DNA of 64,000 bases, from the NCBI RefSeq assembly GCF_013409785.1, contig NZ_JACCBV010000001.1, positions 1,364,001 to 1,428,000 on the forward strand, read 5' to 3'. Below are positions 1 to 64,000 of the stretch, piece after piece. How positions within the stretch are numbered: position 1 is the stretch's first letter; each line of letters starts with the position of its first letter. Source of the DNA: Microbacterium immunditiarum (GTDB lineage Bacteria; Actinomycetota; Actinomycetes; Actinomycetales; Microbacteriaceae). The translations under genes and the position numbers were made by a program. Under the pieces are notes generated by a model that was not told where the DNA came from, did no database searches, and saw nothing but the letters and a program-made list of their open reading frames with translations.

Positions 1-1365
1 GGCGCGGGTGAGAAGATCGTCGGCTTCACCGGCTACTCGCAGCACGACGAGGCGCAGTTCGTCGCCGACGAGATCGAGACCCTCCGACGCGAGGGCGTCG
101 CGTACGGGCAGATGGCCGTCTTCTACCGCACGAACTCGCAGTCGCGTGCGCTGGAAGAGATCTTCATCCGCTCGGCGGTGCCGTACAAGATCATGGGCGG
201 CACGAAGTTCTACGAGCGCGCCGAGATCAAGGACGCGCTGGCGTACCTCATCGCGGTCGCGAATCCCGCCGACGAGATGGCGCTGCGCCGCATCGTGAAC
301 AAGCCGCGGCGCGGCATCGGCGACGTGACGATCGAGGCGATCTCGCGGTACGCCCGCGAGGAGCAGATCACGTTCCGCGACGCGCTCGCGAACTCGTCGG
401 CGCTCGGCGTCGGGCCGAAGATCCAGGCGGCGATCGCCCATCTCGACGCGGTGCTCGCCGAGGCATCCGACATCATGCTTCCGCCCTCCGGCGAGATCGC
501 ACCGCCGACGTCGGTAACCGAAGGACTCCAGCTGCTGCTGAACAAGAGCGGCTACATCGACGCGCTGCGCGCGAGCCGCGATCCGCAGGATGAGGCCCGC
601 GTCGAGAACCTCGACGAGCTCGTCGCGGTCACGCGCGAGTTCGCGCGCAACAACCCCGAGGGCACGATCCTCGACTTCCTGACCGAGGTTGCGCTCGTGT
701 CCGACGCCGACGACCTCGAAGACGCGTCGGGCTCGGTGTCGCTCATGACGCTGCACACCGCGAAGGGCCTCGAGTACGATGCGGTGTTCGTCACCGGCGT
801 CGAGGAGGATCTGATCCCGCACCGCATCTCGGCGGGGGAGCCGGGCGGCCCGCAGGAGGAGCGGCGCCTCTTCTACGTGGGCATCACCCGCGCGCGCAAG
901 CGTCTGTACCTCTCGCTCGCGATGACCCGGGCGCAGTTCGGCGAGGTATCGGTCGCGATGCCGAGCCGCTTCCTGCAGGAGATCCCGCACGAGCTGCTGC
1001 ACTGGCGCCAGTCGCCGGGCGACGTCAACTCTCGCGGAGGCTCACAGTCGCGGGCGCTCAACGCGCGCCGCGGCGGGTTCGGCGGCTCGACGCCGGGCAA
1101 GCGCTACGGCGACGACCTCGTGCCGCTCGCGCGGCGGCAGCCGAACGGGTCGATCGAGAAGTTCGCGAACCGCATCCCGGCGAAGGTGCGCGACAACGGC
1201 GACCTCGAGCTCGCTCCCGGCGACCGCATCCGCCACGACGACTTCGGCGAAGGCCGCGTCGATCTCGTGACGGGCGAGGGCGCGAAGCGCGTCGCCCACG
1301 TGCGGTTCGACACCGCCGGCGCGAAGAAGCTGCTCATCAAGGTCGCGCCGATCGAGAAGATCTAG
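1..1365 (+). CDS. pcrA: ATP-dependent DNA helicase PcrA/UvrD, 3' part
   Basis: This is the C-terminal part (454 codons plus stop) of a superfamily 1A 3'-5' DNA helicase acting in nucleotide excision repair and fork processing. The frame is open from base 1, so the N-terminal ATPase motifs lie outside the window. Helicase motifs that I can read include the motif IV region (VFYRTNSQSRALEE), motif V (LMTLHTAKGLEYDAVF, with the typical VEEDLIPH after it) and motif VI (EERRLFYVGITRARKRLYL). The last ~60 residues (APGDRIRHDDFGEGRV ... VRFD) match the Tudor-like C-terminal domain typical of PcrA, which favours PcrA over Rep. The gene is convergent with the MerR gene, and their stop codons overlap by three bases. 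Confidence 0.95.
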   Translation, partial: GAGEKIVGFTGYSQHDEAQFVADEIETLRREGVAYGQMAVFYRTNSQSRALEEIFIRSAVPYKIMGGTKFYERAEIKDALAYLIAVANPADEMALRRIVNKPRRGIGDVTIEAISRYAREEQITFRDALANSSALGVGPKIQAAIAHLDAVLAEASDIMLPPSGEIAPPTSVTEGLQLLLNKSGYIDALRASRDPQDEARVENLDELVAVTREFARNNPEGTILDFLTEVALVSDADDLEDASGSVSLMTLHTAKGLEYDAVFVTGVEEDLIPHRISAGEPGGPQEERRLFYVGITRARKRLYLSLAMTRAQFGEVSVAMPSRFLQEIPHELLHWRQSPGDVNSRGGSQSRALNARRGGFGGSTPGKRYGDDLVPLARRQPNGSIEKFANRIPAKVRDNGDLELAPGDRIRHDDFGEGRVDLVTGEGAKRVAHVRFDTAGAKKLLIKVAPIEKI

Positions 1366-1979
1366 GCTTCGGGCGGCGGCACCTTGCCGCTCACGAGCAG
1401 GTGGTGGTGCGCGAGCCGCCGCAGCGCGAGCATCACCGGCTCGTACAGCGCGGTGCCGAGCACCGCGTACACGACCGCATCCGTCACGGTCATGTCTCCG
1501 ATGGGGGCGACCTCTTCGCGTGCGACCTCGCGCATCGCGTCGGCGTAGCGTCGCAGCACCGCCGGATCCCACCGCAGCCCCGCGTCCTCGATCGCGCGAA
1601 TCGCCGACTCGAGCTGCGGCACGGCGGCGAACCGCGGTTCGTACGTCAGCCCGGCCCGCTCGATCGCCTCGCGCGCGCGTGGGTAATCGTCGGCCTCCTC
1701 GACGTAGGGCGGGAGTGCGCCGACCGCGCGGCCGAGCGTGTCCACCGGGTCGGAGGCGGGCTCGTCGATGAGCGCGAGGATCTCGCGCACACGTGACAGC
1801 GGCAGTCCTCGCACGTCGGAAAGCGCCGCAATGAGCCGGACGCGAGCGAGATGGTCCTCCCCGTACTCCGCGTTCGTCGCGGACACAGCCTCGCCCCGCG
1901 GGAGCATGCCCTCACGGATGTAGAACTTCAGCGTCGCGACGGGCACGCCGCTGCGCTTCGAGAGCTCGGAGATCCTCAC
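1362..1979 (-). CDS. MerR family transcriptional regulator
   Basis: Predicted DNA-binding regulator of 205 residues. The N-terminus VRISELSKRSGVPVATLKFY followed by REGMLP is a MerR winged helix-turn-helix, and the rest is a helical effector or dimer domain with no metal-binding cysteines. I chose the GTG at 1979 because the MerR fold begins there; the open frame extends further upstream but would run through an AT-rich promoter region. The gene is divergent from the small membrane protein at 2092, with a dyad-symmetric AT-rich segment between them, so it probably regulates that gene and itself. Ligand unknown. Confidence 0.85.
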   Translation of the reverse strand: MRISELSKRSGVPVATLKFYIREGMLPRGEAVSATNAEYGEDHLARVRLIAALSDVRGLPLSRVREILALIDEPASDPVDTLGRAVGALPPYVEEADDYPRAREAIERAGLTYEPRFAAVPQLESAIRAIEDAGLRWDPAVLRRYADAMREVAREEVAPIGDMTVTDAVVYAVLGTALYEPVMLALRRLAHHHLLVSGKVPPPEA

Positions 1980-2018
1980 GGACGCGTCCGGTGATAGGGG
2001 GGCCGCGGGAATGGACTG

Positions 2019-2070
2019 GACATATAGATAGTTTAGGTATCTAATACTGGATAGCCAAACTATCCAATTC
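2019..2070. promoter_or_regulatory. Divergent promoter/operator between MerR and membrane-protein genes
   Basis: An AT-rich island in GC-rich DNA. It contains the perfect dyad GGATAG-N5-CTATCC (2049-2065) and a larger inverted repeat GATAGTTT (2027-2034)/AAACTATC (2057-2064). A -10-like TAATACT (2042-2048) reads toward the gene at 2092. MerR proteins bind dyads inside promoter spacers, so this is the likely operator. The assignment is inferred from position and symmetry. Confidence 0.55.
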
Positions 2071-2091
2071 ATCCCGACCGAAGGAGTCGCC

Positions 2092-2508
2092 ATGGATCCC
2101 ATACTCACGATCGTCCTCGGCGCGACGGTGCTCACGGTCATCGGCATCATGTCCGGCGGCACGTTCCTGCTGCGGATCGCATCCCACGGCCTGCCGTTCA
2201 ACGGCCTGCAGAAGACGTTCTTCCGCGCGGGTCACGCCCACGCGGGCGTGCTCGTGATCCTCGGTCTCGTGTCTGCGCTGCTGCTCTCCGCAGCCGGCGT
2301 GACCGGCCCGTGGCTGTGGTCCGCGGTCGGCGTGCTGGCCGCCGCGATCCTCATCCCTGCGGGGTTCTTCCTCTCGGTGCTGGGTCAGGATCCGAAGCGC
2401 CCGGGCCGGTTGATCGCCCTGCTCTGGGCGGGCGTCGTCGTGCTCGCGCTCTCGCTCATCGCGGTCGGCGTGAGCCTCATCGCGACGGGGGTGAGCGGCT
2501 TGGGGTGA
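2092..2508 (+). CDS. Small four-helix membrane protein
   Basis: A 138-residue integral membrane protein with four predicted hydrophobic helices (about residues 5-27, 45-68, 72-95 and 105-132). A His-containing loop, RAGHAHAGVL, precedes helix two. The ATG at 2092 follows a good ribosome site (GAAGGAG, 6-7 bases upstream). The gene is divergent from a MerR regulator and is its likely target. I do not recognise a characterised family; a stress or efflux-related role would be a guess from the MerR context. Confidence 0.75.
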   Translation: MDPILTIVLGATVLTVIGIMSGGTFLLRIASHGLPFNGLQKTFFRAGHAHAGVLVILGLVSALLLSAAGVTGPWLWSAVGVLAAAILIPAGFFLSVLGQDPKRPGRLIALLWAGVVVLALSLIAVGVSLIATGVSGLG

Positions 2509-2540
2509 CTCGCTCGGGGGTGTCCCTTCGCAACTTTCGA

Positions 2541-2571
2541 CCGATAGTGTGTGCCCCGGAACCCCTATCGG
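2541..2571. promoter_or_regulatory. Inverted repeat upstream of giant adhesin gene
   Basis: CCGATAG (2541-2547) and CTATCGG (2565-2571) form a perfect 7-bp inverted repeat with a 17-base spacer. It ends 23 bases before the adhesin start codon. The block CCCCTATCG (2562-2570) inside it recurs in front of the second DUF5979 surface-protein gene (12109-12117, complement). It is a candidate activator or repressor site. Confidence 0.4.
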
Positions 2572-2594
2572 CTGAGACTCTGTAGAGGGGACAG

Positions 2595-5500
2595 ATGCTC
2601 TCGAAGACACATTCCCGGCTCGCCGCCACCCTCGCCGTCGTGGCGGTCGCAGCATCCGCGCTCATCGCGCCCGCTGCGGCGGCCGCACCGATTCTGCCCG
2701 ACCCTGAACCCGGCGCCATCTCCGCGTTGGCCCAGCTCGACAAGATCGCGTCGGCCACCGAGGTGGCGCCGGGCGAGACCTTCACCTACACGCTCACCGT
2801 CGGTTGCTCCGCGATCACCGACCTCGGATGTCGCGGAGCCGTGCTGAACGACGTGATCCCGGCGCCGTTCGTCGTGGTCGACGCGGTCGTCGGTGGAGGT
2901 GTCAACACCGCTGCCGAGCCGGTCATCGAGGGCAACTCGGTCACGGTCACGTGGACGACCCCGCTCGGCGACGGCACGGTCGGCATCCTCGACGCGACGA
3001 CGGGAGTGGTCGAGATCACCGCGATGCTGCCCGCCGACGCCTCATATGACGTCTCGGACATCCCGGTCGTCAACGAGGCGACGATCGAGGGCGTCAACTT
3101 CGCGGACGAGGACGCGGCCGTCGCCGTCACCCCTGTCATCCCGCTCGCGCTCGCGACGACGGCGACCAAGGCGTTCACGCCGACCGAAGCCGTCGCGACC
3201 CCGGGCACGCCCGTGTCGGCGGCGCTGGGCGCCGCGAACACCTCGAACGCGACGGTCGGATCGCTCACGATCCAGGATCCGGTCGATCCGGATGCCGCCC
3301 CCAACCCCTTCGACTCGCTCGCGTTCGCGGGGTTCGGCACCGTCACGCCGCCGGCCGGCGCCGATCCCGCACTGACCACGTACGAGGTCTACGTCGACGG
3401 CGCGTGGGTCGCCGCCCCGGGCGGAACGCTGCCCGCGGGCGTCACGCCCGACGAAGTGAAAGGCACGCGCGTCACGTTCAACGGCGCGATTCCCGCGGGC
3501 GCGACAGGTTCCGTCGCGCTCGACCTGACGGTGACGGATGCCGCGGCATCCGCCCCGGACGGCACAGCCGTCGCCAACGACGTGCTCTCCACCGTCGCGC
3601 TCGACGGACAGACCGCGACCGGCGAAGCGGACGCGACCTTCACCCTCAGGCAGAACGCCGTGACGGTGACCGCCGCCAAGGCGTTCGATCCGAACCTCGT
3701 CGTCGCGGGGGAGCCGACGACGGTGACGATCGGCGGCACCAACGCTTCGACGATCCCGATCGAGTCGCTCACGATCTCCGAGCCTGCGACGGGCTCGTTC
3801 CCCGATGCCTACACGTTCGGCGGTTTCACCGGCCCGGTGGCGTGGCCGGCGGGCGCCGCGTCCGGCGAGGTCGTCTACACGCTGTCGGACGGCACCACGG
3901 CGACCGTGCCCTTCGCCGACAACACGACGCCGGCGCTCCCCGACGGTGTCGACCCCGCCGATGTGACGTCGTTCCAGCTCGTCTTCACGGGCGACATCGT
4001 GCCGGGTGCTGAGACGTCGGCGCCCTTCGCGGTCGAGACGGATCCCGATCTCGCGGGACTCCCGCTCACCGTTCCCAACGTCGTCGGGGTCGAGGGTGAG
4101 AACGCGGGCGTGACCGGCACCGCCGAGGCATCCGACGATCTCTACATCTACGACGAGGTGATCGAGCCGTATATCTCGAAGCAGGTCCGGCCGTCGCCGA
4201 TCCTGGCGGCCCCGGGCCAGGTCGTGACGGTGTCGCTCGAGGGCGGGCTCACCGAGCGGCCGTCGCCGCCCGACGACCCGACCGGCACGACCGGGCGCGC
4301 GCAGCAGGTCGTGATCCAGGACCCGCAGGATCCCGTCGAAGGCGACGCCTGGTGGAACGCGTTCGACCTCACCGCGATCACGCAGACGCCCGTCCCGGCC
4401 GACTCGACGCTGACGATCGAGTACTACGACACGACCACCGGCACATGGGAGATGCTCGCCGGCCCGATCGACGGGCCCACGATCTACTCGCAGCAGGTGC
4501 CCGCCGACATCGGCGACGTCGCCGGCGGAGTCCGCTTCGTCTACGACTACACAGGTGACGCGGGCGGCTTCGCGCCGGGCACCGACTTCGCGCCGAACTT
4601 CACGTCGTCGCTGCGCGCCGACGGCCGGTACATCGGCGCGCCTCCGTTCAGCACGACCGAGCCCACGTTCGTCCCGAACTGTGCGCAGACGGATGCTTCG
4701 AGCGCGAACCCCGCCGTGCCCGACGGGCAGGCCGTGATGCCGCCCGACGAGTGCCCCGAGCTCGAGCTCATCCCACCCGATCCCGGCAGCGCGGACATCA
4801 TCGACAAGTCCTTCGGAACCTCGAGCTCCGGCGGCATCAAGTCCGTCATCGCGCGCTCGGGCGACACCATCCCCTCGACGCTGACGTGGTCGACGGGCGG
4901 CTTCTCTGGCCTCGAGCGCGTCGAGATCACCGACATCGCGTCGCGCGAGACCACCGACATCACGGCGTCGATCTACAACGCGTTCGATCTCACGCGCATC
5001 GAGCCCATCACCACGGCGACCGATCCGCTCATCGCGTACGACGCCGTGCAGGCGGTCGAACTCTACAACGGAACGACGTGGGTGCCCGCGACGAACAACC
5101 CGTGCGAGCCGCTGTGCATCGGGCAGTTCCCGGGCATGAACCTCACCGCGGCCGAGCGCGCCTCGACGACCGCCGTGCGACTGACATTCGTCGAGAGCCC
5201 TGACCGTGAGGCGGCATCCGAAGGCGATCCGACGGCACCGCCCGTCGGATCGGGCGTCGCTCGATCGTTCGCGAACGACCGCCCGATCACGCTCGTGTGG
5301 CAGGTGCGCGACACGCGCCGCAGCGACGGCACCGCCGTGCTCGGCGACGAGCTCTACAACCTGCCGACCGACGGCGTCGTGCGCAACACGGTCAGCGCCT
5401 CGGGGTTCTTCGCCGACGGGAGCGACCCCCTGTCGGCGAACGACCAGGACGACGTGATCATCGTCGACGTCCCGATCACGACGACGACCGACAAGAACTG

Positions 5501-8500
5501 GAACGGCGGACCCCTCGCCGTGCCGACCGACCCGAGCATTCCGGCCAGCCAGTATCCGCTGAGCCGGATCACCGTCACGACTCGCAACACGACCCCCGCC
5601 AGGGTCGACATGCTGCAGATCACCGACACGGCGCCCGGGTCGGTGACCGACCGCCGCGAGGATCCGTTCCAGGCCTTCACCTTCAACAACTTCTCGCGCA
5701 TCGACGTGCCGGCCGGCGCGACCGACACCGTCGTGACGCTCTTCTGCGTCGGCGGCGACGCCGTCGAGTTCACGCGCGACGAGGCGCTCGCGCTCGTCCC
5801 CGCCACGATCCCGTGCGAAGTGTCCGGCGTGCAGGTGACGTACACCGGACGCATCGACGCGAACGCCGCCGGCGTGGTCGAATTCGACGTGCGACTGCGC
5901 CCCTTCTGGCGCGGCACGATGGAGCGGGTCTCGCCGGCGGACTCGCCGATCGCCAACGCCGCCCAGGGCGTCGTCGCCGACGTCGACCCCTTCACGACGT
6001 GCCCGCCGCCCATCGACGCGCGGTGGGCGTGCGACGAGGGCGCCGCGACGATCGCGCTGGAGGAGCCGTCGTTCTCGGTGTCGGCCGCGAAGTCGATCTC
6101 ACCCGCGCAGCAGAAGGAGGACGACTTCTCACCCGTCACCGTCACCCTCACGGGTCAGCCCGGAGGCTCGGCCCGTCCGCAGACGATGATCATGACGGAC
6201 GACGACCCGACGTTCTGGAACGCGGTCGACTTCGTGGGGCCCGACCCGGCGTGGACTCTTCCCACCCCCGTCGCGCAGGTGCGGGTCTGCTATCTCGACG
6301 GTGGCACGTTCACCGACGCGACCGTCATCGCCGGCGATGTCGGCGGCGAGTGGACCTGCATGCCGCGGCTCGGCGACCTGTCGATCGACGCGGCGAGGGC
6401 GTTCCTCGAATCAGCTCCGAGCACCCTCCACGGGCTGAGCTTCCAGTTCTGGTCGAGCAACGAGCTCGGGTGGCTGAACCCCGTGAACCCGATCGTGAAC
6501 GTCCCGTTCCTCGTCGAGCGGCGCGTCGACCTGCGCACCGGTGAGCCCACGCCCACCACTCGCAGCGACCAGGTGCCCGCGCCGGGCGAGCAGGAGGCCG
6601 GCATCTTCTTCGACACCATGACCGTCGAGGGCCGGTCGGCGGAGATCGCTCCGGGCGTGTGGCTGACCGACGAGCAGATGGCGGATGCCGAGTACCGGAA
6701 CCTGCACCTCGAGGCATCCGTCAATGTCGTGAAGTCGCCGACCGGTGACGTGCAGCCGGGCGTCGAGATCCCGTTCACGCTCGCCTACACGAACACGGGT
6801 GAGCGCGCGCTCACCGAGATCGTCTTCATCGACGAGCTCCCGCTCACCGCGACCGGCGAGCCGCAGCTCGTGTTCCACCCCGACCGGGACCCCAGCGTGC
6901 CGCCCTGGTCGTTCACGCTCACGGGCGCCGCGCCGACACCGCCGGCAGGCGACCCGCTGCCGACCGACCCCGATGAGGTCGACGTGCAGGATCTGGGCAC
7001 GAGCATCGTCTTCACGATGCCCGCGGGGAGCGTGCTGGAACCCGGGCAGACCTACACGATCACGCTGCGGATGATGCTGCGACCTGGGCTCACCCCGGAC
7101 GACTCGGTGACGAACACCGCGCTCATCGACGTGGCCGAGCCCCTCGACGAGTGCGTGCCCGAGTACGACCCGGCGACGGGACTGTGCTCCGACACGGCCA
7201 CCGTTCAGCCGCTCGCGGTGCCGGCGCTGAGCACCGTGAAGTCGGTGCGCGCCGACAACCCGCCGAACCTCGCCGGCATCCCGAACGTGCGCAGCGATGA
7301 CGCGAACTACTCGTGCGAGGGTACGGCGACGCCCGACGAGTTCTACCGGTTCCCGTGCGTGCCGCTCACGCTCCCAGGGGACACCGAGACGTGGCGCGTG
7401 CGGATCACGAACGCCGGCACGCTGCCGATCAACGAGCTCGTGGCGATCGACAACCTCCCGACACCAGGAGACCAGGGCCTCGTCGTCGTCCTCCCGCGCG
7501 GCAGCCAGTGGCAGCCGACGTACGCCGGCAACGCGGAGCTCGTGGTCGAGCCCACCACGCCCGCCGGCGCCGTGCTCACGCTGTACTACTCGACGAGCTC
7601 GACACCGTGCACGGCCGACCTCAACCCCGTGGGCACCCCGTGCGCCGGCGCGTGGCTGCCGCTCGAGGACACGGTCGACCCCGCGCTCGTGCGTAGCCTC
7701 AAACTCGAGGTCGACTTCCCCGGTGTCGACCTCTTCGACCCCGGTGACTCGCTCACGCTGCAGTTCCAGACGCGCACGACTCCGAACGCGGTCGTCGACG
7801 TAGAGCAGCCGACGGCGTACAACACCGTCTCGCTCGGAGGGGTCGCCCTGAGCGGGACGACACCCGTCGTGGTGCCCGCGACGGAAGGCCGCCGCGTGGG
7901 TGTCGCGTACCCCACGGGGGCGATCGCGCTGCAGAAGATCGTGTCGGGTCCGGCATCCGAATTCGCCCCCGACTCGTTCCCCGTGACACCCGTGTGCACG
8001 ATCGACGGCGTGCCGATCGAGGGGCTGGCCGAAGTCGACCTCGTCCCCGGTGATCCGGCGGTCGTCATCGACGGGCTCCCGCTCGGGGCGGAGTGCACCG
8101 CGACCGAAGGCCAGTGGGGCCAGACGGAGCAGGTCATCGGCACCGCGACGGTCGGCCTCGACACGGAGGAGATCGGGCTCGTCACCGTCGAGAACATCTA
8201 CGAGGTCGCCGACCTGCGAATCAGCAAGGCGGTCGACACGGATGCCGTCGACAACAGCGGCAACCCCGTGCCGTACGGGCCGTTCGCCTTCGCGGTCGAC
8301 TGCACGCTCAACGGCCAGCCGGCGTACGCCGACGGCTACGGGCCCGATGACCCGATGGTCGCCGAGATCACGCCGGAGCAGTCCTGGGCGCTCGCGGGGA
8401 TCCCCGTCAACGCGACGTGCACGATCGAGGAGACGGACGATCTCGGCGCCGGGGGCACCACGATGCAGGTGACCGTCGACGGGCAGGCGGAGCCCCCTGT

Positions 8501-9653
8501 CGACGGCACGTCGGTCGACGTCGTGATCGAGGAGGACACCGAGGTCCAGGTGCTCGCGACGAACACGTTCGGCGTCGGCTCGTTCCGCCTCACGAAGGAG
8601 CGGGTCGGTCCCGGTGCCGCCGATTTCGGAGCCGGCCCCTTCGTGTTCGCCGTCGTGTGCACGCTCGACACCGGCAGCGGCATCCGTCTTGTCTGGGCAG
8701 GCTTCCTCACGCTCGACGAGGGCAACGGGTACGAAACCGAGGTCGACGATGTCGCCTCCGGAGCGACGTGCACCGTGAGCGAGACCGATGACGGTGGCGC
8801 CACGACGGTCGAGATCACGCCGACCGAGTTCACGGTCGCGACCGACCAGACGATCGAGATCGAGGCGGTCAACACGTTCGAGGCGGGCGCCCTCACCGTC
8901 ACGAAGGCGATCGACGGTGCGGGCGCCGACCTGTGGGGCGCAGGACCCTTCGCCGTCGCGCTTGACTGCATCGACGACGGCGGGGCGTCGGTGGCGATCC
9001 CCGGTGGCGCCGAGCAGCTGCTGAGCGAGGCGAACGGCTACTCGTACACGTACGAGCCGCTGCTCATCGGGCTCGAGTGCACGCTGACGGAGACCGACAC
9101 GGGCGGGGCGACATCGACGACGATCACGGATGCTGCGGGCGAACCGATCGAGGTCATTGAGATCGTCGAGGGCGACACCGCGATCACCGTCACGAACACC
9201 TTCGACGTCGGGCAGATCGAGGTCGTCAAGACGGTCTCGGGCGGCGACGCGGCCGAGTACGTGGGCTACTCGTTCGAGGTGACGGCCTCGTGCGCGTGGG
9301 ACGGAGCACCGATCGAGGTTCCGGGTGGCGCGGTGCGCGAGCTCACGACGTCCGCGCCGGTCGTGTACGACGACCTCCCCGTGGGCGCCGAGTGCACGAT
9401 CTCCGAGACCGACGACGGGGGTGCCGACGCGATCACGTACACCCCGGCCGATCCGGATGCCCCGACCCGCGCCCTCGTGACGGTGGGTACCGGCTCCGTG
9501 GCATCCGTCGCCGTCGACAACCGGTTCGACTGGCACCTGCCGCCCACCGGAGTCGACGGCAGCCGTCTCGCGGGCGTCGGCGCGATCGGGGCTCTGACCG
9601 TGCTCGCGGGTGTGCTCTGGATGATCGCGGGGCGGCGTCGTCGGATCGGCTAG
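2595..9653 (+). CDS. Giant cell-wall-anchored adhesin, DUF11-like and DUF5979 repeats, LPPTG signal
   Basis: A 2352-residue secreted surface protein. The N-terminus has a signal peptide (about residues 1-32, ending in an Ala-rich stretch). The first ~1750 residues are a string of beta-rich DUF11/isopeptide-type modules with recurring phrases such as VNEATIEG, TFTYTLTV and FTLAYTNTGE. From about residue 1774 there are five DUF5979 (SpaA-like) repeats, starting near 1774, 1873, 1996, 2100 and 2208. Each opens with a phrase like LTVTKAIDG and carries two conserved Cys (for example FAVDC ... NATCTIEETDD). The C-terminus has LPPTG (about residue 2315), a hydrophobic helix and an RRRR tail, a sortase sorting signal. 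The start follows GAGGGGA. No sortase gene lies in the window. Likely roles are adhesion or fimbria-like surface structure. Confidence 0.88.
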   Translation: MLSKTHSRLAATLAVVAVAASALIAPAAAAAPILPDPEPGAISALAQLDKIASATEVAPGETFTYTLTVGCSAITDLGCRGAVLNDVIPAPFVVVDAVVGGGVNTAAEPVIEGNSVTVTWTTPLGDGTVGILDATTGVVEITAMLPADASYDVSDIPVVNEATIEGVNFADEDAAVAVTPVIPLALATTATKAFTPTEAVATPGTPVSAALGAANTSNATVGSLTIQDPVDPDAAPNPFDSLAFAGFGTVTPPAGADPALTTYEVYVDGAWVAAPGGTLPAGVTPDEVKGTRVTFNGAIPAGATGSVALDLTVTDAAASAPDGTAVANDVLSTVALDGQTATGEADATFTLRQNAVTVTAAKAFDPNLVVAGEPTTVTIGGTNASTIPIESLTISEPATGSFPDAYTFGGFTGPVAWPAGAASGEVVYTLSDGTTATVPFADNTTPALPDGVDPADVTSFQLVFTGDIVPGAETSAPFAVETDPDLAGLPLTVPNVVGVEGENAGVTGTAEASDDLYIYDEVIEPYISKQVRPSPILAAPGQVVTVSLEGGLTERPSPPDDPTGTTGRAQQVVIQDPQDPVEGDAWWNAFDLTAITQTPVPADSTLTIEYYDTTTGTWEMLAGPIDGPTIYSQQVPADIGDVAGGVRFVYDYTGDAGGFAPGTDFAPNFTSSLRADGRYIGAPPFSTTEPTFVPNCAQTDASSANPAVPDGQAVMPPDECPELELIPPDPGSADIIDKSFGTSSSGGIKSVIARSGDTIPSTLTWSTGGFSGLERVEITDIASRETTDITASIYNAFDLTRIEPITTATDPLIAYDAVQAVELYNGTTWVPATNNPCEPLCIGQFPGMNLTAAERASTTAVRLTFVESPDREAASEGDPTAPPVGSGVARSFANDRPITLVWQVRDTRRSDGTAVLGDELYNLPTDGVVRNTVSASGFFADGSDPLSANDQDDVIIVDVPITTTTDKNWNGGPLAVPTDPSIPASQYPLSRITVTTRNTTPARVDMLQITDTAPGSVTDRREDPFQAFTFNNFSRIDVPAGATDTVVTLFCVGGDAVEFTRDEALALVPATIPCEVSGVQVTYTGRIDANAAGVVEFDVRLRPFWRGTMERVSPADSPIANAAQGVVADVDPFTTCPPPIDARWACDEGAATIALEEPSFSVSAAKSISPAQQKEDDFSPVTVTLTGQPGGSARPQTMIMTDDDPTFWNAVDFVGPDPAWTLPTPVAQVRVCYLDGGTFTDATVIAGDVGGEWTCMPRLGDLSIDAARAFLESAPSTLHGLSFQFWSSNELGWLNPVNPIVNVPFLVERRVDLRTGEPTPTTRSDQVPAPGEQEAGIFFDTMTVEGRSAEIAPGVWLTDEQMADAEYRNLHLEASVNVVKSPTGDVQPGVEIPFTLAYTNTGERALTEIVFIDELPLTATGEPQLVFHPDRDPSVPPWSFTLTGAAPTPPAGDPLPTDPDEVDVQDLGTSIVFTMPAGSVLEPGQTYTITLRMMLRPGLTPDDSVTNTALIDVAEPLDECVPEYDPATGLCSDTATVQPLAVPALSTVKSVRADNPPNLAGIPNVRSDDANYSCEGTATPDEFYRFPCVPLTLPGDTETWRVRITNAGTLPINELVAIDNLPTPGDQGLVVVLPRGSQWQPTYAGNAELVVEPTTPAGAVLTLYYSTSSTPCTADLNPVGTPCAGAWLPLEDTVDPALVRSLKLEVDFPGVDLFDPGDSLTLQFQTRTTPNAVVDVEQPTAYNTVSLGGVALSGTTPVVVPATEGRRVGVAYPTGAIALQKIVSGPASEFAPDSFPVTPVCTIDGVPIEGLAEVDLVPGDPAVVIDGLPLGAECTATEGQWGQTEQVIGTATVGLDTEEIGLVTVENIYEVADLRISKAVDTDAVDNSGNPVPYGPFAFAVDCTLNGQPAYADGYGPDDPMVAEITPEQSWALAGIPVNATCTIEETDDLGAGGTTMQVTVDGQAEPPVDGTSVDVVIEEDTEVQVLATNTFGVGSFRLTKERVGPGAADFGAGPFVFAVVCTLDTGSGIRLVWAGFLTLDEGNGYETEVDDVASGATCTVSETDDGGATTVEITPTEFTVATDQTIEIEAVNTFEAGALTVTKAIDGAGADLWGAGPFAVALDCIDDGGASVAIPGGAEQLLSEANGYSYTYEPLLIGLECTLTETDTGGATSTTITDAAGEPIEVIEIVEGDTAITVTNTFDVGQIEVVKTVSGGDAAEYVGYSFEVTASCAWDGAPIEVPGGAVRELTTSAPVVYDDLPVGAECTISETDDGGADAITYTPADPDAPTRALVTVGTGSVASVAVDNRFDWHLPPTGVDGSRLAGVGAIGALTVLAGVLWMIAGRRRRIG

Positions 9654-10309
9654 TCCGCTGCGTCCTCGTGCTCGTCCTCGAGGATCATGCCGACCGACGT
9701 CGCGCACGTGTCGCCACGCCACGCCTCGACGCCCTCGCGCACGGCGAACGCCGCGATGACAAGGCCCGCGACGGCGTCGGCCCACCACAGCCCGAACCAC
9801 GAGTTGAGCAGGAGGCCGAGGAGCACCGCGGCCGAGAGGTATGTGCAGATCAGAGTCTGCATCGAGTCGGCGACGGCGGTCTTCGACCCGAGCTCGCGAC
9901 CCGCTCGACGCTCGGCGTAGGAGAGGAGCGGCATGACGACCACGCTCAGCGCCGTGATGACGATGCCCAGGGTGCTGTGCGCCGCTTCGATCCGCGTCGC
10001 GAGCGAGACCACCGATGTCGCCACGACGTACGCCGCGAGGGCGAAGAACGCGACGGAGATGACGCGGAGCGTGGGCTTCTCCCACCGCTCGGGATCGCGG
10101 CGCGTGAATTGCCACGCGACCGCCGCGGCCGAGAGGACTTCGATGGTGGAGTCGAGCCCGAACGCGATGAGGGCGCCGGACGACGCGATCGCGCCGGCCG
10201 AGATCGCCACGACGGCTTCGACGACGTTGTAGCCGATCGTCGCGGCGACGATCCAGCGGATGCGTCGCTGCAGAACCTGTCGCCGCTCCGCGGTGAGCGT
10301 TCCGGTCAT
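9650..10309 (-). CDS. Cation diffusion facilitator (CDF) metal exporter
   Basis: A 219-residue inner-membrane transporter of the CDF type with about six transmembrane helices. Family features include the start of helix II (AIASSGALIAFGLDSTIEVL, with a conserved Asp) and WWADAVAGLVIAAFAVREG near the end. It exports divalent metal ions such as Zn or Cd in exchange for protons. The ATG at 10309 overlaps the stop of the upstream arsR-like gene (ATGA), so the two are translationally coupled. The protein is short for the family and lacks the long cytoplasmic metal-binding domain. Its stop codon overlaps that of the adhesin gene in the convergent direction. The metal is probably the one sensed by the adjacent regulator. 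Confidence 0.85.
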   Translation of the reverse strand: MTGTLTAERRQVLQRRIRWIVAATIGYNVVEAVVAISAGAIASSGALIAFGLDSTIEVLSAAAVAWQFTRRDPERWEKPTLRVISVAFFALAAYVVATSVVSLATRIEAAHSTLGIVITALSVVVMPLLSYAERRAGRELGSKTAVADSMQTLICTYLSAAVLLGLLLNSWFGLWWADAVAGLVIAAFAVREGVEAWRGDTCATSVGMILEDEHEDAAD

Positions 10310-10638
10310 GCGCAGCGGCAGCTCTCGCCGGTGCAGCACTCCGGATCGACCGAGAGCACGACCTGCAGCAGCTCGCCGAGAGCGGGCGCGAGGTGCTCGT
10401 CGGCGAGCCGATACGACGACCGTCGCCCTTCCGGAACGACGTCGACGAGCCCGCATCCGCGCAGGCACGCGAGCTGATTCGACATCACCTGTCGCGACAC
10501 GCCCAGCGACTCGGCGAGGTCGGACGGGTAGGCCGGCCCGTCGCGCAGCGCGAGGAGCACCCCGGTTCGCGTGGCGTCGGAGAGGGCGTATCCCAACCGC
10601 GTGAGGGCGGCGGTGTGGGTCACGGTTGCGGTGGCCAT
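10306..10638 (-). CDS. ArsR/SmtB family metal-sensing repressor
   Basis: A 110-residue winged-helix repressor. The recognition helix region is LAESLGVSRQVMSNQLACLR, followed by GCGLVDVVPEGRRSSYRL. Cysteines at the recognition helix (LACLRGCGL) and the Cys-rich tail (DPECCTGESCRCA) resemble the ligands of CmtR/CadC-type Cd/Pb sensors. It is cotranscribed and overlapping with the CDF exporter, so derepression by metal would switch on export. A dyad lies just upstream of the start. The exact metal is inferred. Confidence 0.85.
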   Translation of the reverse strand: MATATVTHTAALTRLGYALSDATRTGVLLALRDGPAYPSDLAESLGVSRQVMSNQLACLRGCGLVDVVPEGRRSSYRLADEHLAPALGELLQVVLSVDPECCTGESCRCA

Positions 10639-10654
10639 GGCGCCGATAGTACAT

Positions 10655-10676
10655 GTATACGTGAATAAACGGATAC
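10655..10676. promoter_or_regulatory. Putative ArsR-type operator
   Basis: An AT-rich imperfect palindrome, GTATACG-N8-CGGATAC, 17 bases upstream of the ArsR-type start codon. Position, size and symmetry match ArsR/SmtB operators of the kind used for autoregulation of metal-efflux operons. Confidence 0.5.
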
Positions 10677-10722
10677 CTGAACAGACGTGCGTCTTCGCGC
10701 CCCTGGCCGGCGCTCGGGAATC

Positions 10723-12051
10723 CTACGAGCGCCGGCGCTCGCGCGTCTGGGTGCCGACGCGGGCGAGCGCGATGCCGCAGCCGAAGAGCAGCGCCGCGCC
10801 GACCACACCACCCCACGCGACGGATGTCTCGCCGCCTGACTCCGCGAGCTCCGGAGCGCCCGGATCCGTCGGGCTCGGGCTCGGCGACGGCGGGGGAGAG
10901 GGTGAGGTGTTCGTGACGGTGACGGTCACGGGCGTGTCGAACACGTGCACGATCAGGTCGGTCGTGGATGTCTGGTCACCCGACTGATATATCACCGTCC
11001 ATCCCGGAGGCAGCGACGCGGTTGCCTCGGCGATCGCGCAGTAGGTGCCGGCCGTCGTCACGATCGGCGCGGACGTGCCGCCGGTTTCCGGAAGCGTGAC
11101 GCTGCCCTCAACCCCGTCGAGGCACGCATACTCCACGACGAACTCGGCCGGGATCTCGGCGGGCGGCAGGGTCGACTCGACGACCTTCGTGATCGTGAGC
11201 GACCCCTGGAGGATCGCGATGCCACTGAAGTCGTTGGTCACGACCACCTCGACACCCTCCGTGTCACCGATCTGCACGGTGGAGTCGGGCGAGAACGACA
11301 CGACTGTTCCCGCGGGGAAGCCGTCCGTGTCCTGTTCCTCGATGGTGCAGGTGGTGCCGACCGGCAGATCCTCGATGAGCACAGAGTCTGCGCTGAGCGC
11401 CACTCCACCGGCCCGGCCGAACGTCAACACCACCGGTACGAACCCGGGAGCGTCGCACGTCACGAGGACGCTGAACGATATCGGAAGCGCGTCCACCGGA
11501 AGCCCCGGAGGAGGGATGACGTCCTTGTCGACGAGGAGTGAACCCGTAGGGAGCGCGTCGAAGTGGTAGCAGACGAACCAGTGACTGATCTGGGCGATGT
11601 TGCCGGCCCCGACGAGCGGTGAGACGTAGTCCTGCGGTGGCAGAAGAGCGGGAGGGAGGACGGCGGGGTTGGTGTACAGATTGAATCCGTCGCCGCCTTT
11701 GACGACGACGGCGTCGATGACGACACCCGCGCTGACGCCCGCGGATGTGATCGCGACATCGACGAACCGCTGCTCGCGCGTGGTGACGGAGACGTACGCG
11801 TCGGCGCCCGGCTCGTCGTGCGACCCGCCGAGGCGGATTGAGCCTTCGAGTCCGAGCTGCGCGCAGGTCATCACGTTGCCCTCGACGAACTCGGCGCGCG
11901 GGTCGGACGGCATCGCTATGGGGGCGGGGACTGCGACGGCCGGCATCGCGGATCCGAGGACGAGCGCGAACGCCACGAGCGCGACGGCAGGCCATCGCCG
12001 AGGGCGCCTTCTGACGGGCGCTGGCCGTTCTCCCTCGCATCCGGTGCGCAC
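10723..12051 (-). CDS. DUF5979 surface protein with LAESG-like sorting signal
   Basis: A secreted, wall-associated protein of 442 residues. Basic residues precede a signal helix (WPAVALVAFALVLGSAMPAVA, counted without the last residue in the 20-residue core). The middle holds two DUF5979-like repeats starting at GSLLVDKDVIPPPG and GSLTITKVVES, each with paired cysteines. A Pro/Ser spacer (PSPPPSPSPSPTDPG) leads to LAESGG, a hydrophobic helix and a RERRRS tail. LAESG departs from the canonical LAxTG by Ser for Thr. I chose the GTG at 12051 because AGGGAGG sits 8 bases before it; a GTG at 12072 is also possible. It may decorate the same surface as the giant adhesin. Confidence 0.78.
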   Translation of the reverse strand: MRTGCEGERPAPVRRRPRRWPAVALVAFALVLGSAMPAVAVPAPIAMPSDPRAEFVEGNVMTCAQLGLEGSIRLGGSHDEPGADAYVSVTTREQRFVDVAITSAGVSAGVVIDAVVVKGGDGFNLYTNPAVLPPALLPPQDYVSPLVGAGNIAQISHWFVCYHFDALPTGSLLVDKDVIPPPGLPVDALPISFSVLVTCDAPGFVPVVLTFGRAGGVALSADSVLIEDLPVGTTCTIEEQDTDGFPAGTVVSFSPDSTVQIGDTEGVEVVVTNDFSGIAILQGSLTITKVVESTLPPAEIPAEFVVEYACLDGVEGSVTLPETGGTSAPIVTTAGTYCAIAEATASLPPGWTVIYQSGDQTSTTDLIVHVFDTPVTVTVTNTSPSPPPSPSPSPTDPGAPELAESGGETSVAWGGVVGAALLFGCGIALARVGTQTRERRRS

Positions 12052-12108
12052 GCGGCGAACCTCCCTCGTCACCCGTACCCCGGAAAATACTCCCGAGGGC
12101 CCAGGCGG

Positions 12109-12118
12109 CGATAGGGGG
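12109..12118 (-). promoter_or_regulatory. CCCCCTATCG motif upstream of surface-protein gene
   Basis: On the minus strand the block CCCCCTATCG lies about 58 bases before the GTG at 12051. The same core CCCCTATCG is found 25-33 bases before the giant adhesin start. It is a candidate shared control element; only two copies support it. Confidence 0.3.
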
Positions 12119-12123
12119 AAGGT

Positions 12124-12612
12124 TCAGCGGTAGTTGACGAACTGCAGGTCGACGTCGAGATCGGCGGCCTTCAGGATGCGGATGACCTCCTGCAGGTCAT
12201 CGCGGCTCTTCGACTGCACGCGCAGCTCGTCGCCTTGGATCTGCGACTTCACCGACTTCGGTCCTTCGTCGCGGATGATCTTCGAGATCTTCTTCGCGTT
12301 CTCGGACGAGATGCCGTCCTTCAGCGACGAGACGATGCGGAACTCCTTGCCGCTCGCGACCGGCTCGCCCGACTCGAGGCTCTTGAGCGAGATGCCGCGC
12401 TTGATGAGCTTCGACTGGAACACGTCGAGCACGGCCTTCGCGCGCTCGTCGCTGTTCGCCTTGATGAGGATCTGCTCGCCGCTCCACTCGATCGAGGCGC
12501 CCGTGCCCCGGAAGTCGTATCGCTGCTCGACCTCTTTGCGGGCCTGGTTGAGCGCGTTGTCGGCCTCCTGGTGGTCGACCTTGCTGACGATGTCGAAAGA
12601 GGAATCAGCCAT
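12124..12612 (-). CDS. yajQ: YajQ family nucleotide-binding protein
   Basis: A 162-residue protein with the full-length YajQ/DUF520 fold: [20 protein letters not shown] at the start, [15 protein letters not shown] in the middle and [11 protein letters not shown] at the end. Family members bind nucleotides including c-di-GMP in some proteobacteria and have been linked to phage or transcription functions; the role in actinobacteria is unclear. It starts at the ATG at 12612. It is upstream of and on the same strand as the surface-protein gene, and divergent from the maltose operon. Confidence 0.92.
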
Positions 12613-12673
12613 GCGCGGCAGTCTATCCGGCGCCTCTCTCACCGCATGGGCGAAACGGATGCGCGACGCCCCG

Positions 12674-12687
12674 TGCAAGCGCTTCCA
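12674..12687. promoter_or_regulatory. LacI-family operator O1
   Basis: TGCAAGCGCTTCCA, with the AAGCGCTT core typical of LacI/GalR/CcpA-type operators. Its centre lies 89 bp upstream of the centre of the second copy at 12763. Located between yajQ and the maltose operon. Confidence 0.7.
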
Positions 12688-12762
12688 AACGTCACGCCGA
12701 ATGATCACGGGATGATATCGGGTCCATCTCGGGATTGCGCGAAGGGCCGTCATCGGTGAAAC

Positions 12763-12776
12763 TGTAAGCGCTTGCA
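12763..12776. promoter_or_regulatory. LacI-family operator O2
   Basis: TGTAAGCGCTTGCA is a near-perfect palindrome around AAGCGCTT, about 70 bp before the maltose-binding-protein start. With O1 it suggests repression by a LacI-family maltose regulator (MalR-like), possibly by looping. No such regulator is encoded in this window. Confidence 0.75.
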
Positions 12777-12846
12777 TTACCAAGGGGCGACGACGTGGAC
12801 GCCGACGCGTCCATCTCGTCTCCGCAGACAAGAGAGGCACACACCG

Positions 12847-14094
12847 ATGAAGGTGAACAAGAAGGGCGCGATCGGCCTGGCGGCGATCATCGCCGGCAGC
12901 GCGGTCGTCCTGGCGGGCTGCGCGGGCGGCGGCGGCGGCAACGAGACCGAGGCCCCCGAGTCGGCCGGATCGATCACCGTCTGGGTCGACGCCGACCGCG
13001 CCGGCGTCCTCGAGGACGCGGCGAAGGACTTCACTGCCGACACCGGCGTCGAGGTCAAGCTCGTCCAGAAGGAGTTCGGCGAGATCCGCGACCAGTTCGT
13101 GCAGCAGGTTCCGACCGGCGAGGGTCCTGACATCGCTGTCGGCGCGCACGACTGGCTTGGCGTCCTCGTCACCAACGGCGTCGTCGCGCCGGTCGAGCTC
13201 GGTGACAAGGCGGGCGACTTCGAGCAGGTCGCCATCGACGCATGGAGCTACGAGGGCCAGACCTACGGCGTGCCGTACGCGATCGAGAACATCGGCCTGC
13301 TGCGCAACACCGACCTCGTCGCCGAGGCTCCGACCAGCTACGACGACATGATCGCCAAGGGCGCGGCCGCCGGCACCGAGTACACGTTCCTCGTCGGTCT
13401 CGACCCCGAGGCATCCGACCCGTACCACCTGTACCCGTTCCAGACGTCCTTCGGCGCTCCCGTCTTCGGCACCGACGCGGACGGCGCGTACGACCCCGCC
13501 GACCTGCAGATCGGCAACGCCGGCGGCCAGGAGTTCGCGACGTGGCTCGCCTCGCAGGGCGCGACCGGCGCCGGCGTCTTCAACACGAACATCACGGGCG
13601 ACCTCGCGCGTGAGAACTTCGTCGCGGGCAAGGCGCCGTTCTTCCTGACCGGCCCGTGGAACGTCCCCGCGGCCGAGGAGGCCGGCCTGAACATCGCCGT
13701 CGACCCGATCCCGTCGGCCGGTGGCCAGGACGCGCAGCCGTTCGCCGGTGTGCAGGGCTTCTTCCTGAGCGCAGAGAGCGAGAACCGTCTCGCCGCGAAC
13801 GAGTTCCTCATCAACTACATCGGCAGCGAAGATGTCCAGACGGCCCTCTACGAGGTCGGCGGTCGTGCCCCGGCCCTGACGTCGGCGTTCGAGGCCGCTG
13901 TCGGCTCCGACCCGATCACGGCGGGCTTCGGCGAGGTCGGCGCGAACGCCGTGCCGATGCCTTCGATCCCCGAGATGGGCTCGGTGTGGCAGTTCTGGGG
14001 CGTGACCCAGGCTGCGATCATCAACGGCCAGGGTGGCGACCCGGTCGAGCTGTGGAACAAGATGGCCTCTGACATCCAGGCGGCCATCGAGTAA
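12847..14094 (+). CDS. malE: Maltose/maltodextrin ABC transporter substrate-binding lipoprotein
   Basis: An extracytoplasmic binding protein of 415 residues. The signal peptide carries a lipobox, VLAGC, so Cys at about residue 22 is lipidated. The mature part follows the MalE pattern: [49 protein letters not shown] and the C-terminal [17 protein letters not shown] at 12847 was chosen because it opens directly into the signal peptide. It is first in an operon with two permease genes and two GH13 enzymes, behind two LacI-type operators. No ATPase gene is present, so a shared MsiK/MalK-like ATPase from elsewhere is implied. Confidence 0.92.
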
Positions 14095-14104
14095 TCGACG
14101 CCGG

Positions 14105-14138
14105 TGCGGGGCGGCATCCGCAAGGCTGCCGCCCCGCA
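14105..14138 (+). terminator. Intercistronic hairpin after malE
   Basis: A perfect 12-bp stem (TGCGGGGCGGCA at 14105-14116, TGCCGCCCCGCA at 14127-14138) with a 10-base loop and no T-run. Placed between the binding-protein and permease genes, it probably stabilises or attenuates the transcript so that the binding protein is made in excess, as is common in such operons. Confidence 0.6.
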
Positions 14139-14169
14139 TCCGTCACAGCACGCGACCGAGGAACATGCG

Positions 14170-15792
14170 ATGACGACGCCGACCATCGAAGAACCAGACA
14201 CGGCCGAAGCGCCGAGACCCACCAAGCGGGCCCGCCGGGCCGCTCGCATCGCGGAAGCCGCGTCGGGCGGATGGAAGGTCCTCCTGTTCAAGGTCATCGC
14301 GCTCGGCATCATCGACGCGATGGCGCTCTATGCGATCCTCGTGCTCGTCCAGAGCGACCAGTGGGTCATCGCGGGCGTCGTGCTCGCCGTCACCGCGTTC
14401 GCGAACTGGATCTACTTCAGCCGCGGCCATCTGCCCGCGAAGTACCTCATCCCCGGTCTCATCTTCCTGTTCGTCTTCCAGATCTTCGCGGCGGGCTACA
14501 CCGGCTACGTCGCGTTCACCAACTACGGCACGGGCCACAACAGCACGAAGGAGAGCGCGATCAACGCGCTCATGCTGTCGGCGCAGGAGCGCGTACCCGA
14601 CTCGCCGGCCTACGAGCTGACGATCGTCGAGCAGCTGGGTGAGCTGTCGTTCCTCGTCACAGATCCCGACGGCGACGTCCGCCTCGGCGGTGAGGAGCGC
14701 CCTCTCGAGCCGGTCGACAACGCCGAGATGGACGGCGGCAAGGCTGTCGGCGTCCCCGGCTACAACACGCTTTCGTTCGCGCAGATCGTCGCCGACCAGC
14801 AGCGCATCGCGGACATGTCGGTGCCCATCAGCGACGATCCCAACGACGGCGCGCTGCGCACGCCCGACGGATCGGTCGCGTACGCGTACGTGTCGAAGCT
14901 CGTCTACGACGAGGCCGCCGACACGATGACCGATACGCGCACGGGTGTCGTCTACTCCGACAACGGCACGGGCGCGTTCACCGCCCCCGACGGCACCGAG
15001 CTGCTGCCCGGCTGGCAGATCTTCGTCGGCTTCGACAACTTCACCCGGGCATTCACCGAGGAGTCGATCCGCGCGCCGTTCTTCTCGGTCCTGACCTGGA
15101 CCTTCGTGTTCGCGTTCCTGTCGGTGTTCCTGTGCTTCGCCGCGGGGCTCTTCCTCGCCATCGTCTTCAACGATCCGCGCATGAAGTCCAAGCGGTACTA
15201 CCGCGTGATCATGATCCTCCCGTACGCGTTCCCGGGCTTCCTGTCGGCGCTCGTGTGGGCGGGCATGATGAACCAGGAGTTCGGCTTCATCAACGTCGTC
15301 CTCTTCGGCGGTGCCGACATCCCGTGGCTCACCAACGAGTGGCTCGCCAAGTTCAGCATCCTGCTCGTCAACCTGTGGCTCGGCTTCCCGTACATGTTCC
15401 TCATCTGCACGGGCGCTCTGCAGGCGATCCCCGACGAGCTGCAGGAGGCCGCGCGCGTCGACGGCGCGTCGGCGTGGCAGGTCTTCCGCAACATCAAGCT
15501 GCCGCTGCTGTTCGTCGCAGTCGCTCCGCTGCTGATCGCCTCGTTCGCGTACAACTTCAACAACTTCGTGCTGATCTACATGCTGACCGGTGGTGGCCCG
15601 CGCGATGTGAGCGCTGGCGTGAACGTCGGCGCGACCGACATCCTCATCTCGATGGTCTACAAGGTCGCGTTCGTCGGCTCGACCGCCGACTACGGCCTGG
15701 CGAGCGCCTTCTCGATCATCATCTTCCTGCTGGTGGGCACGATCTCGGTGATCGCCTTCCGGCGCACCAAGGCCCTGGAGGAGCTGGTCTGA
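14170..15792 (+). CDS. malF: Maltose ABC transporter permease MalF
   Basis: A 540-residue integral membrane permease. A charged cytoplasmic N-terminus is followed by several transmembrane helices, a large periplasmic-type domain (about residues 115-290) and the permease core. The EAA loop for contact with the ATPase reads EAARVDGASAWQVFRNIKLP. Start at ATG 14170, preceded by GAGGAA. One base separates its stop from malG. The large extracytoplasmic loop is a MalF hallmark. It works with MalG and the upstream lipoprotein to import maltose or maltodextrins. Confidence 0.92.
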   Translation: MTTPTIEEPDTAEAPRPTKRARRAARIAEAASGGWKVLLFKVIALGIIDAMALYAILVLVQSDQWVIAGVVLAVTAFANWIYFSRGHLPAKYLIPGLIFLFVFQIFAAGYTGYVAFTNYGTGHNSTKESAINALMLSAQERVPDSPAYELTIVEQLGELSFLVTDPDGDVRLGGEERPLEPVDNAEMDGGKAVGVPGYNTLSFAQIVADQQRIADMSVPISDDPNDGALRTPDGSVAYAYVSKLVYDEAADTMTDTRTGVVYSDNGTGAFTAPDGTELLPGWQIFVGFDNFTRAFTEESIRAPFFSVLTWTFVFAFLSVFLCFAAGLFLAIVFNDPRMKSKRYYRVIMILPYAFPGFLSALVWAGMMNQEFGFINVVLFGGADIPWLTNEWLAKFSILLVNLWLGFPYMFLICTGALQAIPDELQEAARVDGASAWQVFRNIKLPLLFVAVAPLLIASFAYNFNNFVLIYMLTGGGPRDVSAGVNVGATDILISMVYKVAFVGSTADYGLASAFSIIIFLLVGTISVIAFRRTKALEELV

Positions 15793-15793
15793 C

Positions 15794-16786
15794 ATGAGCG
15801 ATCTCAAGCCCGGAGCCCCCGCAGCGCGCAGTCTGCTCGACACCGTCGCGGCGGCCGACGACGAGCTCACGACCGCGACCCCGTCGACGGCCACGGGCGG
15901 CGGCGTCCGCGGCGAGGGCAAGCTGCCCCGCCGCACCTTCAAGCGATACTTCCGCGAGACCGGCTGGCGCCACCTCGTGGGCATCGGCGTCGCGATCTTC
16001 GCGATCTTCCCGCTGCTCTACATCTTCTCGGCGTCGCTCAACCCCGGCGGCACGCTGCTCACCGCGAACGCGCTGTTCTCGAACTTCAACTTCGAGAGCT
16101 ACGCCGACCTGTTCAACAGCCCGCGGCATCCGTATGGGGCCTGGTTCATCAACACCCTCGTGATCGGCCTCATCACCGCGGCCGGCACGGTGATCCTCGG
16201 CGCGCTCGCGGCGTACTCGTTCTCGCGCATGCGCTTCACAGGACGCCGCTTCGGCCTGACGACCCTGCTCGTCGTGCAGATGTTCCCGCAGATGCTCGCC
16301 GCGGTCGCGATCTTCCTCCTCATGGTGGCGATCGGCGACATCTTCCCGGCGCTCGGCCTCAACACCCAGATCGGCCTGATCATGGTGTACCTCGGCGGCG
16401 CGCTCGGAGTGAACACGTACCTCATGTACGGCTTCTTCAACACCGTGCCGTCGTCGATCGACGAGGCCGCGAAGATCGACGGTGCCGGCCACGCGCGCAT
16501 CTTCTTCACGATCATCCTGCGATTGGTCGCCCCGATCCTCGCGGTCGTGGGTCTGCTGTCGTTCATCGGGACGGCGAGCGAGTTCATGCTCGCGAGCGTC
16601 ATCCTCATCGACCCCGAGAAGCAGACGCTCGCAGTCGGCCTGTACAAGTTCGTGTCGGACGAGTTCTCGAAGAACTGGAGCATCTTCGCGGCGGGCGCGG
16701 TGCTCGCGGCGATCCTTCCGGTCGCGCTGTTCCTCGCGCTGCAGCGGTACATCGTCGGCGGGCTGACGGCCGGAAGCGTGAAATAG
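15794..16786 (+). CDS. malG: Maltose ABC transporter permease MalG
   Basis: A 330-residue permease partner of MalF. A variable, soluble N-terminal tail of about 55 residues precedes six transmembrane helices. The EAA motif reads EAAKIDGAGHARIFFTIILR. The C-terminal ALQRYIVGGLTAGSVK is the usual end of MalG proteins. It lies one base after malF and three bases before the amylase gene, in one operon. Confidence 0.92.
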   Translation: MSDLKPGAPAARSLLDTVAAADDELTTATPSTATGGGVRGEGKLPRRTFKRYFRETGWRHLVGIGVAIFAIFPLLYIFSASLNPGGTLLTANALFSNFNFESYADLFNSPRHPYGAWFINTLVIGLITAAGTVILGALAAYSFSRMRFTGRRFGLTTLLVVQMFPQMLAAVAIFLLMVAIGDIFPALGLNTQIGLIMVYLGGALGVNTYLMYGFFNTVPSSIDEAAKIDGAGHARIFFTIILRLVAPILAVVGLLSFIGTASEFMLASVILIDPEKQTLAVGLYKFVSDEFSKNWSIFAAGAVLAAILPVALFLALQRYIVGGLTAGSVK

Positions 16787-16789
16787 CGG

Positions 16790-18226
16790 ATGCCTCGCCC
16801 GGCGCGCCTCGCGGGCGCATCCGTCGTCGCGCTCGCGCTCGGGCTCGCCGGGTGCAGTGCCACGCCGTCGACGCCTGAGTCGGCAGCGCCCGACGTCGGT
16901 GTGCAGCTCTTCCAGCTGCCGTGGACGTCGATCGCCGAGGAGTGCGAGACGACCCTCGGCCCGAACGGCTTCGCGTGGGTGCTGACGTCTCCGCCGAACG
17001 AGCACATCGCGCGCGACGAGTGGTGGGCCTCGTACCAACCCGTGAGCTACGAGCTCGAGACGCGCCTGGGCACGCGCGACGAGTTCGCCGACATGGTCGC
17101 GCGGTGCGACGCAGCCGGCGTCGACGTGATCGCGGATGCCGTCATCAACCACATGACGGGCCAGGACGCGCCCGGCGCGGGATGGGCGGGCACGCCGTAC
17201 GAGCACTACGAGTACCCCGGCCTGTACACCGCCGGCGACTTCCATCGCTGCGGCCTCACGTCGAACGACGACATTCAGGATTACGACTCCCGCGAGCAGG
17301 TGCAGACGTGCGAGCTCGTGAACCTCGCCGACCTCGACACGTCGAGTGAGACGGTCCGCGGCACGATCGTCGCCTACCTCGAAGACCTGCTGTCGCTCGG
17401 TGTCGCGGGGTTCCGCATCGACGCCGCGAAGCACATGACCGCCGAGGACGTCGAGGCGATCGTCGGAGCGCTCCCCGAGGACACGCGCATCGTGAGCGAG
17501 GTCATCCGCGGCGGCGGGGAGCCGATCGTGCCGGAGGAGTACGCGGAGTTCGGCGAGGTCTTCGAGTTCACGTACGCGCGCGATCTCGCGCCGCCGCTCG
17601 AGAGCGGCGTCTTCAGCGATCCCGAGCTCGAGGGCGACCGGCCTCTGCACGTGCCCGCCGGCGGCGCGATCGTGTTCGTCGACAACCACGACACCGAGCG
17701 CGGCGAAGCCGACGTGACCTATCGCGACGGCCCGCTCTACGTCATCGCGAACGCGCTCATGCTCGCCGACGACTACGGCACGCCGGTCGTGTACTCCGGG
17801 TACGCGTACAGCGACCGCGACGCGGGGGCGCCGACCGACGCCGACGGCCGTGTGCTCGGCGCGAGCTGCGCCGGCGTGTCCGGTCCCGTCGAGGATTACG
17901 ACGACGGGGACCGTACGTGCGTCCACGCGTGGACCGCGATCGTCGGCATGCTCGAGTTCCGCGCGTTCGCCGGCGACGCTCCAAGGCTCGCAGGCGTCGA
18001 CGAGGGCGACGCGTACGGCTTCGAGCGCGAGGGCCGCGGTGTCGTGGCGGTCAATGTCGGAGCGGAGCCCGCGACGGTCACGATCCCCACGTCCTTGCCT
18101 GCAGGGGAGTACCGCGACGTCATAACGGGCGCGACCCGCACCGTCGCCGACGGGAGAGTCGTGTTCGACCTCGAGCCGCTCGGGGTGGCCGCCATCCACA
18201 TCGGCGCCCCGACGGCCGGAATATAA
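16790..18226 (+). CDS. Secreted alpha-amylase lipoprotein (GH13)
   Basis: A 478-residue extracellular enzyme cleaving alpha-1,4-glucans outside the cell. The lipobox LGLAGC near residue 22 indicates a membrane-tethered lipoprotein. GH13 conserved regions are visible: DVIADAVINHMTG (region I), GFRIDAAKHM (nucleophile Asp near 210), RIVSEVIRGG (acid Glu near 236) and FVDNHDTERG (region IV, near 300). Calcium-site and C-terminal beta domain are in the expected order. Placed after malEFG, it would feed maltodextrins to the transporter. The stop codon TAA lies inside a TATAAT hexamer. Confidence 0.9.
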   Translation: MPRPARLAGASVVALALGLAGCSATPSTPESAAPDVGVQLFQLPWTSIAEECETTLGPNGFAWVLTSPPNEHIARDEWWASYQPVSYELETRLGTRDEFADMVARCDAAGVDVIADAVINHMTGQDAPGAGWAGTPYEHYEYPGLYTAGDFHRCGLTSNDDIQDYDSREQVQTCELVNLADLDTSSETVRGTIVAYLEDLLSLGVAGFRIDAAKHMTAEDVEAIVGALPEDTRIVSEVIRGGGEPIVPEEYAEFGEVFEFTYARDLAPPLESGVFSDPELEGDRPLHVPAGGAIVFVDNHDTERGEADVTYRDGPLYVIANALMLADDYGTPVVYSGYAYSDRDAGAPTDADGRVLGASCAGVSGPVEDYDDGDRTCVHAWTAIVGMLEFRAFAGDAPRLAGVDEGDAYGFEREGRGVVAVNVGAEPATVTIPTSLPAGEYRDVITGATRTVADGRVVFDLEPLGVAAIHIGAPTAGI

Positions 18227-18234
18227 TCGACCCG

Positions 18235-18266
18235 CACAACTGAACAACAACACAACTGAACAACAA
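18235..18266. repeat. 16-bp perfect tandem duplication in AT-rich gap
   Basis: CACAACTGAACAACAA occurs twice head to tail (18235-18250, 18251-18266). It sits just after TATAAT (18222-18227), which overlaps the amylase stop codon, and about 85 bases before the next gene. It may be a 5'-leader or regulatory element for the glucosidase gene, or simply a slippage duplication. Confidence 0.7.
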
Positions 18267-18349
18267 TCTGAGGGCTCTGTCACGGCGCGACCGTGCAACC
18301 ACGTCGCTTCCATCGGCGGCGCTGCCGCCTTGTCTCGAAAGGCTCGCCC

Positions 18350-20233
18350 GTGACCACCCTCATGCCGCACCACGACGGTTCGCCCCTGTACGTCTCGAAC
18401 CTGGCACCCGACCTCGGCGAGACCGTGACCGTGCGCCTCCGTGTGCCCGCCGGCTACGGCCCGCTCTCGGCCGTCCGCACGCGCTCGAACCCCGACCATG
18501 AACCGGAATGGACGGATGCCGCGCCGCTCGGCTCGGCCGACGGGTGGGAGTGGTGGGAGGCATCCGTCACCGTCCGCAACCGCCGCCACGGCTACCGCTG
18601 GCTGCTCGTGCACGAGGACGGCACGGTGGAGTGGCTCAACCAGACCGGCCTGCACACGATCGAGACGCTCGACGCCGAGGACTTCGCCCTCGTCGCGCAC
18701 CCCGCACCGCCCGCGTGGCTGTTCGACAGCGTGATGTACCAGATCTTCCCCGACCGCTTCGCCCGCTCGGCGCAGGCCGACCAGCGCCCGATGCCCGACT
18801 GGGCGATCCTCGCGAAGTGGGACGACCCCGTCGACCCGGTCCTGCCGGGCCGATCCCACCAGTTCTACGGCGGGGACCTCGACGGCATCGTCGAGCGCCT
18901 CGACCACCTCGTCGAGCTCGGCGTGAATCTGCTGTACCTCACGCCGGTGTTCCCGGCGGCGTCGAACCACCGCTACGACGCATCGAGCTTCGATCGCGTC
19001 GACCCGCTGCTCGGGGGTGATGAGGCTCTCGTGCGTCTCGTCGAGGCGGCGCATGCGCGCGGCATCCGTGTCATCGGAGACCTCACGAGCAACCACTCCG
19101 GCGACCGCCACGAGTGGTTCCAGGCGGCCCTCGGGCACCCGGGGGCGCCCGAGGGGGACTTCTACTACTTCACGAACGACGACAACACCGAGTACGAGTC
19201 GTGGCTCGGCACCCCGACGCTGCCGAAGTTCAACTGGGCGTCGGAGGAGCTGCGACGCCGATTCATCGCGGGCCCCGACTCGGTCGTCGCGAAATGGCTC
19301 AAGCCGCCGTTCCACTCCGACGGCTGGCGCATCGACGTCGCGAACATGACGGGCCGCCTCGGCGACATCGACCTCAACGCGGAGGTGCGGCAGCTGCTGC
19401 GCCGGACGATGGAGGAGATCAACCCCGACACGATCCTCCTCGCCGAGTCGACGAACGACGCCGCGACCGACCTGCAGGGCGACGGCTGGCACGGGGCGAT
19501 GACGTATCCGTCGTTCACGCGGCCGCTGTGGGGATGGCTGTGCGAACCGACGGGCGAGCCGTACCTCACGGCCGAGGGCGAGCTGCGCTCGGACCCATGG
19601 TTCTTCGGGCAGCCGATCGGCGGCATGCCCCGCTACACCGCGAAGCAGTTCGCCGACGCGGTCGTGCGGTTCACGGGGTCGATCCCGTGGCGCGTGCGCC
19701 TCGGCAACATGCAAGCGCTCGACACGCACGACACCGGCCGCTTCGCGACTCACGCCGCTGCAGGCACAGTCCCGGTCGCGGTCGGGCTCTCGATGACGCT
19801 GCCCGGCGTGCCGGTGCTGTTCGCCGGCGACGAGTACGGCCTCGAGGGCGTAGACGGCGAGATGAGCCGCACCCCGATGCCGTGGGGCACGGAAGAAGAA
19901 CCGGATGCCGCGGCCCGCCTCGCCCTGTATCGCGACCTCATCCGCCTGCGGCGCGAGCACCCGGTGCTCGGCACGGGCGGCCTGCGGTGGGTGCACGTCG
20001 ACGACGCGGCGCTCGCGTTCGTGCGCGAGTCGGCCGACGAGACGGTCCTGGTGATCGCGTCGCGCGGCGATCTCGACGTGTCGCTGCCGGCGGGCGCGCT
20101 GCCGGATGCGGATGCCGCCGAGGCGCTGTTCGGCGAGGCGACGCTCGCTGTCGCCGATGACGGCTCGGTGCTGCTGTCGGCCGAGGGGCCGGCGTTCGCC
20201 GTGTGGGCGCTTCCCGGCGTCGTGGTGCCGTGA
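18350..20233 (+). CDS. Cytoplasmic GH13 alpha-glucosidase/maltodextrin glucosidase-like enzyme
   Basis: A 627-residue GH13 enzyme with an N-terminal beta-sandwich (about residues 1-115, like the domain of neopullulanases and MalZ) and no signal peptide, so it should act on imported maltodextrins. Catalytic regions: GDLTSNHSG, GWRIDVANMTG (nucleophile Asp near 328), ILLAESTND (acid Glu near 365) and ALDTHDTGR. MYQIFPDRF is typical of the MalZ/neopullulanase subgroup. Start is GTG 18350 with GAAAGG upstream; an internal ATG lies at residue 5. It follows the secreted amylase on the same strand. Exact specificity cannot be read from sequence. Confidence 0.85.
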   Translation: MTTLMPHHDGSPLYVSNLAPDLGETVTVRLRVPAGYGPLSAVRTRSNPDHEPEWTDAAPLGSADGWEWWEASVTVRNRRHGYRWLLVHEDGTVEWLNQTGLHTIETLDAEDFALVAHPAPPAWLFDSVMYQIFPDRFARSAQADQRPMPDWAILAKWDDPVDPVLPGRSHQFYGGDLDGIVERLDHLVELGVNLLYLTPVFPAASNHRYDASSFDRVDPLLGGDEALVRLVEAAHARGIRVIGDLTSNHSGDRHEWFQAALGHPGAPEGDFYYFTNDDNTEYESWLGTPTLPKFNWASEELRRRFIAGPDSVVAKWLKPPFHSDGWRIDVANMTGRLGDIDLNAEVRQLLRRTMEEINPDTILLAESTNDAATDLQGDGWHGAMTYPSFTRPLWGWLCEPTGEPYLTAEGELRSDPWFFGQPIGGMPRYTAKQFADAVVRFTGSIPWRVRLGNMQALDTHDTGRFATHAAAGTVPVAVGLSMTLPGVPVLFAGDEYGLEGVDGEMSRTPMPWGTEEEPDAAARLALYRDLIRLRREHPVLGTGGLRWVHVDDAALAFVRESADETVLVIASRGDLDVSLPAGALPDADAAEALFGEATLAVADDGSVLLSAEGPAFAVWALPGVVVP

Positions 20234-21039
20234 TGGTGAGTCCGGAGCGGTTCGAGGCGCTGAGCGCCGGACTCGCGGAGGGCGTGCGCGCACGCGACGG
20301 TCTCATCGGGCTCGTGCTGCTCGGATCGGCGTCGGATGAGGCATCCGCCCGTCGCGACGAGTGGTCCGATCACGACTTCTTCGCGATCGTCGAGGACGGT
20401 CGGGGCGCGCAGGTTCGCCCCGACCTGTCGTGGCTGCCCGATCGGGAGCACATCGTGCTCACGGCGCGTGAGGGCGAGATCGGCTTCGTCGCGGTGTACG
20501 ACGACGGGCACGTGTTCGAGTTCGCCTTCTCGGAGGCGGGCGAGCTCGCGGGCGCGGCCGCCGGCGACGCGACGGTGGTCGTCGACGACGAGCGCGGCAC
20601 CACGACCGAGCTCATCGAACGAGCGCGAGCCCGCGCCGATGCCGCCGATCGCTTCGACCCCGCGAACGACGCGCGGCTCGTGCTCGTGAAGCTTCTCATC
20701 GGCGTCGGACGCGTGCGTCGTGGCGAGGTGCTCAACGGCGGCCAGCTCATCCGGCAGTGGGCGGTGCAGCACCTCGTGCGGGCGATCCGGGGCAGGTTCG
20801 CCGCGGCATCCGGACCCCTTCGCGACACGATCGACCCGGTGCGGCGGTTCGAGCGGGACTTCCCGGAGTGGGGTGTGCGCATCACGGCGGCGCTCGAGCG
20901 TCCGGCGGAGGAGGCCGCACGTGAGCTGTTCGCGTTCACGCGCGAGGTGCTCGAACCGGGGTGGGATGATTTCCCGTCGCGGGCGGCGGATGCGGTGGCG
21001 AAGCGACTGCGCTGGGAGAAGTTGTCCACAGGCTATTGA
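20233..21039 (+). CDS. Nucleotidyltransferase-fold protein
   Basis: A 268-residue protein. LIGLVLLGSASDEASARR followed by DEWSDHDFFAIV is the GS-X(n)-DxD signature of the nucleotidyltransferase superfamily (the aminoglycoside/lincosamide adenylyltransferase type). A helical C-terminal half follows. Its ATG overlaps the glucosidase stop (TGATG), so it is coupled to the maltose genes, though no functional link is obvious. It could be an antibiotic-modifying or an uncharacterised housekeeping enzyme. I see no evidence of recent transfer. Confidence 0.7.
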   Translation: MVSPERFEALSAGLAEGVRARDGLIGLVLLGSASDEASARRDEWSDHDFFAIVEDGRGAQVRPDLSWLPDREHIVLTAREGEIGFVAVYDDGHVFEFAFSEAGELAGAAAGDATVVVDDERGTTTELIERARARADAADRFDPANDARLVLVKLLIGVGRVRRGEVLNGGQLIRQWAVQHLVRAIRGRFAAASGPLRDTIDPVRRFERDFPEWGVRITAALERPAEEAARELFAFTREVLEPGWDDFPSRAADAVAKRLRWEKLSTGY

Positions 21040-21082
21040 CGACAGGTGACGCCGGGTATCGGCATCCGTCACACTGAGTCCC

Positions 21083-21988
21083 ATGGGATCAGCGTTGACC
21101 ACCATCGGATTGCCCGTCGCCCTCGGCATCATCATGTTCGGCCTGGGCCTGAGTCTGACTCCGGGCGACTTCGCCCGGGTCGTCAAGCAGCCGAAGGCGG
21201 TGATCATCGCGCTCGTGTGCCAGCTCATCCTGCTTCCCGCGATCTGCTTAGGCCTCGTGCTGCTGTTCCAGCTCCCGCCCGTGCTCGCCGTCGGCATGAT
21301 GATGCTCGCCGCCTCGCCCGGCGGCACCACCGCAAACCTCTACAGTCACCTGTTCCGAGGTGACGTCGCCCTCAACATCTCGCTCACCGCCGTCAACTCG
21401 GTCATCGCGGTCGTGACTCTGCCGATCATCACGAACCTCGCGATCGCGTACTTCAACCCGTTCGACGACCAGCTCGGACTGCAGTGGTCCAAGGCGCTCG
21501 AGGTGTTCGCGATCGTGCTGCTGCCGGTCGCGCTCGGAATGGTGGTGCGCCACTTCTGGCCGAAGTTCGCGAAGGCGATGGACAAGCCCGTGCGCATCGC
21601 GTCGATCATCATCCTCATCGTCGTGATCGCCGGCGCGGTCGCCTCGAACTGGGATCTGCTCGTCGCCAACTTCGGACGACTCGCGGCCATCACCGTCGTC
21701 TTCTGCCTCATCAGCCTCGCGGTCGGGTACTGGGCGCCGCGGGTGTTCCGGATCGGCAGGCGCCAGTCGATCGCGTCGTCGTTCGAGATCGGCATCCACA
21801 ACGCGACGCTCGCGATCGTCATCGCGCAGTCCGTGCTCGGGTCGACCGAGCTCAGCCTGCCGGCCGCCGTCTACGGCGTGCTGATGTTCTTCATCGCGTT
21901 CGGCTTCGGCTTCATCATCCGCGAGCGGGAGACGACCGATGCCGAGGCCGAGACCGAGCCCGAAGAGACGGCGGCCTCGACGACCTAG
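21083..21988 (+). CDS. Bile acid:sodium symporter (BASS) family transporter
   Basis: A 301-residue membrane protein with about nine or ten helices. MFGLGLSLTPGDFARVVKQP and the MMMLAASPGGTTANLYSHL stretch followed by NISLTAVNS match the BASS/SBF family, which import organic anions with sodium. The C-terminus is acidic and cytosolic. It is monocistronic or the start of the block running to the PfkB gene. The substrate is unknown; bacterial members take up pantoate or similar acids. Confidence 0.88.
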   Translation: MGSALTTIGLPVALGIIMFGLGLSLTPGDFARVVKQPKAVIIALVCQLILLPAICLGLVLLFQLPPVLAVGMMMLAASPGGTTANLYSHLFRGDVALNISLTAVNSVIAVVTLPIITNLAIAYFNPFDDQLGLQWSKALEVFAIVLLPVALGMVVRHFWPKFAKAMDKPVRIASIIILIVVIAGAVASNWDLLVANFGRLAAITVVFCLISLAVGYWAPRVFRIGRRQSIASSFEIGIHNATLAIVIAQSVLGSTELSLPAAVYGVLMFFIAFGFGFIIRERETTDAEAETEPEETAASTT

Positions 21989-22015
21989 ACTGTGTCGGGA
22001 CGGCGAGGAGGTTCT

Positions 22016-22510
22016 ATGCGCCCGCTGACCGAAGACGACGTCGTGGCTTCTTTCGTGAATGCGGCTCCCGACGAGCTCCGGCTCATCGCTCTGCCGCCGG
22101 ATTTCATGCTCACCGATTGGGATCACCTCGACTTCCTGGCGTGGCGTGATCCCCGCACGCGAAGTCGCGGGTACGTGATCGCCGAGGTCGACGGAGAGCC
22201 CACGGGCGTCGTGCTGAGGGCGGCGGAGGGTTCGTCGCGAGCCCGTTCGGCGATGTGCAACCTGTGCCACACCATGCAGCCCGGCGATCAGGTGTCGCTG
22301 TTCACGGCCCGCAAGGCAGGCCCCGCCGGGCGCCACGGCGACAGCGTCGGCACCTACATGTGCGCCGATCTGTCGTGCCATGAGACCGTGCGTCTCGCGG
22401 CGCCGCTCGCGCCGAGCGAGGTCCGGGCGAGCGTCGATCGCCGCATAGACGGAACGCGGGAGCGCACCGAGGCGTTCGTCGAGCGTGTGCTCGAGGGGAG
22501 CGCCGCATGA
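22016..22510 (+). CDS. FBP domain protein (treble-clef zinc finger)
   Basis: A 164-residue protein of the FBP type, related to the C-terminal zinc finger of EF-G-binding proteins. The cysteines CNLCH and CADLSC (C-x2-C and C-x4-C) form a treble clef within its second half. Such proteins bind EF-G or ribosomes and are linked to fusidic-acid tolerance in Firmicutes; the role here is inferred from family only. ATG at 22016 follows GAGGAGG. Its end overlaps the PfkB gene (ATGA). Confidence 0.78.
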   Translation: MRPLTEDDVVASFVNAAPDELRLIALPPDFMLTDWDHLDFLAWRDPRTRSRGYVIAEVDGEPTGVVLRAAEGSSRARSAMCNLCHTMQPGDQVSLFTARKAGPAGRHGDSVGTYMCADLSCHETVRLAAPLAPSEVRASVDRRIDGTRERTEAFVERVLEGSAA

Positions 22511-23418
22511 CCGAGCGCGTCGTCCTCATCGGCGACGCGCTCATCGACGAACTCCGCGACGACCACGGAGTGCGCGAGTTCGTCGGCGGCGCCGCTCTCA
22601 ACGTGGCGGTGGGGCTCGCACGCCTCGGCGTGCCGACGACTCTCATCGCGATGGTGGGCGATGACGAGCCGGGCTCGCGCATCCGCACGTACCTCTCGGA
22701 CTATGGCGTGGAGCTCATCGCGACGCCGTCGCTGCTCGGATCGTCGCGCGCCGTCAGCACGCGCACGGGTGGGGGAGAGCCGGTCTACGTGTTCAACGAG
22801 GCGGCGAAGGCGCGGCGCATCCGCTTCGGCGATCAGGAGCGCGCGGCGATCGCGGCTGCCCCGCTCGTCGCGGTCAGCTGCTTCCCGTTCGACGACGCCG
22901 AGCAGACGGAGGAGCTGGCTCTTGCCCTGGCCGGCGCCCGCGTGGCAATCGACCCCAACCCCCGCAGCGACCTCATGCACGATCGCGACGAGTTCGTGCG
23001 CGGCTTCGAGCGCCTCGCAGCCCGCTCGGCCCTCGTGAAGATCGGAGTCGACGACGCGGAGCTGCTCTACGGCGAGCCCATCGACGCGGTGACCCCGCGA
23101 CTCATCGATCTCGGCGCAGGTGCGGTGTTCGCCACGGAGGGTGCCTCTGGCGCGACGATCGAGACGGCGACGGATGCCGCGACCCGCCCCATCTCGGACC
23201 TGCCCGGTCGCATCGTCGACACGATGGGCGCCGGCGACGCCGCGTTCGCCTCCGTGCTCTCCGCACTGGTGTCGGGCTGGCCCGAAGACGCCGACGCGTG
23301 GGGGACGGTGCTCGAGAACGCGATGGACGTCGCGGCCGCGACGTGCCGGTTCGAGGGGGCGCTGCTGCGCCTGCCGTCGGCGCTCGTCGGACCCGATCTG
23401 GACCGCCTCGGGACCTGA
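22507..23418 (+). CDS. PfkB family carbohydrate kinase
   Basis: A 303-residue ribokinase-fold sugar kinase. The N-terminal part has GGAALNVAVGLARLG (PfkB signature 1 region), and DTMGAGDAAFASVLSAL near residue 240 is signature 2 with the catalytic Asp and the anion hole. It phosphorylates a sugar, probably fructose-like, but specificity cannot be read. It is translationally coupled to the FBP gene and followed by tRNA-Tyr. Confidence 0.85.
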   Translation: MTERVVLIGDALIDELRDDHGVREFVGGAALNVAVGLARLGVPTTLIAMVGDDEPGSRIRTYLSDYGVELIATPSLLGSSRAVSTRTGGGEPVYVFNEAAKARRIRFGDQERAAIAAAPLVAVSCFPFDDAEQTEELALALAGARVAIDPNPRSDLMHDRDEFVRGFERLAARSALVKIGVDDAELLYGEPIDAVTPRLIDLGAGAVFATEGASGATIETATDAATRPISDLPGRIVDTMGAGDAAFASVLSALVSGWPEDADAWGTVLENAMDVAAATCRFEGALLRLPSALVGPDLDRLGT

Positions 23419-23472
23419 TCCACCGGTCATCCGCCGCCGATTTCGAGCACTCCGTCCGAACAGGTAGGATTG

Positions 23473-23501
23473 TTGATCGCGCCTCCGGTCGACTGTACAA
23501 G
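23473..23501 (+). promoter_or_regulatory. Promoter of tRNA-Tyr
   Basis: TTGATC (23473-23478) and TACAAG (23496-23501) with a 17-base spacer fit a sigma-A promoter. They lie 19 bases before the mature tRNA start. Confidence 0.6.
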
Positions 23502-23519
23502 CCGGGCGGGTGCGCACCC

Positions 23520-23601
23520 GGCGAGTTACCCAAGCGGCCAAAGGGATCTGACTGTAAATCAGCTGGCATAGCCTTCGGGGGTTCGAATCCCTCACTCGCC
23601 A
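23520..23601 (+). tRNA. tRNA-Tyr (GTA)
   Basis: An 82-nt class II tRNA. Acceptor stem GGCGAGT/ACTCGCC, anticodon loop CTGTAAA with anticodon GTA, a long variable arm (CTGGCATAGCCTTCGGG region) and T-loop GTTCGAATCC. CCA is not encoded. It is followed at once by a strong hairpin terminator. Confidence 0.97.
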
Positions 23602-23606
23602 CCCAA

Positions 23607-23644
23607 CGAATCAGGGGCTCCGCGCAAGCGGGGCCCCTGATTCG
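23607..23644. terminator. Hairpin terminator between tRNA-Tyr and transketolase
   Basis: A 17-bp stem (CGAATCAGGGGCTCCGC/GCGGGGCCCCTGATTCG) with one T-G wobble and a GCAA tetraloop, followed by TTT. It sits between a plus-strand tRNA and the end of the minus-strand transketolase and can act in both directions. Confidence 0.85.
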
Positions 23645-23653
23645 TTTGCGCTC

Positions 23654-25720
23654 TCAGACGCCCGCGATGACCCGCCGCACCGCCTCGACCACATTCCCGA
23701 TGGTGATGCCGCGGCGCTCGAGCACCGCTGCGCCGGGGCCGGACTCGCCGAAGTCCTCGACCGAGACGACGGCGCCGTCGAGGCCGACCCACTTGTACCA
23801 GCCGGCACCCCTCCCGGCTTCGACGACGACGCGCGCGCGAAGCGACGATGGCAGCACCTCGGCCCGGTAATCGGCAGGCTCGCGCTCGAACCACGTCTCG
23901 CACGGCATCGAGACGACCCGCACTTGGACGCCCTCGTCGGCCAGGTGCTTCGCGGCCTCGATCGCGAGGGACAGCTCGCTCCCGGTCGCGAGGATCGCGG
24001 CATCCGCCCCTCTTCCGTTCATCCACGCGACATACGCGCCTCGCGCAATCAGGTCGGGATCGGGGGGCGCGCCGGCGGGCGCCACGGGCACTCCCTGACG
24101 CGAGAGCACCAGGGCCGTCGGGTGCATGCGGTCGTGCACGAGCCGCCGCCATACGCCGACGACCTCGTGCGCGTCGGCCGGACGCACGACGTCGAGATGC
24201 GGCACGGTGCGCAGCGACGCGATCTGCTCCACGGGCTGGTGCGTCGGCCCGTCCTCGCCGACCGCGACCGAGTCGTGCGTGTACACGTACACGACCGGCT
24301 GCCGCATGAGCGCCGCCAAGCGGATCGACGGGCGCTGGTAATCGCTGAACGCGAGGTAGGTCGAGCCGAACGGCCGCCACAGTCCATGCACGGCGATGCC
24401 GGTGAGGATCGCGGCCATCGCGTGCTCGCGCACGCCGAACCGGATGAAGTCGCCTCCCGGGTGCGCCGCGTCGACACCCGTGCCGGGAACGGCGACGCTC
24501 GTCGAGTCGGAGAGGTCGGCCGAGCCGCCCCACAGCACGCCCTGCGGCGCAAGCGCGTTAAGCACCCTCCCGTTGGTCGCGCGGGTGGCGACGGATGCCC
24601 CGGGCTCCGGGATCCCGGCGGAGACGGTGTCCAGCTCGCGCGCCAGGGCCTCGGGGTCGCCGCCGCGTGAGAGCACGCGCCGTCGCGAGGACTCGGCGCG
24701 GTGCGTGCGTTCCCACTCCGCGAAGCGGATGAGCCACTCCTCGCGCATGCGTGCACCGCGATCGAGCGCCTGGCGCGTGTGGGCGAGGACCTCGTCGGGG
24801 ATGAGGTCCTCGAGACCCGCATCGGGCGGGAACCGCAGGATGCGCTTCACCTCGGCGACGTCGTCGACGCCGAAGGCCCCCGCGTGCGCGGCTGCGGTCC
24901 CCGCCCGCGCGGGCGAGGGGAAGCCGATTGTCGTGCGGATGGCGACGAACGTGGGGCGCCCGGTGCGCTCGCGCGCTTCGCGCAGCACTCCTTCCACGGC
25001 GTCGAGGTCGAGCGGGTCGTCGATCTCGAGCACACGCCACCCGTAGGCGCGGTAGCGCGCACGCACGTCCTCCGTGAAGGCGAGGTCGGTGGGACCGTCG
25101 ATCGTGATGCGGTTGTCGTCCCACAGCATCACCAGGTTGTCGAGGCCGAGCGTGCCGGCGAGGCTGCTCGCCTCGCCGGAGATGCCCTCTTCGAGGCATC
25201 CGTCGCCGGCGATCACCCACACCGTCGGGTCGAACAGTCCCGTGCCGGCGCCGTGCAGCGCCTCGTCGCGTCGGGACGCGAGGCTCATGCCGACGGCGCT
25301 CGCGACGCCCTGCCCGAGCGGGCCGGTCGACAGCTCGATGCCCGGCGTGTGGCCGAGCTCGGGGTGACCGGGTGTTCGTGAGTCCAGCCCGCGGCTGCGC
25401 TCGAGGTCCGAAGGCTCGAGGCCGTAGCCCGTGAGCAGCAGCTGCACGTACAGCAGCAGCGACGCGTGCCCGGCCGACAGGATCACGCGGTCGCGGCCCT
25501 CCCACGACGGATCCGCCGGGTCGTGGCGCAGCACGCGCGAGTACAGCACGTGCGCCACGGGCGCGAGCGCCATCGCGGTGCCGGCGTGCCCGTGGCCCTT
25601 GGCCTGGACGACGTGCGCGGGGAGCGCGATCGCCGTCTCGACCGCGCGCACCTGGGCGGGATCGGGCGACCGCACGATGGAGGCGCGGTCGTCGGAGAGA
25701 AGCTCGTCATTGCGCATCAT
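23654..25720 (-). CDS. Transketolase
   Basis: A full-length 688-residue thiamine-diphosphate enzyme exchanging two-carbon units between ketose and aldose phosphates. Visible features: QAKGHGHAGTAMALAPVAH (substrate His), HTPGIELSTGPLGQGVASAV, the ThDP motif GDGCLEEGISGE ... NRITIDG, and the C-terminal half with FIRFGVREHAMA and DSVAVGEDGPTHQPVEQ. It is divergent from a ROK regulator and a PTS operon, with a shared CTTT/CAAAAGTC element. That suggests a dedicated pathway transketolase rather than the housekeeping one. ATG at 25720 or the next ATG are both possible starts. Confidence 0.9.
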   Translation of the reverse strand: MMRNDELLSDDRASIVRSPDPAQVRAVETAIALPAHVVQAKGHGHAGTAMALAPVAHVLYSRVLRHDPADPSWEGRDRVILSAGHASLLLYVQLLLTGYGLEPSDLERSRGLDSRTPGHPELGHTPGIELSTGPLGQGVASAVGMSLASRRDEALHGAGTGLFDPTVWVIAGDGCLEEGISGEASSLAGTLGLDNLVMLWDDNRITIDGPTDLAFTEDVRARYRAYGWRVLEIDDPLDLDAVEGVLREARERTGRPTFVAIRTTIGFPSPARAGTAAAHAGAFGVDDVAEVKRILRFPPDAGLEDLIPDEVLAHTRQALDRGARMREEWLIRFAEWERTHRAESSRRRVLSRGGDPEALARELDTVSAGIPEPGASVATRATNGRVLNALAPQGVLWGGSADLSDSTSVAVPGTGVDAAHPGGDFIRFGVREHAMAAILTGIAVHGLWRPFGSTYLAFSDYQRPSIRLAALMRQPVVYVYTHDSVAVGEDGPTHQPVEQIASLRTVPHLDVVRPADAHEVVGVWRRLVHDRMHPTALVLSRQGVPVAPAGAPPDPDLIARGAYVAWMNGRGADAAILATGSELSLAIEAAKHLADEGVQVRVVSMPCETWFEREPADYRAEVLPSSLRARVVVEAGRGAGWYKWVGLDGAVVSVEDFGESGPGAAVLERRGITIGNVVEAVRRVIAGV

Positions 25721-25724
25721 CCCA

Positions 25725-25750
25725 CTTTGGGATAGGTCTATACAAAAGTC
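25725..25750. promoter_or_regulatory. Putative ROK operator, copy 1
   Basis: CTTT (25725-25728) and CAAAAGTC (25743-25750) make a loose dyad between transketolase and the ROK gene. The same two elements with the same spacing occur at 26986-27011 before the PTS genes. A palindrome TCCCA-N3-TGGGA (25720-25732) overlaps it, and TATA sequences on both strands suggest divergent promoters. Confidence 0.5.
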
Positions 25751-25794
25751 AACGTGACGGCGTGGTCGTCCGATGGCGGCGAAAGGGGAGACGG

Positions 25795-26973
25795 ATGCTG
25801 CCGACCGGCCCAGGAGCGGTGCTCGAGCTCATCCGCACGGGGCGCGCCACGACACGTGGCGAGCTCATCGCGCACCTGGGGTGGTCGCGCGTCACGCTCG
25901 GCCGGAGGCTCGACGAACTGTTGGGCGCGGGGCTCATCGTCAGCGGCGGGCAGCTCGACTCGTCCGGCGGGCGCCCGCCTGAGCGGCTCGCCGTGAACAA
26001 GGATGCGGGGGTGCTGCTCGCGCTCGACATCGGCGGCTCGCACACCCGCATCGCGCTCACCGACCTCGTCTCGAACGTGATCGAGGAGGACGAGGCGGAT
26101 GTCGGGAACGAGGACGGCCCCGACGACATCTTCGAGTGGGCGCTCCAGGTGGGCGACTTCCTCCTCGCGCGGGTCGGCCGCACGCGTGCCGACGTGCGCG
26201 GGATCGGCATCGGCGTGCCGGGTCCCGTCGACCCCCGCACGGGCGAGCTCGGCGCGGGGCAGCCCGACCGGCGGTGGGAGGACGTGCGCGTCTCGCGATA
26301 CTTCGACGGCTTCGACGCGGTCTTCGCCCTCGACCGGGACGTGAACGTCCACGCGGTCGCGGAGAGCCGCATCGGGTGGCCGACGTACGGCGACCTCGTC
26401 GTCGTGAAGGCGGGGATCGGCCTGAGCTGCGCGATCGTGTCGAGCGGCCGGATCGTGCGCGGAGCGCGCGGGGGAGCGGGGCAGCTGAGCGCACCGCGCA
26501 CGGGCGGCATCGATCAGCCGCTGCGCGAGCTCCAGGTCACCGCGAGCGGAGCGGTCGTGCGCGACCGCCTCGCACGGGACGGGATCGCAGCTCGCACGAG
26601 CGCCGAGATCGTGGCGCTCGCGCAGTCCGGCGACCGGACGACCGAGGAGGCGCTCGTCGAGATGGGCGCGAGCCTCGGCTCCGCGCTCGCGGATGTCGTC
26701 GGGATCCTCAATCCCGAGGCGGTCATCATCGGCGGGAACCTCGCCGACGCGGGCGATCGGTTCCTCAGCGCGATCCGCGCGGAGCTGCTCGGAACCGCGC
26801 TTCCCTACGCTCGGCGGGGCCTGGTCATCGAGAAGAGCCGGCTCGGCGATCGCGCCGGAGTGCGTGGAGCGGCGCTCATCGCGCAGGACGCGCTGTTCGA
26901 CGCGGACCGGGTCGACCGCCTCGTGGCCGCGGGCGCGGACGGCGCGGGCGGCGCGGGAGTGGGGGAACTCTAG
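25795..26973 (+). CDS. ROK family transcriptional repressor
   Basis: A 392-residue sugar-responsive regulator. The N-terminal winged helix spans about residues 10-55 (ATTRGELIAHLGWSRVTLGR). The ROK kinase-like domain starts at LLALDIGGSHTRIAL with GIGIGVPGPVDPRTGEL. The zinc-binding cluster usual in ROK proteins (CxCGxxGCxE) is missing: its place reads GGAGQLSAPRTGG. ATG 25795 follows AAAGGGGAG. It lies between transketolase and the ascorbate-type PTS operon and very likely controls both. The effector is presumably a phosphorylated sugar. Confidence 0.88.
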   Translation: MLPTGPGAVLELIRTGRATTRGELIAHLGWSRVTLGRRLDELLGAGLIVSGGQLDSSGGRPPERLAVNKDAGVLLALDIGGSHTRIALTDLVSNVIEEDEADVGNEDGPDDIFEWALQVGDFLLARVGRTRADVRGIGIGVPGPVDPRTGELGAGQPDRRWEDVRVSRYFDGFDAVFALDRDVNVHAVAESRIGWPTYGDLVVVKAGIGLSCAIVSSGRIVRGARGGAGQLSAPRTGGIDQPLRELQVTASGAVVRDRLARDGIAARTSAEIVALAQSGDRTTEEALVEMGASLGSALADVVGILNPEAVIIGGNLADAGDRFLSAIRAELLGTALPYARRGLVIEKSRLGDRAGVRGAALIAQDALFDADRVDRLVAAGADGAGGAGVGEL

Positions 26974-26985
26974 TGGCCGCATCCG

Positions 26986-27026
26986 CTTTCGTCCAATACT
27001 GTTCAAAAGTCCGGCGAGCGTATATG
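26986..27026 (+). promoter_or_regulatory. PTS operon promoter with putative ROK operator, copy 2
   Basis: CTTT (26986-26989) and CAAAAGTC (27004-27011) repeat the arrangement seen upstream of the ROK and transketolase genes, with the same 18-base distance from CTTT to CAAAAGTC. A -10-like TATATG (27021-27026) follows directly, so a bound repressor would block the promoter. Confidence 0.5.
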
Positions 27027-27078
27027 GTGACGACCACGGGGCGCCCGCCCCGGCTCGGGACCGTGAGAAGGAGGCGCC

Positions 27079-27576
27079 GTGACCCTCGCTGATTCGCTGC
27101 CGTCCGAAGCGGTTCGCACTCAGGCGCACGCGACCGACTGGCGCGAGGCGATCCGCCTGGCCGGGGATGGGCTCGTCGCCGGCGGCGCGACCACCGACGT
27201 GTACACGCAGGAGATGATCGACACCGTCGAGCGCCTGGGCCCGTACATCGTCATCGCGCCGGGCTTCGCCCTGGCCCACTCGCGCCCCTCGCCCGCCGTA
27301 CTGCGCACCGGGCTGAGCTGGGTGTCGCTCGCCGAGCCCGTCGAGTTCGGCTCGGAGCACAACGACCCCGTCAGCGTCGTCGTCGGACTCGCCGCGACCG
27401 ACCACGACGGGCATATCGGCATGATGGCCGAGCTCGCCGGGGCGATCGGCGACGATGCCCTGTTCGCTCGGCTGAAGCAGGCCGAGACACCGGAGCAGTT
27501 GCTCGAAGAGCTTCGCGCGGCGGGAAGCGCCGGGCAGGACGCGGCGGCGACGCCGCCGGAAGGGGAGACCCCATGA
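27079..27576 (+). CDS. PTS sugar transporter subunit IIA (ascorbate/mannitol type)
   Basis: A 165-residue cytoplasmic phosphocarrier. The phospho-accepting His is at about residue 67 in PGFALAHSRPSP, as in UlaC/mannitol-type IIA domains. It takes phosphate from HPr and passes it to IIB. The GTG start follows GAAGGAGG. Its last bases overlap the IIB start (ATGA). It is first gene in an operon with IIB, IIC and HPr. Confidence 0.9.
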   Translation: MTLADSLPSEAVRTQAHATDWREAIRLAGDGLVAGGATTDVYTQEMIDTVERLGPYIVIAPGFALAHSRPSPAVLRTGLSWVSLAEPVEFGSEHNDPVSVVVGLAATDHDGHIGMMAELAGAIGDDALFARLKQAETPEQLLEELRAAGSAGQDAAATPPEGETP

Positions 27577-27845
27577 AGATCATCACCGTCTGCGGCATGG
27601 GCATCGGGACGTCCGTGCTGCTGAAGATGAACGCCGAGAAGGCCCTACGCGGGCTCGGCGTGGACGCCGACGTGGAGGCCGCCGACATCGGCACCGCGCG
27701 CGGCGCGGCCCGGACGGCCGAGATCGTCCTCACGTCGGCGGACCTCGCCGACGAGATCGGCGACGTCCCGGCGAAGGTCATCGTGATCAACAACTTCACG
27801 AACGCCGAAGAGATCACAACCAAGCTCACCGAGGCGCTCAGCTAG
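27573..27845 (+). CDS. PTS sugar transporter subunit IIB (ascorbate type)
   Basis: A 90-residue phosphocarrier. MKIITVCGMGIGTSVLLKMN places the phosphorylated Cys at residue 7 in the classic P-loop-like IIB motif, resembling UlaB. It is coupled by a 4-base overlap to IIA and passes phosphate to the sugar bound by IIC. Confidence 0.92.
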   Translation: MKIITVCGMGIGTSVLLKMNAEKALRGLGVDADVEAADIGTARGAARTAEIVLTSADLADEIGDVPAKVIVINNFTNAEEITTKLTEALS

Positions 27846-27911
27846 CACCCGAAACCGCCGAAGCGGCCGACGCCTCGCGGCCCGCCCGGCCCACAAGAAG
27901 GGAAGTCCACG

Positions 27912-29474
27912 ATGGAGTGGCTTGTCGCCATCCTCGATTTCATCGGTCAACAGATCCTCAATGTCCCCGCCTACCTGATCGGCATCATCACCGCGATCGG
28001 CCTGATCGCGCTCCGCCGGTCCGCAGGACAGGTCATCGGCGGCGGCCTCAAGGCCGCGCTCGGCTTCCTGATCCTGGGCGCGGGCGCCGGCGTCGTGATC
28101 GCCTCACTCGACCCGCTCGGCGAGCTCGTGCTCGCGGTGACGGGGGCGCAGGGCGTGATCCCGACGAACGAGGTGATCACCGCGATCGCGGCCGAGCAGT
28201 ACGGCGCACAGGGTGCCTACATCCTCACGCTCGGCTTCATCGTGATGCTGATCCTGGCGAGGTTCACCCCACTGCGATACATCTTCCTCACCGGCCATCA
28301 CATGGTCTTCATGTCGATCATGCTGACGGTGGTGCTCTCGGTCGGTCTCGGCGAGAGCGGCCAATGGGCGGTCGTCCCCCTCGGCGCGATCCTCGTCGGC
28401 GTGATCATGGTCGTCATGCCCGCGTTCGCGCAGCCGTGGACGCGCAAGATCACTGGCGACGACACGATCGCGATCGGGCATTTCGGCACCCTCGGGTACA
28501 TCGCCGCCGGTGCATCCGGTCAAGCCGTAGGCCGCCGCAGCCACTCGACCGAGGCGATCAACTTCCCGCAGGGGCTCCGGTTCCTGCGCGACTCGATGGT
28601 CGCCACGGCGCTCTCGATGGTGCTGATCTACTGGGTCTTCGCGATCTGGGGCCTCATCGCGCTGCCGCTCGACGAGGCGCTCGCCATCTTCGGGTCCGCG
28701 GACGTGGGCGCCTACATCATGGCCGCGTTCGGGCTCGCGCTGCAGTTCGGCGTCGGTGTCGCGATCATCCTCTTCGGTGTGCGCACCGTGCTGGGTGAGC
28801 TGGTGCCGGCCTTCCAGGGCATCGCCGAGAAGGTCGTCCCGGGCGCGAAGCCGGCGCTCGACATCCCGATCGTGTTCCCGTACGGCCCGAACGCCGTGCT
28901 GATCGGCTTCATCTTCTCGTTCATCGGCGGACTCGCGACGCTCGGCGTCATCGCCGCGTGGCTCAATCCGGTGTTCGGGCTCGCGCTGATCCTGCCCGGC
29001 ATGGTGCCGCACTTCTTCACCGGTGGCGGTGCGGGCGTGTACGGCAATGCGACGGGCGGCCGCATCGGTGCGATGGTCGGCGGCTTCGTCAACGGCGTGC
29101 TCATCACGATCCTGCCGGCGCTCCTGCTGCTCGTCTTCGGCGAGCTCGGGTTCGCGAACTCGACGTTCGGCGACGCCGACTTCGGCTGGTTCGGCGCCCT
29201 GATCGGCTCGAGCTTCCTCGGCGGTCCGGTCCTCGGCATCGTCATGAGCCTGCTGATCGCAGTCATCCTGGTCGTCGCCGCGTCGATCTTCCAGCGCAGG
29301 GTCGTCGACACCGGCTGGACGCCCGGCAAGCGCCGCGACGAGTACCTCGCCGCCCAGGAGGCGGAGGCCAAGGAGGTCGCCGCGCGCGCACAGGCCGAGG
29401 CAGCCGAGCCGGCGCAGACCCGCGCCGGGGCCAAGGCGCAGGCCGACACGGAGAGCAAGCCCGACAACACCTGA
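27912..29474 (+). CDS. PTS ascorbate-type permease subunit IIC (UlaA family)
   Basis: A 520-residue membrane permease with ten or more helices. UlaA/SgaT family features include FTPLRYIFLTGHHMVFMS, the GHFGTLGYIAAG loop and MVPHFFTGGGAGVYGNATGG. An extra charged Ala/Glu/Lys tail of about 60 residues follows the last helix. It transports and phosphorylates its sugar with IIA and IIB. No ascorbate-catabolic genes (UlaD/E/F/G types) are nearby, so the real substrate is uncertain; the adjoining transketolase suggests a pentose- or pentitol-derived product. Confidence 0.9.
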   Translation: MEWLVAILDFIGQQILNVPAYLIGIITAIGLIALRRSAGQVIGGGLKAALGFLILGAGAGVVIASLDPLGELVLAVTGAQGVIPTNEVITAIAAEQYGAQGAYILTLGFIVMLILARFTPLRYIFLTGHHMVFMSIMLTVVLSVGLGESGQWAVVPLGAILVGVIMVVMPAFAQPWTRKITGDDTIAIGHFGTLGYIAAGASGQAVGRRSHSTEAINFPQGLRFLRDSMVATALSMVLIYWVFAIWGLIALPLDEALAIFGSADVGAYIMAAFGLALQFGVGVAIILFGVRTVLGELVPAFQGIAEKVVPGAKPALDIPIVFPYGPNAVLIGFIFSFIGGLATLGVIAAWLNPVFGLALILPGMVPHFFTGGGAGVYGNATGGRIGAMVGGFVNGVLITILPALLLLVFGELGFANSTFGDADFGWFGALIGSSFLGGPVLGIVMSLLIAVILVVAASIFQRRVVDTGWTPGKRRDEYLAAQEAEAKEVAARAQAEAAEPAQTRAGAKAQADTESKPDNT

Positions 29475-29481
29475 CCGGGGG

Positions 29482-29515
29482 GCCGTGGGGCGGTGCGGAT
29501 GCGCCGCCCCACGGC
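29482..29515 (+). terminator. Intercistronic hairpin between IIC and HPr
   Basis: A 15-bp stem (GCCGTGGGGCGGTGC/GCGCCGCCCCACGGC, one T-G wobble) with a GGAT loop and no T-run. It probably attenuates or stabilises the transcript between the permease and the HPr gene. Confidence 0.6.
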
Positions 29516-29568
29516 ATCGCCGGGCATGAGACCCCGCACGCAACCTGAAGGAGAAGAGGAGAAGAAGG

Positions 29569-29829
29569 ATGCCCGAGCGCACCGTCACCGTCGCGTCTGC
29601 CCAGGGGCTGCACGCCCGACCCGCCGCGCTGTTCACGCGCGCGGCCGCCGGCGCCGGCGCGAAGGTCACGATCGCCAAGGGCGGCAAGACCGTCGATGCC
29701 GCCAGCATCCTGTCGGTGCTCTCCCTGGGAGTCGTCCAGGGCGACGAGGTGACGATCGCCACGGACGGCGACGACTCGGTCCTCGACGGGCTCGAGGAGC
29801 TGCTCACGACCGACCACGACGAGGAGTGA
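29569..29829 (+). CDS. ptsH: Phosphocarrier protein HPr
   Basis: An 86-residue general PTS phosphocarrier. His15 in AQGLHARPAALF is the phospho-acceptor from enzyme I, and Ser46 in AASILSV is the position of the regulatory serine in Gram-positive HPr. Its place inside a sugar-specific operon, without ptsI, is notable. ATG 29569 follows AGGAGAAGAGGAG. Its stop overlaps the YbaK-like gene. Confidence 0.93.
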   Translation: MPERTVTVASAQGLHARPAALFTRAAAGAGAKVTIAKGGKTVDAASILSVLSLGVVQGDEVTIATDGDDSVLDGLEELLTTDHDEE

Positions 29830-30386
29830 TGGGCTGGACCGCCACCGGGACCCTCACGGCTGAGCCTGCGCTCGAACGACTCGAGCTCGTCGCGGAGCCC
29901 GTGGCCCGCGGCATCCGCGCCCTCGGTCCCGACGTCGCCGCGACGATCGGCGTGGCGTCGATCGACCCGACGCTCGCCGACACGGCGGCGTTCTGCGAAC
30001 GGTACGCGGTGTCACCGGATGCCTCGGCCAACTGCGTCATCGTCAAGGGCAGGCGCGCGGGCGACGTGCGCTACGCCGCGTGCATGGTGCTCGCGACGAC
30101 GCGCGCCGACGTCAACGGCGTGGTGCGGCGGCTGCTCGACGTGCGCACCGCGTCGTTCGCGCCGATGGACGAGGCCGTCGAGCTCACCGGCATGGAGTAC
30201 GGCGGCATCACGCCCCTCGGACTCCCGCCCGACTGGGCGATCTTCGTGGACGCCGCCGTCGCGGCGGCGCCGGAGGTCGTGATCGGCGGGGGAGTGCGGT
30301 CGAGCAAGCTGTTCCTCCCCGGCGCGGTGCTCTCCACACTCCCCGGAGCGAACATGGTCGACGGATTGGGCCGCGTGCCAGGATGA
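29829..30386 (+). CDS. YbaK/EbsC family aminoacyl-tRNA deacylase-like protein
   Basis: A 185-residue protein of the YbaK/ProX fold, which hydrolyses mischarged tRNAs. ANCVIVKGRRAGDVRYAACM has the conserved Lys of the active site, and GMEYGGITPLGLP followed by IFVD and IGGGVRSSKLFL are the other family blocks. It begins in the stop codon of HPr (TGATG), so it is cotranscribed with the PTS genes. The functional link to the PTS is not clear. Confidence 0.85.
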   Translation: MGWTATGTLTAEPALERLELVAEPVARGIRALGPDVAATIGVASIDPTLADTAAFCERYAVSPDASANCVIVKGRRAGDVRYAACMVLATTRADVNGVVRRLLDVRTASFAPMDEAVELTGMEYGGITPLGLPPDWAIFVDAAVAAAPEVVIGGGVRSSKLFLPGAVLSTLPGANMVDGLGRVPG

Positions 30387-30421
30387 GTCACGCGGGCGCT
30401 GCCCGCATCGAGAGGAGCGAC

Positions 30422-31324
30422 ATGGCCGTGCCCGAACCGTCCGAGCCGCACGAGGCGACCGACACCACTCGAAACCCGCTTCTGCGAGCGGCGATCTGGG
30501 TCGCGATCGGCGCCCTCGTCGCCGCCGCGATCGTGTGCGTCGTGTGGGTGCTCATCGGGTCGCAGAACGGAATCGTCGGCCGGGCGTTCCTCACGATCCT
30601 GCTGCTGGCGGCGTTCGCCGGTGTCGCGATCCTCGACGCCCACTTGGCGCCGCGGCGTCCGGCGTGGTTCGCCCTCGCGAGCATGGGGTCGTGGGTCGCC
30701 GCGCTGCTCATCGGCGCCGTGCTCATCTGGATGCCCGAGCGCTACGCGCTCGGCACCTTCACCCGGTTCTTCCAGTTCCTCGTCGTGGTGCTGATCCTGC
30801 AGCTCCTGCTGCTGCACATCCGGCTCTACGTGAAGGCTTACCAGCGGTACGTGACGGCCTTCACTCGCGTCGTCGCGATCATCACGCTCGCGCTGGTCGT
30901 CGCGCTCGCGGTCATGCTCATCCTCCCGATCGTGCTGAACGAGTGGCTCGAGTTCCCCGAGCTCTACTGGCGGATCGTCGTCGCCATCACGATCCTCGCC
31001 GCGGTCGGAACCGCGCTCATCCCGCTCGTGAACGCGCTGTTCGCGCCCAAGAAGCCCCGAATGCCGCGCGGTGTGCAGCAGCCGATCGCCGGCTACGCGC
31101 CTGCCCCGTGGCCGACCTACGCCGACGGCGTCACGCCGCTGCCTGTCATGCCCGACGGAACGCCCGACTGGAACGCGTACTACACGGGCTACCCGACGGT
31201 GCAGCCGTATCCGACCGAGCAGTATGCCCCCGAGCAGTACGCCCCCGAGCTGCCGCAGCCGCCGGTTCCGCCCGCGGGATATGAGGGCTATCCGCCGCCC
31301 CCGCCGCTGCCGCCGCGCCCCTAG
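30422..31324 (+). CDS. Membrane protein with Pro/Tyr-rich C-terminal tail
   Basis: A 300-residue protein with about five or six transmembrane helices (between residues 20 and 205) and a cytosolic low-complexity tail rich in Pro, Tyr and Gln (PTEQYAPEQYAPELPQPP, ending in PPPPPLPPRP). I do not recognise a characterised family. ATG 30422 has the strong site GAGAGGAG; an ATG at 30383 would overlap the YbaK-like gene and lacks one. The tail resembles interaction segments of actinobacterial cell-envelope proteins. Confidence 0.75.
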   Translation: MAVPEPSEPHEATDTTRNPLLRAAIWVAIGALVAAAIVCVVWVLIGSQNGIVGRAFLTILLLAAFAGVAILDAHLAPRRPAWFALASMGSWVAALLIGAVLIWMPERYALGTFTRFFQFLVVVLILQLLLLHIRLYVKAYQRYVTAFTRVVAIITLALVVALAVMLILPIVLNEWLEFPELYWRIVVAITILAAVGTALIPLVNALFAPKKPRMPRGVQQPIAGYAPAPWPTYADGVTPLPVMPDGTPDWNAYYTGYPTVQPYPTEQYAPEQYAPELPQPPVPPAGYEGYPPPPPLPPRP

Positions 31325-31328
31325 CCCG

Positions 31329-32906
31329 TCACGCCCCGAGCATCTCGAGGGCGGCCATCGCGGCGCTGTGCCCGCCGAGACCGCTGACGGCACCGCCGCG
31401 GCGGGAGCCCGAGCCGCACATGAGCACCCGTTCGTGCGCGGTCGCGACACCCCAGCGCCGCGCCGGCGTCGAGAGGTCCTCGTCGTCGTCGGCCCACGGC
31501 CACGAGAGCCGGCCGTGGAAGATGTCGCCGCCGGTCATGCCCAGTGCCTCCTCGAGGTCGGCCGTCGTGCGGGCCTCGATGCACGGCTCACCGTCGGGGC
31601 CGATGTACACGCAGTCCGCGATGGGCTCGGCGAGCACCGAGTCGAGCGAGCGCTGAGCGGCTTCGAGCAGCTCGTGGCGCGCGGCATCCGGTTCTCGTCC
31701 TTCCACCAGGCGATGCGGCACGTGGAGGCCGAACAGCGTGAGCGTCTGGGCACCCGACGCCCGCAGCTCCGGGCCGAGGATCGACGGGTCCGTGAGCGAA
31801 TGGCAGTAGATCTCGGCCGGCAGGGGATCAGGCACCGCTCCGCCCGCCGCGCGCGCGTACGCGTCGTCGAGCTGGGTCATGGTCTCGTTGATGTGGAATG
31901 TCCCCGCGAACGCCGCCGCGGGATCGACGTTCGTGTCGCGCAGCCGCGGAAGCCGCTCGAGCAGCATGTTGACCTTGATCTGTGCGCCCTCGGGGGCGGT
32001 GTCCGGCGATGCCCCATCCGCGAGCAGCCGCTCCAGCACAGCCGGCCCCACGCCGCTCAGCACGATGCTCCCGTGCACGCGCGTGCCGTCGGCGAGCGTT
32101 ACGACGCCGTCCGGGTCGATCGAGGCGACCTCCGCGTTCGTGCGGAGTGTCGCCCCCGCTTCGCGCGCGGCCCGCTCGAGCTCGCCGGTCACGCGACCCA
32201 TGCCGCCGACCGGCACGTCCCAGTCGCCGGTTCCGCCGCCGATGACGTGGTACACGAAGCAGCGGTTCTGCGCGAGGGTCTCGTCGTCCGACGACGCGAA
32301 CGTGCCGATGAGCCCGTCCGTGAGCGCGATGCCGCGCGCGATGTCGCTGTCGAGCGACGCGCGCAGCACGCGGCCGAGGGGCTTCTCGAAGACGTCCTCC
32401 CACAGCCCGTCGTCGCCGAGCTCGCGGCGAACCTCCGAGCGGTGCCGCAGGGGCTCGGTCATCGCGGGGAAGAGCACCTTCGCGACCGGGCCGATGCGGT
32501 CGTAGAAGCCGGCGAAGCGCGCCGCTTCGGCGGTGTCGCCCAGCACTCGGGCGAACGAGGCGGCGGTGGCCGCGGCATCCGCTGTGTCGACGAGGATGCC
32601 GCGCGAGGGGTCTGCCGGATCGGGCGTGTACGACGAGTACCGGCGACGGCGCAGCTGGATGCGCAGGCCGAGGCCATCGATGATGCGGCGGGGGAGGAGG
32701 CTCACGAGGTACGAGTAGCGCGACAGGCGCGCGTCGACGCCCGCCCACGGCCGCTCCGACACCGCGGCGCCGCCGACGTGGTCGAGCCGCTCCAGCACGA
32801 TCACCGACCGCCCGGCGCGGGCGAGGTAGGCGGCGGCGACGAGGGCGTTGTGCCCTCCTCCGACGATGACGACATCGTGCGAACGGGCGGAGTCTTCGGC
32901 GACCAT
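31329..32906 (-). CDS. FAD-dependent oxidoreductase (phytoene desaturase/amine oxidase-like)
   Basis: A 525-residue flavoprotein. The dinucleotide fold HDVVIVGGGHNALVAAAYLA is followed by ERLDHVGGAAVSERPW. The C-terminal FAD contact CGSGSRRGGAVSGLGGHSAA is typical of the NAD(P)/FAD oxidoreductases related to phytoene desaturases and PYROXD2. The substrate is unknown and no carotenoid genes are nearby. It is convergent with the upstream membrane-protein gene and divergent from inositol monophosphatase, sharing a 57-base gap. Confidence 0.85.
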   Translation of the reverse strand: MVAEDSARSHDVVIVGGGHNALVAAAYLARAGRSVIVLERLDHVGGAAVSERPWAGVDARLSRYSYLVSLLPRRIIDGLGLRIQLRRRRYSSYTPDPADPSRGILVDTADAAATAASFARVLGDTAEAARFAGFYDRIGPVAKVLFPAMTEPLRHRSEVRRELGDDGLWEDVFEKPLGRVLRASLDSDIARGIALTDGLIGTFASSDDETLAQNRCFVYHVIGGGTGDWDVPVGGMGRVTGELERAAREAGATLRTNAEVASIDPDGVVTLADGTRVHGSIVLSGVGPAVLERLLADGASPDTAPEGAQIKVNMLLERLPRLRDTNVDPAAAFAGTFHINETMTQLDDAYARAAGGAVPDPLPAEIYCHSLTDPSILGPELRASGAQTLTLFGLHVPHRLVEGREPDAARHELLEAAQRSLDSVLAEPIADCVYIGPDGEPCIEARTTADLEEALGMTGGDIFHGRLSWPWADDDEDLSTPARRWGVATAHERVLMCGSGSRRGGAVSGLGGHSAAMAALEMLGA

Positions 32907-32963
32907 CCCTCCAACGTAAGCGACGCCGACGCCCCGCGCCGACGCGGCCGATACTGTAGAGGC

Positions 32964-33761
32964 ATGGTCGACGCGCGGGAACTCGAGAGCATCGCACGAG
33001 AGGTCGCCCGCGAGGCCGGCGAGCTCGCCCACCGGCTGCGCTCCGCGGGGGTCGCGATCGCCGCGACGAAGTCCGCGCTCGCCGACATCGTGACCGAGGC
33101 CGATCGCGAGGTCGAGGAGCTCATCCGCGAGCGGCTCGCCGCCGCGCGCCCGGGCGACGGGTTCCTCGGCGAGGAGTCCGGTGCCGAGCCGGGCGACACC
33201 GGCGTGACCTGGGTCGTCGACCCGATCGACGGCACAGTGAACTACGCCTACGGCATCCCCGCGTACGCCGTGAGCATCGCCGCCGCTACGGGCGACCCCG
33301 ACCCGAGCCGGTGGGAGGTCGTCGCGGGGGTGGTGCGCAACCCCGCCAGCGGCGAGGAGTTCCACGCGGCGCGCGGTGGGGGAGCGTGGCTCGGCGATGT
33401 GCGCCTCGCGGTCAACGACCCCGTCGGCGAGGCCGGGGCGCTGCTCGCGACGGGACTCGGCTACGACCCCGCGACCCACGAGGGCGACCTCTCGCGCGTG
33501 ATGCGGGTCATGCCGTTGGCGCGCGACATCCGGCGCATCGGTTCCGCCGCGCTCGATCTCTCGTTCGTCGCCGCAGGCCGACTGGACGGGTACTTCGAGC
33601 GCGGCATCTGCGCGTGGGACCACGCCGCGGGAGAGCTCCTCGTGCGCGAGGCCGGTGGGGTGTTCCGGCGCTCGCTGAAGTCCGGCGAGACGCGCGCGCT
33701 CGTCGTGGCCGCGGGACCGGGTCTCGTGGAGGAGCTTTTCGCGACCGCGCTCGCCGACTGA
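32964..33761 (+). CDS. Inositol monophosphatase family protein
   Basis: A 265-residue Mg-dependent phosphatase. Metal-site motifs are all present: GEESG (near residue 72), WVVDPIDGTVNYAYGIP (DPIDGT) and CAWDHAAGELLVREAGG (WDxAAG). Substrate may be inositol-1-phosphate, histidinol phosphate or another sugar phosphate. It stands alone, divergent from the FAD oxidoreductase. Confidence 0.9.
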   Translation: MVDARELESIAREVAREAGELAHRLRSAGVAIAATKSALADIVTEADREVEELIRERLAAARPGDGFLGEESGAEPGDTGVTWVVDPIDGTVNYAYGIPAYAVSIAAATGDPDPSRWEVVAGVVRNPASGEEFHAARGGGAWLGDVRLAVNDPVGEAGALLATGLGYDPATHEGDLSRVMRVMPLARDIRRIGSAALDLSFVAAGRLDGYFERGICAWDHAAGELLVREAGGVFRRSLKSGETRALVVAAGPGLVEELFATALAD

Positions 33762-33867
33762 GCGGGACCGCTCCCACGCCGGACAGGGCGAAGTCAAGCC
33801 CCCGCGCTCGATTTGCCCCGCCACGCGGGAACCTGTACATGGCATTCTCAGAGATACCGGGGTAGTG

Positions 33868-33883
33868 TTTACCCGATTGTTAC
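33868..33883 (+). promoter_or_regulatory. MtrA-like binding site upstream of M23 peptidase
   Basis: TTTAC (33868-33872) and GTTAC (33879-33883) form a direct repeat with an 11-bp step, close to the GTNAC-N6-GTNAC consensus reported for the actinobacterial response regulator MtrA. The site lies about 110 bases before the peptidase start. MtrA is known to control cell-wall hydrolase genes, which fits. Inference from pattern. Confidence 0.45.
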
Positions 33884-33991
33884 CTTCGTCGCCCGAACGG
33901 CGAGGGTGATCAGAAGCCCGATTGTCCGCCCGTTGCCCCCCGCGAGCGACCAGTACCCGAGAGCCCCCGCGTTTTGCCTTTCGACGCCCCG

Positions 33992-35902
33992 ATGGCTGAG
34001 CCTGCGCCCACGCGCCGCTCGAGCCGCCCCGCCTCGTCGCCTACCCAGGCGCGTGCGGAAGCAGCCGGGATCTCGCGCGCCGAAGCGCGTCGTCGTGAAG
34101 GAGCGAACGCTCCGGAGCGCCCCGCCATCGTGTGGGGGCGCCCCGCGACGCCCCCTTCCGCAGCAGTTCCCGCCCCCAGCGCGACCGCGTCCACGACTCC
34201 GGTCGTTCCTTCGTCGACGGCACCGGCCGAGCCGGTGACCGAGCCGACGGCGACGGATGCCCCATCCGCACCCGCGCGTCGCGCGCGGTCCGCTCGCCGT
34301 CCGGTCGACGCGGTCACCGCCGAGACCCCCTCGACGCCGACCGCCGTGCCCCAGGCCGTCGCCGGTTCGACCCCCGCCGCATCGTCGACGGCGCCGATCG
34401 CTCCCGCGACGCCCACGACACAGACGACCCCCGCGGGCCGCCCCTCTCGTCGCGCCACTCGCATCGCGCGCGCCGCGACGGGCGAGCAGGGCGTCGTCGC
34501 CGTTCCGGGTCCGAAACCCGCGGCCGAGGACCGTCCCGGCGCCCCGCAGCCCGTCGTGGCGGCCGTGCCCGAGCCCGTCATCGAGCCCGAGCCCGTCGAC
34601 ACGGTCATCGCCGTGACGACGAGCACGAGCCCCGTGCCGGTGTCGCCGACGAGCATCGCCGCTCCGGCCGAGCCGGCAGACGAGGTCGCCCAGCAGGCAC
34701 AGCAGGCCCAGCAGGCACAGCAGGCCCAGGTGCGCGCACGCCGAGCGCGCCGCGCCGCCGAGCGCGCCGCGGCCGCGCCGGTGATCCCCGAGCCGATCCC
34801 CATGCCGGCGGCTTCGACCCCGGATGAGCCGGTCGCCGAGCCGGTGGCGGCTGCCGCATCCGTCGAATCCCCCGTTCAACCCGTGATGACTCCGGCTGAG
34901 CCGTTCGAGCTTCTCGAGCCCGTCATCGCGGAGCCGACTCCCGTGCACGAGCCCAAGGTCGTCGAGCGCGCCGCGCCCGCCCCTGAGCGGCACGTCGAGG
35001 ACGAGATCGACGACGTGTTCGAGGTCGCCGCGCGCGTCTTCTCGTTCACAGGCGAGATGCCGGTGCAGAAGGAGTCCGAGCCGAAGGCGGAGCACGCTGA
35101 GTCCGATGCGAAGCGGCAGGCGTCATCCGACGACCACGTCGCGCCGCGCCGCTCGCGTCCGACTTCGCGCACCACGATCAAGCGCATCGCAGGGCTGTCG
35201 TTCTCGATCGGCGTCATGGGCGTCGTCGGTCTCATGACCGTCGGCATGACGACTCCCGCCGAGGCCGTCGCCGCGATGAACGGCTCCGTGCCCGAGCCTC
35301 TGTCGGTTGTCGCGGGCAGTGAGGTCGCAGAGGACGAGCTCGACGCCGATGAGATCCAGGCGTACGTCGCGCCGGCCGAGCTCGAGGCCCTCGCGATCGA
35401 CCGCCCCGAGGACTACTCGACGATGACGCTCGCAGAGCTGGCGTCGCAGTCCGGCATCCGCAACTTCTCGAACTTCTTCGTCAACGACCCGAACTCGCCG
35501 ATCCAGTGGCCGTTCGCGGTGGGTGTGCCCATCAGCTACGGCTTCGGCATGCGCTCGGGTCGCATGCACGAGGGCGTCGACTTCACGCCCGGCGCCGGTG
35601 CGCCGATCCAGGCGATCGCCGATGGCGTCGTGCGCGTGTCGACGGACTCCGGCGGCGCGTACGGCGTGCACGTCATCATCGATCACGTGATCAACGGTCA
35701 GCTGGTGTCGAGCCACTACGCGCACATGCAGTACGGTTCGCGCCGCGTGCAGGCCGGACAGCACGTCACGGTCGGCACGATCCTCGGTCTCACCGGCAAC
35801 ACCGGCCGCTCGTACGGAGCCCACACGCACTTCGAGATTCTTCTCAACGGCACCACCGCGATCGACCCGATTCCGTGGCTCCGCGAGCACGCCGGAGGCT
35901 GA
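33992..35902 (+). CDS. Membrane-anchored M23 (LytM) peptidoglycan endopeptidase
   Basis: A 636-residue protein. The first ~390 residues are Pro/Ala/Glu-rich and disordered, with a QQAQQAQQAQQ run near residue 232. A transmembrane helix follows (IAGLSFSIGVMGVVGLMTVG, near 400). The C-terminal LytM domain has the zinc-site motif MHEGVDFTPG, SSHYAHMQYG and GAHTHFEIL (HxH). It should cut peptidoglycan cross-links outside the membrane during growth or division. No clear ribosome site exists; ATG 33992 was chosen, but a TTG at 33974 is possible. A GTTAC-type direct repeat lies upstream. Confidence 0.88.
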   Translation: MAEPAPTRRSSRPASSPTQARAEAAGISRAEARRREGANAPERPAIVWGRPATPPSAAVPAPSATASTTPVVPSSTAPAEPVTEPTATDAPSAPARRARSARRPVDAVTAETPSTPTAVPQAVAGSTPAASSTAPIAPATPTTQTTPAGRPSRRATRIARAATGEQGVVAVPGPKPAAEDRPGAPQPVVAAVPEPVIEPEPVDTVIAVTTSTSPVPVSPTSIAAPAEPADEVAQQAQQAQQAQQAQVRARRARRAAERAAAAPVIPEPIPMPAASTPDEPVAEPVAAAASVESPVQPVMTPAEPFELLEPVIAEPTPVHEPKVVERAAPAPERHVEDEIDDVFEVAARVFSFTGEMPVQKESEPKAEHAESDAKRQASSDDHVAPRRSRPTSRTTIKRIAGLSFSIGVMGVVGLMTVGMTTPAEAVAAMNGSVPEPLSVVAGSEVAEDELDADEIQAYVAPAELEALAIDRPEDYSTMTLAELASQSGIRNFSNFFVNDPNSPIQWPFAVGVPISYGFGMRSGRMHEGVDFTPGAGAPIQAIADGVVRVSTDSGGAYGVHVIIDHVINGQLVSSHYAHMQYGSRRVQAGQHVTVGTILGLTGNTGRSYGAHTHFEILLNGTTAIDPIPWLREHAGG

Positions 35903-35908
35903 TCTCGA

Positions 35909-35938
35909 TTAAGCCGGATGCTCCGCCTCTGGTATCCT
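35909..35938 (+). promoter_or_regulatory. Promoter of the tRNA-Thr/tRNA-Met pair
   Basis: TTAAGC (35909-35914) and TATCCT (35933-35938) with an 18-base spacer, 28 bases before the tRNA-Thr start. It is a moderate match to sigma-A consensus. Confidence 0.4.
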
Positions 35939-35966
35939 CTTCTAGTTGCCCGCGTGCGGGTGACAC

Positions 35967-36038
35967 GCCCCGATAGCTCAGTGGCAGAGCACTTCCATGG
36001 TAAGGAAGGGGTCGTCAGTTCAATCCTGACTCGGGGCT
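35967..36038 (+). tRNA. tRNA-Thr (GGT)
   Basis: A 72-nt tRNA. Acceptor stem GCCCCGA/TCGGGGC, D-arm AGCTCAGTGGCAGAGC, anticodon stem CTTCC/GGAAG with loop ATGGTAA, so anticodon GGT, and T-loop GTTCAATCC. CCA is not encoded. It is 35 bases before tRNA-Met, probably one transcript. Confidence 0.96.
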
Positions 36039-36073
36039 CGCAGCATCCGTTTCTGTGACCGCGGATGCATCGC

Positions 36074-36147
36074 GGCAGGGTAGCTCAGTTGGTGAGAGCG
36101 CACGACTCATAATCGTGAGGTCGCGGGTTCGAGCCCCGCTCCTGCTA
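36074..36147 (+). tRNA. tRNA-Met (CAT), elongator
   Basis: A 74-nt tRNA. GGCAGGG/TCCTGCT acceptor with G-T pairs at both ends of the stem, D-arm AGCTCAGTTGGTGAGAGC, anticodon loop CTCATAA with CAT, and T-arm GCGGGTTCGAGCCCCGC. Lack of the three GC pairs in the anticodon stem typical of initiators supports an elongator. A terminator follows. Confidence 0.95.
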
Positions 36148-36149
36148 CA

Positions 36150-36183
36150 GATCGAAGGCCCGCCTATTGGCGGGCCTTCGATC
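36150..36183. terminator. Terminator after tRNA-Met
   Basis: A perfect 15-bp stem (GATCGAAGGCCCGCC/GGCGGGCCTTCGATC) with a TATT loop, three bases after the tRNA. Confidence 0.85.
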
Positions 36184-36439
36184 GTTCCCGGGGCAGCGGG
36201 GAGGAATGGGGCGCGGGCATCAGGCCGTGGTGGGTGCTCATCTCTACCGCAGCTCCGGCCGCGGGCAACCTCTCCCGCATCGCGTCGATCACGCGCTTCA
36301 CCGCCGGCAGCGGCTCGAGCTCCTAACGCCACGTGAAGTGCGTCGTGATAGCGGGTACGGGGTCGACGAGCGGCTTGAGCACGATGTGATCCGCTGCGAC
36401 GCGGAGGTTGTACGGCGCAAATATGTAAGGATTACACAT
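36164..36439 (-). pseudogene. LysR-type regulator C-terminal remnant
   Basis: Reading the minus strand from 36439 gives VLKPLVDPVPAITTHFTWR, then a TAG at 36323-36325, and the same frame continues ELEPLPAVKRVIDAMRERL until a stop inside the tRNA terminator hairpin. The order 'PLVDPVP..TTH..WR' followed by a 'PAV..ID.MRE' helix is what the end of a LysR substrate-binding domain looks like. No N-terminal half or DNA-binding domain is present; upstream on that strand lies the antisense of the acyl-CoA dehydrogenase gene. I read it as a truncated gene with an in-frame stop. The rest of the 36184-36497 gap holds only the palindrome and leader described separately. Confidence 0.4.
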
Positions 36440-36443
36440 ATTT
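36419..36443. promoter_or_regulatory. AT-rich palindrome upstream of fused acyl-CoA dehydrogenase
   Basis: AAATATGT (36419-36426) and ACATATTT (36436-36443), with TGTAA/TTACA nested inside, form an imperfect palindrome 55 bases before the ATG at 36498. It is a plausible operator of a TetR- or GntR-type regulator. The lower G+C contrasts with its surroundings. Confidence 0.5.
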
Positions 36444-36497
36444 GATCGACGCTGGCGCCGCGCCTCCGTCGTCGAAGTTTCGAGAAGAGGACTGCGT

Positions 36498-38579
36498 ATG
36501 GGGACGTTCATGTTCGACGACGGGCCGATCAGTCTTCGCCACGAGTTGCGCGCGCTCATGGAGGAGAAGCTGCCTCCCGAGTGGCTTGGTCCCTTCACCG
36601 CCGATCCCGAGGACAAGGCGATGAGCGACGCATTCTGTCGTGAGCTCGCGGCGCGTGGACTCCTTGTGCCGGAGTGGCCCGCGGAGTTCGGCGGGAGTGA
36701 CATGACGTTGGACCGCGGACTCGTCATTCGCGAGGAGATGTGGTCCCACTCCGAGCCGCGCGGTGGTCAGTACTACGGCCCGAACTGGATCGGCCCGGCG
36801 ATCATGGAGTTCGGTACCGACGAGCAGAGGGCGCTCCACCTATCGCCCATCGCAAGGGGCGCGGTGGTGTGGTGCCAGGGGTTCAGTGAGCCGGACGCTG
36901 GTTCCGATCTCGCCGCGATGCGCACGCGAGCGGAACCCGATGGCGACGGATTCCGCATCACGGGTCAAAAGGTGTGGACCTCGTGGGCGGGCTGGGCTGA
37001 ATGGTGCTTCCTGCTCGCGAAAGTACCGACTGAGTCCGACGACGCGCGTGCGGGCGTCACCGTCTTCCTCATCCCGATGAACCGCAAGGGCATCGAGGTC
37101 CGCCCCATCGACGGACTGCCTGGTCCGCATCATCTCAACGAGGTGTTCTTCGATGGCGTTCGCGCCGAGCGCTCCGAGGTCCTCGGCCGCGTCGCCGGTG
37201 GGTGGGATGTGGTTCGCGCGGCACTCTCCCACGAGCGAGTCGGCATCGCCCGCTACGCGCGGTCGGACAGGATGCTCTCACGCGTCGCCTCGCACGTCGC
37301 GGTCGACCGGCCCAGTACCCTGCGATCCGACTGGATGCGGGCGCGCATCCTGAACCGCGTCTCGCGGCTCGTCTGTCGCCGGACTCTCGCTGCCCAGGCG
37401 GAGTCCGGCTCCCTCGAATTCGAGGCGAACGCCGCCCGCCTCATCACGGTTCGAGCCGATCAGTTCGCTGCTGATGTGACCTCGGATGCTCTCGGGGCGG
37501 CCTTCTTCGAAGATAGGTCGACCGCTGGCGCGCCCTTCGGTGGTGCGGTCGAGTTCTTCTGGAGATACTCACAAGGGGCGACGATCGCGAGCGGCACGAC
37601 GGAGATGCTGCAGCTGAGACTGGTCAGCGAGCTGAAGAAGGGTCGTCGGCTGTCCGCGGCGGAAGAAGTCGCCGACGTGGGCGAAGCCGTGACGAACCTC
37701 ATCGGCGGCGTCGACCGGCTGCCGGCGCTCCGGCGCGCCGTTGACGACCCCTCCAGTCGCCAGGCGCTGCGTGACGCGATGACGGAGATGATCAGCGGTC
37801 TCGATCCACGCGATGGGCTGGACAGCGCGGAGCAGGCCGCCGAAGTCGCGCGCCGCTGCGGGATGGCAGCAGCCCCGCTGCCGATCGAGGCCATGCTCCT
37901 CGCACGAGACGGCGTTCCCGTGGCGTGGGCCGGTCCGGGAGGCGTTCTCGAGCACGCAGATCTCTACGATCGTTGGCTTCTCGTCGGCGAGGAGCCTCTG
38001 CACGCGATCTATCGCGCCGCGCCGCTGGGAACGCGCACAGGCGCCTTCGTCGTCCCCGAGCCTGATGAGCTCACGCACGCGCCGGCACCCGGCCCTGCCG
38101 ATGCGCCACTCGCCTTGGCTCTTCAGTCGGGCTACATCCTGGGTGCCCTGGAGACGAGCCTCGACTTGGCGACCCGCTACGCGTGCGAGCGGGTGCAGTT
38201 CGGTGCTCCGATCATCACGCGGCAGGCGGTCGGTTTTCGGCTTGCCGACGTCGTCGCCGAGCTCTACGGGATTCAGAGTCTTCTCCACTACACGCTGTGG
38301 CGAATCGACCGGGCGCCCCACAAGGCGCTTTCCGACGCGCTCGCGCTGCGCTGGTATGCGGTCGACCTCGCGCGCCGAAGCCTGCGCGTCGCACATCAGG
38401 CCCTCGGCGCCATCGGGCTCACCTACGAGCATGACCATGCGATGATCACCGCCGCACTCCAGCCTCGGCTGCGCTTGCCCTTCTCGGTGGGCCACACACT
38501 CGACCGGGTTGTCGACGCTGTGCGAGTCGTCGGATTCGCCTCGCTCTTCCCGCCCGACGGTGAGCCGCACGCAGGGTGA
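36498..38579 (+). CDS. Fused two-domain acyl-CoA dehydrogenase
   Basis: A 693-residue protein, about twice the family length of a single acyl-CoA dehydrogenase. The N-half (1-375) has the full fold: WCQGFSEPDAGSDLAAMRTR, GQKVWTSWAGWAEWCFLLAK and IASGTTEMLQLRLVSELKKG (the FAD/quaternary-contact motif). The C-half (375-690) is a second dehydrogenase with ATRYACERVQFGAPIITRQA. This looks like a fusion of the two subunits of alpha2beta2 FadE pairs, such as those that act on steroid side chains and rings in actinobacteria. No other catabolic genes adjoin it. It follows a tRNA pair and a gene remnant, which suggests an acquired segment. Ribosome site GAAGAGG. Confidence 0.85.
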   Translation: MGTFMFDDGPISLRHELRALMEEKLPPEWLGPFTADPEDKAMSDAFCRELAARGLLVPEWPAEFGGSDMTLDRGLVIREEMWSHSEPRGGQYYGPNWIGPAIMEFGTDEQRALHLSPIARGAVVWCQGFSEPDAGSDLAAMRTRAEPDGDGFRITGQKVWTSWAGWAEWCFLLAKVPTESDDARAGVTVFLIPMNRKGIEVRPIDGLPGPHHLNEVFFDGVRAERSEVLGRVAGGWDVVRAALSHERVGIARYARSDRMLSRVASHVAVDRPSTLRSDWMRARILNRVSRLVCRRTLAAQAESGSLEFEANAARLITVRADQFAADVTSDALGAAFFEDRSTAGAPFGGAVEFFWRYSQGATIASGTTEMLQLRLVSELKKGRRLSAAEEVADVGEAVTNLIGGVDRLPALRRAVDDPSSRQALRDAMTEMISGLDPRDGLDSAEQAAEVARRCGMAAAPLPIEAMLLARDGVPVAWAGPGGVLEHADLYDRWLLVGEEPLHAIYRAAPLGTRTGAFVVPEPDELTHAPAPGPADAPLALALQSGYILGALETSLDLATRYACERVQFGAPIITRQAVGFRLADVVAELYGIQSLLHYTLWRIDRAPHKALSDALALRWYAVDLARRSLRVAHQALGAIGLTYEHDHAMITAALQPRLRLPFSVGHTLDRVVDAVRVVGFASLFPPDGEPHAG

Positions 38580-38628
38580 CTGTGTCCGGCGCGGCGCCAA
38601 CGGAACAGAAAGTGTTCATCCCTTGCGG

Positions 38629-38800
38629 TCAGCCTCCGAACTCGGCGTGAAGAATGACGGGCGTGTGGTTGGCACTGCCCGCCCGCGAGATCTCGCCCGC
38701 CGCCTCTTGGAAGGCGGGGCGCCATAGTCGCTCCGACGGCTCGTTCAGGATCGCGGACCACGCCTTCCAGCGTCAGGAAGGAATTCGCGAGGTCCGACAT
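38629..38800 (-). pseudogene. Frameshifted small ORF, function unknown
   Basis: On the minus strand an ATG at 38800 opens MSDLANSFLTLEG. A one-base shift in the following ~10 bases then gives AWSAILNEPSERLWRPAFQE and ends HTPVILHAEFGG before TGA (38629-38631). The 172-base length is one over a multiple of three. The joined text reads like a coherent ~57-residue helical protein. It may be a broken gene, or a sequencing error in an intact small one. The remainder of the 38580-38853 gap shows nothing else that I can support. Confidence 0.35.
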
Positions 38801-38853
38801 CGCGGTCGCAGTGTCGCTCGACGGATGTCGGCCGGTTGTGGAAAGGTGCTCCC

Positions 38854-39498
38854 ATGCCCTCGAAGCGCCGCTCCCGCGCGGCATCCGCTTGCCCCCTGAT
38901 CACCGTCGCGGCACTGGCGACTGTCTCGCTCGTCGGATGCGCGACGAACGCACCGGGGGCGGATGCCGCGGACCCGGGCGCGATCGCCGAGCGCGCGAAC
39001 GTCGTCGGCATCGCACCCGACCTCGTGTACACGACAGAGGTCGACGGATACGAACTGCAGGCGCAGTCGGTGGGTCCCAGCGCCGGTGCCGGCATCTCGG
39101 GGACGTGGTTCAACTACAGCACCGGCACCATGCTGACGATCCGCACTGATCGCGGCGAGTACACCGCCGCGGCGTGCGAAGCGACGCCGCTGTGGGACGC
39201 GTCCGACCTCGCCGTGACGTGCACCGAGGAGGAAGACGGCATCTGGCATCGCCAGGGCGGCGCCATCCATGAGTACGTCGCCGTTCGCGACGAGGCGCTG
39301 ATCCTCGTGACGGGCATGCACAACGCTCCGCGCGACGATCTGCGGACCGCCGCGAGAGCCGTCCATGTGCCATCGGAGGCCGAGCTCCAACTCCTCTTCT
39401 CCGACCTTCCCACCGAAGCTCCGCAACCGGTCGAGCGTGGCGACCTCCCCGAGAACGGGGACGGAGCGCCCGTCGACCCTGTCGGACCGGGCGGGTGA
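38854..39498 (+). CDS. Lipoprotein of unknown function
   Basis: A 214-residue exported protein. The signal peptide ends in a lipobox, SLVGC, near residue 27. The mature domain has two cysteines (AACEAT and VTCTEEE) and several aromatic beta-strand-like segments, with a Pro/Glu/Asp-rich tail. No family recognised. ATG 38854 follows GAAAGG by 7 bases. Its stop overlaps the next gene's GTG by four bases. Confidence 0.75.
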   Translation: MPSKRRSRAASACPLITVAALATVSLVGCATNAPGADAADPGAIAERANVVGIAPDLVYTTEVDGYELQAQSVGPSAGAGISGTWFNYSTGTMLTIRTDRGEYTAAACEATPLWDASDLAVTCTEEEDGIWHRQGGAIHEYVAVRDEALILVTGMHNAPRDDLRTAARAVHVPSEAELQLLFSDLPTEAPQPVERGDLPENGDGAPVDPVGPGG

Positions 39499-40178
39499 GT
39501 CAGAGAGATACTTGTGGAGTGGACGACTGCTGTGCTCCACGCGGGATCGACGGATACGAGCGCGAGTTCGACGACCGGTTCGCGCACCGGCTGGCGCGGG
39601 ATTATCGCCGGAACGGTGCGCCGGCCGCCGCTCGACGCATCGTGGAGGTCGCGACATCGACGGGGTTGGACGGCGCATCCGTTCTCGAGATCGGCGGCGG
39701 AATCGGCGACATCCAGCTCGAACTGCTTCGACACGGAGCGGCCCACGCGACGAACCTCGAGCTGTCCGGCGCGTACGAGTCGGAAGCGCTGCGGCTGCTC
39801 GACGAGGCGGGGATGCGTGGGCGCGCGACCCGCAGCGTCGGGATCGACATCGCCGCCACGCCCGAAGCGGTCGAAACTTCCGACGTCGTCGTCCTGCATC
39901 GGGTGGTGTGCTGCTACCCGGACTACCGCCGCCTGCTCGACGCGGCCGCACAGCATGCTCGCCGGGCGGTCGTCTTCAGCCACCCACCGCGCACGTTCGT
40001 CACGATGGCCGGCGTGGGACTGCTGAACCTGCTGTACAGGCTGAGGCGCCACCCCTATCGCGCGTTCGTGCATCCACCGGATGCGATGATCGGCGTCCTC
40101 GAACGACACGGGTTCGAACCGCTTTACCGCGATCGCGAGGGCACGTGGTGCATCGTCGGTGCCGTCAGGAGCTTGTGA
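39495..40178 (+). CDS. Class I SAM-dependent methyltransferase
   Basis: A 227-residue enzyme. ASVLEIGGGIGDIQLELL is the SAM-binding motif I, and SDVVVLHRVVCCYPDYRRL is the post-II/IV region. The N-terminus has Cys residues (CGVDDCC). A hydrophobic stretch (VGLLNLLYRL) before a C-terminal RHGFEPLYRDREG fits methyltransferases acting on lipophilic substrates. GTG 39495 overlaps the lipoprotein stop. The substrate is unknown. Confidence 0.83.
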   Translation: MSQRDTCGVDDCCAPRGIDGYEREFDDRFAHRLARDYRRNGAPAAARRIVEVATSTGLDGASVLEIGGGIGDIQLELLRHGAAHATNLELSGAYESEALRLLDEAGMRGRATRSVGIDIAATPEAVETSDVVVLHRVVCCYPDYRRLLDAAAQHARRAVVFSHPPRTFVTMAGVGLLNLLYRLRRHPYRAFVHPPDAMIGVLERHGFEPLYRDREGTWCIVGAVRSL

Positions 40179-40236
40179 AGCAGACCACGTGACGTTGGTC
40201 CTGCCCGGCGGCGGTCGAGCAGCGCATCATCGTGAC

Positions 40237-40716
40237 ATGACCAGGATCGAGAACCAGGAGCCCGGCATCGTCCAGCTTCAGCAGCAGCAGTGCGCCGTCC
40301 TGCACGAGCGAGTGCCCATGGCAAGCCTCACCGAGTTCTTCTCCCGCGCGTTCCACCTCACGATGGCCGCCGCTCAGAAGCAGGGCAGGCAGATCATCGG
40401 ACCGCCGCTCGCGATCTACTTCGGCACGCCCACCGACGTCGTCGATGTCGCGGCCGGCTTCCCGGTCGACGCCGCGATCGAGGAAGACGGAACGGTGACA
40501 CCGCAGGCGCTTCCGGCCGGCCGGGCGGTCGAGGTGCTGCATCAGGGCGCGTACGACGAACTCGGAACCACCTACGAGCGATTGACGGCGTGGATGCGCG
40601 ACTCGGAGCTGACGCCCGGAGAGGTGATGTGGGAGTCCTACCTGAACGAGCCCGACCCCAATCACCCCGAATCGGCGAGGACGCTCGTGACCTGGCCGAT
40701 CGCAGACTCTCGCTGA
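40237..40716 (+). CDS. GyrI-like small-molecule-binding protein
   Basis: A 159-residue stand-alone GyrI/AraC-effector-type domain. QQCAVLHERVPMASLTEFF, FGTPTDVVDVAAGFPVDA and LPAGRAVEVLHQGAYDELGT are the family's beta-alpha-beta blocks; the Tyr and final E in VMWESYLNEPD line the ligand pocket. Members bind toxic small molecules. No HTH is attached. Confidence 0.85.
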   Translation: MTRIENQEPGIVQLQQQQCAVLHERVPMASLTEFFSRAFHLTMAAAQKQGRQIIGPPLAIYFGTPTDVVDVAAGFPVDAAIEEDGTVTPQALPAGRAVEVLHQGAYDELGTTYERLTAWMRDSELTPGEVMWESYLNEPDPNHPESARTLVTWPIADSR

Positions 40717-40752
40717 GCAGCGTCTCTACCCGAGCGCGGATCTCGAAGTTCG

Positions 40753-41160
40753 TCACCGCGCCGGCTGGACCGCCGGCGAACGCCGGAAAACCAGCACCGT
40801 CGTGATCGCGAGGATCACGATGCCGATCGACTCGACGATGACGGTCTCGGGCACGAGCGTGAAGTCCCACGTCTCGGTGATGCCGAACAGCCCGACGGTG
40901 AGCGCCAGAAGCAGCGAGCCGAGCGTCGCGATGAGGAACAGCAGGCTCAGCACGGTCGCGATCTGCAGCAGGCGCCCCTTCAAGAAGATCATCCCGAGGG
41001 CGAGCACGAGGGCCGCGACCGCGTTCAGAACGAAGAACACGCCCAGGATGCCGCCGACGCCGTCGAACACCAGATAGAGGTGGATGCCGCCCGCCACAAG
41101 GAGGGCGATCGCGCTGAGGATGCGCATGACCCAGAGCACGCGCTCGCCGCTTCCGTTCAT
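40753..41160 (-). CDS. Small four-helix membrane protein
   Basis: A 135-residue membrane protein with four predicted helices (about residues 8-30, 36-58, 65-88 and 107-126). Helix one carries GGIHLYLVFDG, and two charged ends face the cytosol. No characterised family recognised. It lies downstream of the CDP-alcohol phosphatidyltransferase gene on the same strand. A short dyad GCGAA-N3-TTCGC (41178-41190) precedes its start. Confidence 0.7.
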   Translation of the reverse strand: MNGSGERVLWVMRILSAIALLVAGGIHLYLVFDGVGGILGVFFVLNAVAALVLALGMIFLKGRLLQIATVLSLLFLIATLGSLLLALTVGLFGITETWDFTLVPETVIVESIGIVILAITTVLVFRRSPAVQPAR

Positions 41161-41210
41161 GTTCGACCCTTCCTTTTGCGAAACGTTCGCTTCGAGTGAA
41201 TGTTGGCGGT

Positions 41211-41963
41211 TCAGGCCTCTTCTGTCGAGGCCTCTTCAGTAGACACGAGCCGGATGCCCGAGCGGTTCACTCGCGACAGGTGGGTCCGCGTGAGCCACGT
41301 GACGTCTCGCGCGAAGGACTCCACGAGGAGGGCGAGCGCCGCGAGCGCGACGCCCATCGCGACGACCTCGGGAAACAGGCGGCTCGCCACGACCGTGAGG
41401 GCGACGCCGCAGATCGCCGCGACCGCCTTGCGCCAGTACCGCGGCGGCAGGGGAGTGCGCATCCACGCCAGCACGAGCCCCGCCGCGACGAACGCGTACC
41501 TCATGAGCCCGAAGGCGAGCACCCACCACCCGACGATGGGGCCGCAGTACACGCTCAGGACGAGCAGCAGGAACGCGTCGACCTCCATGTCGAACTGCGC
41601 GCCGAGCTCGCTCTCGCTCGACGTGCGACGGGCGACGTAGCCGTCGACGCCGTCCAGGGCGAGCGCGATCGCCGAGAGCGACACGAGGAGTGGCGTCGAG
41701 ACGCTCTCGGTGAACGACGAGACGACGATCGCGGTGATGAGCCCGACGAGCACGGACCGGGTCGCGGTCACGATGTTCGCCTGTCCGAAGCGCGCAGCGC
41801 CACGGCGGCGGAGGCCCAGCGCGAGCAGAAGGGACGACACCACGAGGTACGCGATCCCGGCCGCCACGCCGATCAGAGACAGCGGGCTGAGCGCCGAGAC
41901 GCCGGCGAGAGCGGCGAACCCTACCACCGCGAACCACCACGGCACCCACTGAACGATTCCCAT
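41211..41963 (-). CDS. CDP-alcohol phosphatidyltransferase family protein
   Basis: A 250-residue membrane enzyme. [20 protein letters not shown] followed by FDMEVDA is the catalytic signature D-G-x2-A-R-x8-G-x3-D-x3-D that transfers a phosphatidyl (or other phospho-) group from a CDP-alcohol. Six to seven helices surround it. The C-terminus ends in a repeated TEEASTEEA. It is divergent from the MDR/PTPS/GT operon with 20 bases between starts, so it may act in the same pathway. The alcohol acceptor is unknown. Confidence 0.87.
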
Positions 41964-41983
41964 GTGCTCTCCGTGTAGATTTC

Positions 41984-43015
41984 ATGGCGGTCACCATGGA
42001 TACGACGAACGTACCCGCCGCGGTTCACGCGGATGCCACAGACGCGGCCATCGCATGGTGGATCGTGGCCCCGGGCGAGGGCGAACACCGCCCCGAGCCG
42101 CTGCCGCCCCGCGGCGACGGCGACGCCCTCGTGCGCACCCTCTGGACCGGCATCAGCCGCGGAACCGAGAGCGTCGTCGCGCGGGGCGAAGTGCCCGAGA
42201 GCGAGTCGGAGCGCATGCGCGCGCCGTTCCAATCCGGCGACTTCCCGTTCCCCGTCAAGTACGGCTACCTCAACGTCGGAGTCGTCGAAGAGGGGCCCGG
42301 CGAACTGCTCGGCCGCACGGTCTTCTCGCTCTTCCCGCACCAGTCGCGCTTCGTCGTCCCCGCGGATGCGCTCACCCCGGTGCCCGACGACGTCCCCGCG
42401 CGCCGCGCGGTGCTCGCGGGAGCGGTCGAGACCGCCGTCAACATCCTGTGGGACGCCCAGCCGCACCTTGGCGACCGCGTCATCGTCGTCGGGGCGGGAA
42501 TGATCGGATGCGCCGTGGCCGTGCTCGCGCGCCGCATCCCCGGCGTCGAGGTGACGATCGTCGACGTCGACCCCGCGAAGTCCGCCGTCGCCGCTTCCCT
42601 CGGGGTGGCGTTCGCCACCCCGGCCGACGACCTCCCGCCCGCGGACGTCGTGATCGAGGCGAGCGGCAACGGCGCAGGGCTGCAGCACGCGCTTCGCGCG
42701 GCGGTCACCGACGGGCTCATCGTCGTGGCGAGCTGGTACGGCAGCCGCCCGGTGCCGCTCGACCTCGGCGCCGACTTCCACTCGCGGCGGCTCACGATAC
42801 GGTCCAGTCAGGTGGGAGCGGTCGCCGCGAGCAGACGGTCGCGACGATCGACTCAGGACCGCGTGGCGCTCGCGCTCCGCCTGCTCGCCGACCCGGCGTT
42901 CGACGCCCTCCTCACAGGCAGCTCGCCGTGGACCGAGCTGCCGCGACTCACCGCGAACCTCGCCGAGGGCACCGCCGGTGCCCTGTGCCACACGATCGAT
43001 TGGAGCGAGGCATGA
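41984..43015 (+). CDS. MDR-family dehydrogenase
   Basis: A 343-residue medium-chain dehydrogenase/reductase. The Rossmann motif [20 protein letters not shown] is followed by [18 protein letters not shown]. The N-terminal domain has [14 protein letters not shown] in place of the usual zinc-binding Cys, and no structural-zinc Cys cluster is visible, so zinc dependence is doubtful. It is the first gene of a six-gene operon with 4-base overlaps. A second in-frame ATG lies at 41996. It may reduce or oxidise a side chain or sugar of the operon's product. Confidence 0.85.
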
Positions 43016-43410
43016 CCTTCAGCCTCACCGTCCGCGACCACATCATGATCGCCCACAGCCTGCGCGGCGAGGTGTTCGGCCCCGCGCAGCAGCTGCACGG
43101 CGCGACCTTCCTGGTCGATGCGACCTTCCGGTCGGCCGACGTGGACGAGAACGGCATCGTCGTCGACATCGGCCGCGCGAGCGAGGCGCTGCGCGACATC
43201 GTCGGCGAGCTGACGTACCGCAACCTCGACGAGGTGCCCGAGCTCGCGGGCGTGAACACGACGACGGAGCGCCTGTGCCAGATCATCGGCGACCGGCTCG
43301 CCGAGCACGCGCGGGGCGGCGATCTGGGAGGAGCGCCGCTCACGGGCATCACGGTGACGCTGCACGAGTCCCACGTGGCCTGGGCCTCGTACGAGGTGGA
43401 GCTGTCGTGA
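43012..43410 (+). CDS. 6-pyruvoyl-tetrahydropterin synthase-like protein
   Basis: A 132-residue PTPS/QueD-fold protein. Features include IMIAHSLRG (His15), [52 protein letters not shown] and [11 protein letters not shown]. The usual HGH zinc pair is only half present: His29 is kept, but the second position is Ala31, and the active-site Cys before it is replaced by Gln. Either the zinc site uses other ligands or the enzyme has a changed reaction. It overlaps both neighbours by 4 bases. Confidence 0.87.
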
Positions 43411-44420
43411 CCCCACCGCCCGTCGTGTGGTTCGTCGTCCCGAAGGGCATCGACGATCCGGCTCGGGTGAGCGGCGGCAACGTGTACGATCGCGAGGTGC
43501 GCGACGGGCTCCCCGGCCGCGGCTGGACGGTGTCGGTCGTCGAGTGCGCGGACGGGGCGGGCGTGGCATCCGCTCTCCGTTCCGCTCCCGACGCGACACT
43601 CGTGCTGATCGACGGGCTCGCGGCCGGCTGGGCGGCCGCCGAGGTCGAGGCTGCCGCGACGAGGCTGCGGATCGTGGTGCTCGCGCACATGCTGGTCGCC
43701 GCGTTCCCCGACGCGACCGAGCCGGCGATCGAGGCGGAGAGACGGATGCTGCGCCACGCGCACCGCGTGATCGTGACGGGTCGCTGGACCGGCGAGGAGG
43801 TGGCGCGACGAGGCCTCGCCGACGTCGATCGCATCACCGTGGCCGCGCCCGGCGCACGCGCCGAGAGCACCGCCCAGCCGGAGCACGACGCGGATCTCCT
43901 GTGCGTCGGCGTCATCGCCCCGCACAAGGGGCAGGACCTCCTGCTCGACGCCCTCGACCGGGTCCCGACGAAGGACTGGAGGTGCACGATCGCCGGCTCT
44001 ACCGACTCGTATCGCGAGTTCGCCGCGCGCGTCGTGCAGCGCGCGGCGGCGTTCGACGGCCGCGTGCACCTCCCCGGCGTGCTCGTCGGCGAAGCCCTCG
44101 CCGACGCCTACCGTCGCAGCGCGCTCCTCGTGGCGCCGTCGCGCGTCGAGAGCGCGGGCATGGCGATCGCGGATGCGCGCGCCCGCGGCCTGCCGGTCGT
44201 GGGCACCGCCGTCGGCGGCATCCCCGACACAGTTGTGGGCGGCGGCGCGCTCCTCGTCCTCCCCGACGACCCCGACGCGCTCGCGAACGCGCTCACGTCC
44301 TGGATGACCGACCCCGCGCTCCGCACGCGCCTGCGCGCAGAAGCGCTCCGCGCGCGCGAGCACCTGCCGACGTGGGACGACACCGTCTCCACGATCGCCG
44401 ACGTCTTGGAGGCCGCATGA
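43407..44420 (+). CDS. Glycosyltransferase family 4 protein
   Basis: A 337-residue GT-B glycosyltransferase. GGNVYDREV near the N-terminus, [20 protein letters not shown] and the donor-binding [20 protein letters not shown] followed by GGIPD match GT4. It has no transmembrane helix. Starting at a GTG that overlaps the PTPS-like stop and ending in an ATGA overlap, it is certainly in this operon. It would attach a sugar to the pathway product; donor and acceptor are unknown. Confidence 0.87.
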
Positions 44421-45280
44421 CCTCGATCTCGGTCGCGGCCCCCGACTGGCTCGCGCAGCGGGCGATCGCCGACGACGCGTCGCGCTCCGTCGAACTCGCT
44501 GAGGAGCTGGCGCGGATGCTCCCGCCCGGCCCCCTCGTCGTGCACGACCTCGGTGCGGGCACCGGCGCCATGACGCGCTGGCTCGCGCCGCGCCTGGGCG
44601 GACCGCAGCGGTGGGTGCTGCGCGACGGCGACGAGGGCATCCTCCATCACGTCGACCTCGCGGCGACGGTCGACGCCGAGGGGCGACCCGTCGTCGCGGA
44701 GGCCACCGTCGAGGATCTGACCTCCCTTCCGCCGGACGCATTCCACGGGGCGTCGGCGGTCACGGCATCCGCCCTGCTCGATGTGATCACGGCCGAAGAG
44801 GCCGCGCACATCGTCGCGGCGTGCGTCGACGCCCGGACGCCCGCACTGTTCAGCCTCACCGTGACGGGGGCGGTCCGCATGGGGCCGTCCGACGCGGGAA
44901 CGATCGCACTCGAGAGCGAGATCGCGGCCGCGTTCAACGACCATCAGCGTCGCGAGACGGCCGGTCGCCGGCTCCTGGGGCCGGATGCCGTGTCTCTCGT
45001 CGCCACCGGGTTCGAAGCCGCCGGCTGGAGCGTGCGGCGCGCGCCGACCCCGTGGCGGCTCGCGGCGACGGACGGCCCGCTCATCGCCCAATGGCTCGAC
45101 GGGTGGTTGCGCGCGGCGGTCGAGGAACGGTCCGATCTCGCCCGTCCCGCCGACGAGCTGCGCCGCACGCGTCTCGCGCAGAACGCCCTCTGCCGGCTGC
45201 GGGTCACCGTCTCGCACGAGGACCTTCTCGCGTGGCCGCCGCAACCCCCTGGGACCGGGAGTGCGTCCGGGGGAGGATAG
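44417..45280 (+). CDS. Class I SAM-dependent methyltransferase
   Basis: A 287-residue methyltransferase. LVVHDLGAGTGAMTRWLA is SAM motif I; ASAVTASALLDVITAEEA holds motif IV, and LFSLTVTGAVRM is motif V. It overlaps the GT gene by four bases and precedes the RibD-like reductase by four. Probably methylates the pterin-like or sugar intermediate; this is inferred from the operon. Confidence 0.83.
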   Translation: MTSISVAAPDWLAQRAIADDASRSVELAEELARMLPPGPLVVHDLGAGTGAMTRWLAPRLGGPQRWVLRDGDEGILHHVDLAATVDAEGRPVVAEATVEDLTSLPPDAFHGASAVTASALLDVITAEEAAHIVAACVDARTPALFSLTVTGAVRMGPSDAGTIALESEIAAAFNDHQRRETAGRRLLGPDAVSLVATGFEAAGWSVRRAPTPWRLAATDGPLIAQWLDGWLRAAVEERSDLARPADELRRTRLAQNALCRLRVTVSHEDLLAWPPQPPGTGSASGGG

Positions 45281-45284
45281 CGAC

Positions 45285-46037
45285 ATGAGCGAGCGACCAT
45301 ACGTCACCCTCAGCTGCGCGATGTCGATCGACGGATGCCTCGACAGCACCGCGCCGCAGCGGCTCGCGATGTCGAACACGTCGGACCTCGACCGCGTCGA
45401 CGAGGTCCGCGCGCAGAACGACGCCATCATGGTCGGCGCCTCGACCGTGCGTCGCGACAATCCGCGCCTGCTCGTCCGCGATCCCGACCGGCGCGCGCGC
45501 CGGGTCGCGGAGGGCAAGCCGTGGTCGCCCGCGAAGGTCACCGTGACGTCGACCGGCGACCTTCCGCCGGACGCCCACTTCTTCACGACGGGCGAGTCGC
45601 CCCGCTTCGTCTACTGCCCGGGCGGCATGGCGCACTCCCTGCGCGACCTGCTCGGCGAGCGCGCCACGGTCGTGGGCGTCGGTGAGCAGGTCACCATGGC
45701 CGCCGTGCTCGAAGACCTCGCGAGCGAGCAGGGCGTCCGCAGCCTCATGGTCGAGGGCGGGGGCACCGTGCTCACGCAGTTCCTCGAGGAGGATCTCGCC
45801 GACGAGCTGCACCTCGTGATCGCCCCCTTCTTCGTCGGAGAGCCGCGCGCTCCGCGCGCCTTCGGCGCCGGCTCCTTCCCGTGGACCGCGTCGCGCCGCG
45901 CCCGTCTCGCCGGGAGCGCGCAGATCGGCGACGTCGTGCTGCTGCGGTACGCGCTGTCGGACCGTGTCGGCATGCTCGACGGCGAGCGGTCGCTGCCCGA
46001 GGCCGGGTGGAGGCCCGTTCCCTACCGCGTGCCATGA
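45285..46037 (+). CDS. RibD C-terminal/dihydrofolate reductase-like reductase
   Basis: A 250-residue protein of the pyrimidine reductase fold, as in the C-terminal half of RibD. YVTLSCAMSIDGCLDS, NDAIMVGASTVRRDNPRLL and SLMVEGGGTVLTQFLEEDL are the NADPH/substrate-binding blocks. No deaminase half is present. It would reduce a pteridine- or aminopyrimidine-like substrate with NADPH. It overlaps the sulfatase-like gene by four bases. Confidence 0.88.
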   Translation: MSERPYVTLSCAMSIDGCLDSTAPQRLAMSNTSDLDRVDEVRAQNDAIMVGASTVRRDNPRLLVRDPDRRARRVAEGKPWSPAKVTVTSTGDLPPDAHFFTTGESPRFVYCPGGMAHSLRDLLGERATVVGVGEQVTMAAVLEDLASEQGVRSLMVEGGGTVLTQFLEEDLADELHLVIAPFFVGEPRAPRAFGAGSFPWTASRRARLAGSAQIGDVVLLRYALSDRVGMLDGERSLPEAGWRPVPYRVP

Positions 46038-47677
46038 CCCCGATCCCGCGAGCGGAAGCGGGCGCGCTCGGCACGCGAGGGCGCTTGGGGCTCGGTGTGG
46101 CGATCGCGGCCCTCGTCCTCGTTCCGCTCGCGCCGGGCATCATCGAGCACGGCTCGGCGCTCGGACTCGTGCGCCTGCCGGCCGAATCCGTCGTCACGCT
46201 GCTCGTCCTCGCGCTCATCCCGTGGCGGCCCGCGCGCTGGGTCGTCGCGGGGCTCTTCGGACTGTTCGTCGTCGTCGCGATCGCGCTCGCGGCGATCGAC
46301 AGCGGCTATCGGGCGGCCGTCGGGGCGCGCTTCGTGCTGATCGACTGGCCGCAGCTCGGCGACGCGTACGGCGTGCTCGGCGACTCGATCGGCGAGCTCG
46401 CGGCATCCGCCGTCCTCGCGGCGATCGTCGTCGTGCTCGTCGGCACGGGCGCAGCGCTCGCGTGGGCCGCGATGAAGACGGATGCGGCGCTCCGCGGCCG
46501 TCCGCGCCGAGGACGCACCGCGCTCGCGGCAGTGACGGCCGCGTGGATCGTCGCGGCGCTCGTGGCGCTGCCGTTCGGCGGTGCGGGTCAGGTGGCGGCC
46601 GCGGCATCCGCCGATTCGATCGGATCCGCAGCCGCACGCACCGCGGCGACGCTGCGAGCCCAGGCCGAGCTCGCGCGACGCATCTCGGACGACGACTTCG
46701 CGGAGGTCCCGCCGTCGCGGCTGCTCGCGGCGCTGCGGGGGAAGGACGTCCTCCTCGTGTTCGTCGAGAGCTACGGCAAGGCGGCGCTGCACGGCACCCC
46801 GGTCTCGCGCGGCGTCGTCGAGATGCTGCGCGAGGGCGAGGCGTCGCTCGCGCAGGACGGCTACGCGACTCGGAGCGCGTGGCTCACGTCCCCGACCTTC
46901 GGCGGCGTGAGCTGGCTCGCACACGCGACGCTGCAGAGCGGCCTGTGGATCGACACGCAGGCAGACTACGCCGAAGTGCTGCGTAGCGACCGGCTCACGC
47001 TGAGCGGGGCGTTCCGGCAGGCGGGGTGGCGCACGGTCGGCGTCGTGCCGTCGAACATCCGCGAGTGGGACGAGGGCCGGGAATTCTACGGGTTCGAGGC
47101 GCTCTACGACACGAGGAACCTCGACTATCGGGGTCCGAAGTTCGGGTACGCGCGTGTGCCCGACCAGTACACGCTCAAGCAGTTCGCCGACCGTGAGCTG
47201 GCCGGGGAGCATCAGCCGGTCATGGCCGAGATCGACCTCGTGTCGTCGCACTCGCCGTGGGCGCCGCTGCCGACGCTCGTCGAGTGGGACGAGCTCGGAC
47301 GGGGGTCGATCTTCGACGAGCAGCTCGCCGCGAGCAGGACCGCCGCCGAGGTGTGGGAGAACCCCGCGACCGTGCGCCGGTTCTACGGAGACTCGATCGA
47401 GTACTCGCTCGGGTCGCTGTTCTCGTTCTTCGAGCGCGTCGACGATCCGAATCTCGTGGTCGTCGTGCTCGGCGACCATCAGCCGAACGCGATCGTGAGC
47501 GGCGACGGCGCCGACCACGACGTGCCGATCCACGTGATCGCGAAGGACCCGGCGGTGTTCGAGGCGATCGCCGCGTGGGGGTGGGAAGAGGGGCTGCACC
47601 CGGATGCCACGGCCCCCGTGTGGCGAATGGACGAGTTCCGCGACCGCTTCTTCGAGGCGTTCGGCGCGGAGCGTTGA
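46034..47677 (+). CDS. Sulfatase-fold membrane protein
   Basis: A 547-residue membrane enzyme. Four or five helices (about residues 18-190) are followed by an extracytoplasmic alkaline-phosphatase-superfamily domain. KDVLLVFVESYGKAALHG marks the metal/nucleophile region, EIDLVSSHSPWAPL a second block and VVVVLGDHQPNAIV the metal-binding DHQ. It resembles LTA-synthase-type proteins but with Tyr-Gly-Lys near the nucleophile site. As the last gene of the operon, it may transfer a phospho-alcohol group outside the membrane, in keeping with the divergent CDP-alcohol enzyme. Confidence 0.8.
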   Translation: MTPIPRAEAGALGTRGRLGLGVAIAALVLVPLAPGIIEHGSALGLVRLPAESVVTLLVLALIPWRPARWVVAGLFGLFVVVAIALAAIDSGYRAAVGARFVLIDWPQLGDAYGVLGDSIGELAASAVLAAIVVVLVGTGAALAWAAMKTDAALRGRPRRGRTALAAVTAAWIVAALVALPFGGAGQVAAAASADSIGSAAARTAATLRAQAELARRISDDDFAEVPPSRLLAALRGKDVLLVFVESYGKAALHGTPVSRGVVEMLREGEASLAQDGYATRSAWLTSPTFGGVSWLAHATLQSGLWIDTQADYAEVLRSDRLTLSGAFRQAGWRTVGVVPSNIREWDEGREFYGFEALYDTRNLDYRGPKFGYARVPDQYTLKQFADRELAGEHQPVMAEIDLVSSHSPWAPLPTLVEWDELGRGSIFDEQLAASRTAAEVWENPATVRRFYGDSIEYSLGSLFSFFERVDDPNLVVVVLGDHQPNAIVSGDGADHDVPIHVIAKDPAVFEAIAAWGWEEGLHPDATAPVWRMDEFRDRFFEAFGAER

Positions 47678-47687
47678 TCAGCGTTGA

Positions 47688-48113
47688 TCAGCGCTGCAGG
47701 GCTTCGCTGAGCCAGCGGGCGTACGCGTCCCACGGCGACGCCTCCGCCGAGATCGCGCGCACGTGGTCGAGCAGCTCGTCATCGGCGCGGAACCACTCGC
47801 CGCCCTCGCGCAGATGGGCGAACCGGCGGTGCCGCTCCTGCTCGACGGCACGCCCGCCCCGCTCGAACGCGAGCAGCTCGTCGTGCCAGATCGCGCCGAG
47901 GCGCTGCCGGGGCTGAGACGACGTGCCGATCTTGATGCGGTCGGCGTAGCGGATGTAGTAGACGACGTCGATGCGGGGGAGCGGCAATTCGGCATCCGGC
48001 ACATCGCCCACCCGCCACCCGCACGCCGCGCACGACCAGTGCCCCGCACGGCGCTCGCCGCGGGTCGCGCCGCACAGCACGCACGGACCCGGCATCTCTC
48101 GGCGCATCGCCAT
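47688..48113 (-). CDS. GIY-YIG nuclease-like protein with N-terminal zinc ribbon
   Basis: A 141-residue protein. An N-terminal zinc ribbon (CVLCG ... CAACG) is followed by a GIY-YIG (T5orf172/Mug113) domain: VVYYIRYADRIKIGTSSQP, RQRLGAIWHDELLAFERGG and EQERHRRFAHLREGGEWF. GIY is present as YYI/KIG. It may be a DNA-binding or nuclease protein. The end is just 10 bases after the sulfatase stop, in the opposite direction, near a repeated GTTGATCAGC. Start at ATG 48113. Confidence 0.75.
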   Translation of the reverse strand: MAMRREMPGPCVLCGATRGERRAGHWSCAACGWRVGDVPDAELPLPRIDVVYYIRYADRIKIGTSSQPRQRLGAIWHDELLAFERGGRAVEQERHRRFAHLREGGEWFRADDELLDHVRAISAEASPWDAYARWLSEALQR

Positions 48114-48195
48114 TTCCGAAGGGTACGGCCGGCCTCCGACGCGGGCGCGATACGGTCTCGGGGGGACCGAGGGAGAGCCGCGAGGGAGAACAAGG

Positions 48196-49449
48196 GTGAC
48201 GGCAGCAGGCGCCAACTGGGCGGGCAACCTCACGTACAGCGCGCGCGAGCTCGTCGCTCCGGCGACGGTCGACGAGCTGCGGCGGGTCGTGGCATCCGCC
48301 GCACGGGTCAAGGCGCTCGGCTCGCGTCACTCGTTCAACCGCATCGCCGACACCGACGGCGTGCTCGTCTCGGCCGCCGCGCTCGGTGGGCCCGAGCTCG
48401 ACTCTGGGCGCGCGGTCGTGCGCGCCCCCGCGGGCATGCGCTACGGCGAGCTCGCGCCGTGGTTGCAGGAACGCGGATGGGCGCTCGCGAACCTCGCGTC
48501 GCTGCCCCACATCTCGCTCGCGGGAGCCGTCAGCACGGGGACGCACGGCTCGGGCGACCGCAATCCGTCGCTCGCCGAGGCGGTCGAGGGCGTGGAGTTC
48601 GTCGGCGCCGACGGCGAGGTGCATCGCATTGCGCGGGGTGACGCCGACTTCGGCAGCGCGGTCGTCTCACTGGGGGCGCTCGGCGTGACGACGGCGATCG
48701 AGCTGCGCGTGGAGCCCACGTTCGAGGTGGCGCAGACGGTGTATCCGGATGCCCCGCTCGACCGCGTGCTCGAACGGTATGACTCCGTCACCGGAGCCGC
48801 GTACAGCGTGTCGCTGTTCACGACGTGGCGGGACCCCGACCGCGTGGACCAGATCTGGGTCAAGGAGCGCCTCGACCGGCCGGGGCCGGGCTTGCCCGAG
48901 GGCCTCGGCGTGTCAGCGGCGGGAGGGCCGCTGCATCCGCTCCCCGGTGTGAGCGCCGAGCCGTGCACGACGCAGGGCGGGGTGCCGGGGCCGTGGCTCG
49001 CACGTCTGCCGCATTTCCGCCTCGAGTTCACGCCCTCCAACGGCGACGAGCTGCAGTCGGAGTACCTCGTGCCACGCACCGCCGGAGTCGCGGCGATCGA
49101 GGCGCTGCGCGGACTGGCCGCGCGCATCGCGCCGCTGCTGCAGGTGTGCGAGCTGCGCACGGTCGCCGCCGACACGCAGTGGCTCGCGCCGTCGGGAGGC
49201 CGCGACAGCACGGCACTGCACTTCACGTGGAAGCCCCTGCAGCGCGAGGTCGAGGCGTTCCTGCCCGAGCTGGAGTCGGCCCTCGCGCCCTTCGAGGCGC
49301 GGCCGCACTGGGGCAAGCTCTTCGACACGTCGGGCGTCTCGCGCTTGCCCGGGTTCTATCCGGAATGGGAGCGCTTCGCCGAGCTGCGCGAGCGGCTCGA
49401 CCCGCGCGGGATCTTCGTCAACGGCTTCCTCGAGGCGGTCGGGCTGTAG
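48196..49449 (+). CDS. FAD-linked alditol oxidase
   Basis: A 417-residue flavoprotein of the VAO family, close in length to Streptomyces alditol oxidase. KALGSRHSFNRIAD carries the His that binds FAD covalently in that enzyme. GAVSTGTHGSG and LGALGVTTAIELRVEP are the FAD-binding motifs, and the C-terminal HWGKLFD and PRGIFVNGFL match sugar-alcohol/lactone oxidases. It oxidises polyols to aldoses with O2. GTG 48196 follows GAGGGAGAACAAGG. Confidence 0.88.
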   Translation: MTAAGANWAGNLTYSARELVAPATVDELRRVVASAARVKALGSRHSFNRIADTDGVLVSAAALGGPELDSGRAVVRAPAGMRYGELAPWLQERGWALANLASLPHISLAGAVSTGTHGSGDRNPSLAEAVEGVEFVGADGEVHRIARGDADFGSAVVSLGALGVTTAIELRVEPTFEVAQTVYPDAPLDRVLERYDSVTGAAYSVSLFTTWRDPDRVDQIWVKERLDRPGPGLPEGLGVSAAGGPLHPLPGVSAEPCTTQGGVPGPWLARLPHFRLEFTPSNGDELQSEYLVPRTAGVAAIEALRGLAARIAPLLQVCELRTVAADTQWLAPSGGRDSTALHFTWKPLQREVEAFLPELESALAPFEARPHWGKLFDTSGVSRLPGFYPEWERFAELRERLDPRGIFVNGFLEAVGL

Positions 49450-49461
49450 CCGCAGAGCTGG

Positions 49462-49944
49462 TCAGAGCTTGACGGATGCGTCGAGCAGCAGCCGCACCGC
49501 CTCGGTCACGGTCTGCGACAGGATGTGCTCCGGGTCGCCGTTCAGCCGAAGCGCGCGATGACCGTGGGCGCCGTCCATCGCCCACCCGAGGTAGACGGTT
49601 CCGGCCGGGTGGTCGTCCTGAGGGTCGGGCCCGCCCACGCCCGTCGTGGAGACGGCGACGTCCGCCCTCATCACCCGCAGCGCGCCGGCCGCCAGCTGCT
49701 CGGCGCACTCGCCCGACACCGGGTCGATGCCGGGCTCGACGCCCAGGAGGCGCTCCTTGACGCTCGATTGGTAGGCGACGATCGCTCCGGCGAACCAGTC
49801 CTCGGCCTCCGGCCCCGCCCCGACGGCGCTCGCGACGAGCCCGCTGGTCAACGACTCCGCGACCGCGACCCGCAGGCCGCCCGCCAGCGCGATGTCGGCC
49901 AGCAGAGCGACCCAGTCGATGGCCCCCTGGTCGGACTCGGTCAT
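49462..49944 (-). CDS. CinA family protein (nicotinamide-nucleotide amidohydrolase)
   Basis: A 160-residue stand-alone CinA C-terminal domain (PncC type), which deamidates nicotinamide mononucleotide. VAVAESLTSGLVASAVGAGP, AGAIVAYQSSVKERLLGV and VSTTGVGGPDPQDDHPAGTV are the conserved blocks. ATG 49944 follows GGGAACGAGG. It is convergent with the alditol oxidase. Confidence 0.9.
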   Translation of the reverse strand: MTESDQGAIDWVALLADIALAGGLRVAVAESLTSGLVASAVGAGPEAEDWFAGAIVAYQSSVKERLLGVEPGIDPVSGECAEQLAAGALRVMRADVAVSTTGVGGPDPQDDHPAGTVYLGWAMDGAHGHRALRLNGDPEHILSQTVTEAVRLLLDASVKL

Positions 49945-50136
49945 CCTCGTTCCCGAATCCGCGCCCACCTCACAGTCCTCCATCGTCGAAACGATACGCC
50001 CGACCCGCGATTCGCTCGGGGGCTTGACAACTGCCCATGGACCGGCCCGCGAACGTCCGTGCTCCGCGACCGGGCGGCACCCGCGCCGCATGCTCCACGC
50101 CCCGGCGAGCGCGTGTCAAGCGCCTGGGCCACATTC

Positions 50137-50172
50137 GCGCCGACGCGTAGCTTTGCGAAGCGCCGTCGGCGC
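50137..50172. promoter_or_regulatory. Inverted repeat in leader of SDR gene
   Basis: GCGCCGACG (50137-50145) and CGTCGGCGC (50164-50172) form a perfect 9-bp inverted repeat with an 18-base spacer, 33 bases before the SDR start. It may be a leader hairpin or operator. A consensus-like TTGACA lies at 50024, without a clear -10. Nothing else is seen in this gap. Confidence 0.35.
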
Positions 50173-50204
50173 CTCGGCCGGCGTTCGTCACGAAGGAGAG
50201 AGAA

Positions 50205-51092
50205 ATGACCGATTCCCCGGGCGCGGACCCGCGCCACTCCGAGCACGACGAGGGGTTCGCCCCGCAGGAGCAGGAGCAGCCGGGCACGACCGACGAGACG
50301 CGGCCCACTCCCGATCACGGCGAGGAGTCGTACCGCGGCTCCGATCGGCTGCGCGGGCGCCGAGCCCTCATCACCGGCGGCGACTCGGGCATCGGGCGCG
50401 CGGTCGCGATCGCGTTCGCGCGGGAGGGCGCCGATGTCGCGATCGCGCACATGCCCGAAGAGCAGGAGGACGCCGACGAGACGATCGGCTGGATCGAGAA
50501 GGCCGGATGCCGCGGCCGCAGCCTTGCGGGCGACATCCGCGACGAGGAGTTCGCCACCGGCATCGTCGATCGCACGATCGCGGAGTTCGGCGGCCTCGAC
50601 ATCCTCGTGCTCAACGCCGCGTACCAGAAGGACCGTGAGTCGCTCGACGACCTGTCCACCGAGGAGTTCGACCGCGTCTTCCGCACGAACCTCTACGGTC
50701 TGCTGTGGACGGCCCGCACGGCGGTGCCGCACCTCGAGCCGGGCTCATCGATCATCGTCACGTCGTCGATCCAAGCGTTCAACCCGTCGCCGAACCTCAT
50801 CGACTACGCCATGACGAAGGCGGCGCAGGTCGCGTTCGTGAAGGCGCTCGCGCAGCAGCTCGGGGGGAAGGGCATCCGCGTCAACGCCGTCGCACCGGGA
50901 CCGATCTGGACCCCGCTCATTCCCGCGACGGGCGGCGACCCCGAGTGGATCGAGCAGTTCGGCCAGGACACGCCGCTCGGTCGCGCGGGGCAGCCCGCCG
51001 AGCTCGCGGGCGCCTACGTCTACCTGGCGTCGGATGCCGCGACCTATGTGTCGGGCGCGGTGCTGCCGGTGACGGGCGGGAAGGGGCTGTAG
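50205..51092 (+). CDS. SDR family oxidoreductase
   Basis: A 295-residue short-chain dehydrogenase with a 50-residue acidic, Pro-rich N-terminal extension typical of the stress-related YhdF/YghA group. Cofactor motif ALITGGDSGIGRAVAIA, ILVLNAAYQ, catalytic Ser in IIVTSSIQA, and Tyr/Lys in YAMTKAA are all in place. The strong ribosome site GAAGGAGAG suggests high expression. Confidence 0.88.
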   Translation: MTDSPGADPRHSEHDEGFAPQEQEQPGTTDETRPTPDHGEESYRGSDRLRGRRALITGGDSGIGRAVAIAFAREGADVAIAHMPEEQEDADETIGWIEKAGCRGRSLAGDIRDEEFATGIVDRTIAEFGGLDILVLNAAYQKDRESLDDLSTEEFDRVFRTNLYGLLWTARTAVPHLEPGSSIIVTSSIQAFNPSPNLIDYAMTKAAQVAFVKALAQQLGGKGIRVNAVAPGPIWTPLIPATGGDPEWIEQFGQDTPLGRAGQPAELAGAYVYLASDAATYVSGAVLPVTGGKGL

Positions 51093-51131
51093 AGCCCGTC
51101 GACCCGACCCGCACGGAGTAGGGTTGCCGTC

Positions 51132-52031
51132 ATGGCGACGACCCCACCAGGCTGGTACGACGACGGACACGGCGCACTGCGCTGGTGGGACGGCGCGCGC
51201 TGGACCGAGCATGCGCAGCCTCTTCCGGTGCCGGATGCCGCGGCCGGGGCATCCGAGTCGGCGCAAGCCGCTTCGCCGATCGGCGACAAGCCCGTCGTCG
51301 AGGATGTCGAGGTCGTGGAGTCGCTCGAGCAGCTCGAGGCAGCGACGGCGGCCGCTCCGGCGCAGGAGCAGCCCGTCGCGCCCGCTGGTTACCCGCCGGT
51401 CCCGCCTCCTCCGCCCGGTGCGCAGGGCGCCGCCCCGGTGACGTACCCCGTCGCCGGTGGACCGGGGTACCCGCCTGCCGCTTACCCGGGCGCGCCGGGG
51501 CAGACGGGCGGCTTCATCGCCGCGACCGAGCCGAAGAAGTCGAAGACGTGGATCATCTGGCTCGTCATCGGCATCGTCCTGCTGCTGGCGGTCGCCGCGG
51601 CCGCGGTCATCATCCCCCTGACGCTCATGCTCAGCAGCACCTCTTCGTCGGTCGGACCGTCCGGCGACGACGAGACGGCCGCAGTCGCGACGGTGGAGCT
51701 GTACGACGACGCATGGTCGACGAGCGACTGCGACAAGTTCTTCGCGGCGACCACCGAGTCGTTCCGCGAGAGCATCGAACTGCCGACGTGCGAGGAGTTC
51801 GAGTTCGCGTCCGGTGACTTCGGCGCGTCGGTGCAGAATTACGACATCACCGTCACCGAGATCGAGCACGACGAGGGCTCGATCGTCGTCTCGACGACCG
51901 AGAGCTACGAGAGCCTCATCGACGAGCTCGGCGAGCCGGTCGACGAGCCGATCCCGGTCGAGGACCACTACGTGTACACGCTCGTCGAAAGCGGGTCCGA
52001 CTGGCTCATCGACGGGGCCACGACGGAGTGA
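51132..52031 (+). CDS. DUF2510 membrane-anchored protein
   Basis: A 299-residue protein. The N-terminal DUF2510 motif (PPGWYDDGHGALRWWDGARW) is followed by a Pro/Ala-rich linker, one transmembrane helix (about residues 138-163) and an extracytoplasmic domain with two Cys (SDCDKF, LPTCEEF) that resembles small NTF2-like folds. Function is unknown; such proteins are typical of actinobacterial envelopes. The stop overlaps the next start. Confidence 0.8.
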   Translation: MATTPPGWYDDGHGALRWWDGARWTEHAQPLPVPDAAAGASESAQAASPIGDKPVVEDVEVVESLEQLEAATAAAPAQEQPVAPAGYPPVPPPPPGAQGAAPVTYPVAGGPGYPPAAYPGAPGQTGGFIAATEPKKSKTWIIWLVIGIVLLLAVAAAAVIIPLTLMLSSTSSSVGPSGDDETAAVATVELYDDAWSTSDCDKFFAATTESFRESIELPTCEEFEFASGDFGASVQNYDITVTEIEHDEGSIVVSTTESYESLIDELGEPVDEPIPVEDHYVYTLVESGSDWLIDGATTE

Positions 52032-52846
52032 CCGGTGACGAGGGCACCCACCCGCGGAGGTCGGTGGGCTTCTTCGCCGCGTGCATCGGCACGGGCCTCG
52101 CGGCAGGTCTCCTGTCGGGGCTGTTCGGCGTCGGCGGCGGAACGGTCATCGTGCCGTTGCTCGTGCTGTTCCTGCACTTCGACCAGCGTCTCGCCGCGGG
52201 CACCTCGCTCGCCGCGATCGTGCCGACGGCCGCCGTCGGGGTCATCAGCTACGCCGTTCACGGGGCGGTCGCGTGGATCCCCGCGATCATCCTCGCCGCG
52301 GGCGCCGTCATCGGCGCGCAGGTCGGAACGTGGCTCATCCACCGGGTGTCGCAGGTCGCGCTGCGGTGGGGCTTCGTGGGCTTCCTCGTCGTGGTGATCG
52401 TGAGCCTGTTCGTCGTGATCCCGTCCCGCGACGCCCAGCTCGACCTCACGTGGTGGACGGGGCTCGGCCTCGCCGCCCTCGGCATCGTCACGGGAGTGCT
52501 CTCGGGACTGCTCGGCGTGGGCGGAGGAGTGATCGTCGTGCCCGCGCTGCTCCTGCTGTTCGGCACGAGCGACCTCGTCGCGAAGGGCACGTCGCTGCTC
52601 ATGATGATCCCGACCGCGATCTCCGGCACGGTCGGCAACCTCCGCCGTAAGAACCTCGACATCGTCGCCGCCCTGTGCGTCGGCCTGGCAGCCTGCACGA
52701 CGACCGCCGTCGGCGCGTGGATCGCGACGCTCATCGACCCCCTCGTCGGGAACATCCTGTTCGCGGCGTTCCTCGTCGTCATCGCGGTGCAGATGGCGCT
52801 CAGGGCGATCCGCGCGCAGCGCCAGGCGCGGGGTGACGAGGGCTGA
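52028..52846 (+). CDS. TauE/SafE family sulfite/organosulfonate exporter-like protein
   Basis: A 272-residue membrane protein with eight helices and an internal duplication: GLLSGLFGVGGGTVIVPLLV and GVLSGLLGVGGGVIVVPALL mark the start of each half. The family exports or imports sulfonates and sulfite. GTG 52028 overlaps the DUF2510 stop. No sulfur-metabolism genes lie next to it, so the substrate is open. Confidence 0.88.
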   Translation: MTGDEGTHPRRSVGFFAACIGTGLAAGLLSGLFGVGGGTVIVPLLVLFLHFDQRLAAGTSLAAIVPTAAVGVISYAVHGAVAWIPAIILAAGAVIGAQVGTWLIHRVSQVALRWGFVGFLVVVIVSLFVVIPSRDAQLDLTWWTGLGLAALGIVTGVLSGLLGVGGGVIVVPALLLLFGTSDLVAKGTSLLMMIPTAISGTVGNLRRKNLDIVAALCVGLAACTTTAVGAWIATLIDPLVGNILFAAFLVVIAVQMALRAIRAQRQARGDEG

Positions 52847-52899
52847 GGCATCCGGAACGTCCGGCCGAAGGCCGTTCAGGCTCGGCTCAGTAGGATGAC

Positions 52900-53349
52900 A
52901 TGGTGCCAGTGAACCCCGAGCTCGTCGGGCGCGTCTTCCCCCCGACCGCGCCCTATCTCGTCGGCCGCGAGAAGGTGCGCGAGTTCGCGCGTGCCGTGTT
53001 CGCCGACGACCCGCAGCACACCGACCCCACCGCGGCGAGGGCCCTCGGCTACGCCGACGTCGTCGCGCCGCCGACGTTCGCGATGGTCGTCCAGGACCTC
53101 ACGCTGCAGCAGCTGCTCGCCGAGCCCGACTCCGGCATCGAGCTGTCGCGCGTGCTGCACGCCGAGCAGCGCTTCCGCTACTCGCGCCCGATCGTGGCGG
53201 GCGACGAGCTCACTGCGACCCTGTCGGTCACGGGCATCCGCTCGGTCGGCGGCAACGCGATGGTCACGAGCGAGGCCGAGATCACGGATGCCACGGGCGG
53301 CCACGTCGCGACGGCGACGTCGGTGCTGCTGGTCGGAGGTGACGAATGA
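52900..53349 (+). CDS. HadA-like (R)-3-hydroxyacyl dehydratase subunit (MaoC N-terminal type)
   Basis: A 149-residue hot-dog-fold protein of the FAS1-type dehydratase region. VGRVFPPTAPYLVGREKVRE and VVAPPTFAMVVQDLTLQQLL are family blocks. It lacks the hydratase His/Asp pair, which is on its partner. It is coupled by overlap to the next gene, as in hadAB pairs, and precedes murB, an order common in actinobacteria. ATG 52900 or GTG 52903 may be the start. Confidence 0.85.
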   Translation: MVPVNPELVGRVFPPTAPYLVGREKVREFARAVFADDPQHTDPTAARALGYADVVAPPTFAMVVQDLTLQQLLAEPDSGIELSRVLHAEQRFRYSRPIVAGDELTATLSVTGIRSVGGNAMVTSEAEITDATGGHVATATSVLLVGGDE

Positions 53350-53756
53350 GCGAGCTGATCGTCGGCGACGTCGTCGCCCAGCGCGACGTGCACCTCACGC
53401 GCGAGTCGCTCGTGCGGTACGCCGGGGCATCCGGAGACTTCAACCCCATCCACTACCGCGACGATGTCGCCGCGAAGGTCGGCCTGCCGGGTGTCCTCGC
53501 CCACGGCATGCTCACGATGGGCCTCGCGGTCGAGACGATCGTGCCGTGGCTCGGCGACTCGGGGCGGATCCTCGAGTACGGAGTCCGCTTCACGCGTCCG
53601 GTCGTCGTCGACCCCGATGACGGCGCGACGCTGACCGTCGTCGCGAAGGTCGGGGCGATCGCCGACGACGCCGTGCGCATCGACCTCACGGTGACCCACG
53701 GCGAGACGACGGTGCTCGGCAAGGCCCAGGTGCGCGTGCGCCCGCTCGCCGCGTAG
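53346..53756 (+). CDS. HadB-like MaoC dehydratase, catalytic subunit
   Basis: A 136-residue MaoC hot-dog protein with hydratase motif 2, LVRYAGASGDFNPIHYRDDV (Asp and His catalytic pair), then GLPGVLAHGMLTMGL. It forms a heterodimer with the upstream subunit to dehydrate 3-hydroxyacyl intermediates. It starts in an overlap and ends 3 bases before murB. Confidence 0.88.
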   Translation: MSELIVGDVVAQRDVHLTRESLVRYAGASGDFNPIHYRDDVAAKVGLPGVLAHGMLTMGLAVETIVPWLGDSGRILEYGVRFTRPVVVDPDDGATLTVVAKVGAIADDAVRIDLTVTHGETTVLGKAQVRVRPLAA

Positions 53757-53759
53757 TCC

Positions 53760-54896
53760 ATGCCCGACGTCACTCCCGTTCCGCTCGCGCAGCTGACCAC
53801 GCTGCGCACCGGCGGCGCGCCCACGCGCATGATCGACGCCCGCACGACGGGCGAGCTCGTGGCGGCGCTGCACGACGCGTGGTCAGAGCACGGCGCGTGG
53901 CTGGTCCTGGGCGGCGGCTCGAACCTCTTCGTGGGCGACGGACCTTTCGAGGGCACCGTCGTGCGCGTGCTGACACAGGGGATCGAGCGGATGCCCTCAC
54001 CGCGGCCCGGGTTCGCGAGGCTCCGGGTGCAGGCGGGCCACGACTGGGATCGCCTCGTGGCGTATGCCGTGAGCGAGGGGCTCGCCGGCATCGAGGCGAT
54101 GTCCGGCATCCCGGGCACCGTGGGTGCGGCGCCGGTGCAGAACATCGGGGCGTACGGGCAGGAGATCGTGCAGACGCTCGTCGAGGTCGAGCTGCTCGAC
54201 GAGGGCGCCGCGGACCCGGTCGTCGTCCCGGCATCCGAACTCGGCCTCGGCTTCCGCACGTCGGTGCTCAAGCATCACTACGGATCGGTGCCCGCGCGCA
54301 GCGCGGTCATCCTGTCGGTCACGCTCGAGCTCGAGGAGGTCGGCCACGCCGAGCGCGCGATCGGAGGCGAGCAGCTTCGCGCCGCCCTCGGCCTCGATGA
54401 AGGCACCGCCGTCACACTCGAGTGGGTGCGCAACCACGTGCTCGACACACGCCGCCGCAAGGGCATGGTGCTTGACCCGGACGACCCCGACACGTACAGC
54501 GCGGGCTCGTTCTTCCAGAACGCGATCGTGTCCGCGTCGTTCGCGCGGACCCTTCCGCCCGAGTGCCCCCGGTGGCCGCTCGAACCGGATCCGGACACGT
54601 TCCTCGTCATTCCGCTCGACTCGTTCGACGGGTTCGTTCCGCCCGCGGCGACGCAGGATCCCGCGGTCAAGGTCAGTGCCGCGTGGCTCATCGAGCAGTC
54701 CGGCATCCGCAAGGGCTTCAAGCTGCCGCGCTCGCGCGCCGCGATCTCGACGAAGCACGCGCTCGCCCTCACCAACCGCGGCAATGGAACGGCGGCCGAG
54801 CTCGCCGAGCTCGCGCGCTTCATCCAGGGGAGGGTGCAGTCCGAGTTCGGGCTGATCCTGCAACCGGAGCCCGTGCTTGTGGGCGTGGACCTGTAG
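53760..54896 (+). CDS. murB: UDP-N-acetylmuramate dehydrogenase
   Basis: A 378-residue type-I-like MurB, reducing UDP-GlcNAc-enolpyruvate to UDP-MurNAc for peptidoglycan synthesis. FAD motif LVLGGGSNLFVGD; MSGIPGTVGAAPVQNIGAYG with catalytic-region Tyr; SAGSFFQNAIVS with the catalytic Ser; and the C-terminal LILQPEPVLVGV with the Glu acid. The start ATG 53760 lies three bases after hadB-like. Confidence 0.95.
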   Translation: MPDVTPVPLAQLTTLRTGGAPTRMIDARTTGELVAALHDAWSEHGAWLVLGGGSNLFVGDGPFEGTVVRVLTQGIERMPSPRPGFARLRVQAGHDWDRLVAYAVSEGLAGIEAMSGIPGTVGAAPVQNIGAYGQEIVQTLVEVELLDEGAADPVVVPASELGLGFRTSVLKHHYGSVPARSAVILSVTLELEEVGHAERAIGGEQLRAALGLDEGTAVTLEWVRNHVLDTRRRKGMVLDPDDPDTYSAGSFFQNAIVSASFARTLPPECPRWPLEPDPDTFLVIPLDSFDGFVPPAATQDPAVKVSAAWLIEQSGIRKGFKLPRSRAAISTKHALALTNRGNGTAAELAELARFIQGRVQSEFGLILQPEPVLVGVDL

Positions 54897-54966
54897 GCAG
54901 CGCCGCGCGGCGCGTGGCATCCTGTCGATACCGGAGGTGCGGCCGACGGCAGGTGAGGGGGGCGCG

Positions 54967-57579
54967 ATGGCCAGGGCGAACACGTTCTTCGTCGGGCTCC
55001 GCGATCAGACCGCGGATCTGCTGACCTCGGGTGTCAGCGTCGACGTGCTCGGCCAGCCCGGCTCAGGACGCACCACCCTTGTGGCGTCGGTGACGTCGGC
55101 ACTTGTCGAGCTCGGCTGGGACGTGGTGCATGTACGTGGGGTGGCCGCGCTCGCCGACCGTCCGCTCGAGGCTCTGGCGGTCGCGGACCTGCTCAGGCGC
55201 CCGGCCCAGCGGCCGGAGTCACGCGTGGCGGCCACGGTGGAGCGGCTGCGCTCGGAGTTGGCGGACGGGCGGACAGTCCTCGTCGTCGACGACGCCGACG
55301 ACCTCGACGTCACCTCAGCGGGCGCGATCGCGGCCGCGCACGGTCAGCGGCCGTTTCCCGTGCTGACGACGTCGCGCCCGCGGCCCGCCTACCGCCAGGC
55401 TCCGGTCACTCTGCGTTCCTCGATCCGGCCCGGAGTCGTCCTCGACATTCCACCGCTCGACTTCGTCGAGGTCCTCGCGATCCTCGCGGACATTCTGCCA
55501 GGGGACATCGAACCGGACACGCTGGCGCGCATCCACGCCCTCTCCGGAGGACTGCCGAACCTGATCGTGGCGGTGGCGGTCGCAGCGCGCCAGACCGGAC
55601 GCATCCGGCAGATCGACGGCGTATGGGTCGCCGACGCGGACCTGTGGACCCCCGGGCTGACCCGCGTGGTCCAGACCCTGATCGCCGATCTGGGGGAACC
55701 TGCACTCGAGGCCCTGCAGATGCTGTCGCTCGCCGGAACCGTCCCGGTGTCGTTGGCCGCTGAGCTCGTCGGCTGGGCGGCGCTGGAGGAGCTCGACGCG
55801 TGCGGTCTGCTGCGTTTCGTCCCGCGCGGCGACGACGTCGTGCTCGGGATCTTCCCGCCTCTCGTCGAGGAGCGGTATCGGCGTCCCCCGCTCGGTGCCC
55901 GCAGCTTGCACTTCAACGCCCGGATAGCCGCCCTGCTCGATCCCTCGACGACCGCGATGCCGGGTGCGTCGACGCTGCTGCCACCCGCTGTAACCGCCCC
56001 ATGGTTCTGGCCCGGCGACGCCCAACCGACCGCGCCGCGGTTCGACCGCGATGAGGGCAACGTCGAGGCGGCCGAGTTGTCCGACACCGTCCACGTCCGC
56101 CTCATGCGCGAGCACTGGCACAGGCAGCTCCTGCTCCGGCGACGCGAGTGGGAGCGCAACCCCGAAGCGGCGACCGCGATCCTGTACCTGCGTGCCTTGC
56201 TCGTGAACAACGCCGAGGTCGAGACGATGTCGAGGGTGGTCGCGCAGACTCCTCCCAGCACCGATCAGGCGCAGATGGCGGAGCTGCACCGCTGGCACGC
56301 GCTCGTGCTCGCTTACGCCGCCGACGACCTCGCCGGAGCCCGAACCCTGCTGCAGCGCGCCGCCACCGAGGTCGGTCCGTGGGCCGAGGTGCTGCACGCC
56401 GTCGAGGATTACCTCACGCTCACGCTCGACCGGCTGCCGGAGCCGCGAGCGGTCGCGGTCCAGCGCACCGAGACGAGGCAGTTCTCGGCGGCGGTGTCCG
56501 CAGCGACGCACATCGCGGTCGGCGATGTATCGGAGGCGCGCACCGCTCTCGAGGCCGCCGAGTGGACCGATGCCGACATGATCCGCACGCGCGATGTGGT
56601 CCGGGGGATGGCGAACCTCATCGCCGGGGAGGTGGAAGAGGCGCTCGCATGGAGCCGTCGGCACGTGGAGGAGGCGCGGGACGCGCTCGACACCGAGAGC
56701 GTCTACGGGCACGCGTACGTGGCGGTGAGCGCCCTGATCCTCAGCGGTCGGATGAACGAGCTGCGCACGATGCTCGGCAACGTGCTGTCGACCGGGCTGA
56801 CATCATCGGTCCAGCGGCACTACGTGGACTCGCTGCTCGGGCTCGCCGCTGTTCTCGCCGCGAGGGACGGCCACACGACGCGCGATGCGTCGTACTACCG
56901 GTATCTCAGGTCCGCCGCCAGGTCGAGCACGTTGCCGCTGCCGGCGTGGGCGATGGCGCGAGCGGACATCGAAGTCGCGGACGATGATCCGGAGGGCGCC
57001 GAGCACCTGTGGGACGCCGTCCAGGGGTACCTCGACCGGGGATTGGTCGTCTCGGCGGTGCTGCTCGGCGGCGTCGCGCTCGACCTGAGCCCGGATCCGG
57101 ACCGCGTCGCGACGCTGCGCGAAGCGACGGGTCCCCGGGCCGCCGGCCTGCTGGACGCGGTGCTCAGGGTCGCCGAGGCCGCCGTCGACGACGATCCGGT
57201 CGCGGGGGCTCGGCTCGGGCGCCGACTGATCGACGCCGGCCTGGTCTCGCTGGGTGTGAGGGCGACCGGGCACTCGATCCGTCGCCTGCGCGCTTCGGGC
57301 GCCGCGACCGAATCCCGGGAGGTGCTGGACGCGCTGGTGCGACAGCTTCATGGCGCCGGCATCGACCCTGACCCTCTGCTCGGATCCCTCGCACCCACAC
57401 GGCAGCTCTCGCCGCGGGAGCAGCAGGTGGGAAGCCTCGTGGCCCACGGCATGACGAACGCGGAGATCGCGCGCATGCTCGGCATCACCCCCAAGACGGT
57501 GGAGAACCACCTCAGCAGGATCCTCCGCAAACTGGGCGCCACGGACCGCTCCGAGGTGGTGGGTGTGTTCCGCGGCTGA
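54967..57579 (+). CDS. Large ATP-binding LuxR family transcriptional regulator
   Basis: An 870-residue LAL/STAND-like regulator. Walker A VLGQPGSGRTTLV (about residues 28-40), Walker B TVLVVDDADDL (about 103), a winged-helix and TPR-like helical middle, and a C-terminal LuxR HTH (about 813-868: LSPREQQVGSLVAHGMTNAE then IARMLGITPKTVENHLSRIL). No receiver domain. ATG 54967 follows AGGTGAGGGGGG. It is convergent with an LAETG surface-protein gene and may control surface proteins; the target is not shown by the sequence. Confidence 0.88.
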   Translation: MARANTFFVGLRDQTADLLTSGVSVDVLGQPGSGRTTLVASVTSALVELGWDVVHVRGVAALADRPLEALAVADLLRRPAQRPESRVAATVERLRSELADGRTVLVVDDADDLDVTSAGAIAAAHGQRPFPVLTTSRPRPAYRQAPVTLRSSIRPGVVLDIPPLDFVEVLAILADILPGDIEPDTLARIHALSGGLPNLIVAVAVAARQTGRIRQIDGVWVADADLWTPGLTRVVQTLIADLGEPALEALQMLSLAGTVPVSLAAELVGWAALEELDACGLLRFVPRGDDVVLGIFPPLVEERYRRPPLGARSLHFNARIAALLDPSTTAMPGASTLLPPAVTAPWFWPGDAQPTAPRFDRDEGNVEAAELSDTVHVRLMREHWHRQLLLRRREWERNPEAATAILYLRALLVNNAEVETMSRVVAQTPPSTDQAQMAELHRWHALVLAYAADDLAGARTLLQRAATEVGPWAEVLHAVEDYLTLTLDRLPEPRAVAVQRTETRQFSAAVSAATHIAVGDVSEARTALEAAEWTDADMIRTRDVVRGMANLIAGEVEEALAWSRRHVEEARDALDTESVYGHAYVAVSALILSGRMNELRTMLGNVLSTGLTSSVQRHYVDSLLGLAAVLAARDGHTTRDASYYRYLRSAARSSTLPLPAWAMARADIEVADDDPEGAEHLWDAVQGYLDRGLVVSAVLLGGVALDLSPDPDRVATLREATGPRAAGLLDAVLRVAEAAVDDDPVAGARLGRRLIDAGLVSLGVRATGHSIRRLRASGAATESREVLDALVRQLHGAGIDPDPLLGSLAPTRQLSPREQQVGSLVAHGMTNAEIARMLGITPKTVENHLSRILRKLGATDRSEVVGVFRG

Positions 57580-57624
57580 TGCGAGCGAGGCGCCCTCGCT
57601 GTGACGGGACGCCGGAAACGCCGA

Positions 57625-57656
57625 TCAGGGGTCGGATCCGAAGATCCGACCCCTGA
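57625..57656. terminator. Bidirectional terminator between LuxR and LAETG-protein genes
   Basis: A perfect 14-bp stem (TCAGGGGTCGGATC/GATCCGACCCCTGA) with a CGAA tetraloop, between two convergent genes. No T-run. Confidence 0.75.
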
Positions 57657-57689
57657 CGAGCGGCCATCGCGTGACGACCGGGCTTCCCG

Positions 57690-58619
57690 TCAGCGGGCGT
57701 CGGCGAACCGTCGTACCGCGACGAGGCCCGCACCGAGGGCCGCGAGCAGGCCCGCCCCGAGGAGCAGAGTCAACTGCCCGTCGGCGCCGGTCTCGGCGAG
57801 CGTGTCAGGTGCAGTCACGGGAACCTGCTCCGCAGGCGTGTCCACCGGAACCGGGACGGTCGCGACATACCGGCCGAAGCGGTACTCCGGGTGGCTGAGC
57901 TCCTCGACCGGATCCACCGCGAAGGCGAATCGGAATTCGGTGTGCCCCTGCTCCGGAACGGCCGGACGATAGTCGGGGTTGGGCACCTCGATCATCGGAT
58001 CGCCCTGGGCCGGCACCGTCTCAGTGCGGTTGACCGCCTCGAGGTAAAACCAGTCGCCGTTTCCCGAGTCGCCGTGGCTGCGGTAGTACGCACCCTCGAC
58101 GCCGACGCCGTGGGGGTCGCCCTCGACGTTGGGCTGCCACCCCGGGTCGGGCCAGACGGGTGCCTGGTCCTCGGTCTGCGGTTCACCGGTCCAGCTGTAC
58201 CGCTGCCAGTGGTCGAACACCTCGATCGTGCTCTCGGGCACGTAGTCGGGGTTGTCCACCCACATCGTCGGCTCACCCTGCTCGGGCTGCGCCGGCACGT
58301 CCACGACGTATCGTTCGGCGATCTGCGTCCAAATGCGGCCGTCCTCAGGCGCTCCGGTCACCCAGCCGGTCTCCTCGTACTGCCCCGGAACCGCCTCGCG
58401 ATCGATCACGGTGCGTGTCTCGATGACGTTCCAGTCGTCGCCGGCCGGTGCGGCAGTGAGCCACGAGGTCTCCTCGTAGCGGGGCGCGCTTTCGGCGGCC
58501 GCAGACACCCCCGCGGCCATCGGCATCGTTGCGGCCGATGCCGGGGCGGCCGCGCCGACCGCGAGAACTCCCATCAGCAGCAGGGCCACCCCTGTCGCCG
58601 GAATCATCGTCTTTCGCAT
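57690..58619 (-). CDS. Cell-wall-anchored repeat protein with LAETG signal
   Basis: A 309-residue surface protein. Signal peptide ends near residue 30 (APASAA). The mature part carries degenerate repeats: RYEETSWLTAAPAG and QYEETGWVTGAPEDG, each followed by W-x-V/I-x-E-T/R, and two NPDY segments (VDNPDYVPES, VPNPDYRPAV). The end LAETGADG, a hydrophobic helix and RRFADAR form a sorting signal for a class E-type sortase. ATG 58619 has the site GGGGGACGGGAG. It is convergent with a LuxR regulator, and an imperfect 19-bp tandem repeat lies upstream. Function is unknown. Confidence 0.8.
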   Translation of the reverse strand: MRKTMIPATGVALLLMGVLAVGAAAPASAATMPMAAGVSAAAESAPRYEETSWLTAAPAGDDWNVIETRTVIDREAVPGQYEETGWVTGAPEDGRIWTQIAERYVVDVPAQPEQGEPTMWVDNPDYVPESTIEVFDHWQRYSWTGEPQTEDQAPVWPDPGWQPNVEGDPHGVGVEGAYYRSHGDSGNGDWFYLEAVNRTETVPAQGDPMIEVPNPDYRPAVPEQGHTEFRFAFAVDPVEELSHPEYRFGRYVATVPVPVDTPAEQVPVTAPDTLAETGADGQLTLLLGAGLLAALGAGLVAVRRFADAR

Positions 58620-58633
58620 CTCCCGTCCCCCTT

Positions 58634-58670
58634 TCGGATGCGTCGCGCTGACTCGGATCTGTCGCGCTGA
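58634..58670. repeat. Imperfect 18-bp tandem repeat upstream of LAETG-protein gene
   Basis: TCGGATGCGTCGCGCTGA (58634-58651) and TCGGATCTGTCGCGCTGA (58653-58670) differ at two adjacent bases and have a 19-base period. The block starts 15 bases upstream of the ATG at 58619 and lies in its leader. It could be a double binding site or a recent duplication. Confidence 0.65.
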
Positions 58671-58829
58671 TTTCACGATCCGCCGGTCGAACGAGGCCCC
58701 ACGCGCGGGGCGGCCCGACTGGGAGTGGTCGAGGACGAATTGGGGGCACCCCCGCTTCGTGAGGGATCGGGCCGGGGAGAGAGGGCCCTGTCGTACGCGG
58801 CGCCACGCCAGACCCGCCCGCTGCGCGCG

Positions 58830-58846
58830 CTTCAGGCGCGCTTCAG
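58830..58846 (+). promoter_or_regulatory. Response-regulator box CTTCAG-N5-CTTCAG, copy 1
   Basis: CTTCAG at 58830-58835 and 58841-58846 gives a direct repeat with an 11-bp step, 23 bases before the response-regulator start. The same repeat and step are found before the PepSY-like gene at 60924. Direct repeats of this size are typical sites for OmpR-type dimers, so autoregulation is likely. Confidence 0.65.
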
Positions 58847-58869
58847 GAGCGATCCGCCACGATGGAGGC

Positions 58870-59547
58870 ATGCGCGTGCTGGTCGTCGACGATGAGGTGC
58901 GCCTCGCCGACGGGATCAGGCGCGGCCTCGAGGCGGAAGGCTTCGCGGTCGACGTCGCCCACGACGGCGTCGAGGGGCTCTGGTACGCGCGCGAGAACGA
59001 GTACTCGGCGATCCTGCTCGACATCATGCTTCCCCGCATGAGCGGCTACGCGGTGTGCCGCACGCTGCGCGACGAGGAGAACTGGACCCCCGTGCTCATG
59101 CTCACCGCGAAGGACGGCGAGTGGGATGAGGTGGAGGGGCTCGACACCGGCGCCGACGACTACCTCACGAAGCCCTTCTCGTTCGCGGTGCTGCTCGCGC
59201 GCCTGCGCGCGCTCGTGCGGCGCGGGGCGACCGCGCGCCCGGCGACGCTCTCCGCGGGCGATCTCGTGCTCGACCCCGCGAGGAAGACCGTCACGCGAGG
59301 GGGCGAGCCGATCGATCTCACGACGCGCGAGTTCGCGGTGCTCGAGTTCCTGCTGCGCCGCGCGGGCGAGGTCGTCTCGAAGGCGCAGATCCTGGCGGGC
59401 GTGTGGGACTTCGCGTTCGAGGGCGACCCGAACATCGTGGAGGTGTACATCGGGCATCTGCGCGCGAAGGTCGATCGGCCGTTCGGACGCACCTCGATCC
59501 GCACGGTGCGGGGCGCGGGCTACGTGATCGGCGAGGACGGTGACTGA
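58870..59547 (+). CDS. OmpR-family response regulator
   Basis: A 225-residue two-component regulator. Receiver: VVDDEVRLADG (acidic pocket), the phospho-Asp in ILLDIMLPRMSG (near residue 53), VLMLTAKDGE and DDYLTKPFSFAVLLARL (Lys near 104). Winged helix at 130-220 (LTTREFAVLEFLLRRAGEVV ... IRTVRGAGYVI). ATG 58870 follows GGAGGC. It overlaps the histidine kinase gene by 8 bases and is preceded by its presumed own binding site. Confidence 0.93.
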   Translation: MRVLVVDDEVRLADGIRRGLEAEGFAVDVAHDGVEGLWYARENEYSAILLDIMLPRMSGYAVCRTLRDEENWTPVLMLTAKDGEWDEVEGLDTGADDYLTKPFSFAVLLARLRALVRRGATARPATLSAGDLVLDPARKTVTRGGEPIDLTTREFAVLEFLLRRAGEVVSKAQILAGVWDFAFEGDPNIVEVYIGHLRAKVDRPFGRTSIRTVRGAGYVIGEDGD

Positions 59548-60901
59548 CCCGCGGCACACCCCGCCCGCGCGGAAGCGCCGCCGCGCGGGCATCCGCTCCC
59601 GTATCACGGCCGTCAGCGTAGGTGCGGTCGCCATCGCGCTCGTGATCGGCGCGATCGGCTTCTGGCTGACGCTGCGGTCGTCGCTCTACGGACAACTGGA
59701 TCTCGCCACGCGCCAAGACGCCGTCGCGTTCGCCGAGCAGGCCGACCAGGTGGGCGAGGACGCGCTGCCGGATGTCGACGACGATCGCTTCTGGCAGCTC
59801 ATCGATCGCGACAGCGGATCGGTCGTCGCCGGGAGCGACCTCGTGGAGGACCTGAGCGCGATCGCGGATCGCAACGGCACCGCGCCGCCGTTCGTCTCGC
59901 TCGGGGCGGACGGGGTGTTCGCCGTCGCCGCCGAGCGCGAGAGCGGTGATGTCATCGTCGTGGCAGGCCGGTCGACGTCGACGATCGAGGAGACCCTCGG
60001 CTCGGTCGCGACGCTCCTCACCGTCGCCGTGCCGCTCATCGCGCTCGTGGTGGGCATCACGACGTGGATCGCCGTGGGTCGCGCGCTCGCGCCGGTCGAG
60101 CGCATGCGACGGCAGGTCGACGCGGTCACCGCGAGCGACCTGTCGCAGCGCGTGGAAGACCCCCGCACGGGTGATGAGCTCGGCCGGCTCGCGCACACGC
60201 TGAACGACATGCTCGGTCGCCTCGAGGACTCCCAGCGCGCGCAGCGGCGTTTCATCTCGGATGCCTCGCACGAGCTCAAATCTCCGCTCGCCGTCCTCCG
60301 CCAGTACGCCGAGGTCGCCGCGGCGCATCCCGAGCGCGTGAGCGCGGACGAGCTCACCGAGACGGTGCTCGACGAAGGCCAGCGCCTCGAGCGCCTCGTG
60401 CAGGGCATGCTCGTCCTCGCGCGAGCCGACGAGCGCGCGCTGACGATCACAGCGGTCGACGTCGACCTCGACGACGTGCTGTATGCCGAGGCGCAGCGAC
60501 TGCGGGCACTGGGGAAGGTCGAGACGGATGCCTCGGCCGTCCGCCCCGTGCGCGTGCACGCCGATGCGGCTCTTGTCCGCCAGGCCGTGCGCAACCTCGT
60601 CGACAACGCCGCACGGCACGCACGCACGCGGGTCGTCCTCTCCTCCGACGTCGCCGACGGCATGGCACTGGTCACCGTCGACGACGACGGTCCCGGCGTG
60701 CCGCCCGACCAGCGCGAACGCGTCTTCGAGCGGTTCGTGCGGCTCGACGACGCGCGCTCGCGCGACGCGGGCGGCAGCGGCCTCGGGCTCGCGATCGTGC
60801 GCGAGATCGCGGTGCGCCACGGCGGGTCCGCCCGTCTGGCGGAGTCCCTGCTCGGCGGGGCGCGCGCCGAGCTGCGCCTGCCGCTCGCGCCCGCGGACTG
60901 A
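59540..60901 (+). CDS. Sensor histidine kinase
   Basis: A 453-residue membrane kinase. Two helices (about residues 20-45 and 155-177) flank a small extracytoplasmic sensor. HAMP follows (ALAPVERMRRQVDAVTASDL), then the H-box FISDASHELKSPLAVLRQYA (phospho-His near residue 249), the N-box LVDNAARHA and G-boxes DDDGPGVP and GGSGLGLAIV. GTG 59540 overlaps the regulator gene. It senses an unknown envelope signal and phosphorylates the adjacent regulator. Confidence 0.93.
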   Translation: MTDPRHTPPARKRRRAGIRSRITAVSVGAVAIALVIGAIGFWLTLRSSLYGQLDLATRQDAVAFAEQADQVGEDALPDVDDDRFWQLIDRDSGSVVAGSDLVEDLSAIADRNGTAPPFVSLGADGVFAVAAERESGDVIVVAGRSTSTIEETLGSVATLLTVAVPLIALVVGITTWIAVGRALAPVERMRRQVDAVTASDLSQRVEDPRTGDELGRLAHTLNDMLGRLEDSQRAQRRFISDASHELKSPLAVLRQYAEVAAAHPERVSADELTETVLDEGQRLERLVQGMLVLARADERALTITAVDVDLDDVLYAEAQRLRALGKVETDASAVRPVRVHADAALVRQAVRNLVDNAARHARTRVVLSSDVADGMALVTVDDDGPGVPPDQRERVFERFVRLDDARSRDAGGSGLGLAIVREIAVRHGGSARLAESLLGGARAELRLPLAPAD

Positions 60902-60923
60902 CCCCGAACGCGGATGTCCGGCG

Positions 60924-60940
60924 CTTCAGGCTGGCTTCAG
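60924..60940 (+). promoter_or_regulatory. Response-regulator box CTTCAG-N5-CTTCAG, copy 2
   Basis: CTTCAG at 60924-60929 and 60935-60940, the same 11-bp direct repeat as upstream of the response regulator, 41 bases before the PepSY-like gene start. It suggests that gene is a direct target. Confidence 0.65.
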
Positions 60941-60981
60941 CATCCGGGCGAGACCGTGGAGACCTCGACAAGGAGGACACC

Positions 60982-61629
60982 ATGAACAAGCGCACCATCG
61001 GAATCACCGCGGCGGCCATCGCGGGCACCGCCGTTCTGGCCGGCGGCGCGGCCATCGCCTTCGCGGCCGGCTCGGCGCCCACACCGGCCACGAGCCTCGC
61101 CGGCACGCCGACCCCCGCCTCGAACTCGCCGTCGCCGTCGCCCTCCGCGAGCTTCGACGACGACCGGGTCGCCGCGGCCGACATCGATCGTGCGATCCGG
61201 GCCGCACTCGACGCGGCCGGCCCCGGCACGGTCCTCGAGGCCGACACCGACGACGACGCGAGCCACGCCTACGAGATCGACATCCTGCTGGACGCGGGCG
61301 GCGTCGTGGAGGTCAAGCTCGACGATGCGTTCCAAGTCGTCTCGGTTGCCCCCGACGACCGCGGCGGCGATCGCGACGGTCGCGACGACGGGCGCGGTCG
61401 CGACGACGGCTTCGACGACAGCGATGACGACGACGAGCTGCTGACCGACGCGGCTCGCGTGCACGCGGCATCCGCTGCCGCCCTCGCGCACGTCGGCTCA
61501 GGCCGCGTCGTCAGCGTCGAACTGAGTGACGACGCCGACCATGTCTACGAGGTCGAGATCGAATTCGACAACGGCGACGACGTGGACGTCGAGCTCGACG
61601 CGTCCTTCAACGTCGTGCGGGCCGACTGA
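60982..61629 (+). CDS. Exported PepSY-like protein
   Basis: A 215-residue secreted or membrane-anchored protein. A signal helix (TAVLAGGAAIAFAAG) and a Pro/Ser/Thr linker are followed by two PepSY-like repeats (about residues 58-128 and 150-215), each with VVSVELSDDADHVYEVEIEF-like strands (AYEIDILLDAGGVVEVKLDD in the first). An acidic/Arg/Gly linker (DDRGGDRDGRDDGRGRDDG) joins them. ATG 60982 follows AAGGAGG. It is the likely target of the adjoining two-component system, and the acidic residues may bind cations. Confidence 0.82.
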   Translation: MNKRTIGITAAAIAGTAVLAGGAAIAFAAGSAPTPATSLAGTPTPASNSPSPSPSASFDDDRVAAADIDRAIRAALDAAGPGTVLEADTDDDASHAYEIDILLDAGGVVEVKLDDAFQVVSVAPDDRGGDRDGRDDGRGRDDGFDDSDDDDELLTDAARVHAASAAALAHVGSGRVVSVELSDDADHVYEVEIEFDNGDDVDVELDASFNVVRAD

Positions 61630-61641
61630 CCCGCCCGTACG

Positions 61642-61678
61642 GCGCCGCCTTCAGGAGAAGAGGTCCTGGAGGCGGCGC
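61642..61678. terminator. Bidirectional hairpin at convergent gene ends
   Basis: GCGCCGCCT (61642-61650) pairs with AGGCGGCGC (61670-61678), and inside it CAGGA pairs with TCCTG after one mismatch, leaving a 7-base loop. It overlaps the 3' end of the aminotransferase gene and follows the PepSY-like gene. Confidence 0.65.
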
Positions 61679-62850
61679 GCCCCTTCGAGCAGGGCGTCGT
61701 CGCCGAGCGCGTACGACAGGCGCAGATAGCCCGACGGACCGAAGGCCTCGCCCGGGACGACCGCGACCTCGGCCTCGTCGAGGATGAGGTCGGCGAGCTC
61801 CAGCGAGGTCTCGATCCGCTTGCCGCGCCATTCGCGCCCCAGCAGCCCGGTGACGTCGGGGTACGCGTAGAACGCGCCGAGCGGCCTCGGCACGGCAACG
61901 CCCTCGATCTTCGACAGCTCGTCGACGATGACGCGACGACGCCGGTCGAACGCCTGGCGCATCTGCTCGACCTCGTCCTGCGGGCCGGTCAGCGCCGCGA
62001 GCGCCGCCCGCTGCGCGATGTTGTTGACGTTGCTGCACAGGTGCGACTGCAGGTTCGCGGCGATCTTGGTGGCGTCGGCCGGGCCGACCATCCACCCGAG
62101 ACGCCAGCCGGTCATCGCGTACGTCTTGGCGACGCCGTTGACGAGGATCGTCTGGTTCGCGGCATCCGGCACCGCCTCGACGATCGAGACAGCCCGCACG
62201 CCTTCGTAGACGAGGTTCTGGTAGATCTCGTCGGAGACGATCCAGATGCCGTGCTCGATGGCCCACTCGCCGATCGCGCGCGTCTCTTCGTGCGAGTAGA
62301 CCGAGCCGGTGGGGTTCGACGGCGACACGAACACGAGCGCGGTCGTGCGGTCGGTGCGCGCGGCCTCGAGCTGCTCGACGGTGACCTTGTACTCCTGGTC
62401 GGCGCCGGCGAAGACCTCGACCGGGACGCCGTCGGCGAGGCGGATCGCCTCGGGGTACGTCGTCCAGTACGGCGCGGGAAGCAGCACCTCGTCGCCGGGG
62501 TTCACGACCGCCTGGAACGCCTGGTAGACCGCCTGCTTGCCGCCGTTGGTCACGATGATGCGCGACGGGTCGATCTCCAGGCCCGAGTCGCGCAGGGTCT
62601 TGGCCGCGATCGCCTCGCGCAGCACGGGCAGACCCGCGGCGGGTGTGTAGCGGAAGTTCGCGGGATCGTGAAGCGCCTCGACCGCTGCGTCGACGATGAA
62701 CCCGGGTGTCGCGAAGTCGGGCTCGCCCGCCGCGTACGAGATGACAGGACGCCCGGCCGCCTGCAGCGCCTTGGCCTTGGCATCGACCTTGAGCGTCGCC
62801 GACTCGGCGATCGCGGACAGCTTGCGAGATAGGGGAGCGCGCTCGGTCAC
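61651..62850 (-). CDS. Pyridoxal-phosphate aminotransferase (aspartate aminotransferase-like)
   Basis: A 399-residue fold-type I, class I aminotransferase. [20 protein letters not shown] at the start, [25 protein letters not shown] and the PLP-Lys in [18 protein letters not shown] identify an aspartate aminotransferase-like (Ib) enzyme. The C-terminal [15 protein letters not shown] carries the carboxylate-binding Arg. GTG 62850 gives the family length; the frame is open further upstream. It has no near operon partner. Confidence 0.9.
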
Positions 62851-62914
62851 CCGTATGAGCGTAGTCGCGACATCGTGGTTTCGGAGGGCCGCCCCGACGC
62901 GGTACGGTGAGCGC

Positions 62915-63238
62915 GTGGGTGCGTGGATCTGGAGCGCGATCGCGTTCGCCATCGTCCTGGTCATCGCGGGCGGGATCACCTGGTGGCTCGCGAAGGGATG
63001 CGTCGTGACGATCGTCGGGGCGGTCGGTGCGATCGTCGGGAGCCTGCTGTCGCTGGGCAGCCTGCTGCTGCTGCTCGACGTCGAGGCCGCGATGCGCGTG
63101 TCCTACACGCTCATGGGCGTGTCGGGCGTGTGGCTGCTCGCGTGGGCGCTGGCCGGCGGCATCCGCGGCCATCGGAACGCGAGGGCGGATGCCCCGGCCG
63201 AGGCCGCGCCCATCCCCGCGCGAATCGTCGAATACTGA
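62915..63238 (+). CDS. Small membrane protein
   Basis: A 107-residue protein with three predicted helices (about residues 4-26, 30-52 and 58-80) and a short basic and Ala/Pro-rich tail. No family recognised. I chose GTG 62915 because it leads straight into the first helix; a GTG or ATG further upstream (62855) is possible. A -10-like TACGGT lies just before it, so the message may have a very short leader. Confidence 0.6.
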
Positions 63239-63334
63239 CCCCATCCAGGCGAGTCCGGCATCCACCGAATGACGGATGCCTCGTCCCACGGATGACCGCT
63301 GGGGCGCGCCCGCCCGCGACGCGATCGTGGAGGC

Positions 63335-64000
63335 ATGGAAACGAACGCGGTGCGGGTGCGGAACCTGCACAAGGTCTACGGAAACCGGACGGTCGTCGAC
63401 GACGTCTCGTTCGACATCGCGCGCGGTGAGACGTTCGCGATCCTCGGTCCGAACGGCGCAGGCAAGTCGACGGTCGTGGAGATCCTCGAGGGCTACCGCC
63501 GCCGGTCGGGCGGCGATGCCTCGGTGCTCGGCGTCGATCCGGGCGAGGGGGGCCTCGACTGGAAGGCGCGGATCGGCATCGTGCTGCAGACGACGGCCAC
63601 GACCGGACCGGTCACGGTGCGCGAGCAGCTGCGCGAGTTCGCCGGGTTCTACCCGAACCCGCGCGACGTCGACGAGGTGATCGCCGCGATCGGCCTCGAG
63701 GACCAGGCGAAGACCCGCGTCGCGAAGCTCTCCGGCGGCCAGCAGCGCCGCGTCGACGTCGCGATGGGCATCATCGGGCGTCCCGAGCTGCTGTTCCTCG
63801 ACGAGCCGACGACGGGCTTCGACCCCCACGCGCGGCGGGAGTTCTGGGACCTCATCCGCGTGCTCAAGGCCGAGGGCACGACGATCCTGCTCACGACCCA
63901 TTACCTGGACGAGGCGGCACAACTCGCCGATCGCGTCGCCGTCATCGCGAACGGCGGCGTGCGGGCCATCGGAGCGGTGGAGGGCTTCGGCGGCGAGCAG
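63335..64000 (+). CDS. ABC transporter ATP-binding protein, 5' part
   Basis: An incomplete 222-codon start of an ABC ATPase, cut by the window end. Walker A GPNGAGKSTVVEIL (near residue 38), Q-loop GIVLQTTATTGPVTV, signature LSGGQQRRVDVAMG and Walker B LLFLDEPTTGFDPHARRE, with switch His in TTHYLDEAAQLADRVAV. It matches the DrrA/NodI-type exporters of drugs or polysaccharides. ATG 63335 follows GTGGAGGC. The permease partner is presumably downstream. Confidence 0.92.
   Translation, partial: METNAVRVRNLHKVYGNRTVVDDVSFDIARGETFAILGPNGAGKSTVVEILEGYRRRSGGDASVLGVDPGEGGLDWKARIGIVLQTTATTGPVTVREQLREFAGFYPNPRDVDEVIAAIGLEDQAKTRVAKLSGGQQRRVDVAMGIIGRPELLFLDEPTTGFDPHARREFWDLIRVLKAEGTTILLTTHYLDEAAQLADRVAVIANGGVRAIGAVEGFGGEQ

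Follow-up and report, generated by a model that had tools for sequence, protein, structure and literature searches.

Seven genes of Microbacterium immunditiarum form, by their order and conservation, one real unit. They lie at positions 41,211 to 47,677 of the window, the 64,000-nucleotide stretch of DNA that was analysed. We read them, with a probability of about 0.6, as one version of a single actinobacterial pathway, typified by SCO6650-SCO6655 of Streptomyces coelicolor, that converts GTP to a methylated pterin-like compound that carries a sugar and is probably linked to a phospholipid and exported. The unit, its conservation, its gene families, the catalytic loss in its PTPS-like protein and the co-occurrence of its membrane enzymes can be read from the sequences.

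Layout of the unit

Six genes occupy the plus strand from 41984 to 47677, and neighbours share 4 bases or stand 4 apart. They encode an MDR oxidoreductase that is BchC-like and without catalytic zinc ligands (343 aa, 41984..43015, alternative start 41996; ADH_zinc_N, 9.1e-8); a PTPS-like T-fold protein orthologous to SCO6650 (132 aa, 43012..43410; PDB 3d7j, E 4.7e-52); a GT4 glycosyltransferase (337 aa, 43407..44420; Pfam Glycos_transf_1 and a profile search); a class I SAM methyltransferase (287 aa, 44417..45280; weak Pfam match, AlphaFold2 and Foldseek); a stand-alone RibD_C reductase like the archaeal and fungal DARoPP reductases (250 aa, 45285..46037); and a membrane protein with an LtaS/EptC-type extracellular domain of the alkaline phosphatase superfamily (547 aa, 46034..47677; AlphaFold2 and Foldseek). 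A CDP-alcohol phosphotransferase (PF01066, 250 aa, 41211..41963, minus strand; Pfam 8.9e-15) is divergent from the other six across a 20-base intergenic space (41964..41983). The original prediction described this tight packing, and the gene coordinates confirm it, with gaps of 20 (divergent), -4, -4, -4, +4 and -4 along the set.

Codon analysis found all seven frames open up to the terminal stop; their third codon positions have a G+C content of 0.89-0.96 and their second positions one of 0.44-0.57. Pfam confirmed CDP-OH_P_transf, ADH_zinc_N (barely above its cut-off), PTPS, Glycos_transf_1 and RibD_C; the methyltransferase fell under the Pfam cut-off, the sulfatase-like protein had no Pfam match, and no protein of the unit reached an NCBIfam cut-off. 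No sigma-70 consensus match was found in a promoter search that included the 20-base divergent space, a terminator search gave one terminator-like match, at chance level, and Rfam at gathering scores returned a tRNA as its sole match over 36000-52000.

A small hydrophobic protein (135 aa, 40753..41160, minus strand), without a Pfam or NCBIfam match, is a possible accessory member. It is present in 9 of the 80 named loci described below (the best 80 of at least 454), and it adjoins the CDP-alcohol gene in the 7 closest, all Microbacterium. The FAD oxidase downstream (47971-49449) was ruled out as a member, as it occurs in none of these best 80.

Conservation and co-occurrence

The original prediction proposed a search for the gene set beyond this strain, and for a GTP cyclohydrolase, and both were found. 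A homologue scan yielded at least 454 confirmed candidate loci, of which the best 80 were named. Consecutive, co-oriented MDR, PTPS and GT4 genes are present in 80/80. Within the same best 80 of at least 454, the flippase-like LPG_synthase_TM gene is found in 77, the CDP-alcohol gene in 76 (directly divergent to the MDR gene in 71), the methyltransferase in 73 (74 by HMM), a linked GTP cyclohydrolase II (GCH II) in 68, RibD in 42 (39 by HMM), creatininase in 38 and the LtaS-like gene in 30. By these counts MDR-PTPS-GT4 are kept more constantly than the membrane genes. Many soil bacteria thus keep the genes side by side; the pathway is common to Streptomyces, Micromonospora, Actinoplanes, Nocardioides, Microbacterium and others, and is not specific to this strain.

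The S. coelicolor locus shares the orthologous PTPS-like protein, and the order seen in other Streptomyces (PTPS, GT4, methyltransferase, flippase-like, creatininase, GCH II) fits the numbering from 6650 to 6655. The window strain differs in having no linked creatininase, GCH II or flippase-like LPG_synthase_TM gene, and in carrying RibD and the LtaS-like gene inside the operon. No flippase-like orthologue was found in its genome, which holds one weaker family member elsewhere.

Co-occurrence was counted in 394 genomes of the class, with Fisher values that ignore relatedness. The PTPS-like protein and the CDP-alcohol enzyme are found together in 54 genomes, and each of them occurs alone in 3. 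The CDP-alcohol enzyme is thus present in 54 of the 57 PTPS genomes and belongs to the unit, as originally proposed, which favours a lipid-linked product. PTPS and LtaS-like proteins are found together in 38 genomes and alone in 19 and 2, and the LtaS-like protein is always accompanied by the CDP-alcohol enzyme (40/40). PTPS and RibD are found together in 46 and alone in 11 and 50; of the 96 genomes with RibD, 50 therefore have no PTPS, and RibD is, at the threshold used, missing from 11 of the 57 with PTPS. Linkage alone does not account for the co-occurrence, since in one genome (G008) the CDP-alcohol gene and the PTPS gene are on different contigs, with the latter more than 200 kb inside its contig, and since the nearest LtaS-like gene lies 3.8-4.8 Mb off in 7 of the 11 Streptomyces-like genomes measured (11 of 19). 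A chance neighbourhood is ruled out by the 80/80 gene order in the best 80 of at least 454 loci together with the co-occurrence in 394 genomes.

Several loci have two of the families in a single open frame: CDP-alcohol enzyme with LtaS-like protein in three (L042, L045, L138), and GT4-flippase (L042), GT4-methyltransferase and RibD-GCH II in one locus each.

The core of RibD, MDR, PTPS, GT4 and methyltransferase may instead make a soluble glycosylated pterin or ribitylaminopyrimidine, with the CDP-alcohol, flippase-like and LtaS-like proteins leaving that product untouched and working instead in export, in self-protection or on a neighbouring lipid. Five loci of a deep family (f18) carry RibD-MDR-PTPS-GT4 followed by a methyltransferase, a PHP-domain gene and an AlaX-like gene, and the G008 locus has MDR-PTPS-GT4 with no further members within about 9 kb. 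Cluster HMMs found no linked membrane module in any of these six, so not every version gives evidence of a lipid link. The absence of the LtaS-like protein from 19/57 PTPS genomes points the same way, as does the appearance, low down, of pterin glucosyltransferases in the GT4 profile search. We nevertheless consider a soluble product rather unlikely, given that PTPS and CDP-alcohol enzymes keep company in nearly all PTPS genomes even when unlinked, as in G008, and given the GT4-flippase frame of L042.

The PTPS-like protein and the GTP-derived substrate

The PTPS-like protein (43012..43410) is identical to 3d7j at ten of twelve inspected sites, and the remaining two have Thr for Asn and Thr for Ser. 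At the catalytic positions of PTPS and QueD it has Ala25 in place of the Cys and T68-Y69 in place of the Asp-His pair; among 100 other SCO6650-type rows, Ala takes the Cys position in 99 (one gap) and Asp-His appears in none. Two zinc ligands, H15 and H29, are kept and the third His is Ala31, again Ala in 99/100 of those rows (one gap); all three His are kept in 19/19 f18 rows. The pterin-binding Glu is present as E119, in 100/100 other SCO6650-type rows and in 19/19 f18 rows. NCBIfam scores stay below their cut-offs for QueD (43 of 89.25 bits) and 6PTHBS (31 of 125.5 bits). Being an orthologue with an active site altered in the same way, the protein belongs to the SCO6650 type. With its catalytic residues lost, PTPS or QueD chemistry is not to be expected of it, and a queuosine or biopterin PTPS is ruled out. 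SCO6650 itself reportedly lacks zinc, the triad and PTPS activity.

The RibD_C protein (Pfam 5.8e-42) has no deaminase domain. Its best NCBIfam match, TIGR01508, reaches 128.3 bits, below the equivalog cut-off of 186.45, and its best PDB matches are the 5xux group ('Conserved protein'), then 6p8c and 2azn. By sequence it most resembles the archaeal and fungal 2,5-diamino-6-ribosylaminopyrimidinone reductases, and a ribitylaminopyrimidine is therefore the expected intermediate. The first intermediates would be the same as in the archaeal and fungal start of riboflavin synthesis (GCH III or GCH II, ArfB/BrbF formamidase, RIB7-type reductase), from which the unit differs in its PTPS-like protein, GT4, methyltransferase and lipid enzymes.

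In the GCH II homologues, the Tyr105 position is Tyr in 31/31 copies without creatininase and Met, His or Gln in 37/37 copies with it. On the GCH II tree this match amounts to a single change, and repeated independent evolution of non-Tyr GCH II with creatininase was discarded. SCO6655 is said to be an S. coelicolor GCH II paralogue with a new activity that makes the formylated pyrimidine; a 2006 paper reportedly studied these paralogues. A bacterial creatininase-family formamidase producing the diamino compound has been demonstrated in S. meliloti (PMC9478397).

A spare riboflavin or folate branch beside unrelated genes would also use RibD_C and GCH II, which are riboflavin families, and in the three Streptomyces genomes examined RibD and GCH II do recur at a second locus (a Pfam scan of one of these genomes showed the RibD homologue there to be fused to a deaminase). 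Such a branch is very improbable in view of the conserved gene order and co-occurrence. The window genome also has another RibD_C protein together with RibBA at 3.354-3.356 Mb, which disfavours a plain riboflavin or folate operon; no second GCH II was found in that genome, and no lumazine synthase in the unit among the Pfam families scanned. A riboflavin branch is also opposed by S. coelicolor SCO6655, listed as GTP cyclohydrolase II, and SCO2687, whose expression runs against predicted riboflavin-pathway flux, in a table whose genes are mostly upregulated in stationary phase (PMC2853524).

Tailoring and membrane enzymes

In the MDR protein S58, Y95 and L96 stand at the expected zinc-ligand places and are invariant in 24/24 aligned sequences (the window's and those of 23 out of 73 relatives that passed a length filter), unlike in a zinc-dependent MDR alcohol dehydrogenase. 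BchC similarity (bchC 6.7e-13) stays below the cut-off, at 48 of 291 bits for TIGR01202. The methyltransferase model has a mean pLDDT of 93.7, and its Foldseek matches are varied class I methyltransferases that point to no single substrate. GT4 reaches 68.9 of 462.5 bits for MshA (TIGR03449); MshA, Tll1590 and PimB types lead its PDB profile search, and the tetrahydrobiopterin glucosyltransferase 5ze7 is a weak match (5.4e-11, with 25 PDB sequences scoring better), too low to name the enzyme. The pterin glycosyltransferase systems (5ze7; Chlorobium PGT) share the idea of a glycosyltransferase acting on a pterin and are not known to include a lipid module.

The CDP-alcohol enzyme scores 55.8 bits against a PF01066 cut-off of 22, and D104, D107, G108, A111, R112, G121, D125 and D129, the full eight-residue phosphotransferase motif, are invariant in 13/13 aligned sequences (the window's and those of 12 out of 34 relatives that passed a length filter). 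The AlphaFold2 model of the sulfatase-fold protein (mean pLDDT 86.9) has N-terminal helices, and Foldseek matched it to LtaP (best, 2.1e-8) and to LtaS/EptC/MCR-type transferases. E245, H406, D481 and H482, which with T288 are residues of the metal or nucleophile type, are kept in 25/25 sequences (the window and 24 of the 27 relatives listed); T288 is kept in 23, and is Ser or Val in 2. In its modelled N-terminal membrane helices and its alkaline-phosphatase-fold domain with Glu, Thr and Asp-His, the 'sulfatase' protein resembles LtaS-type head-group transferases. Fold and residue types are like those of the phosphoglycerol (LtaS/LtaP/GacH) and phosphoethanolamine (EptC/MCR) transferases, at 11-16 percent identity in the Foldseek list; unlike them, the LtaS-like protein goes with a CDP-alcohol enzyme, and three loci encode the two in a single frame.

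The LtaS-type fold, the frames shared with the CDP-alcohol enzyme and the MshA/PimB-like top matches of GT4 would also fit decoration of a cell-wall or membrane glycan, in which GT4 and the CDP-alcohol, flippase-like and LtaS-like proteins build a carrier and the GTP-derived compound is a mere cap or cofactor. This is improbable, as the genes kept most constant are MDR-PTPS-GT4 and the window set holds a single glycosyltransferase.

Proposed pathway

For the GTP-derived pathway preferred here, we infer the product, every enzyme's substrate, the order of steps and the lipid link. GCH II would open GTP toward 2,5-diamino-6-ribosylamino-4(3H)-pyrimidinone 5'-phosphate, the enzyme being cluster-borne in most relatives and presumably the riboflavin RibBA in the window strain; where the cyclohydrolase has lost its active-site Tyr, a creatininase-family formamidase would complete the opening. 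The stand-alone RibD_C, which would not deaminate, would turn the ribosyl group into a ribityl chain by reduction. Lacking the catalytic triad and part of the zinc site, the PTPS-like protein may grip the aminopyrimidine or pterin edge through its conserved Glu and steer a reaction that differs from the PTPS one, either closing a ring or acting on the side chain. The zinc-less MDR enzyme would perform a redox step, GT4 would add a sugar and the methyltransferase a methyl group. The CDP-alcohol phosphotransferase may then couple a polyol to a phospholipid, the flippase-like LPG_synthase_TM protein of relatives may translocate the lipid product, and the LtaS-like protein may transfer a phospho-head group outside the cell.

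The original suggestion of a glycosylated pterin or pterin-linked lipid-like product is partly supported, and it gains from the single unit, its conservation far beyond the strain, the linked GCH II and the CDP-alcohol tie; the product is still the conjectural part. Tentatively, and at rather less than even odds, it would be a glycosylated, methylated pterin or ribitylaminopyrimidine anchored in the membrane. Such a class of lipid would have a head group that derives from GTP and may respond to redox state or light; the CDP-alcohol enzyme would make the join, and the flippase-like and LtaS-like proteins would bring the product to the outer surface.

No name for such a pathway, or for a pterin lipid, was found in the open-licence literature, and the original prediction knew of none with this gene set. 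The family is nonetheless partly known, as an orphan: SCO6650 is solved (3d7j) and S. coelicolor GCH II paralogues had already been studied. The pathway seems to be known through isolated proteins only. The near one-to-one tie between an altered PTPS and a CDP-alcohol enzyme makes a testable claim, that of a GTP-derived head group on a lipid. If true, it would account for the extra GTP cyclohydrolase II copies in S. coelicolor and would provide a substrate for a PTPS fold that has lost its catalytic residues.

A tightly coupled gene unit in Microbacterium immunditiarum

Seven genes were found between positions 41211 and 47677 of the window, in the places that the original prediction had given them. 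The CDP-alcohol enzyme gene (41211-41963, minus strand) is divergent from the MDR dehydrogenase gene and lies 20 bases from its start. On the plus strand, 4-base overlaps join MDR to PTPS-like, PTPS-like to GT4, GT4 to the methyltransferase, and RibD to the sulfatase-like (LtaS-like) gene, and the methyltransferase and RibD genes are 4 bases apart. Codon-position G+C is typical of real genes in all seven frames. There is a strong case that the seven genes form one unit and are members of one pathway.

A small hydrophobic protein (40753-41160), which had no match in Pfam or NCBIfam, adjoins the CDP-alcohol gene here and in close Microbacterium relatives. On the 3' side of the operon lies a protein of the FAD-linked sugar-lactone oxidase family (47971-49449), which was found in 0/80 of the best 80 of 454 related loci.

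Conservation and co-occurrence

The original prediction proposed looking for the gene set elsewhere, including a GTP cyclohydrolase, and this search bore it out. Counts come from the best 80 of 454 confirmed related loci, and include rows in which a gene is absent because the contig ends. MDR, PTPS and GT4 follow directly on one another on the same strand in 80/80, and GTP cyclohydrolase II (GCH II) is linked in 68, with 12 having none in the stretch. The CDP-alcohol gene is present in 76 (71 directly divergent from MDR, 4 co-directional), an LPG_synthase_TM-like (flippase-like) protein in 77, with PF03706 in both copies scanned, the methyltransferase in 73, creatininase in 38 and the LtaS-like gene in 30. 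RibD was found in 42 of these 80 loci by tblastn and in 39 by HMM. The three tblastn-only copies, all in Streptomyces, have 26-29% identity and lie directly downstream of the adjoining creatininase (L050 13403-13912, L076 12654-13181, L080 13340-13858, minus strand). Several partners share a single stop-free open frame: CDP-alcohol and LtaS-like in L042, L045 and L138, GT4 and flippase-like in L042, and both GT4 with methyltransferase and RibD with GCH II in L143. Among these 80 loci, the seven that rank first by PTPS match are from Microbacterium, at 76-79% identity, and within that genus the cluster is patchy, occurring in 7/35 genomes including the window strain.

Co-occurrence was evaluated in 394 evenly drawn genomes of the class, using E-value thresholds of 1e-15 for PTPS, 1e-12 for CDP, 1e-30 for LtaS-like and 1e-40 for RibD; Fisher values for these data take no account of relatedness. 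Positive genomes numbered 57 for PTPS, 57 for CDP, 40 for LtaS-like and 96 for RibD. PTPS and CDP occur together in 54, with PTPS alone in three (G408, G591, G669) and CDP alone in three (G390, G533, G559); in the fragmented G390, the contig that carries RibD, LtaS-like and CDP may stop short of PTPS. PTPS and LtaS-like are both present in 38 genomes (PTPS only 19, LtaS-like only 2), RibD and PTPS in 46 (PTPS only 11, RibD only 50), and CDP is present in all 40 LtaS-like genomes. In one genus (f5/g7), the CDP-positive genomes are exactly the 19 that bear PTPS.

Linkage alone does not explain this pattern, because some of the co-occurring genes are unlinked or distant. In genome G008, CDP and PTPS are on separate contigs, and over 200 kb of sequence flanks PTPS on each side. 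At least 3.8-4.8 Mb separates the LtaS-like gene from the cluster in seven of the 11 Streptomyces-like genomes measured (of 19); of the other four, one has it on a different contig and three have it no more than about 5 kb off. CDP and PTPS are also on separate contigs in G348, where 1.5 kb separates PTPS from the end of its contig and the two may be linked.

An altered PTPS-like protein

The window PTPS-like protein is an orthologue of S. coelicolor SCO6650 (structure 3d7j). Alignment places Ala at the catalytic Cys position in both, Ala for the third zinc His in both, and T-Y (window) or N-Y (SCO6650) for the Asp-His pair, with the pterin-binding Glu kept. The same altered site and Glu are found in 99/100 other SCO6650-type rows, the remaining row being a fragment. 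In the deeper family f18, all three zinc His are kept in 19/19 rows, Ala replaces Cys, and the Asp-His place holds His-Tyr (15 rows) or else Asp-Tyr, His-Phe, Asn-Tyr or His-Met. By these counts the two groups alike lack the catalytic residues, and the zinc ligand is missing from the SCO6650 type alone.

A PTPS-family gene also lies about 5 kb downstream of GCH II in a riboflavin-type gene run in L150 and L151 (8998-9369 in each), with HGH and Cys retained in the rows inspected.

First steps of the proposed pathway

SCO6655, a GCH II of S. coelicolor, reportedly makes a formylated pyrimidine, an outcome reportedly decided by the residue at the E. coli 105 position. Tyr is found there in 31/31 GCH II copies without creatininase in the locus, all 31 with RibD, and the 37/37 copies with creatininase are non-Tyr (Met 33, His 3, Gln 1). 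Three extra alignment rows, riboflavin-type controls made up of the E. coli GCH II and two entries of the window strain's RibBA, have Tyr in 3/3. In a GCH II tree of 83 rows, a single branch (97/88) divides the non-Tyr group from all other rows, so the match between this residue and creatininase counts as a single association. In S. meliloti, an enzyme of the creatininase family has been shown to release formate from the formylated pyrimidine (PMC9478397).

A second Streptomyces GCH II, in loci with RibD (L173-L175), groups with the Tyr-type lineage of the cluster (100/99, in the tree rooted at its midpoint). In L173 a RibD_C gene fused to a deaminase (4942-6069, minus strand) is near the Tyr-type GCH II (6779-7549, plus strand); the pair recurs in L174, where a MarR-family gene lies between them, and in L175. 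The conserved cluster is served by two distinct GCH II lineages. SCO2687 may be the RibD-linked copy of S. coelicolor. One study tables SCO6655 and SCO2687, under riboflavin metabolism, among the S. coelicolor genes with expression that runs opposite to the predicted flux; stationary-phase upregulation holds for the majority of genes in that table (PMC2853524).

A single GCH II, RibBA, is present in the window strain, with another RibD_C protein beside it, so the strain may borrow its first step. Its 3.9-Mb genome holds nine RibD_C-family matches, one alone within a few kb of RibBA.

The membrane module and the nature of the product

The CDP-alcohol enzyme has a complete motif, and a comparison with NCBIfam gave no named equivalog. 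In the predicted model of the sulfatase-like protein, the N-terminus is helical and the outer domain resembles LtaP/LtaS, GacH, EptC and MCR; E245, H406, D481 and H482 are present in 25/25 and T288 in 23/25. A search of the window strain genome, which had no built-in control, did not find the flippase-like orthologue, and one weaker PF03706 protein is encoded elsewhere in that genome.

Five f18 loci (L144-L148) have RibD-MDR-PTPS-GT4 by HMM. Translation shows that GT4 is followed there by a methyltransferase unlike that of the window, then a PHP-domain and an AlaX-like protein, with Pfam applied to examples from L144 and L147. The cluster HMMs, run on the five loci, did not find the membrane genes there. 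The soluble core is thus spread wider than the linked membrane module, which calls for caution about a lipid link. Attachment to a lipid, suggested mainly by co-occurrence of the CDP-alcohol enzyme, stands at about even odds. The RibD_C and GCH II proteins and the retained PTPS Glu make it likely that the product would derive from GTP as an aminopyrimidine or pterin, and, judging by the enzyme families, it is likely to be glycosylated and methylated.
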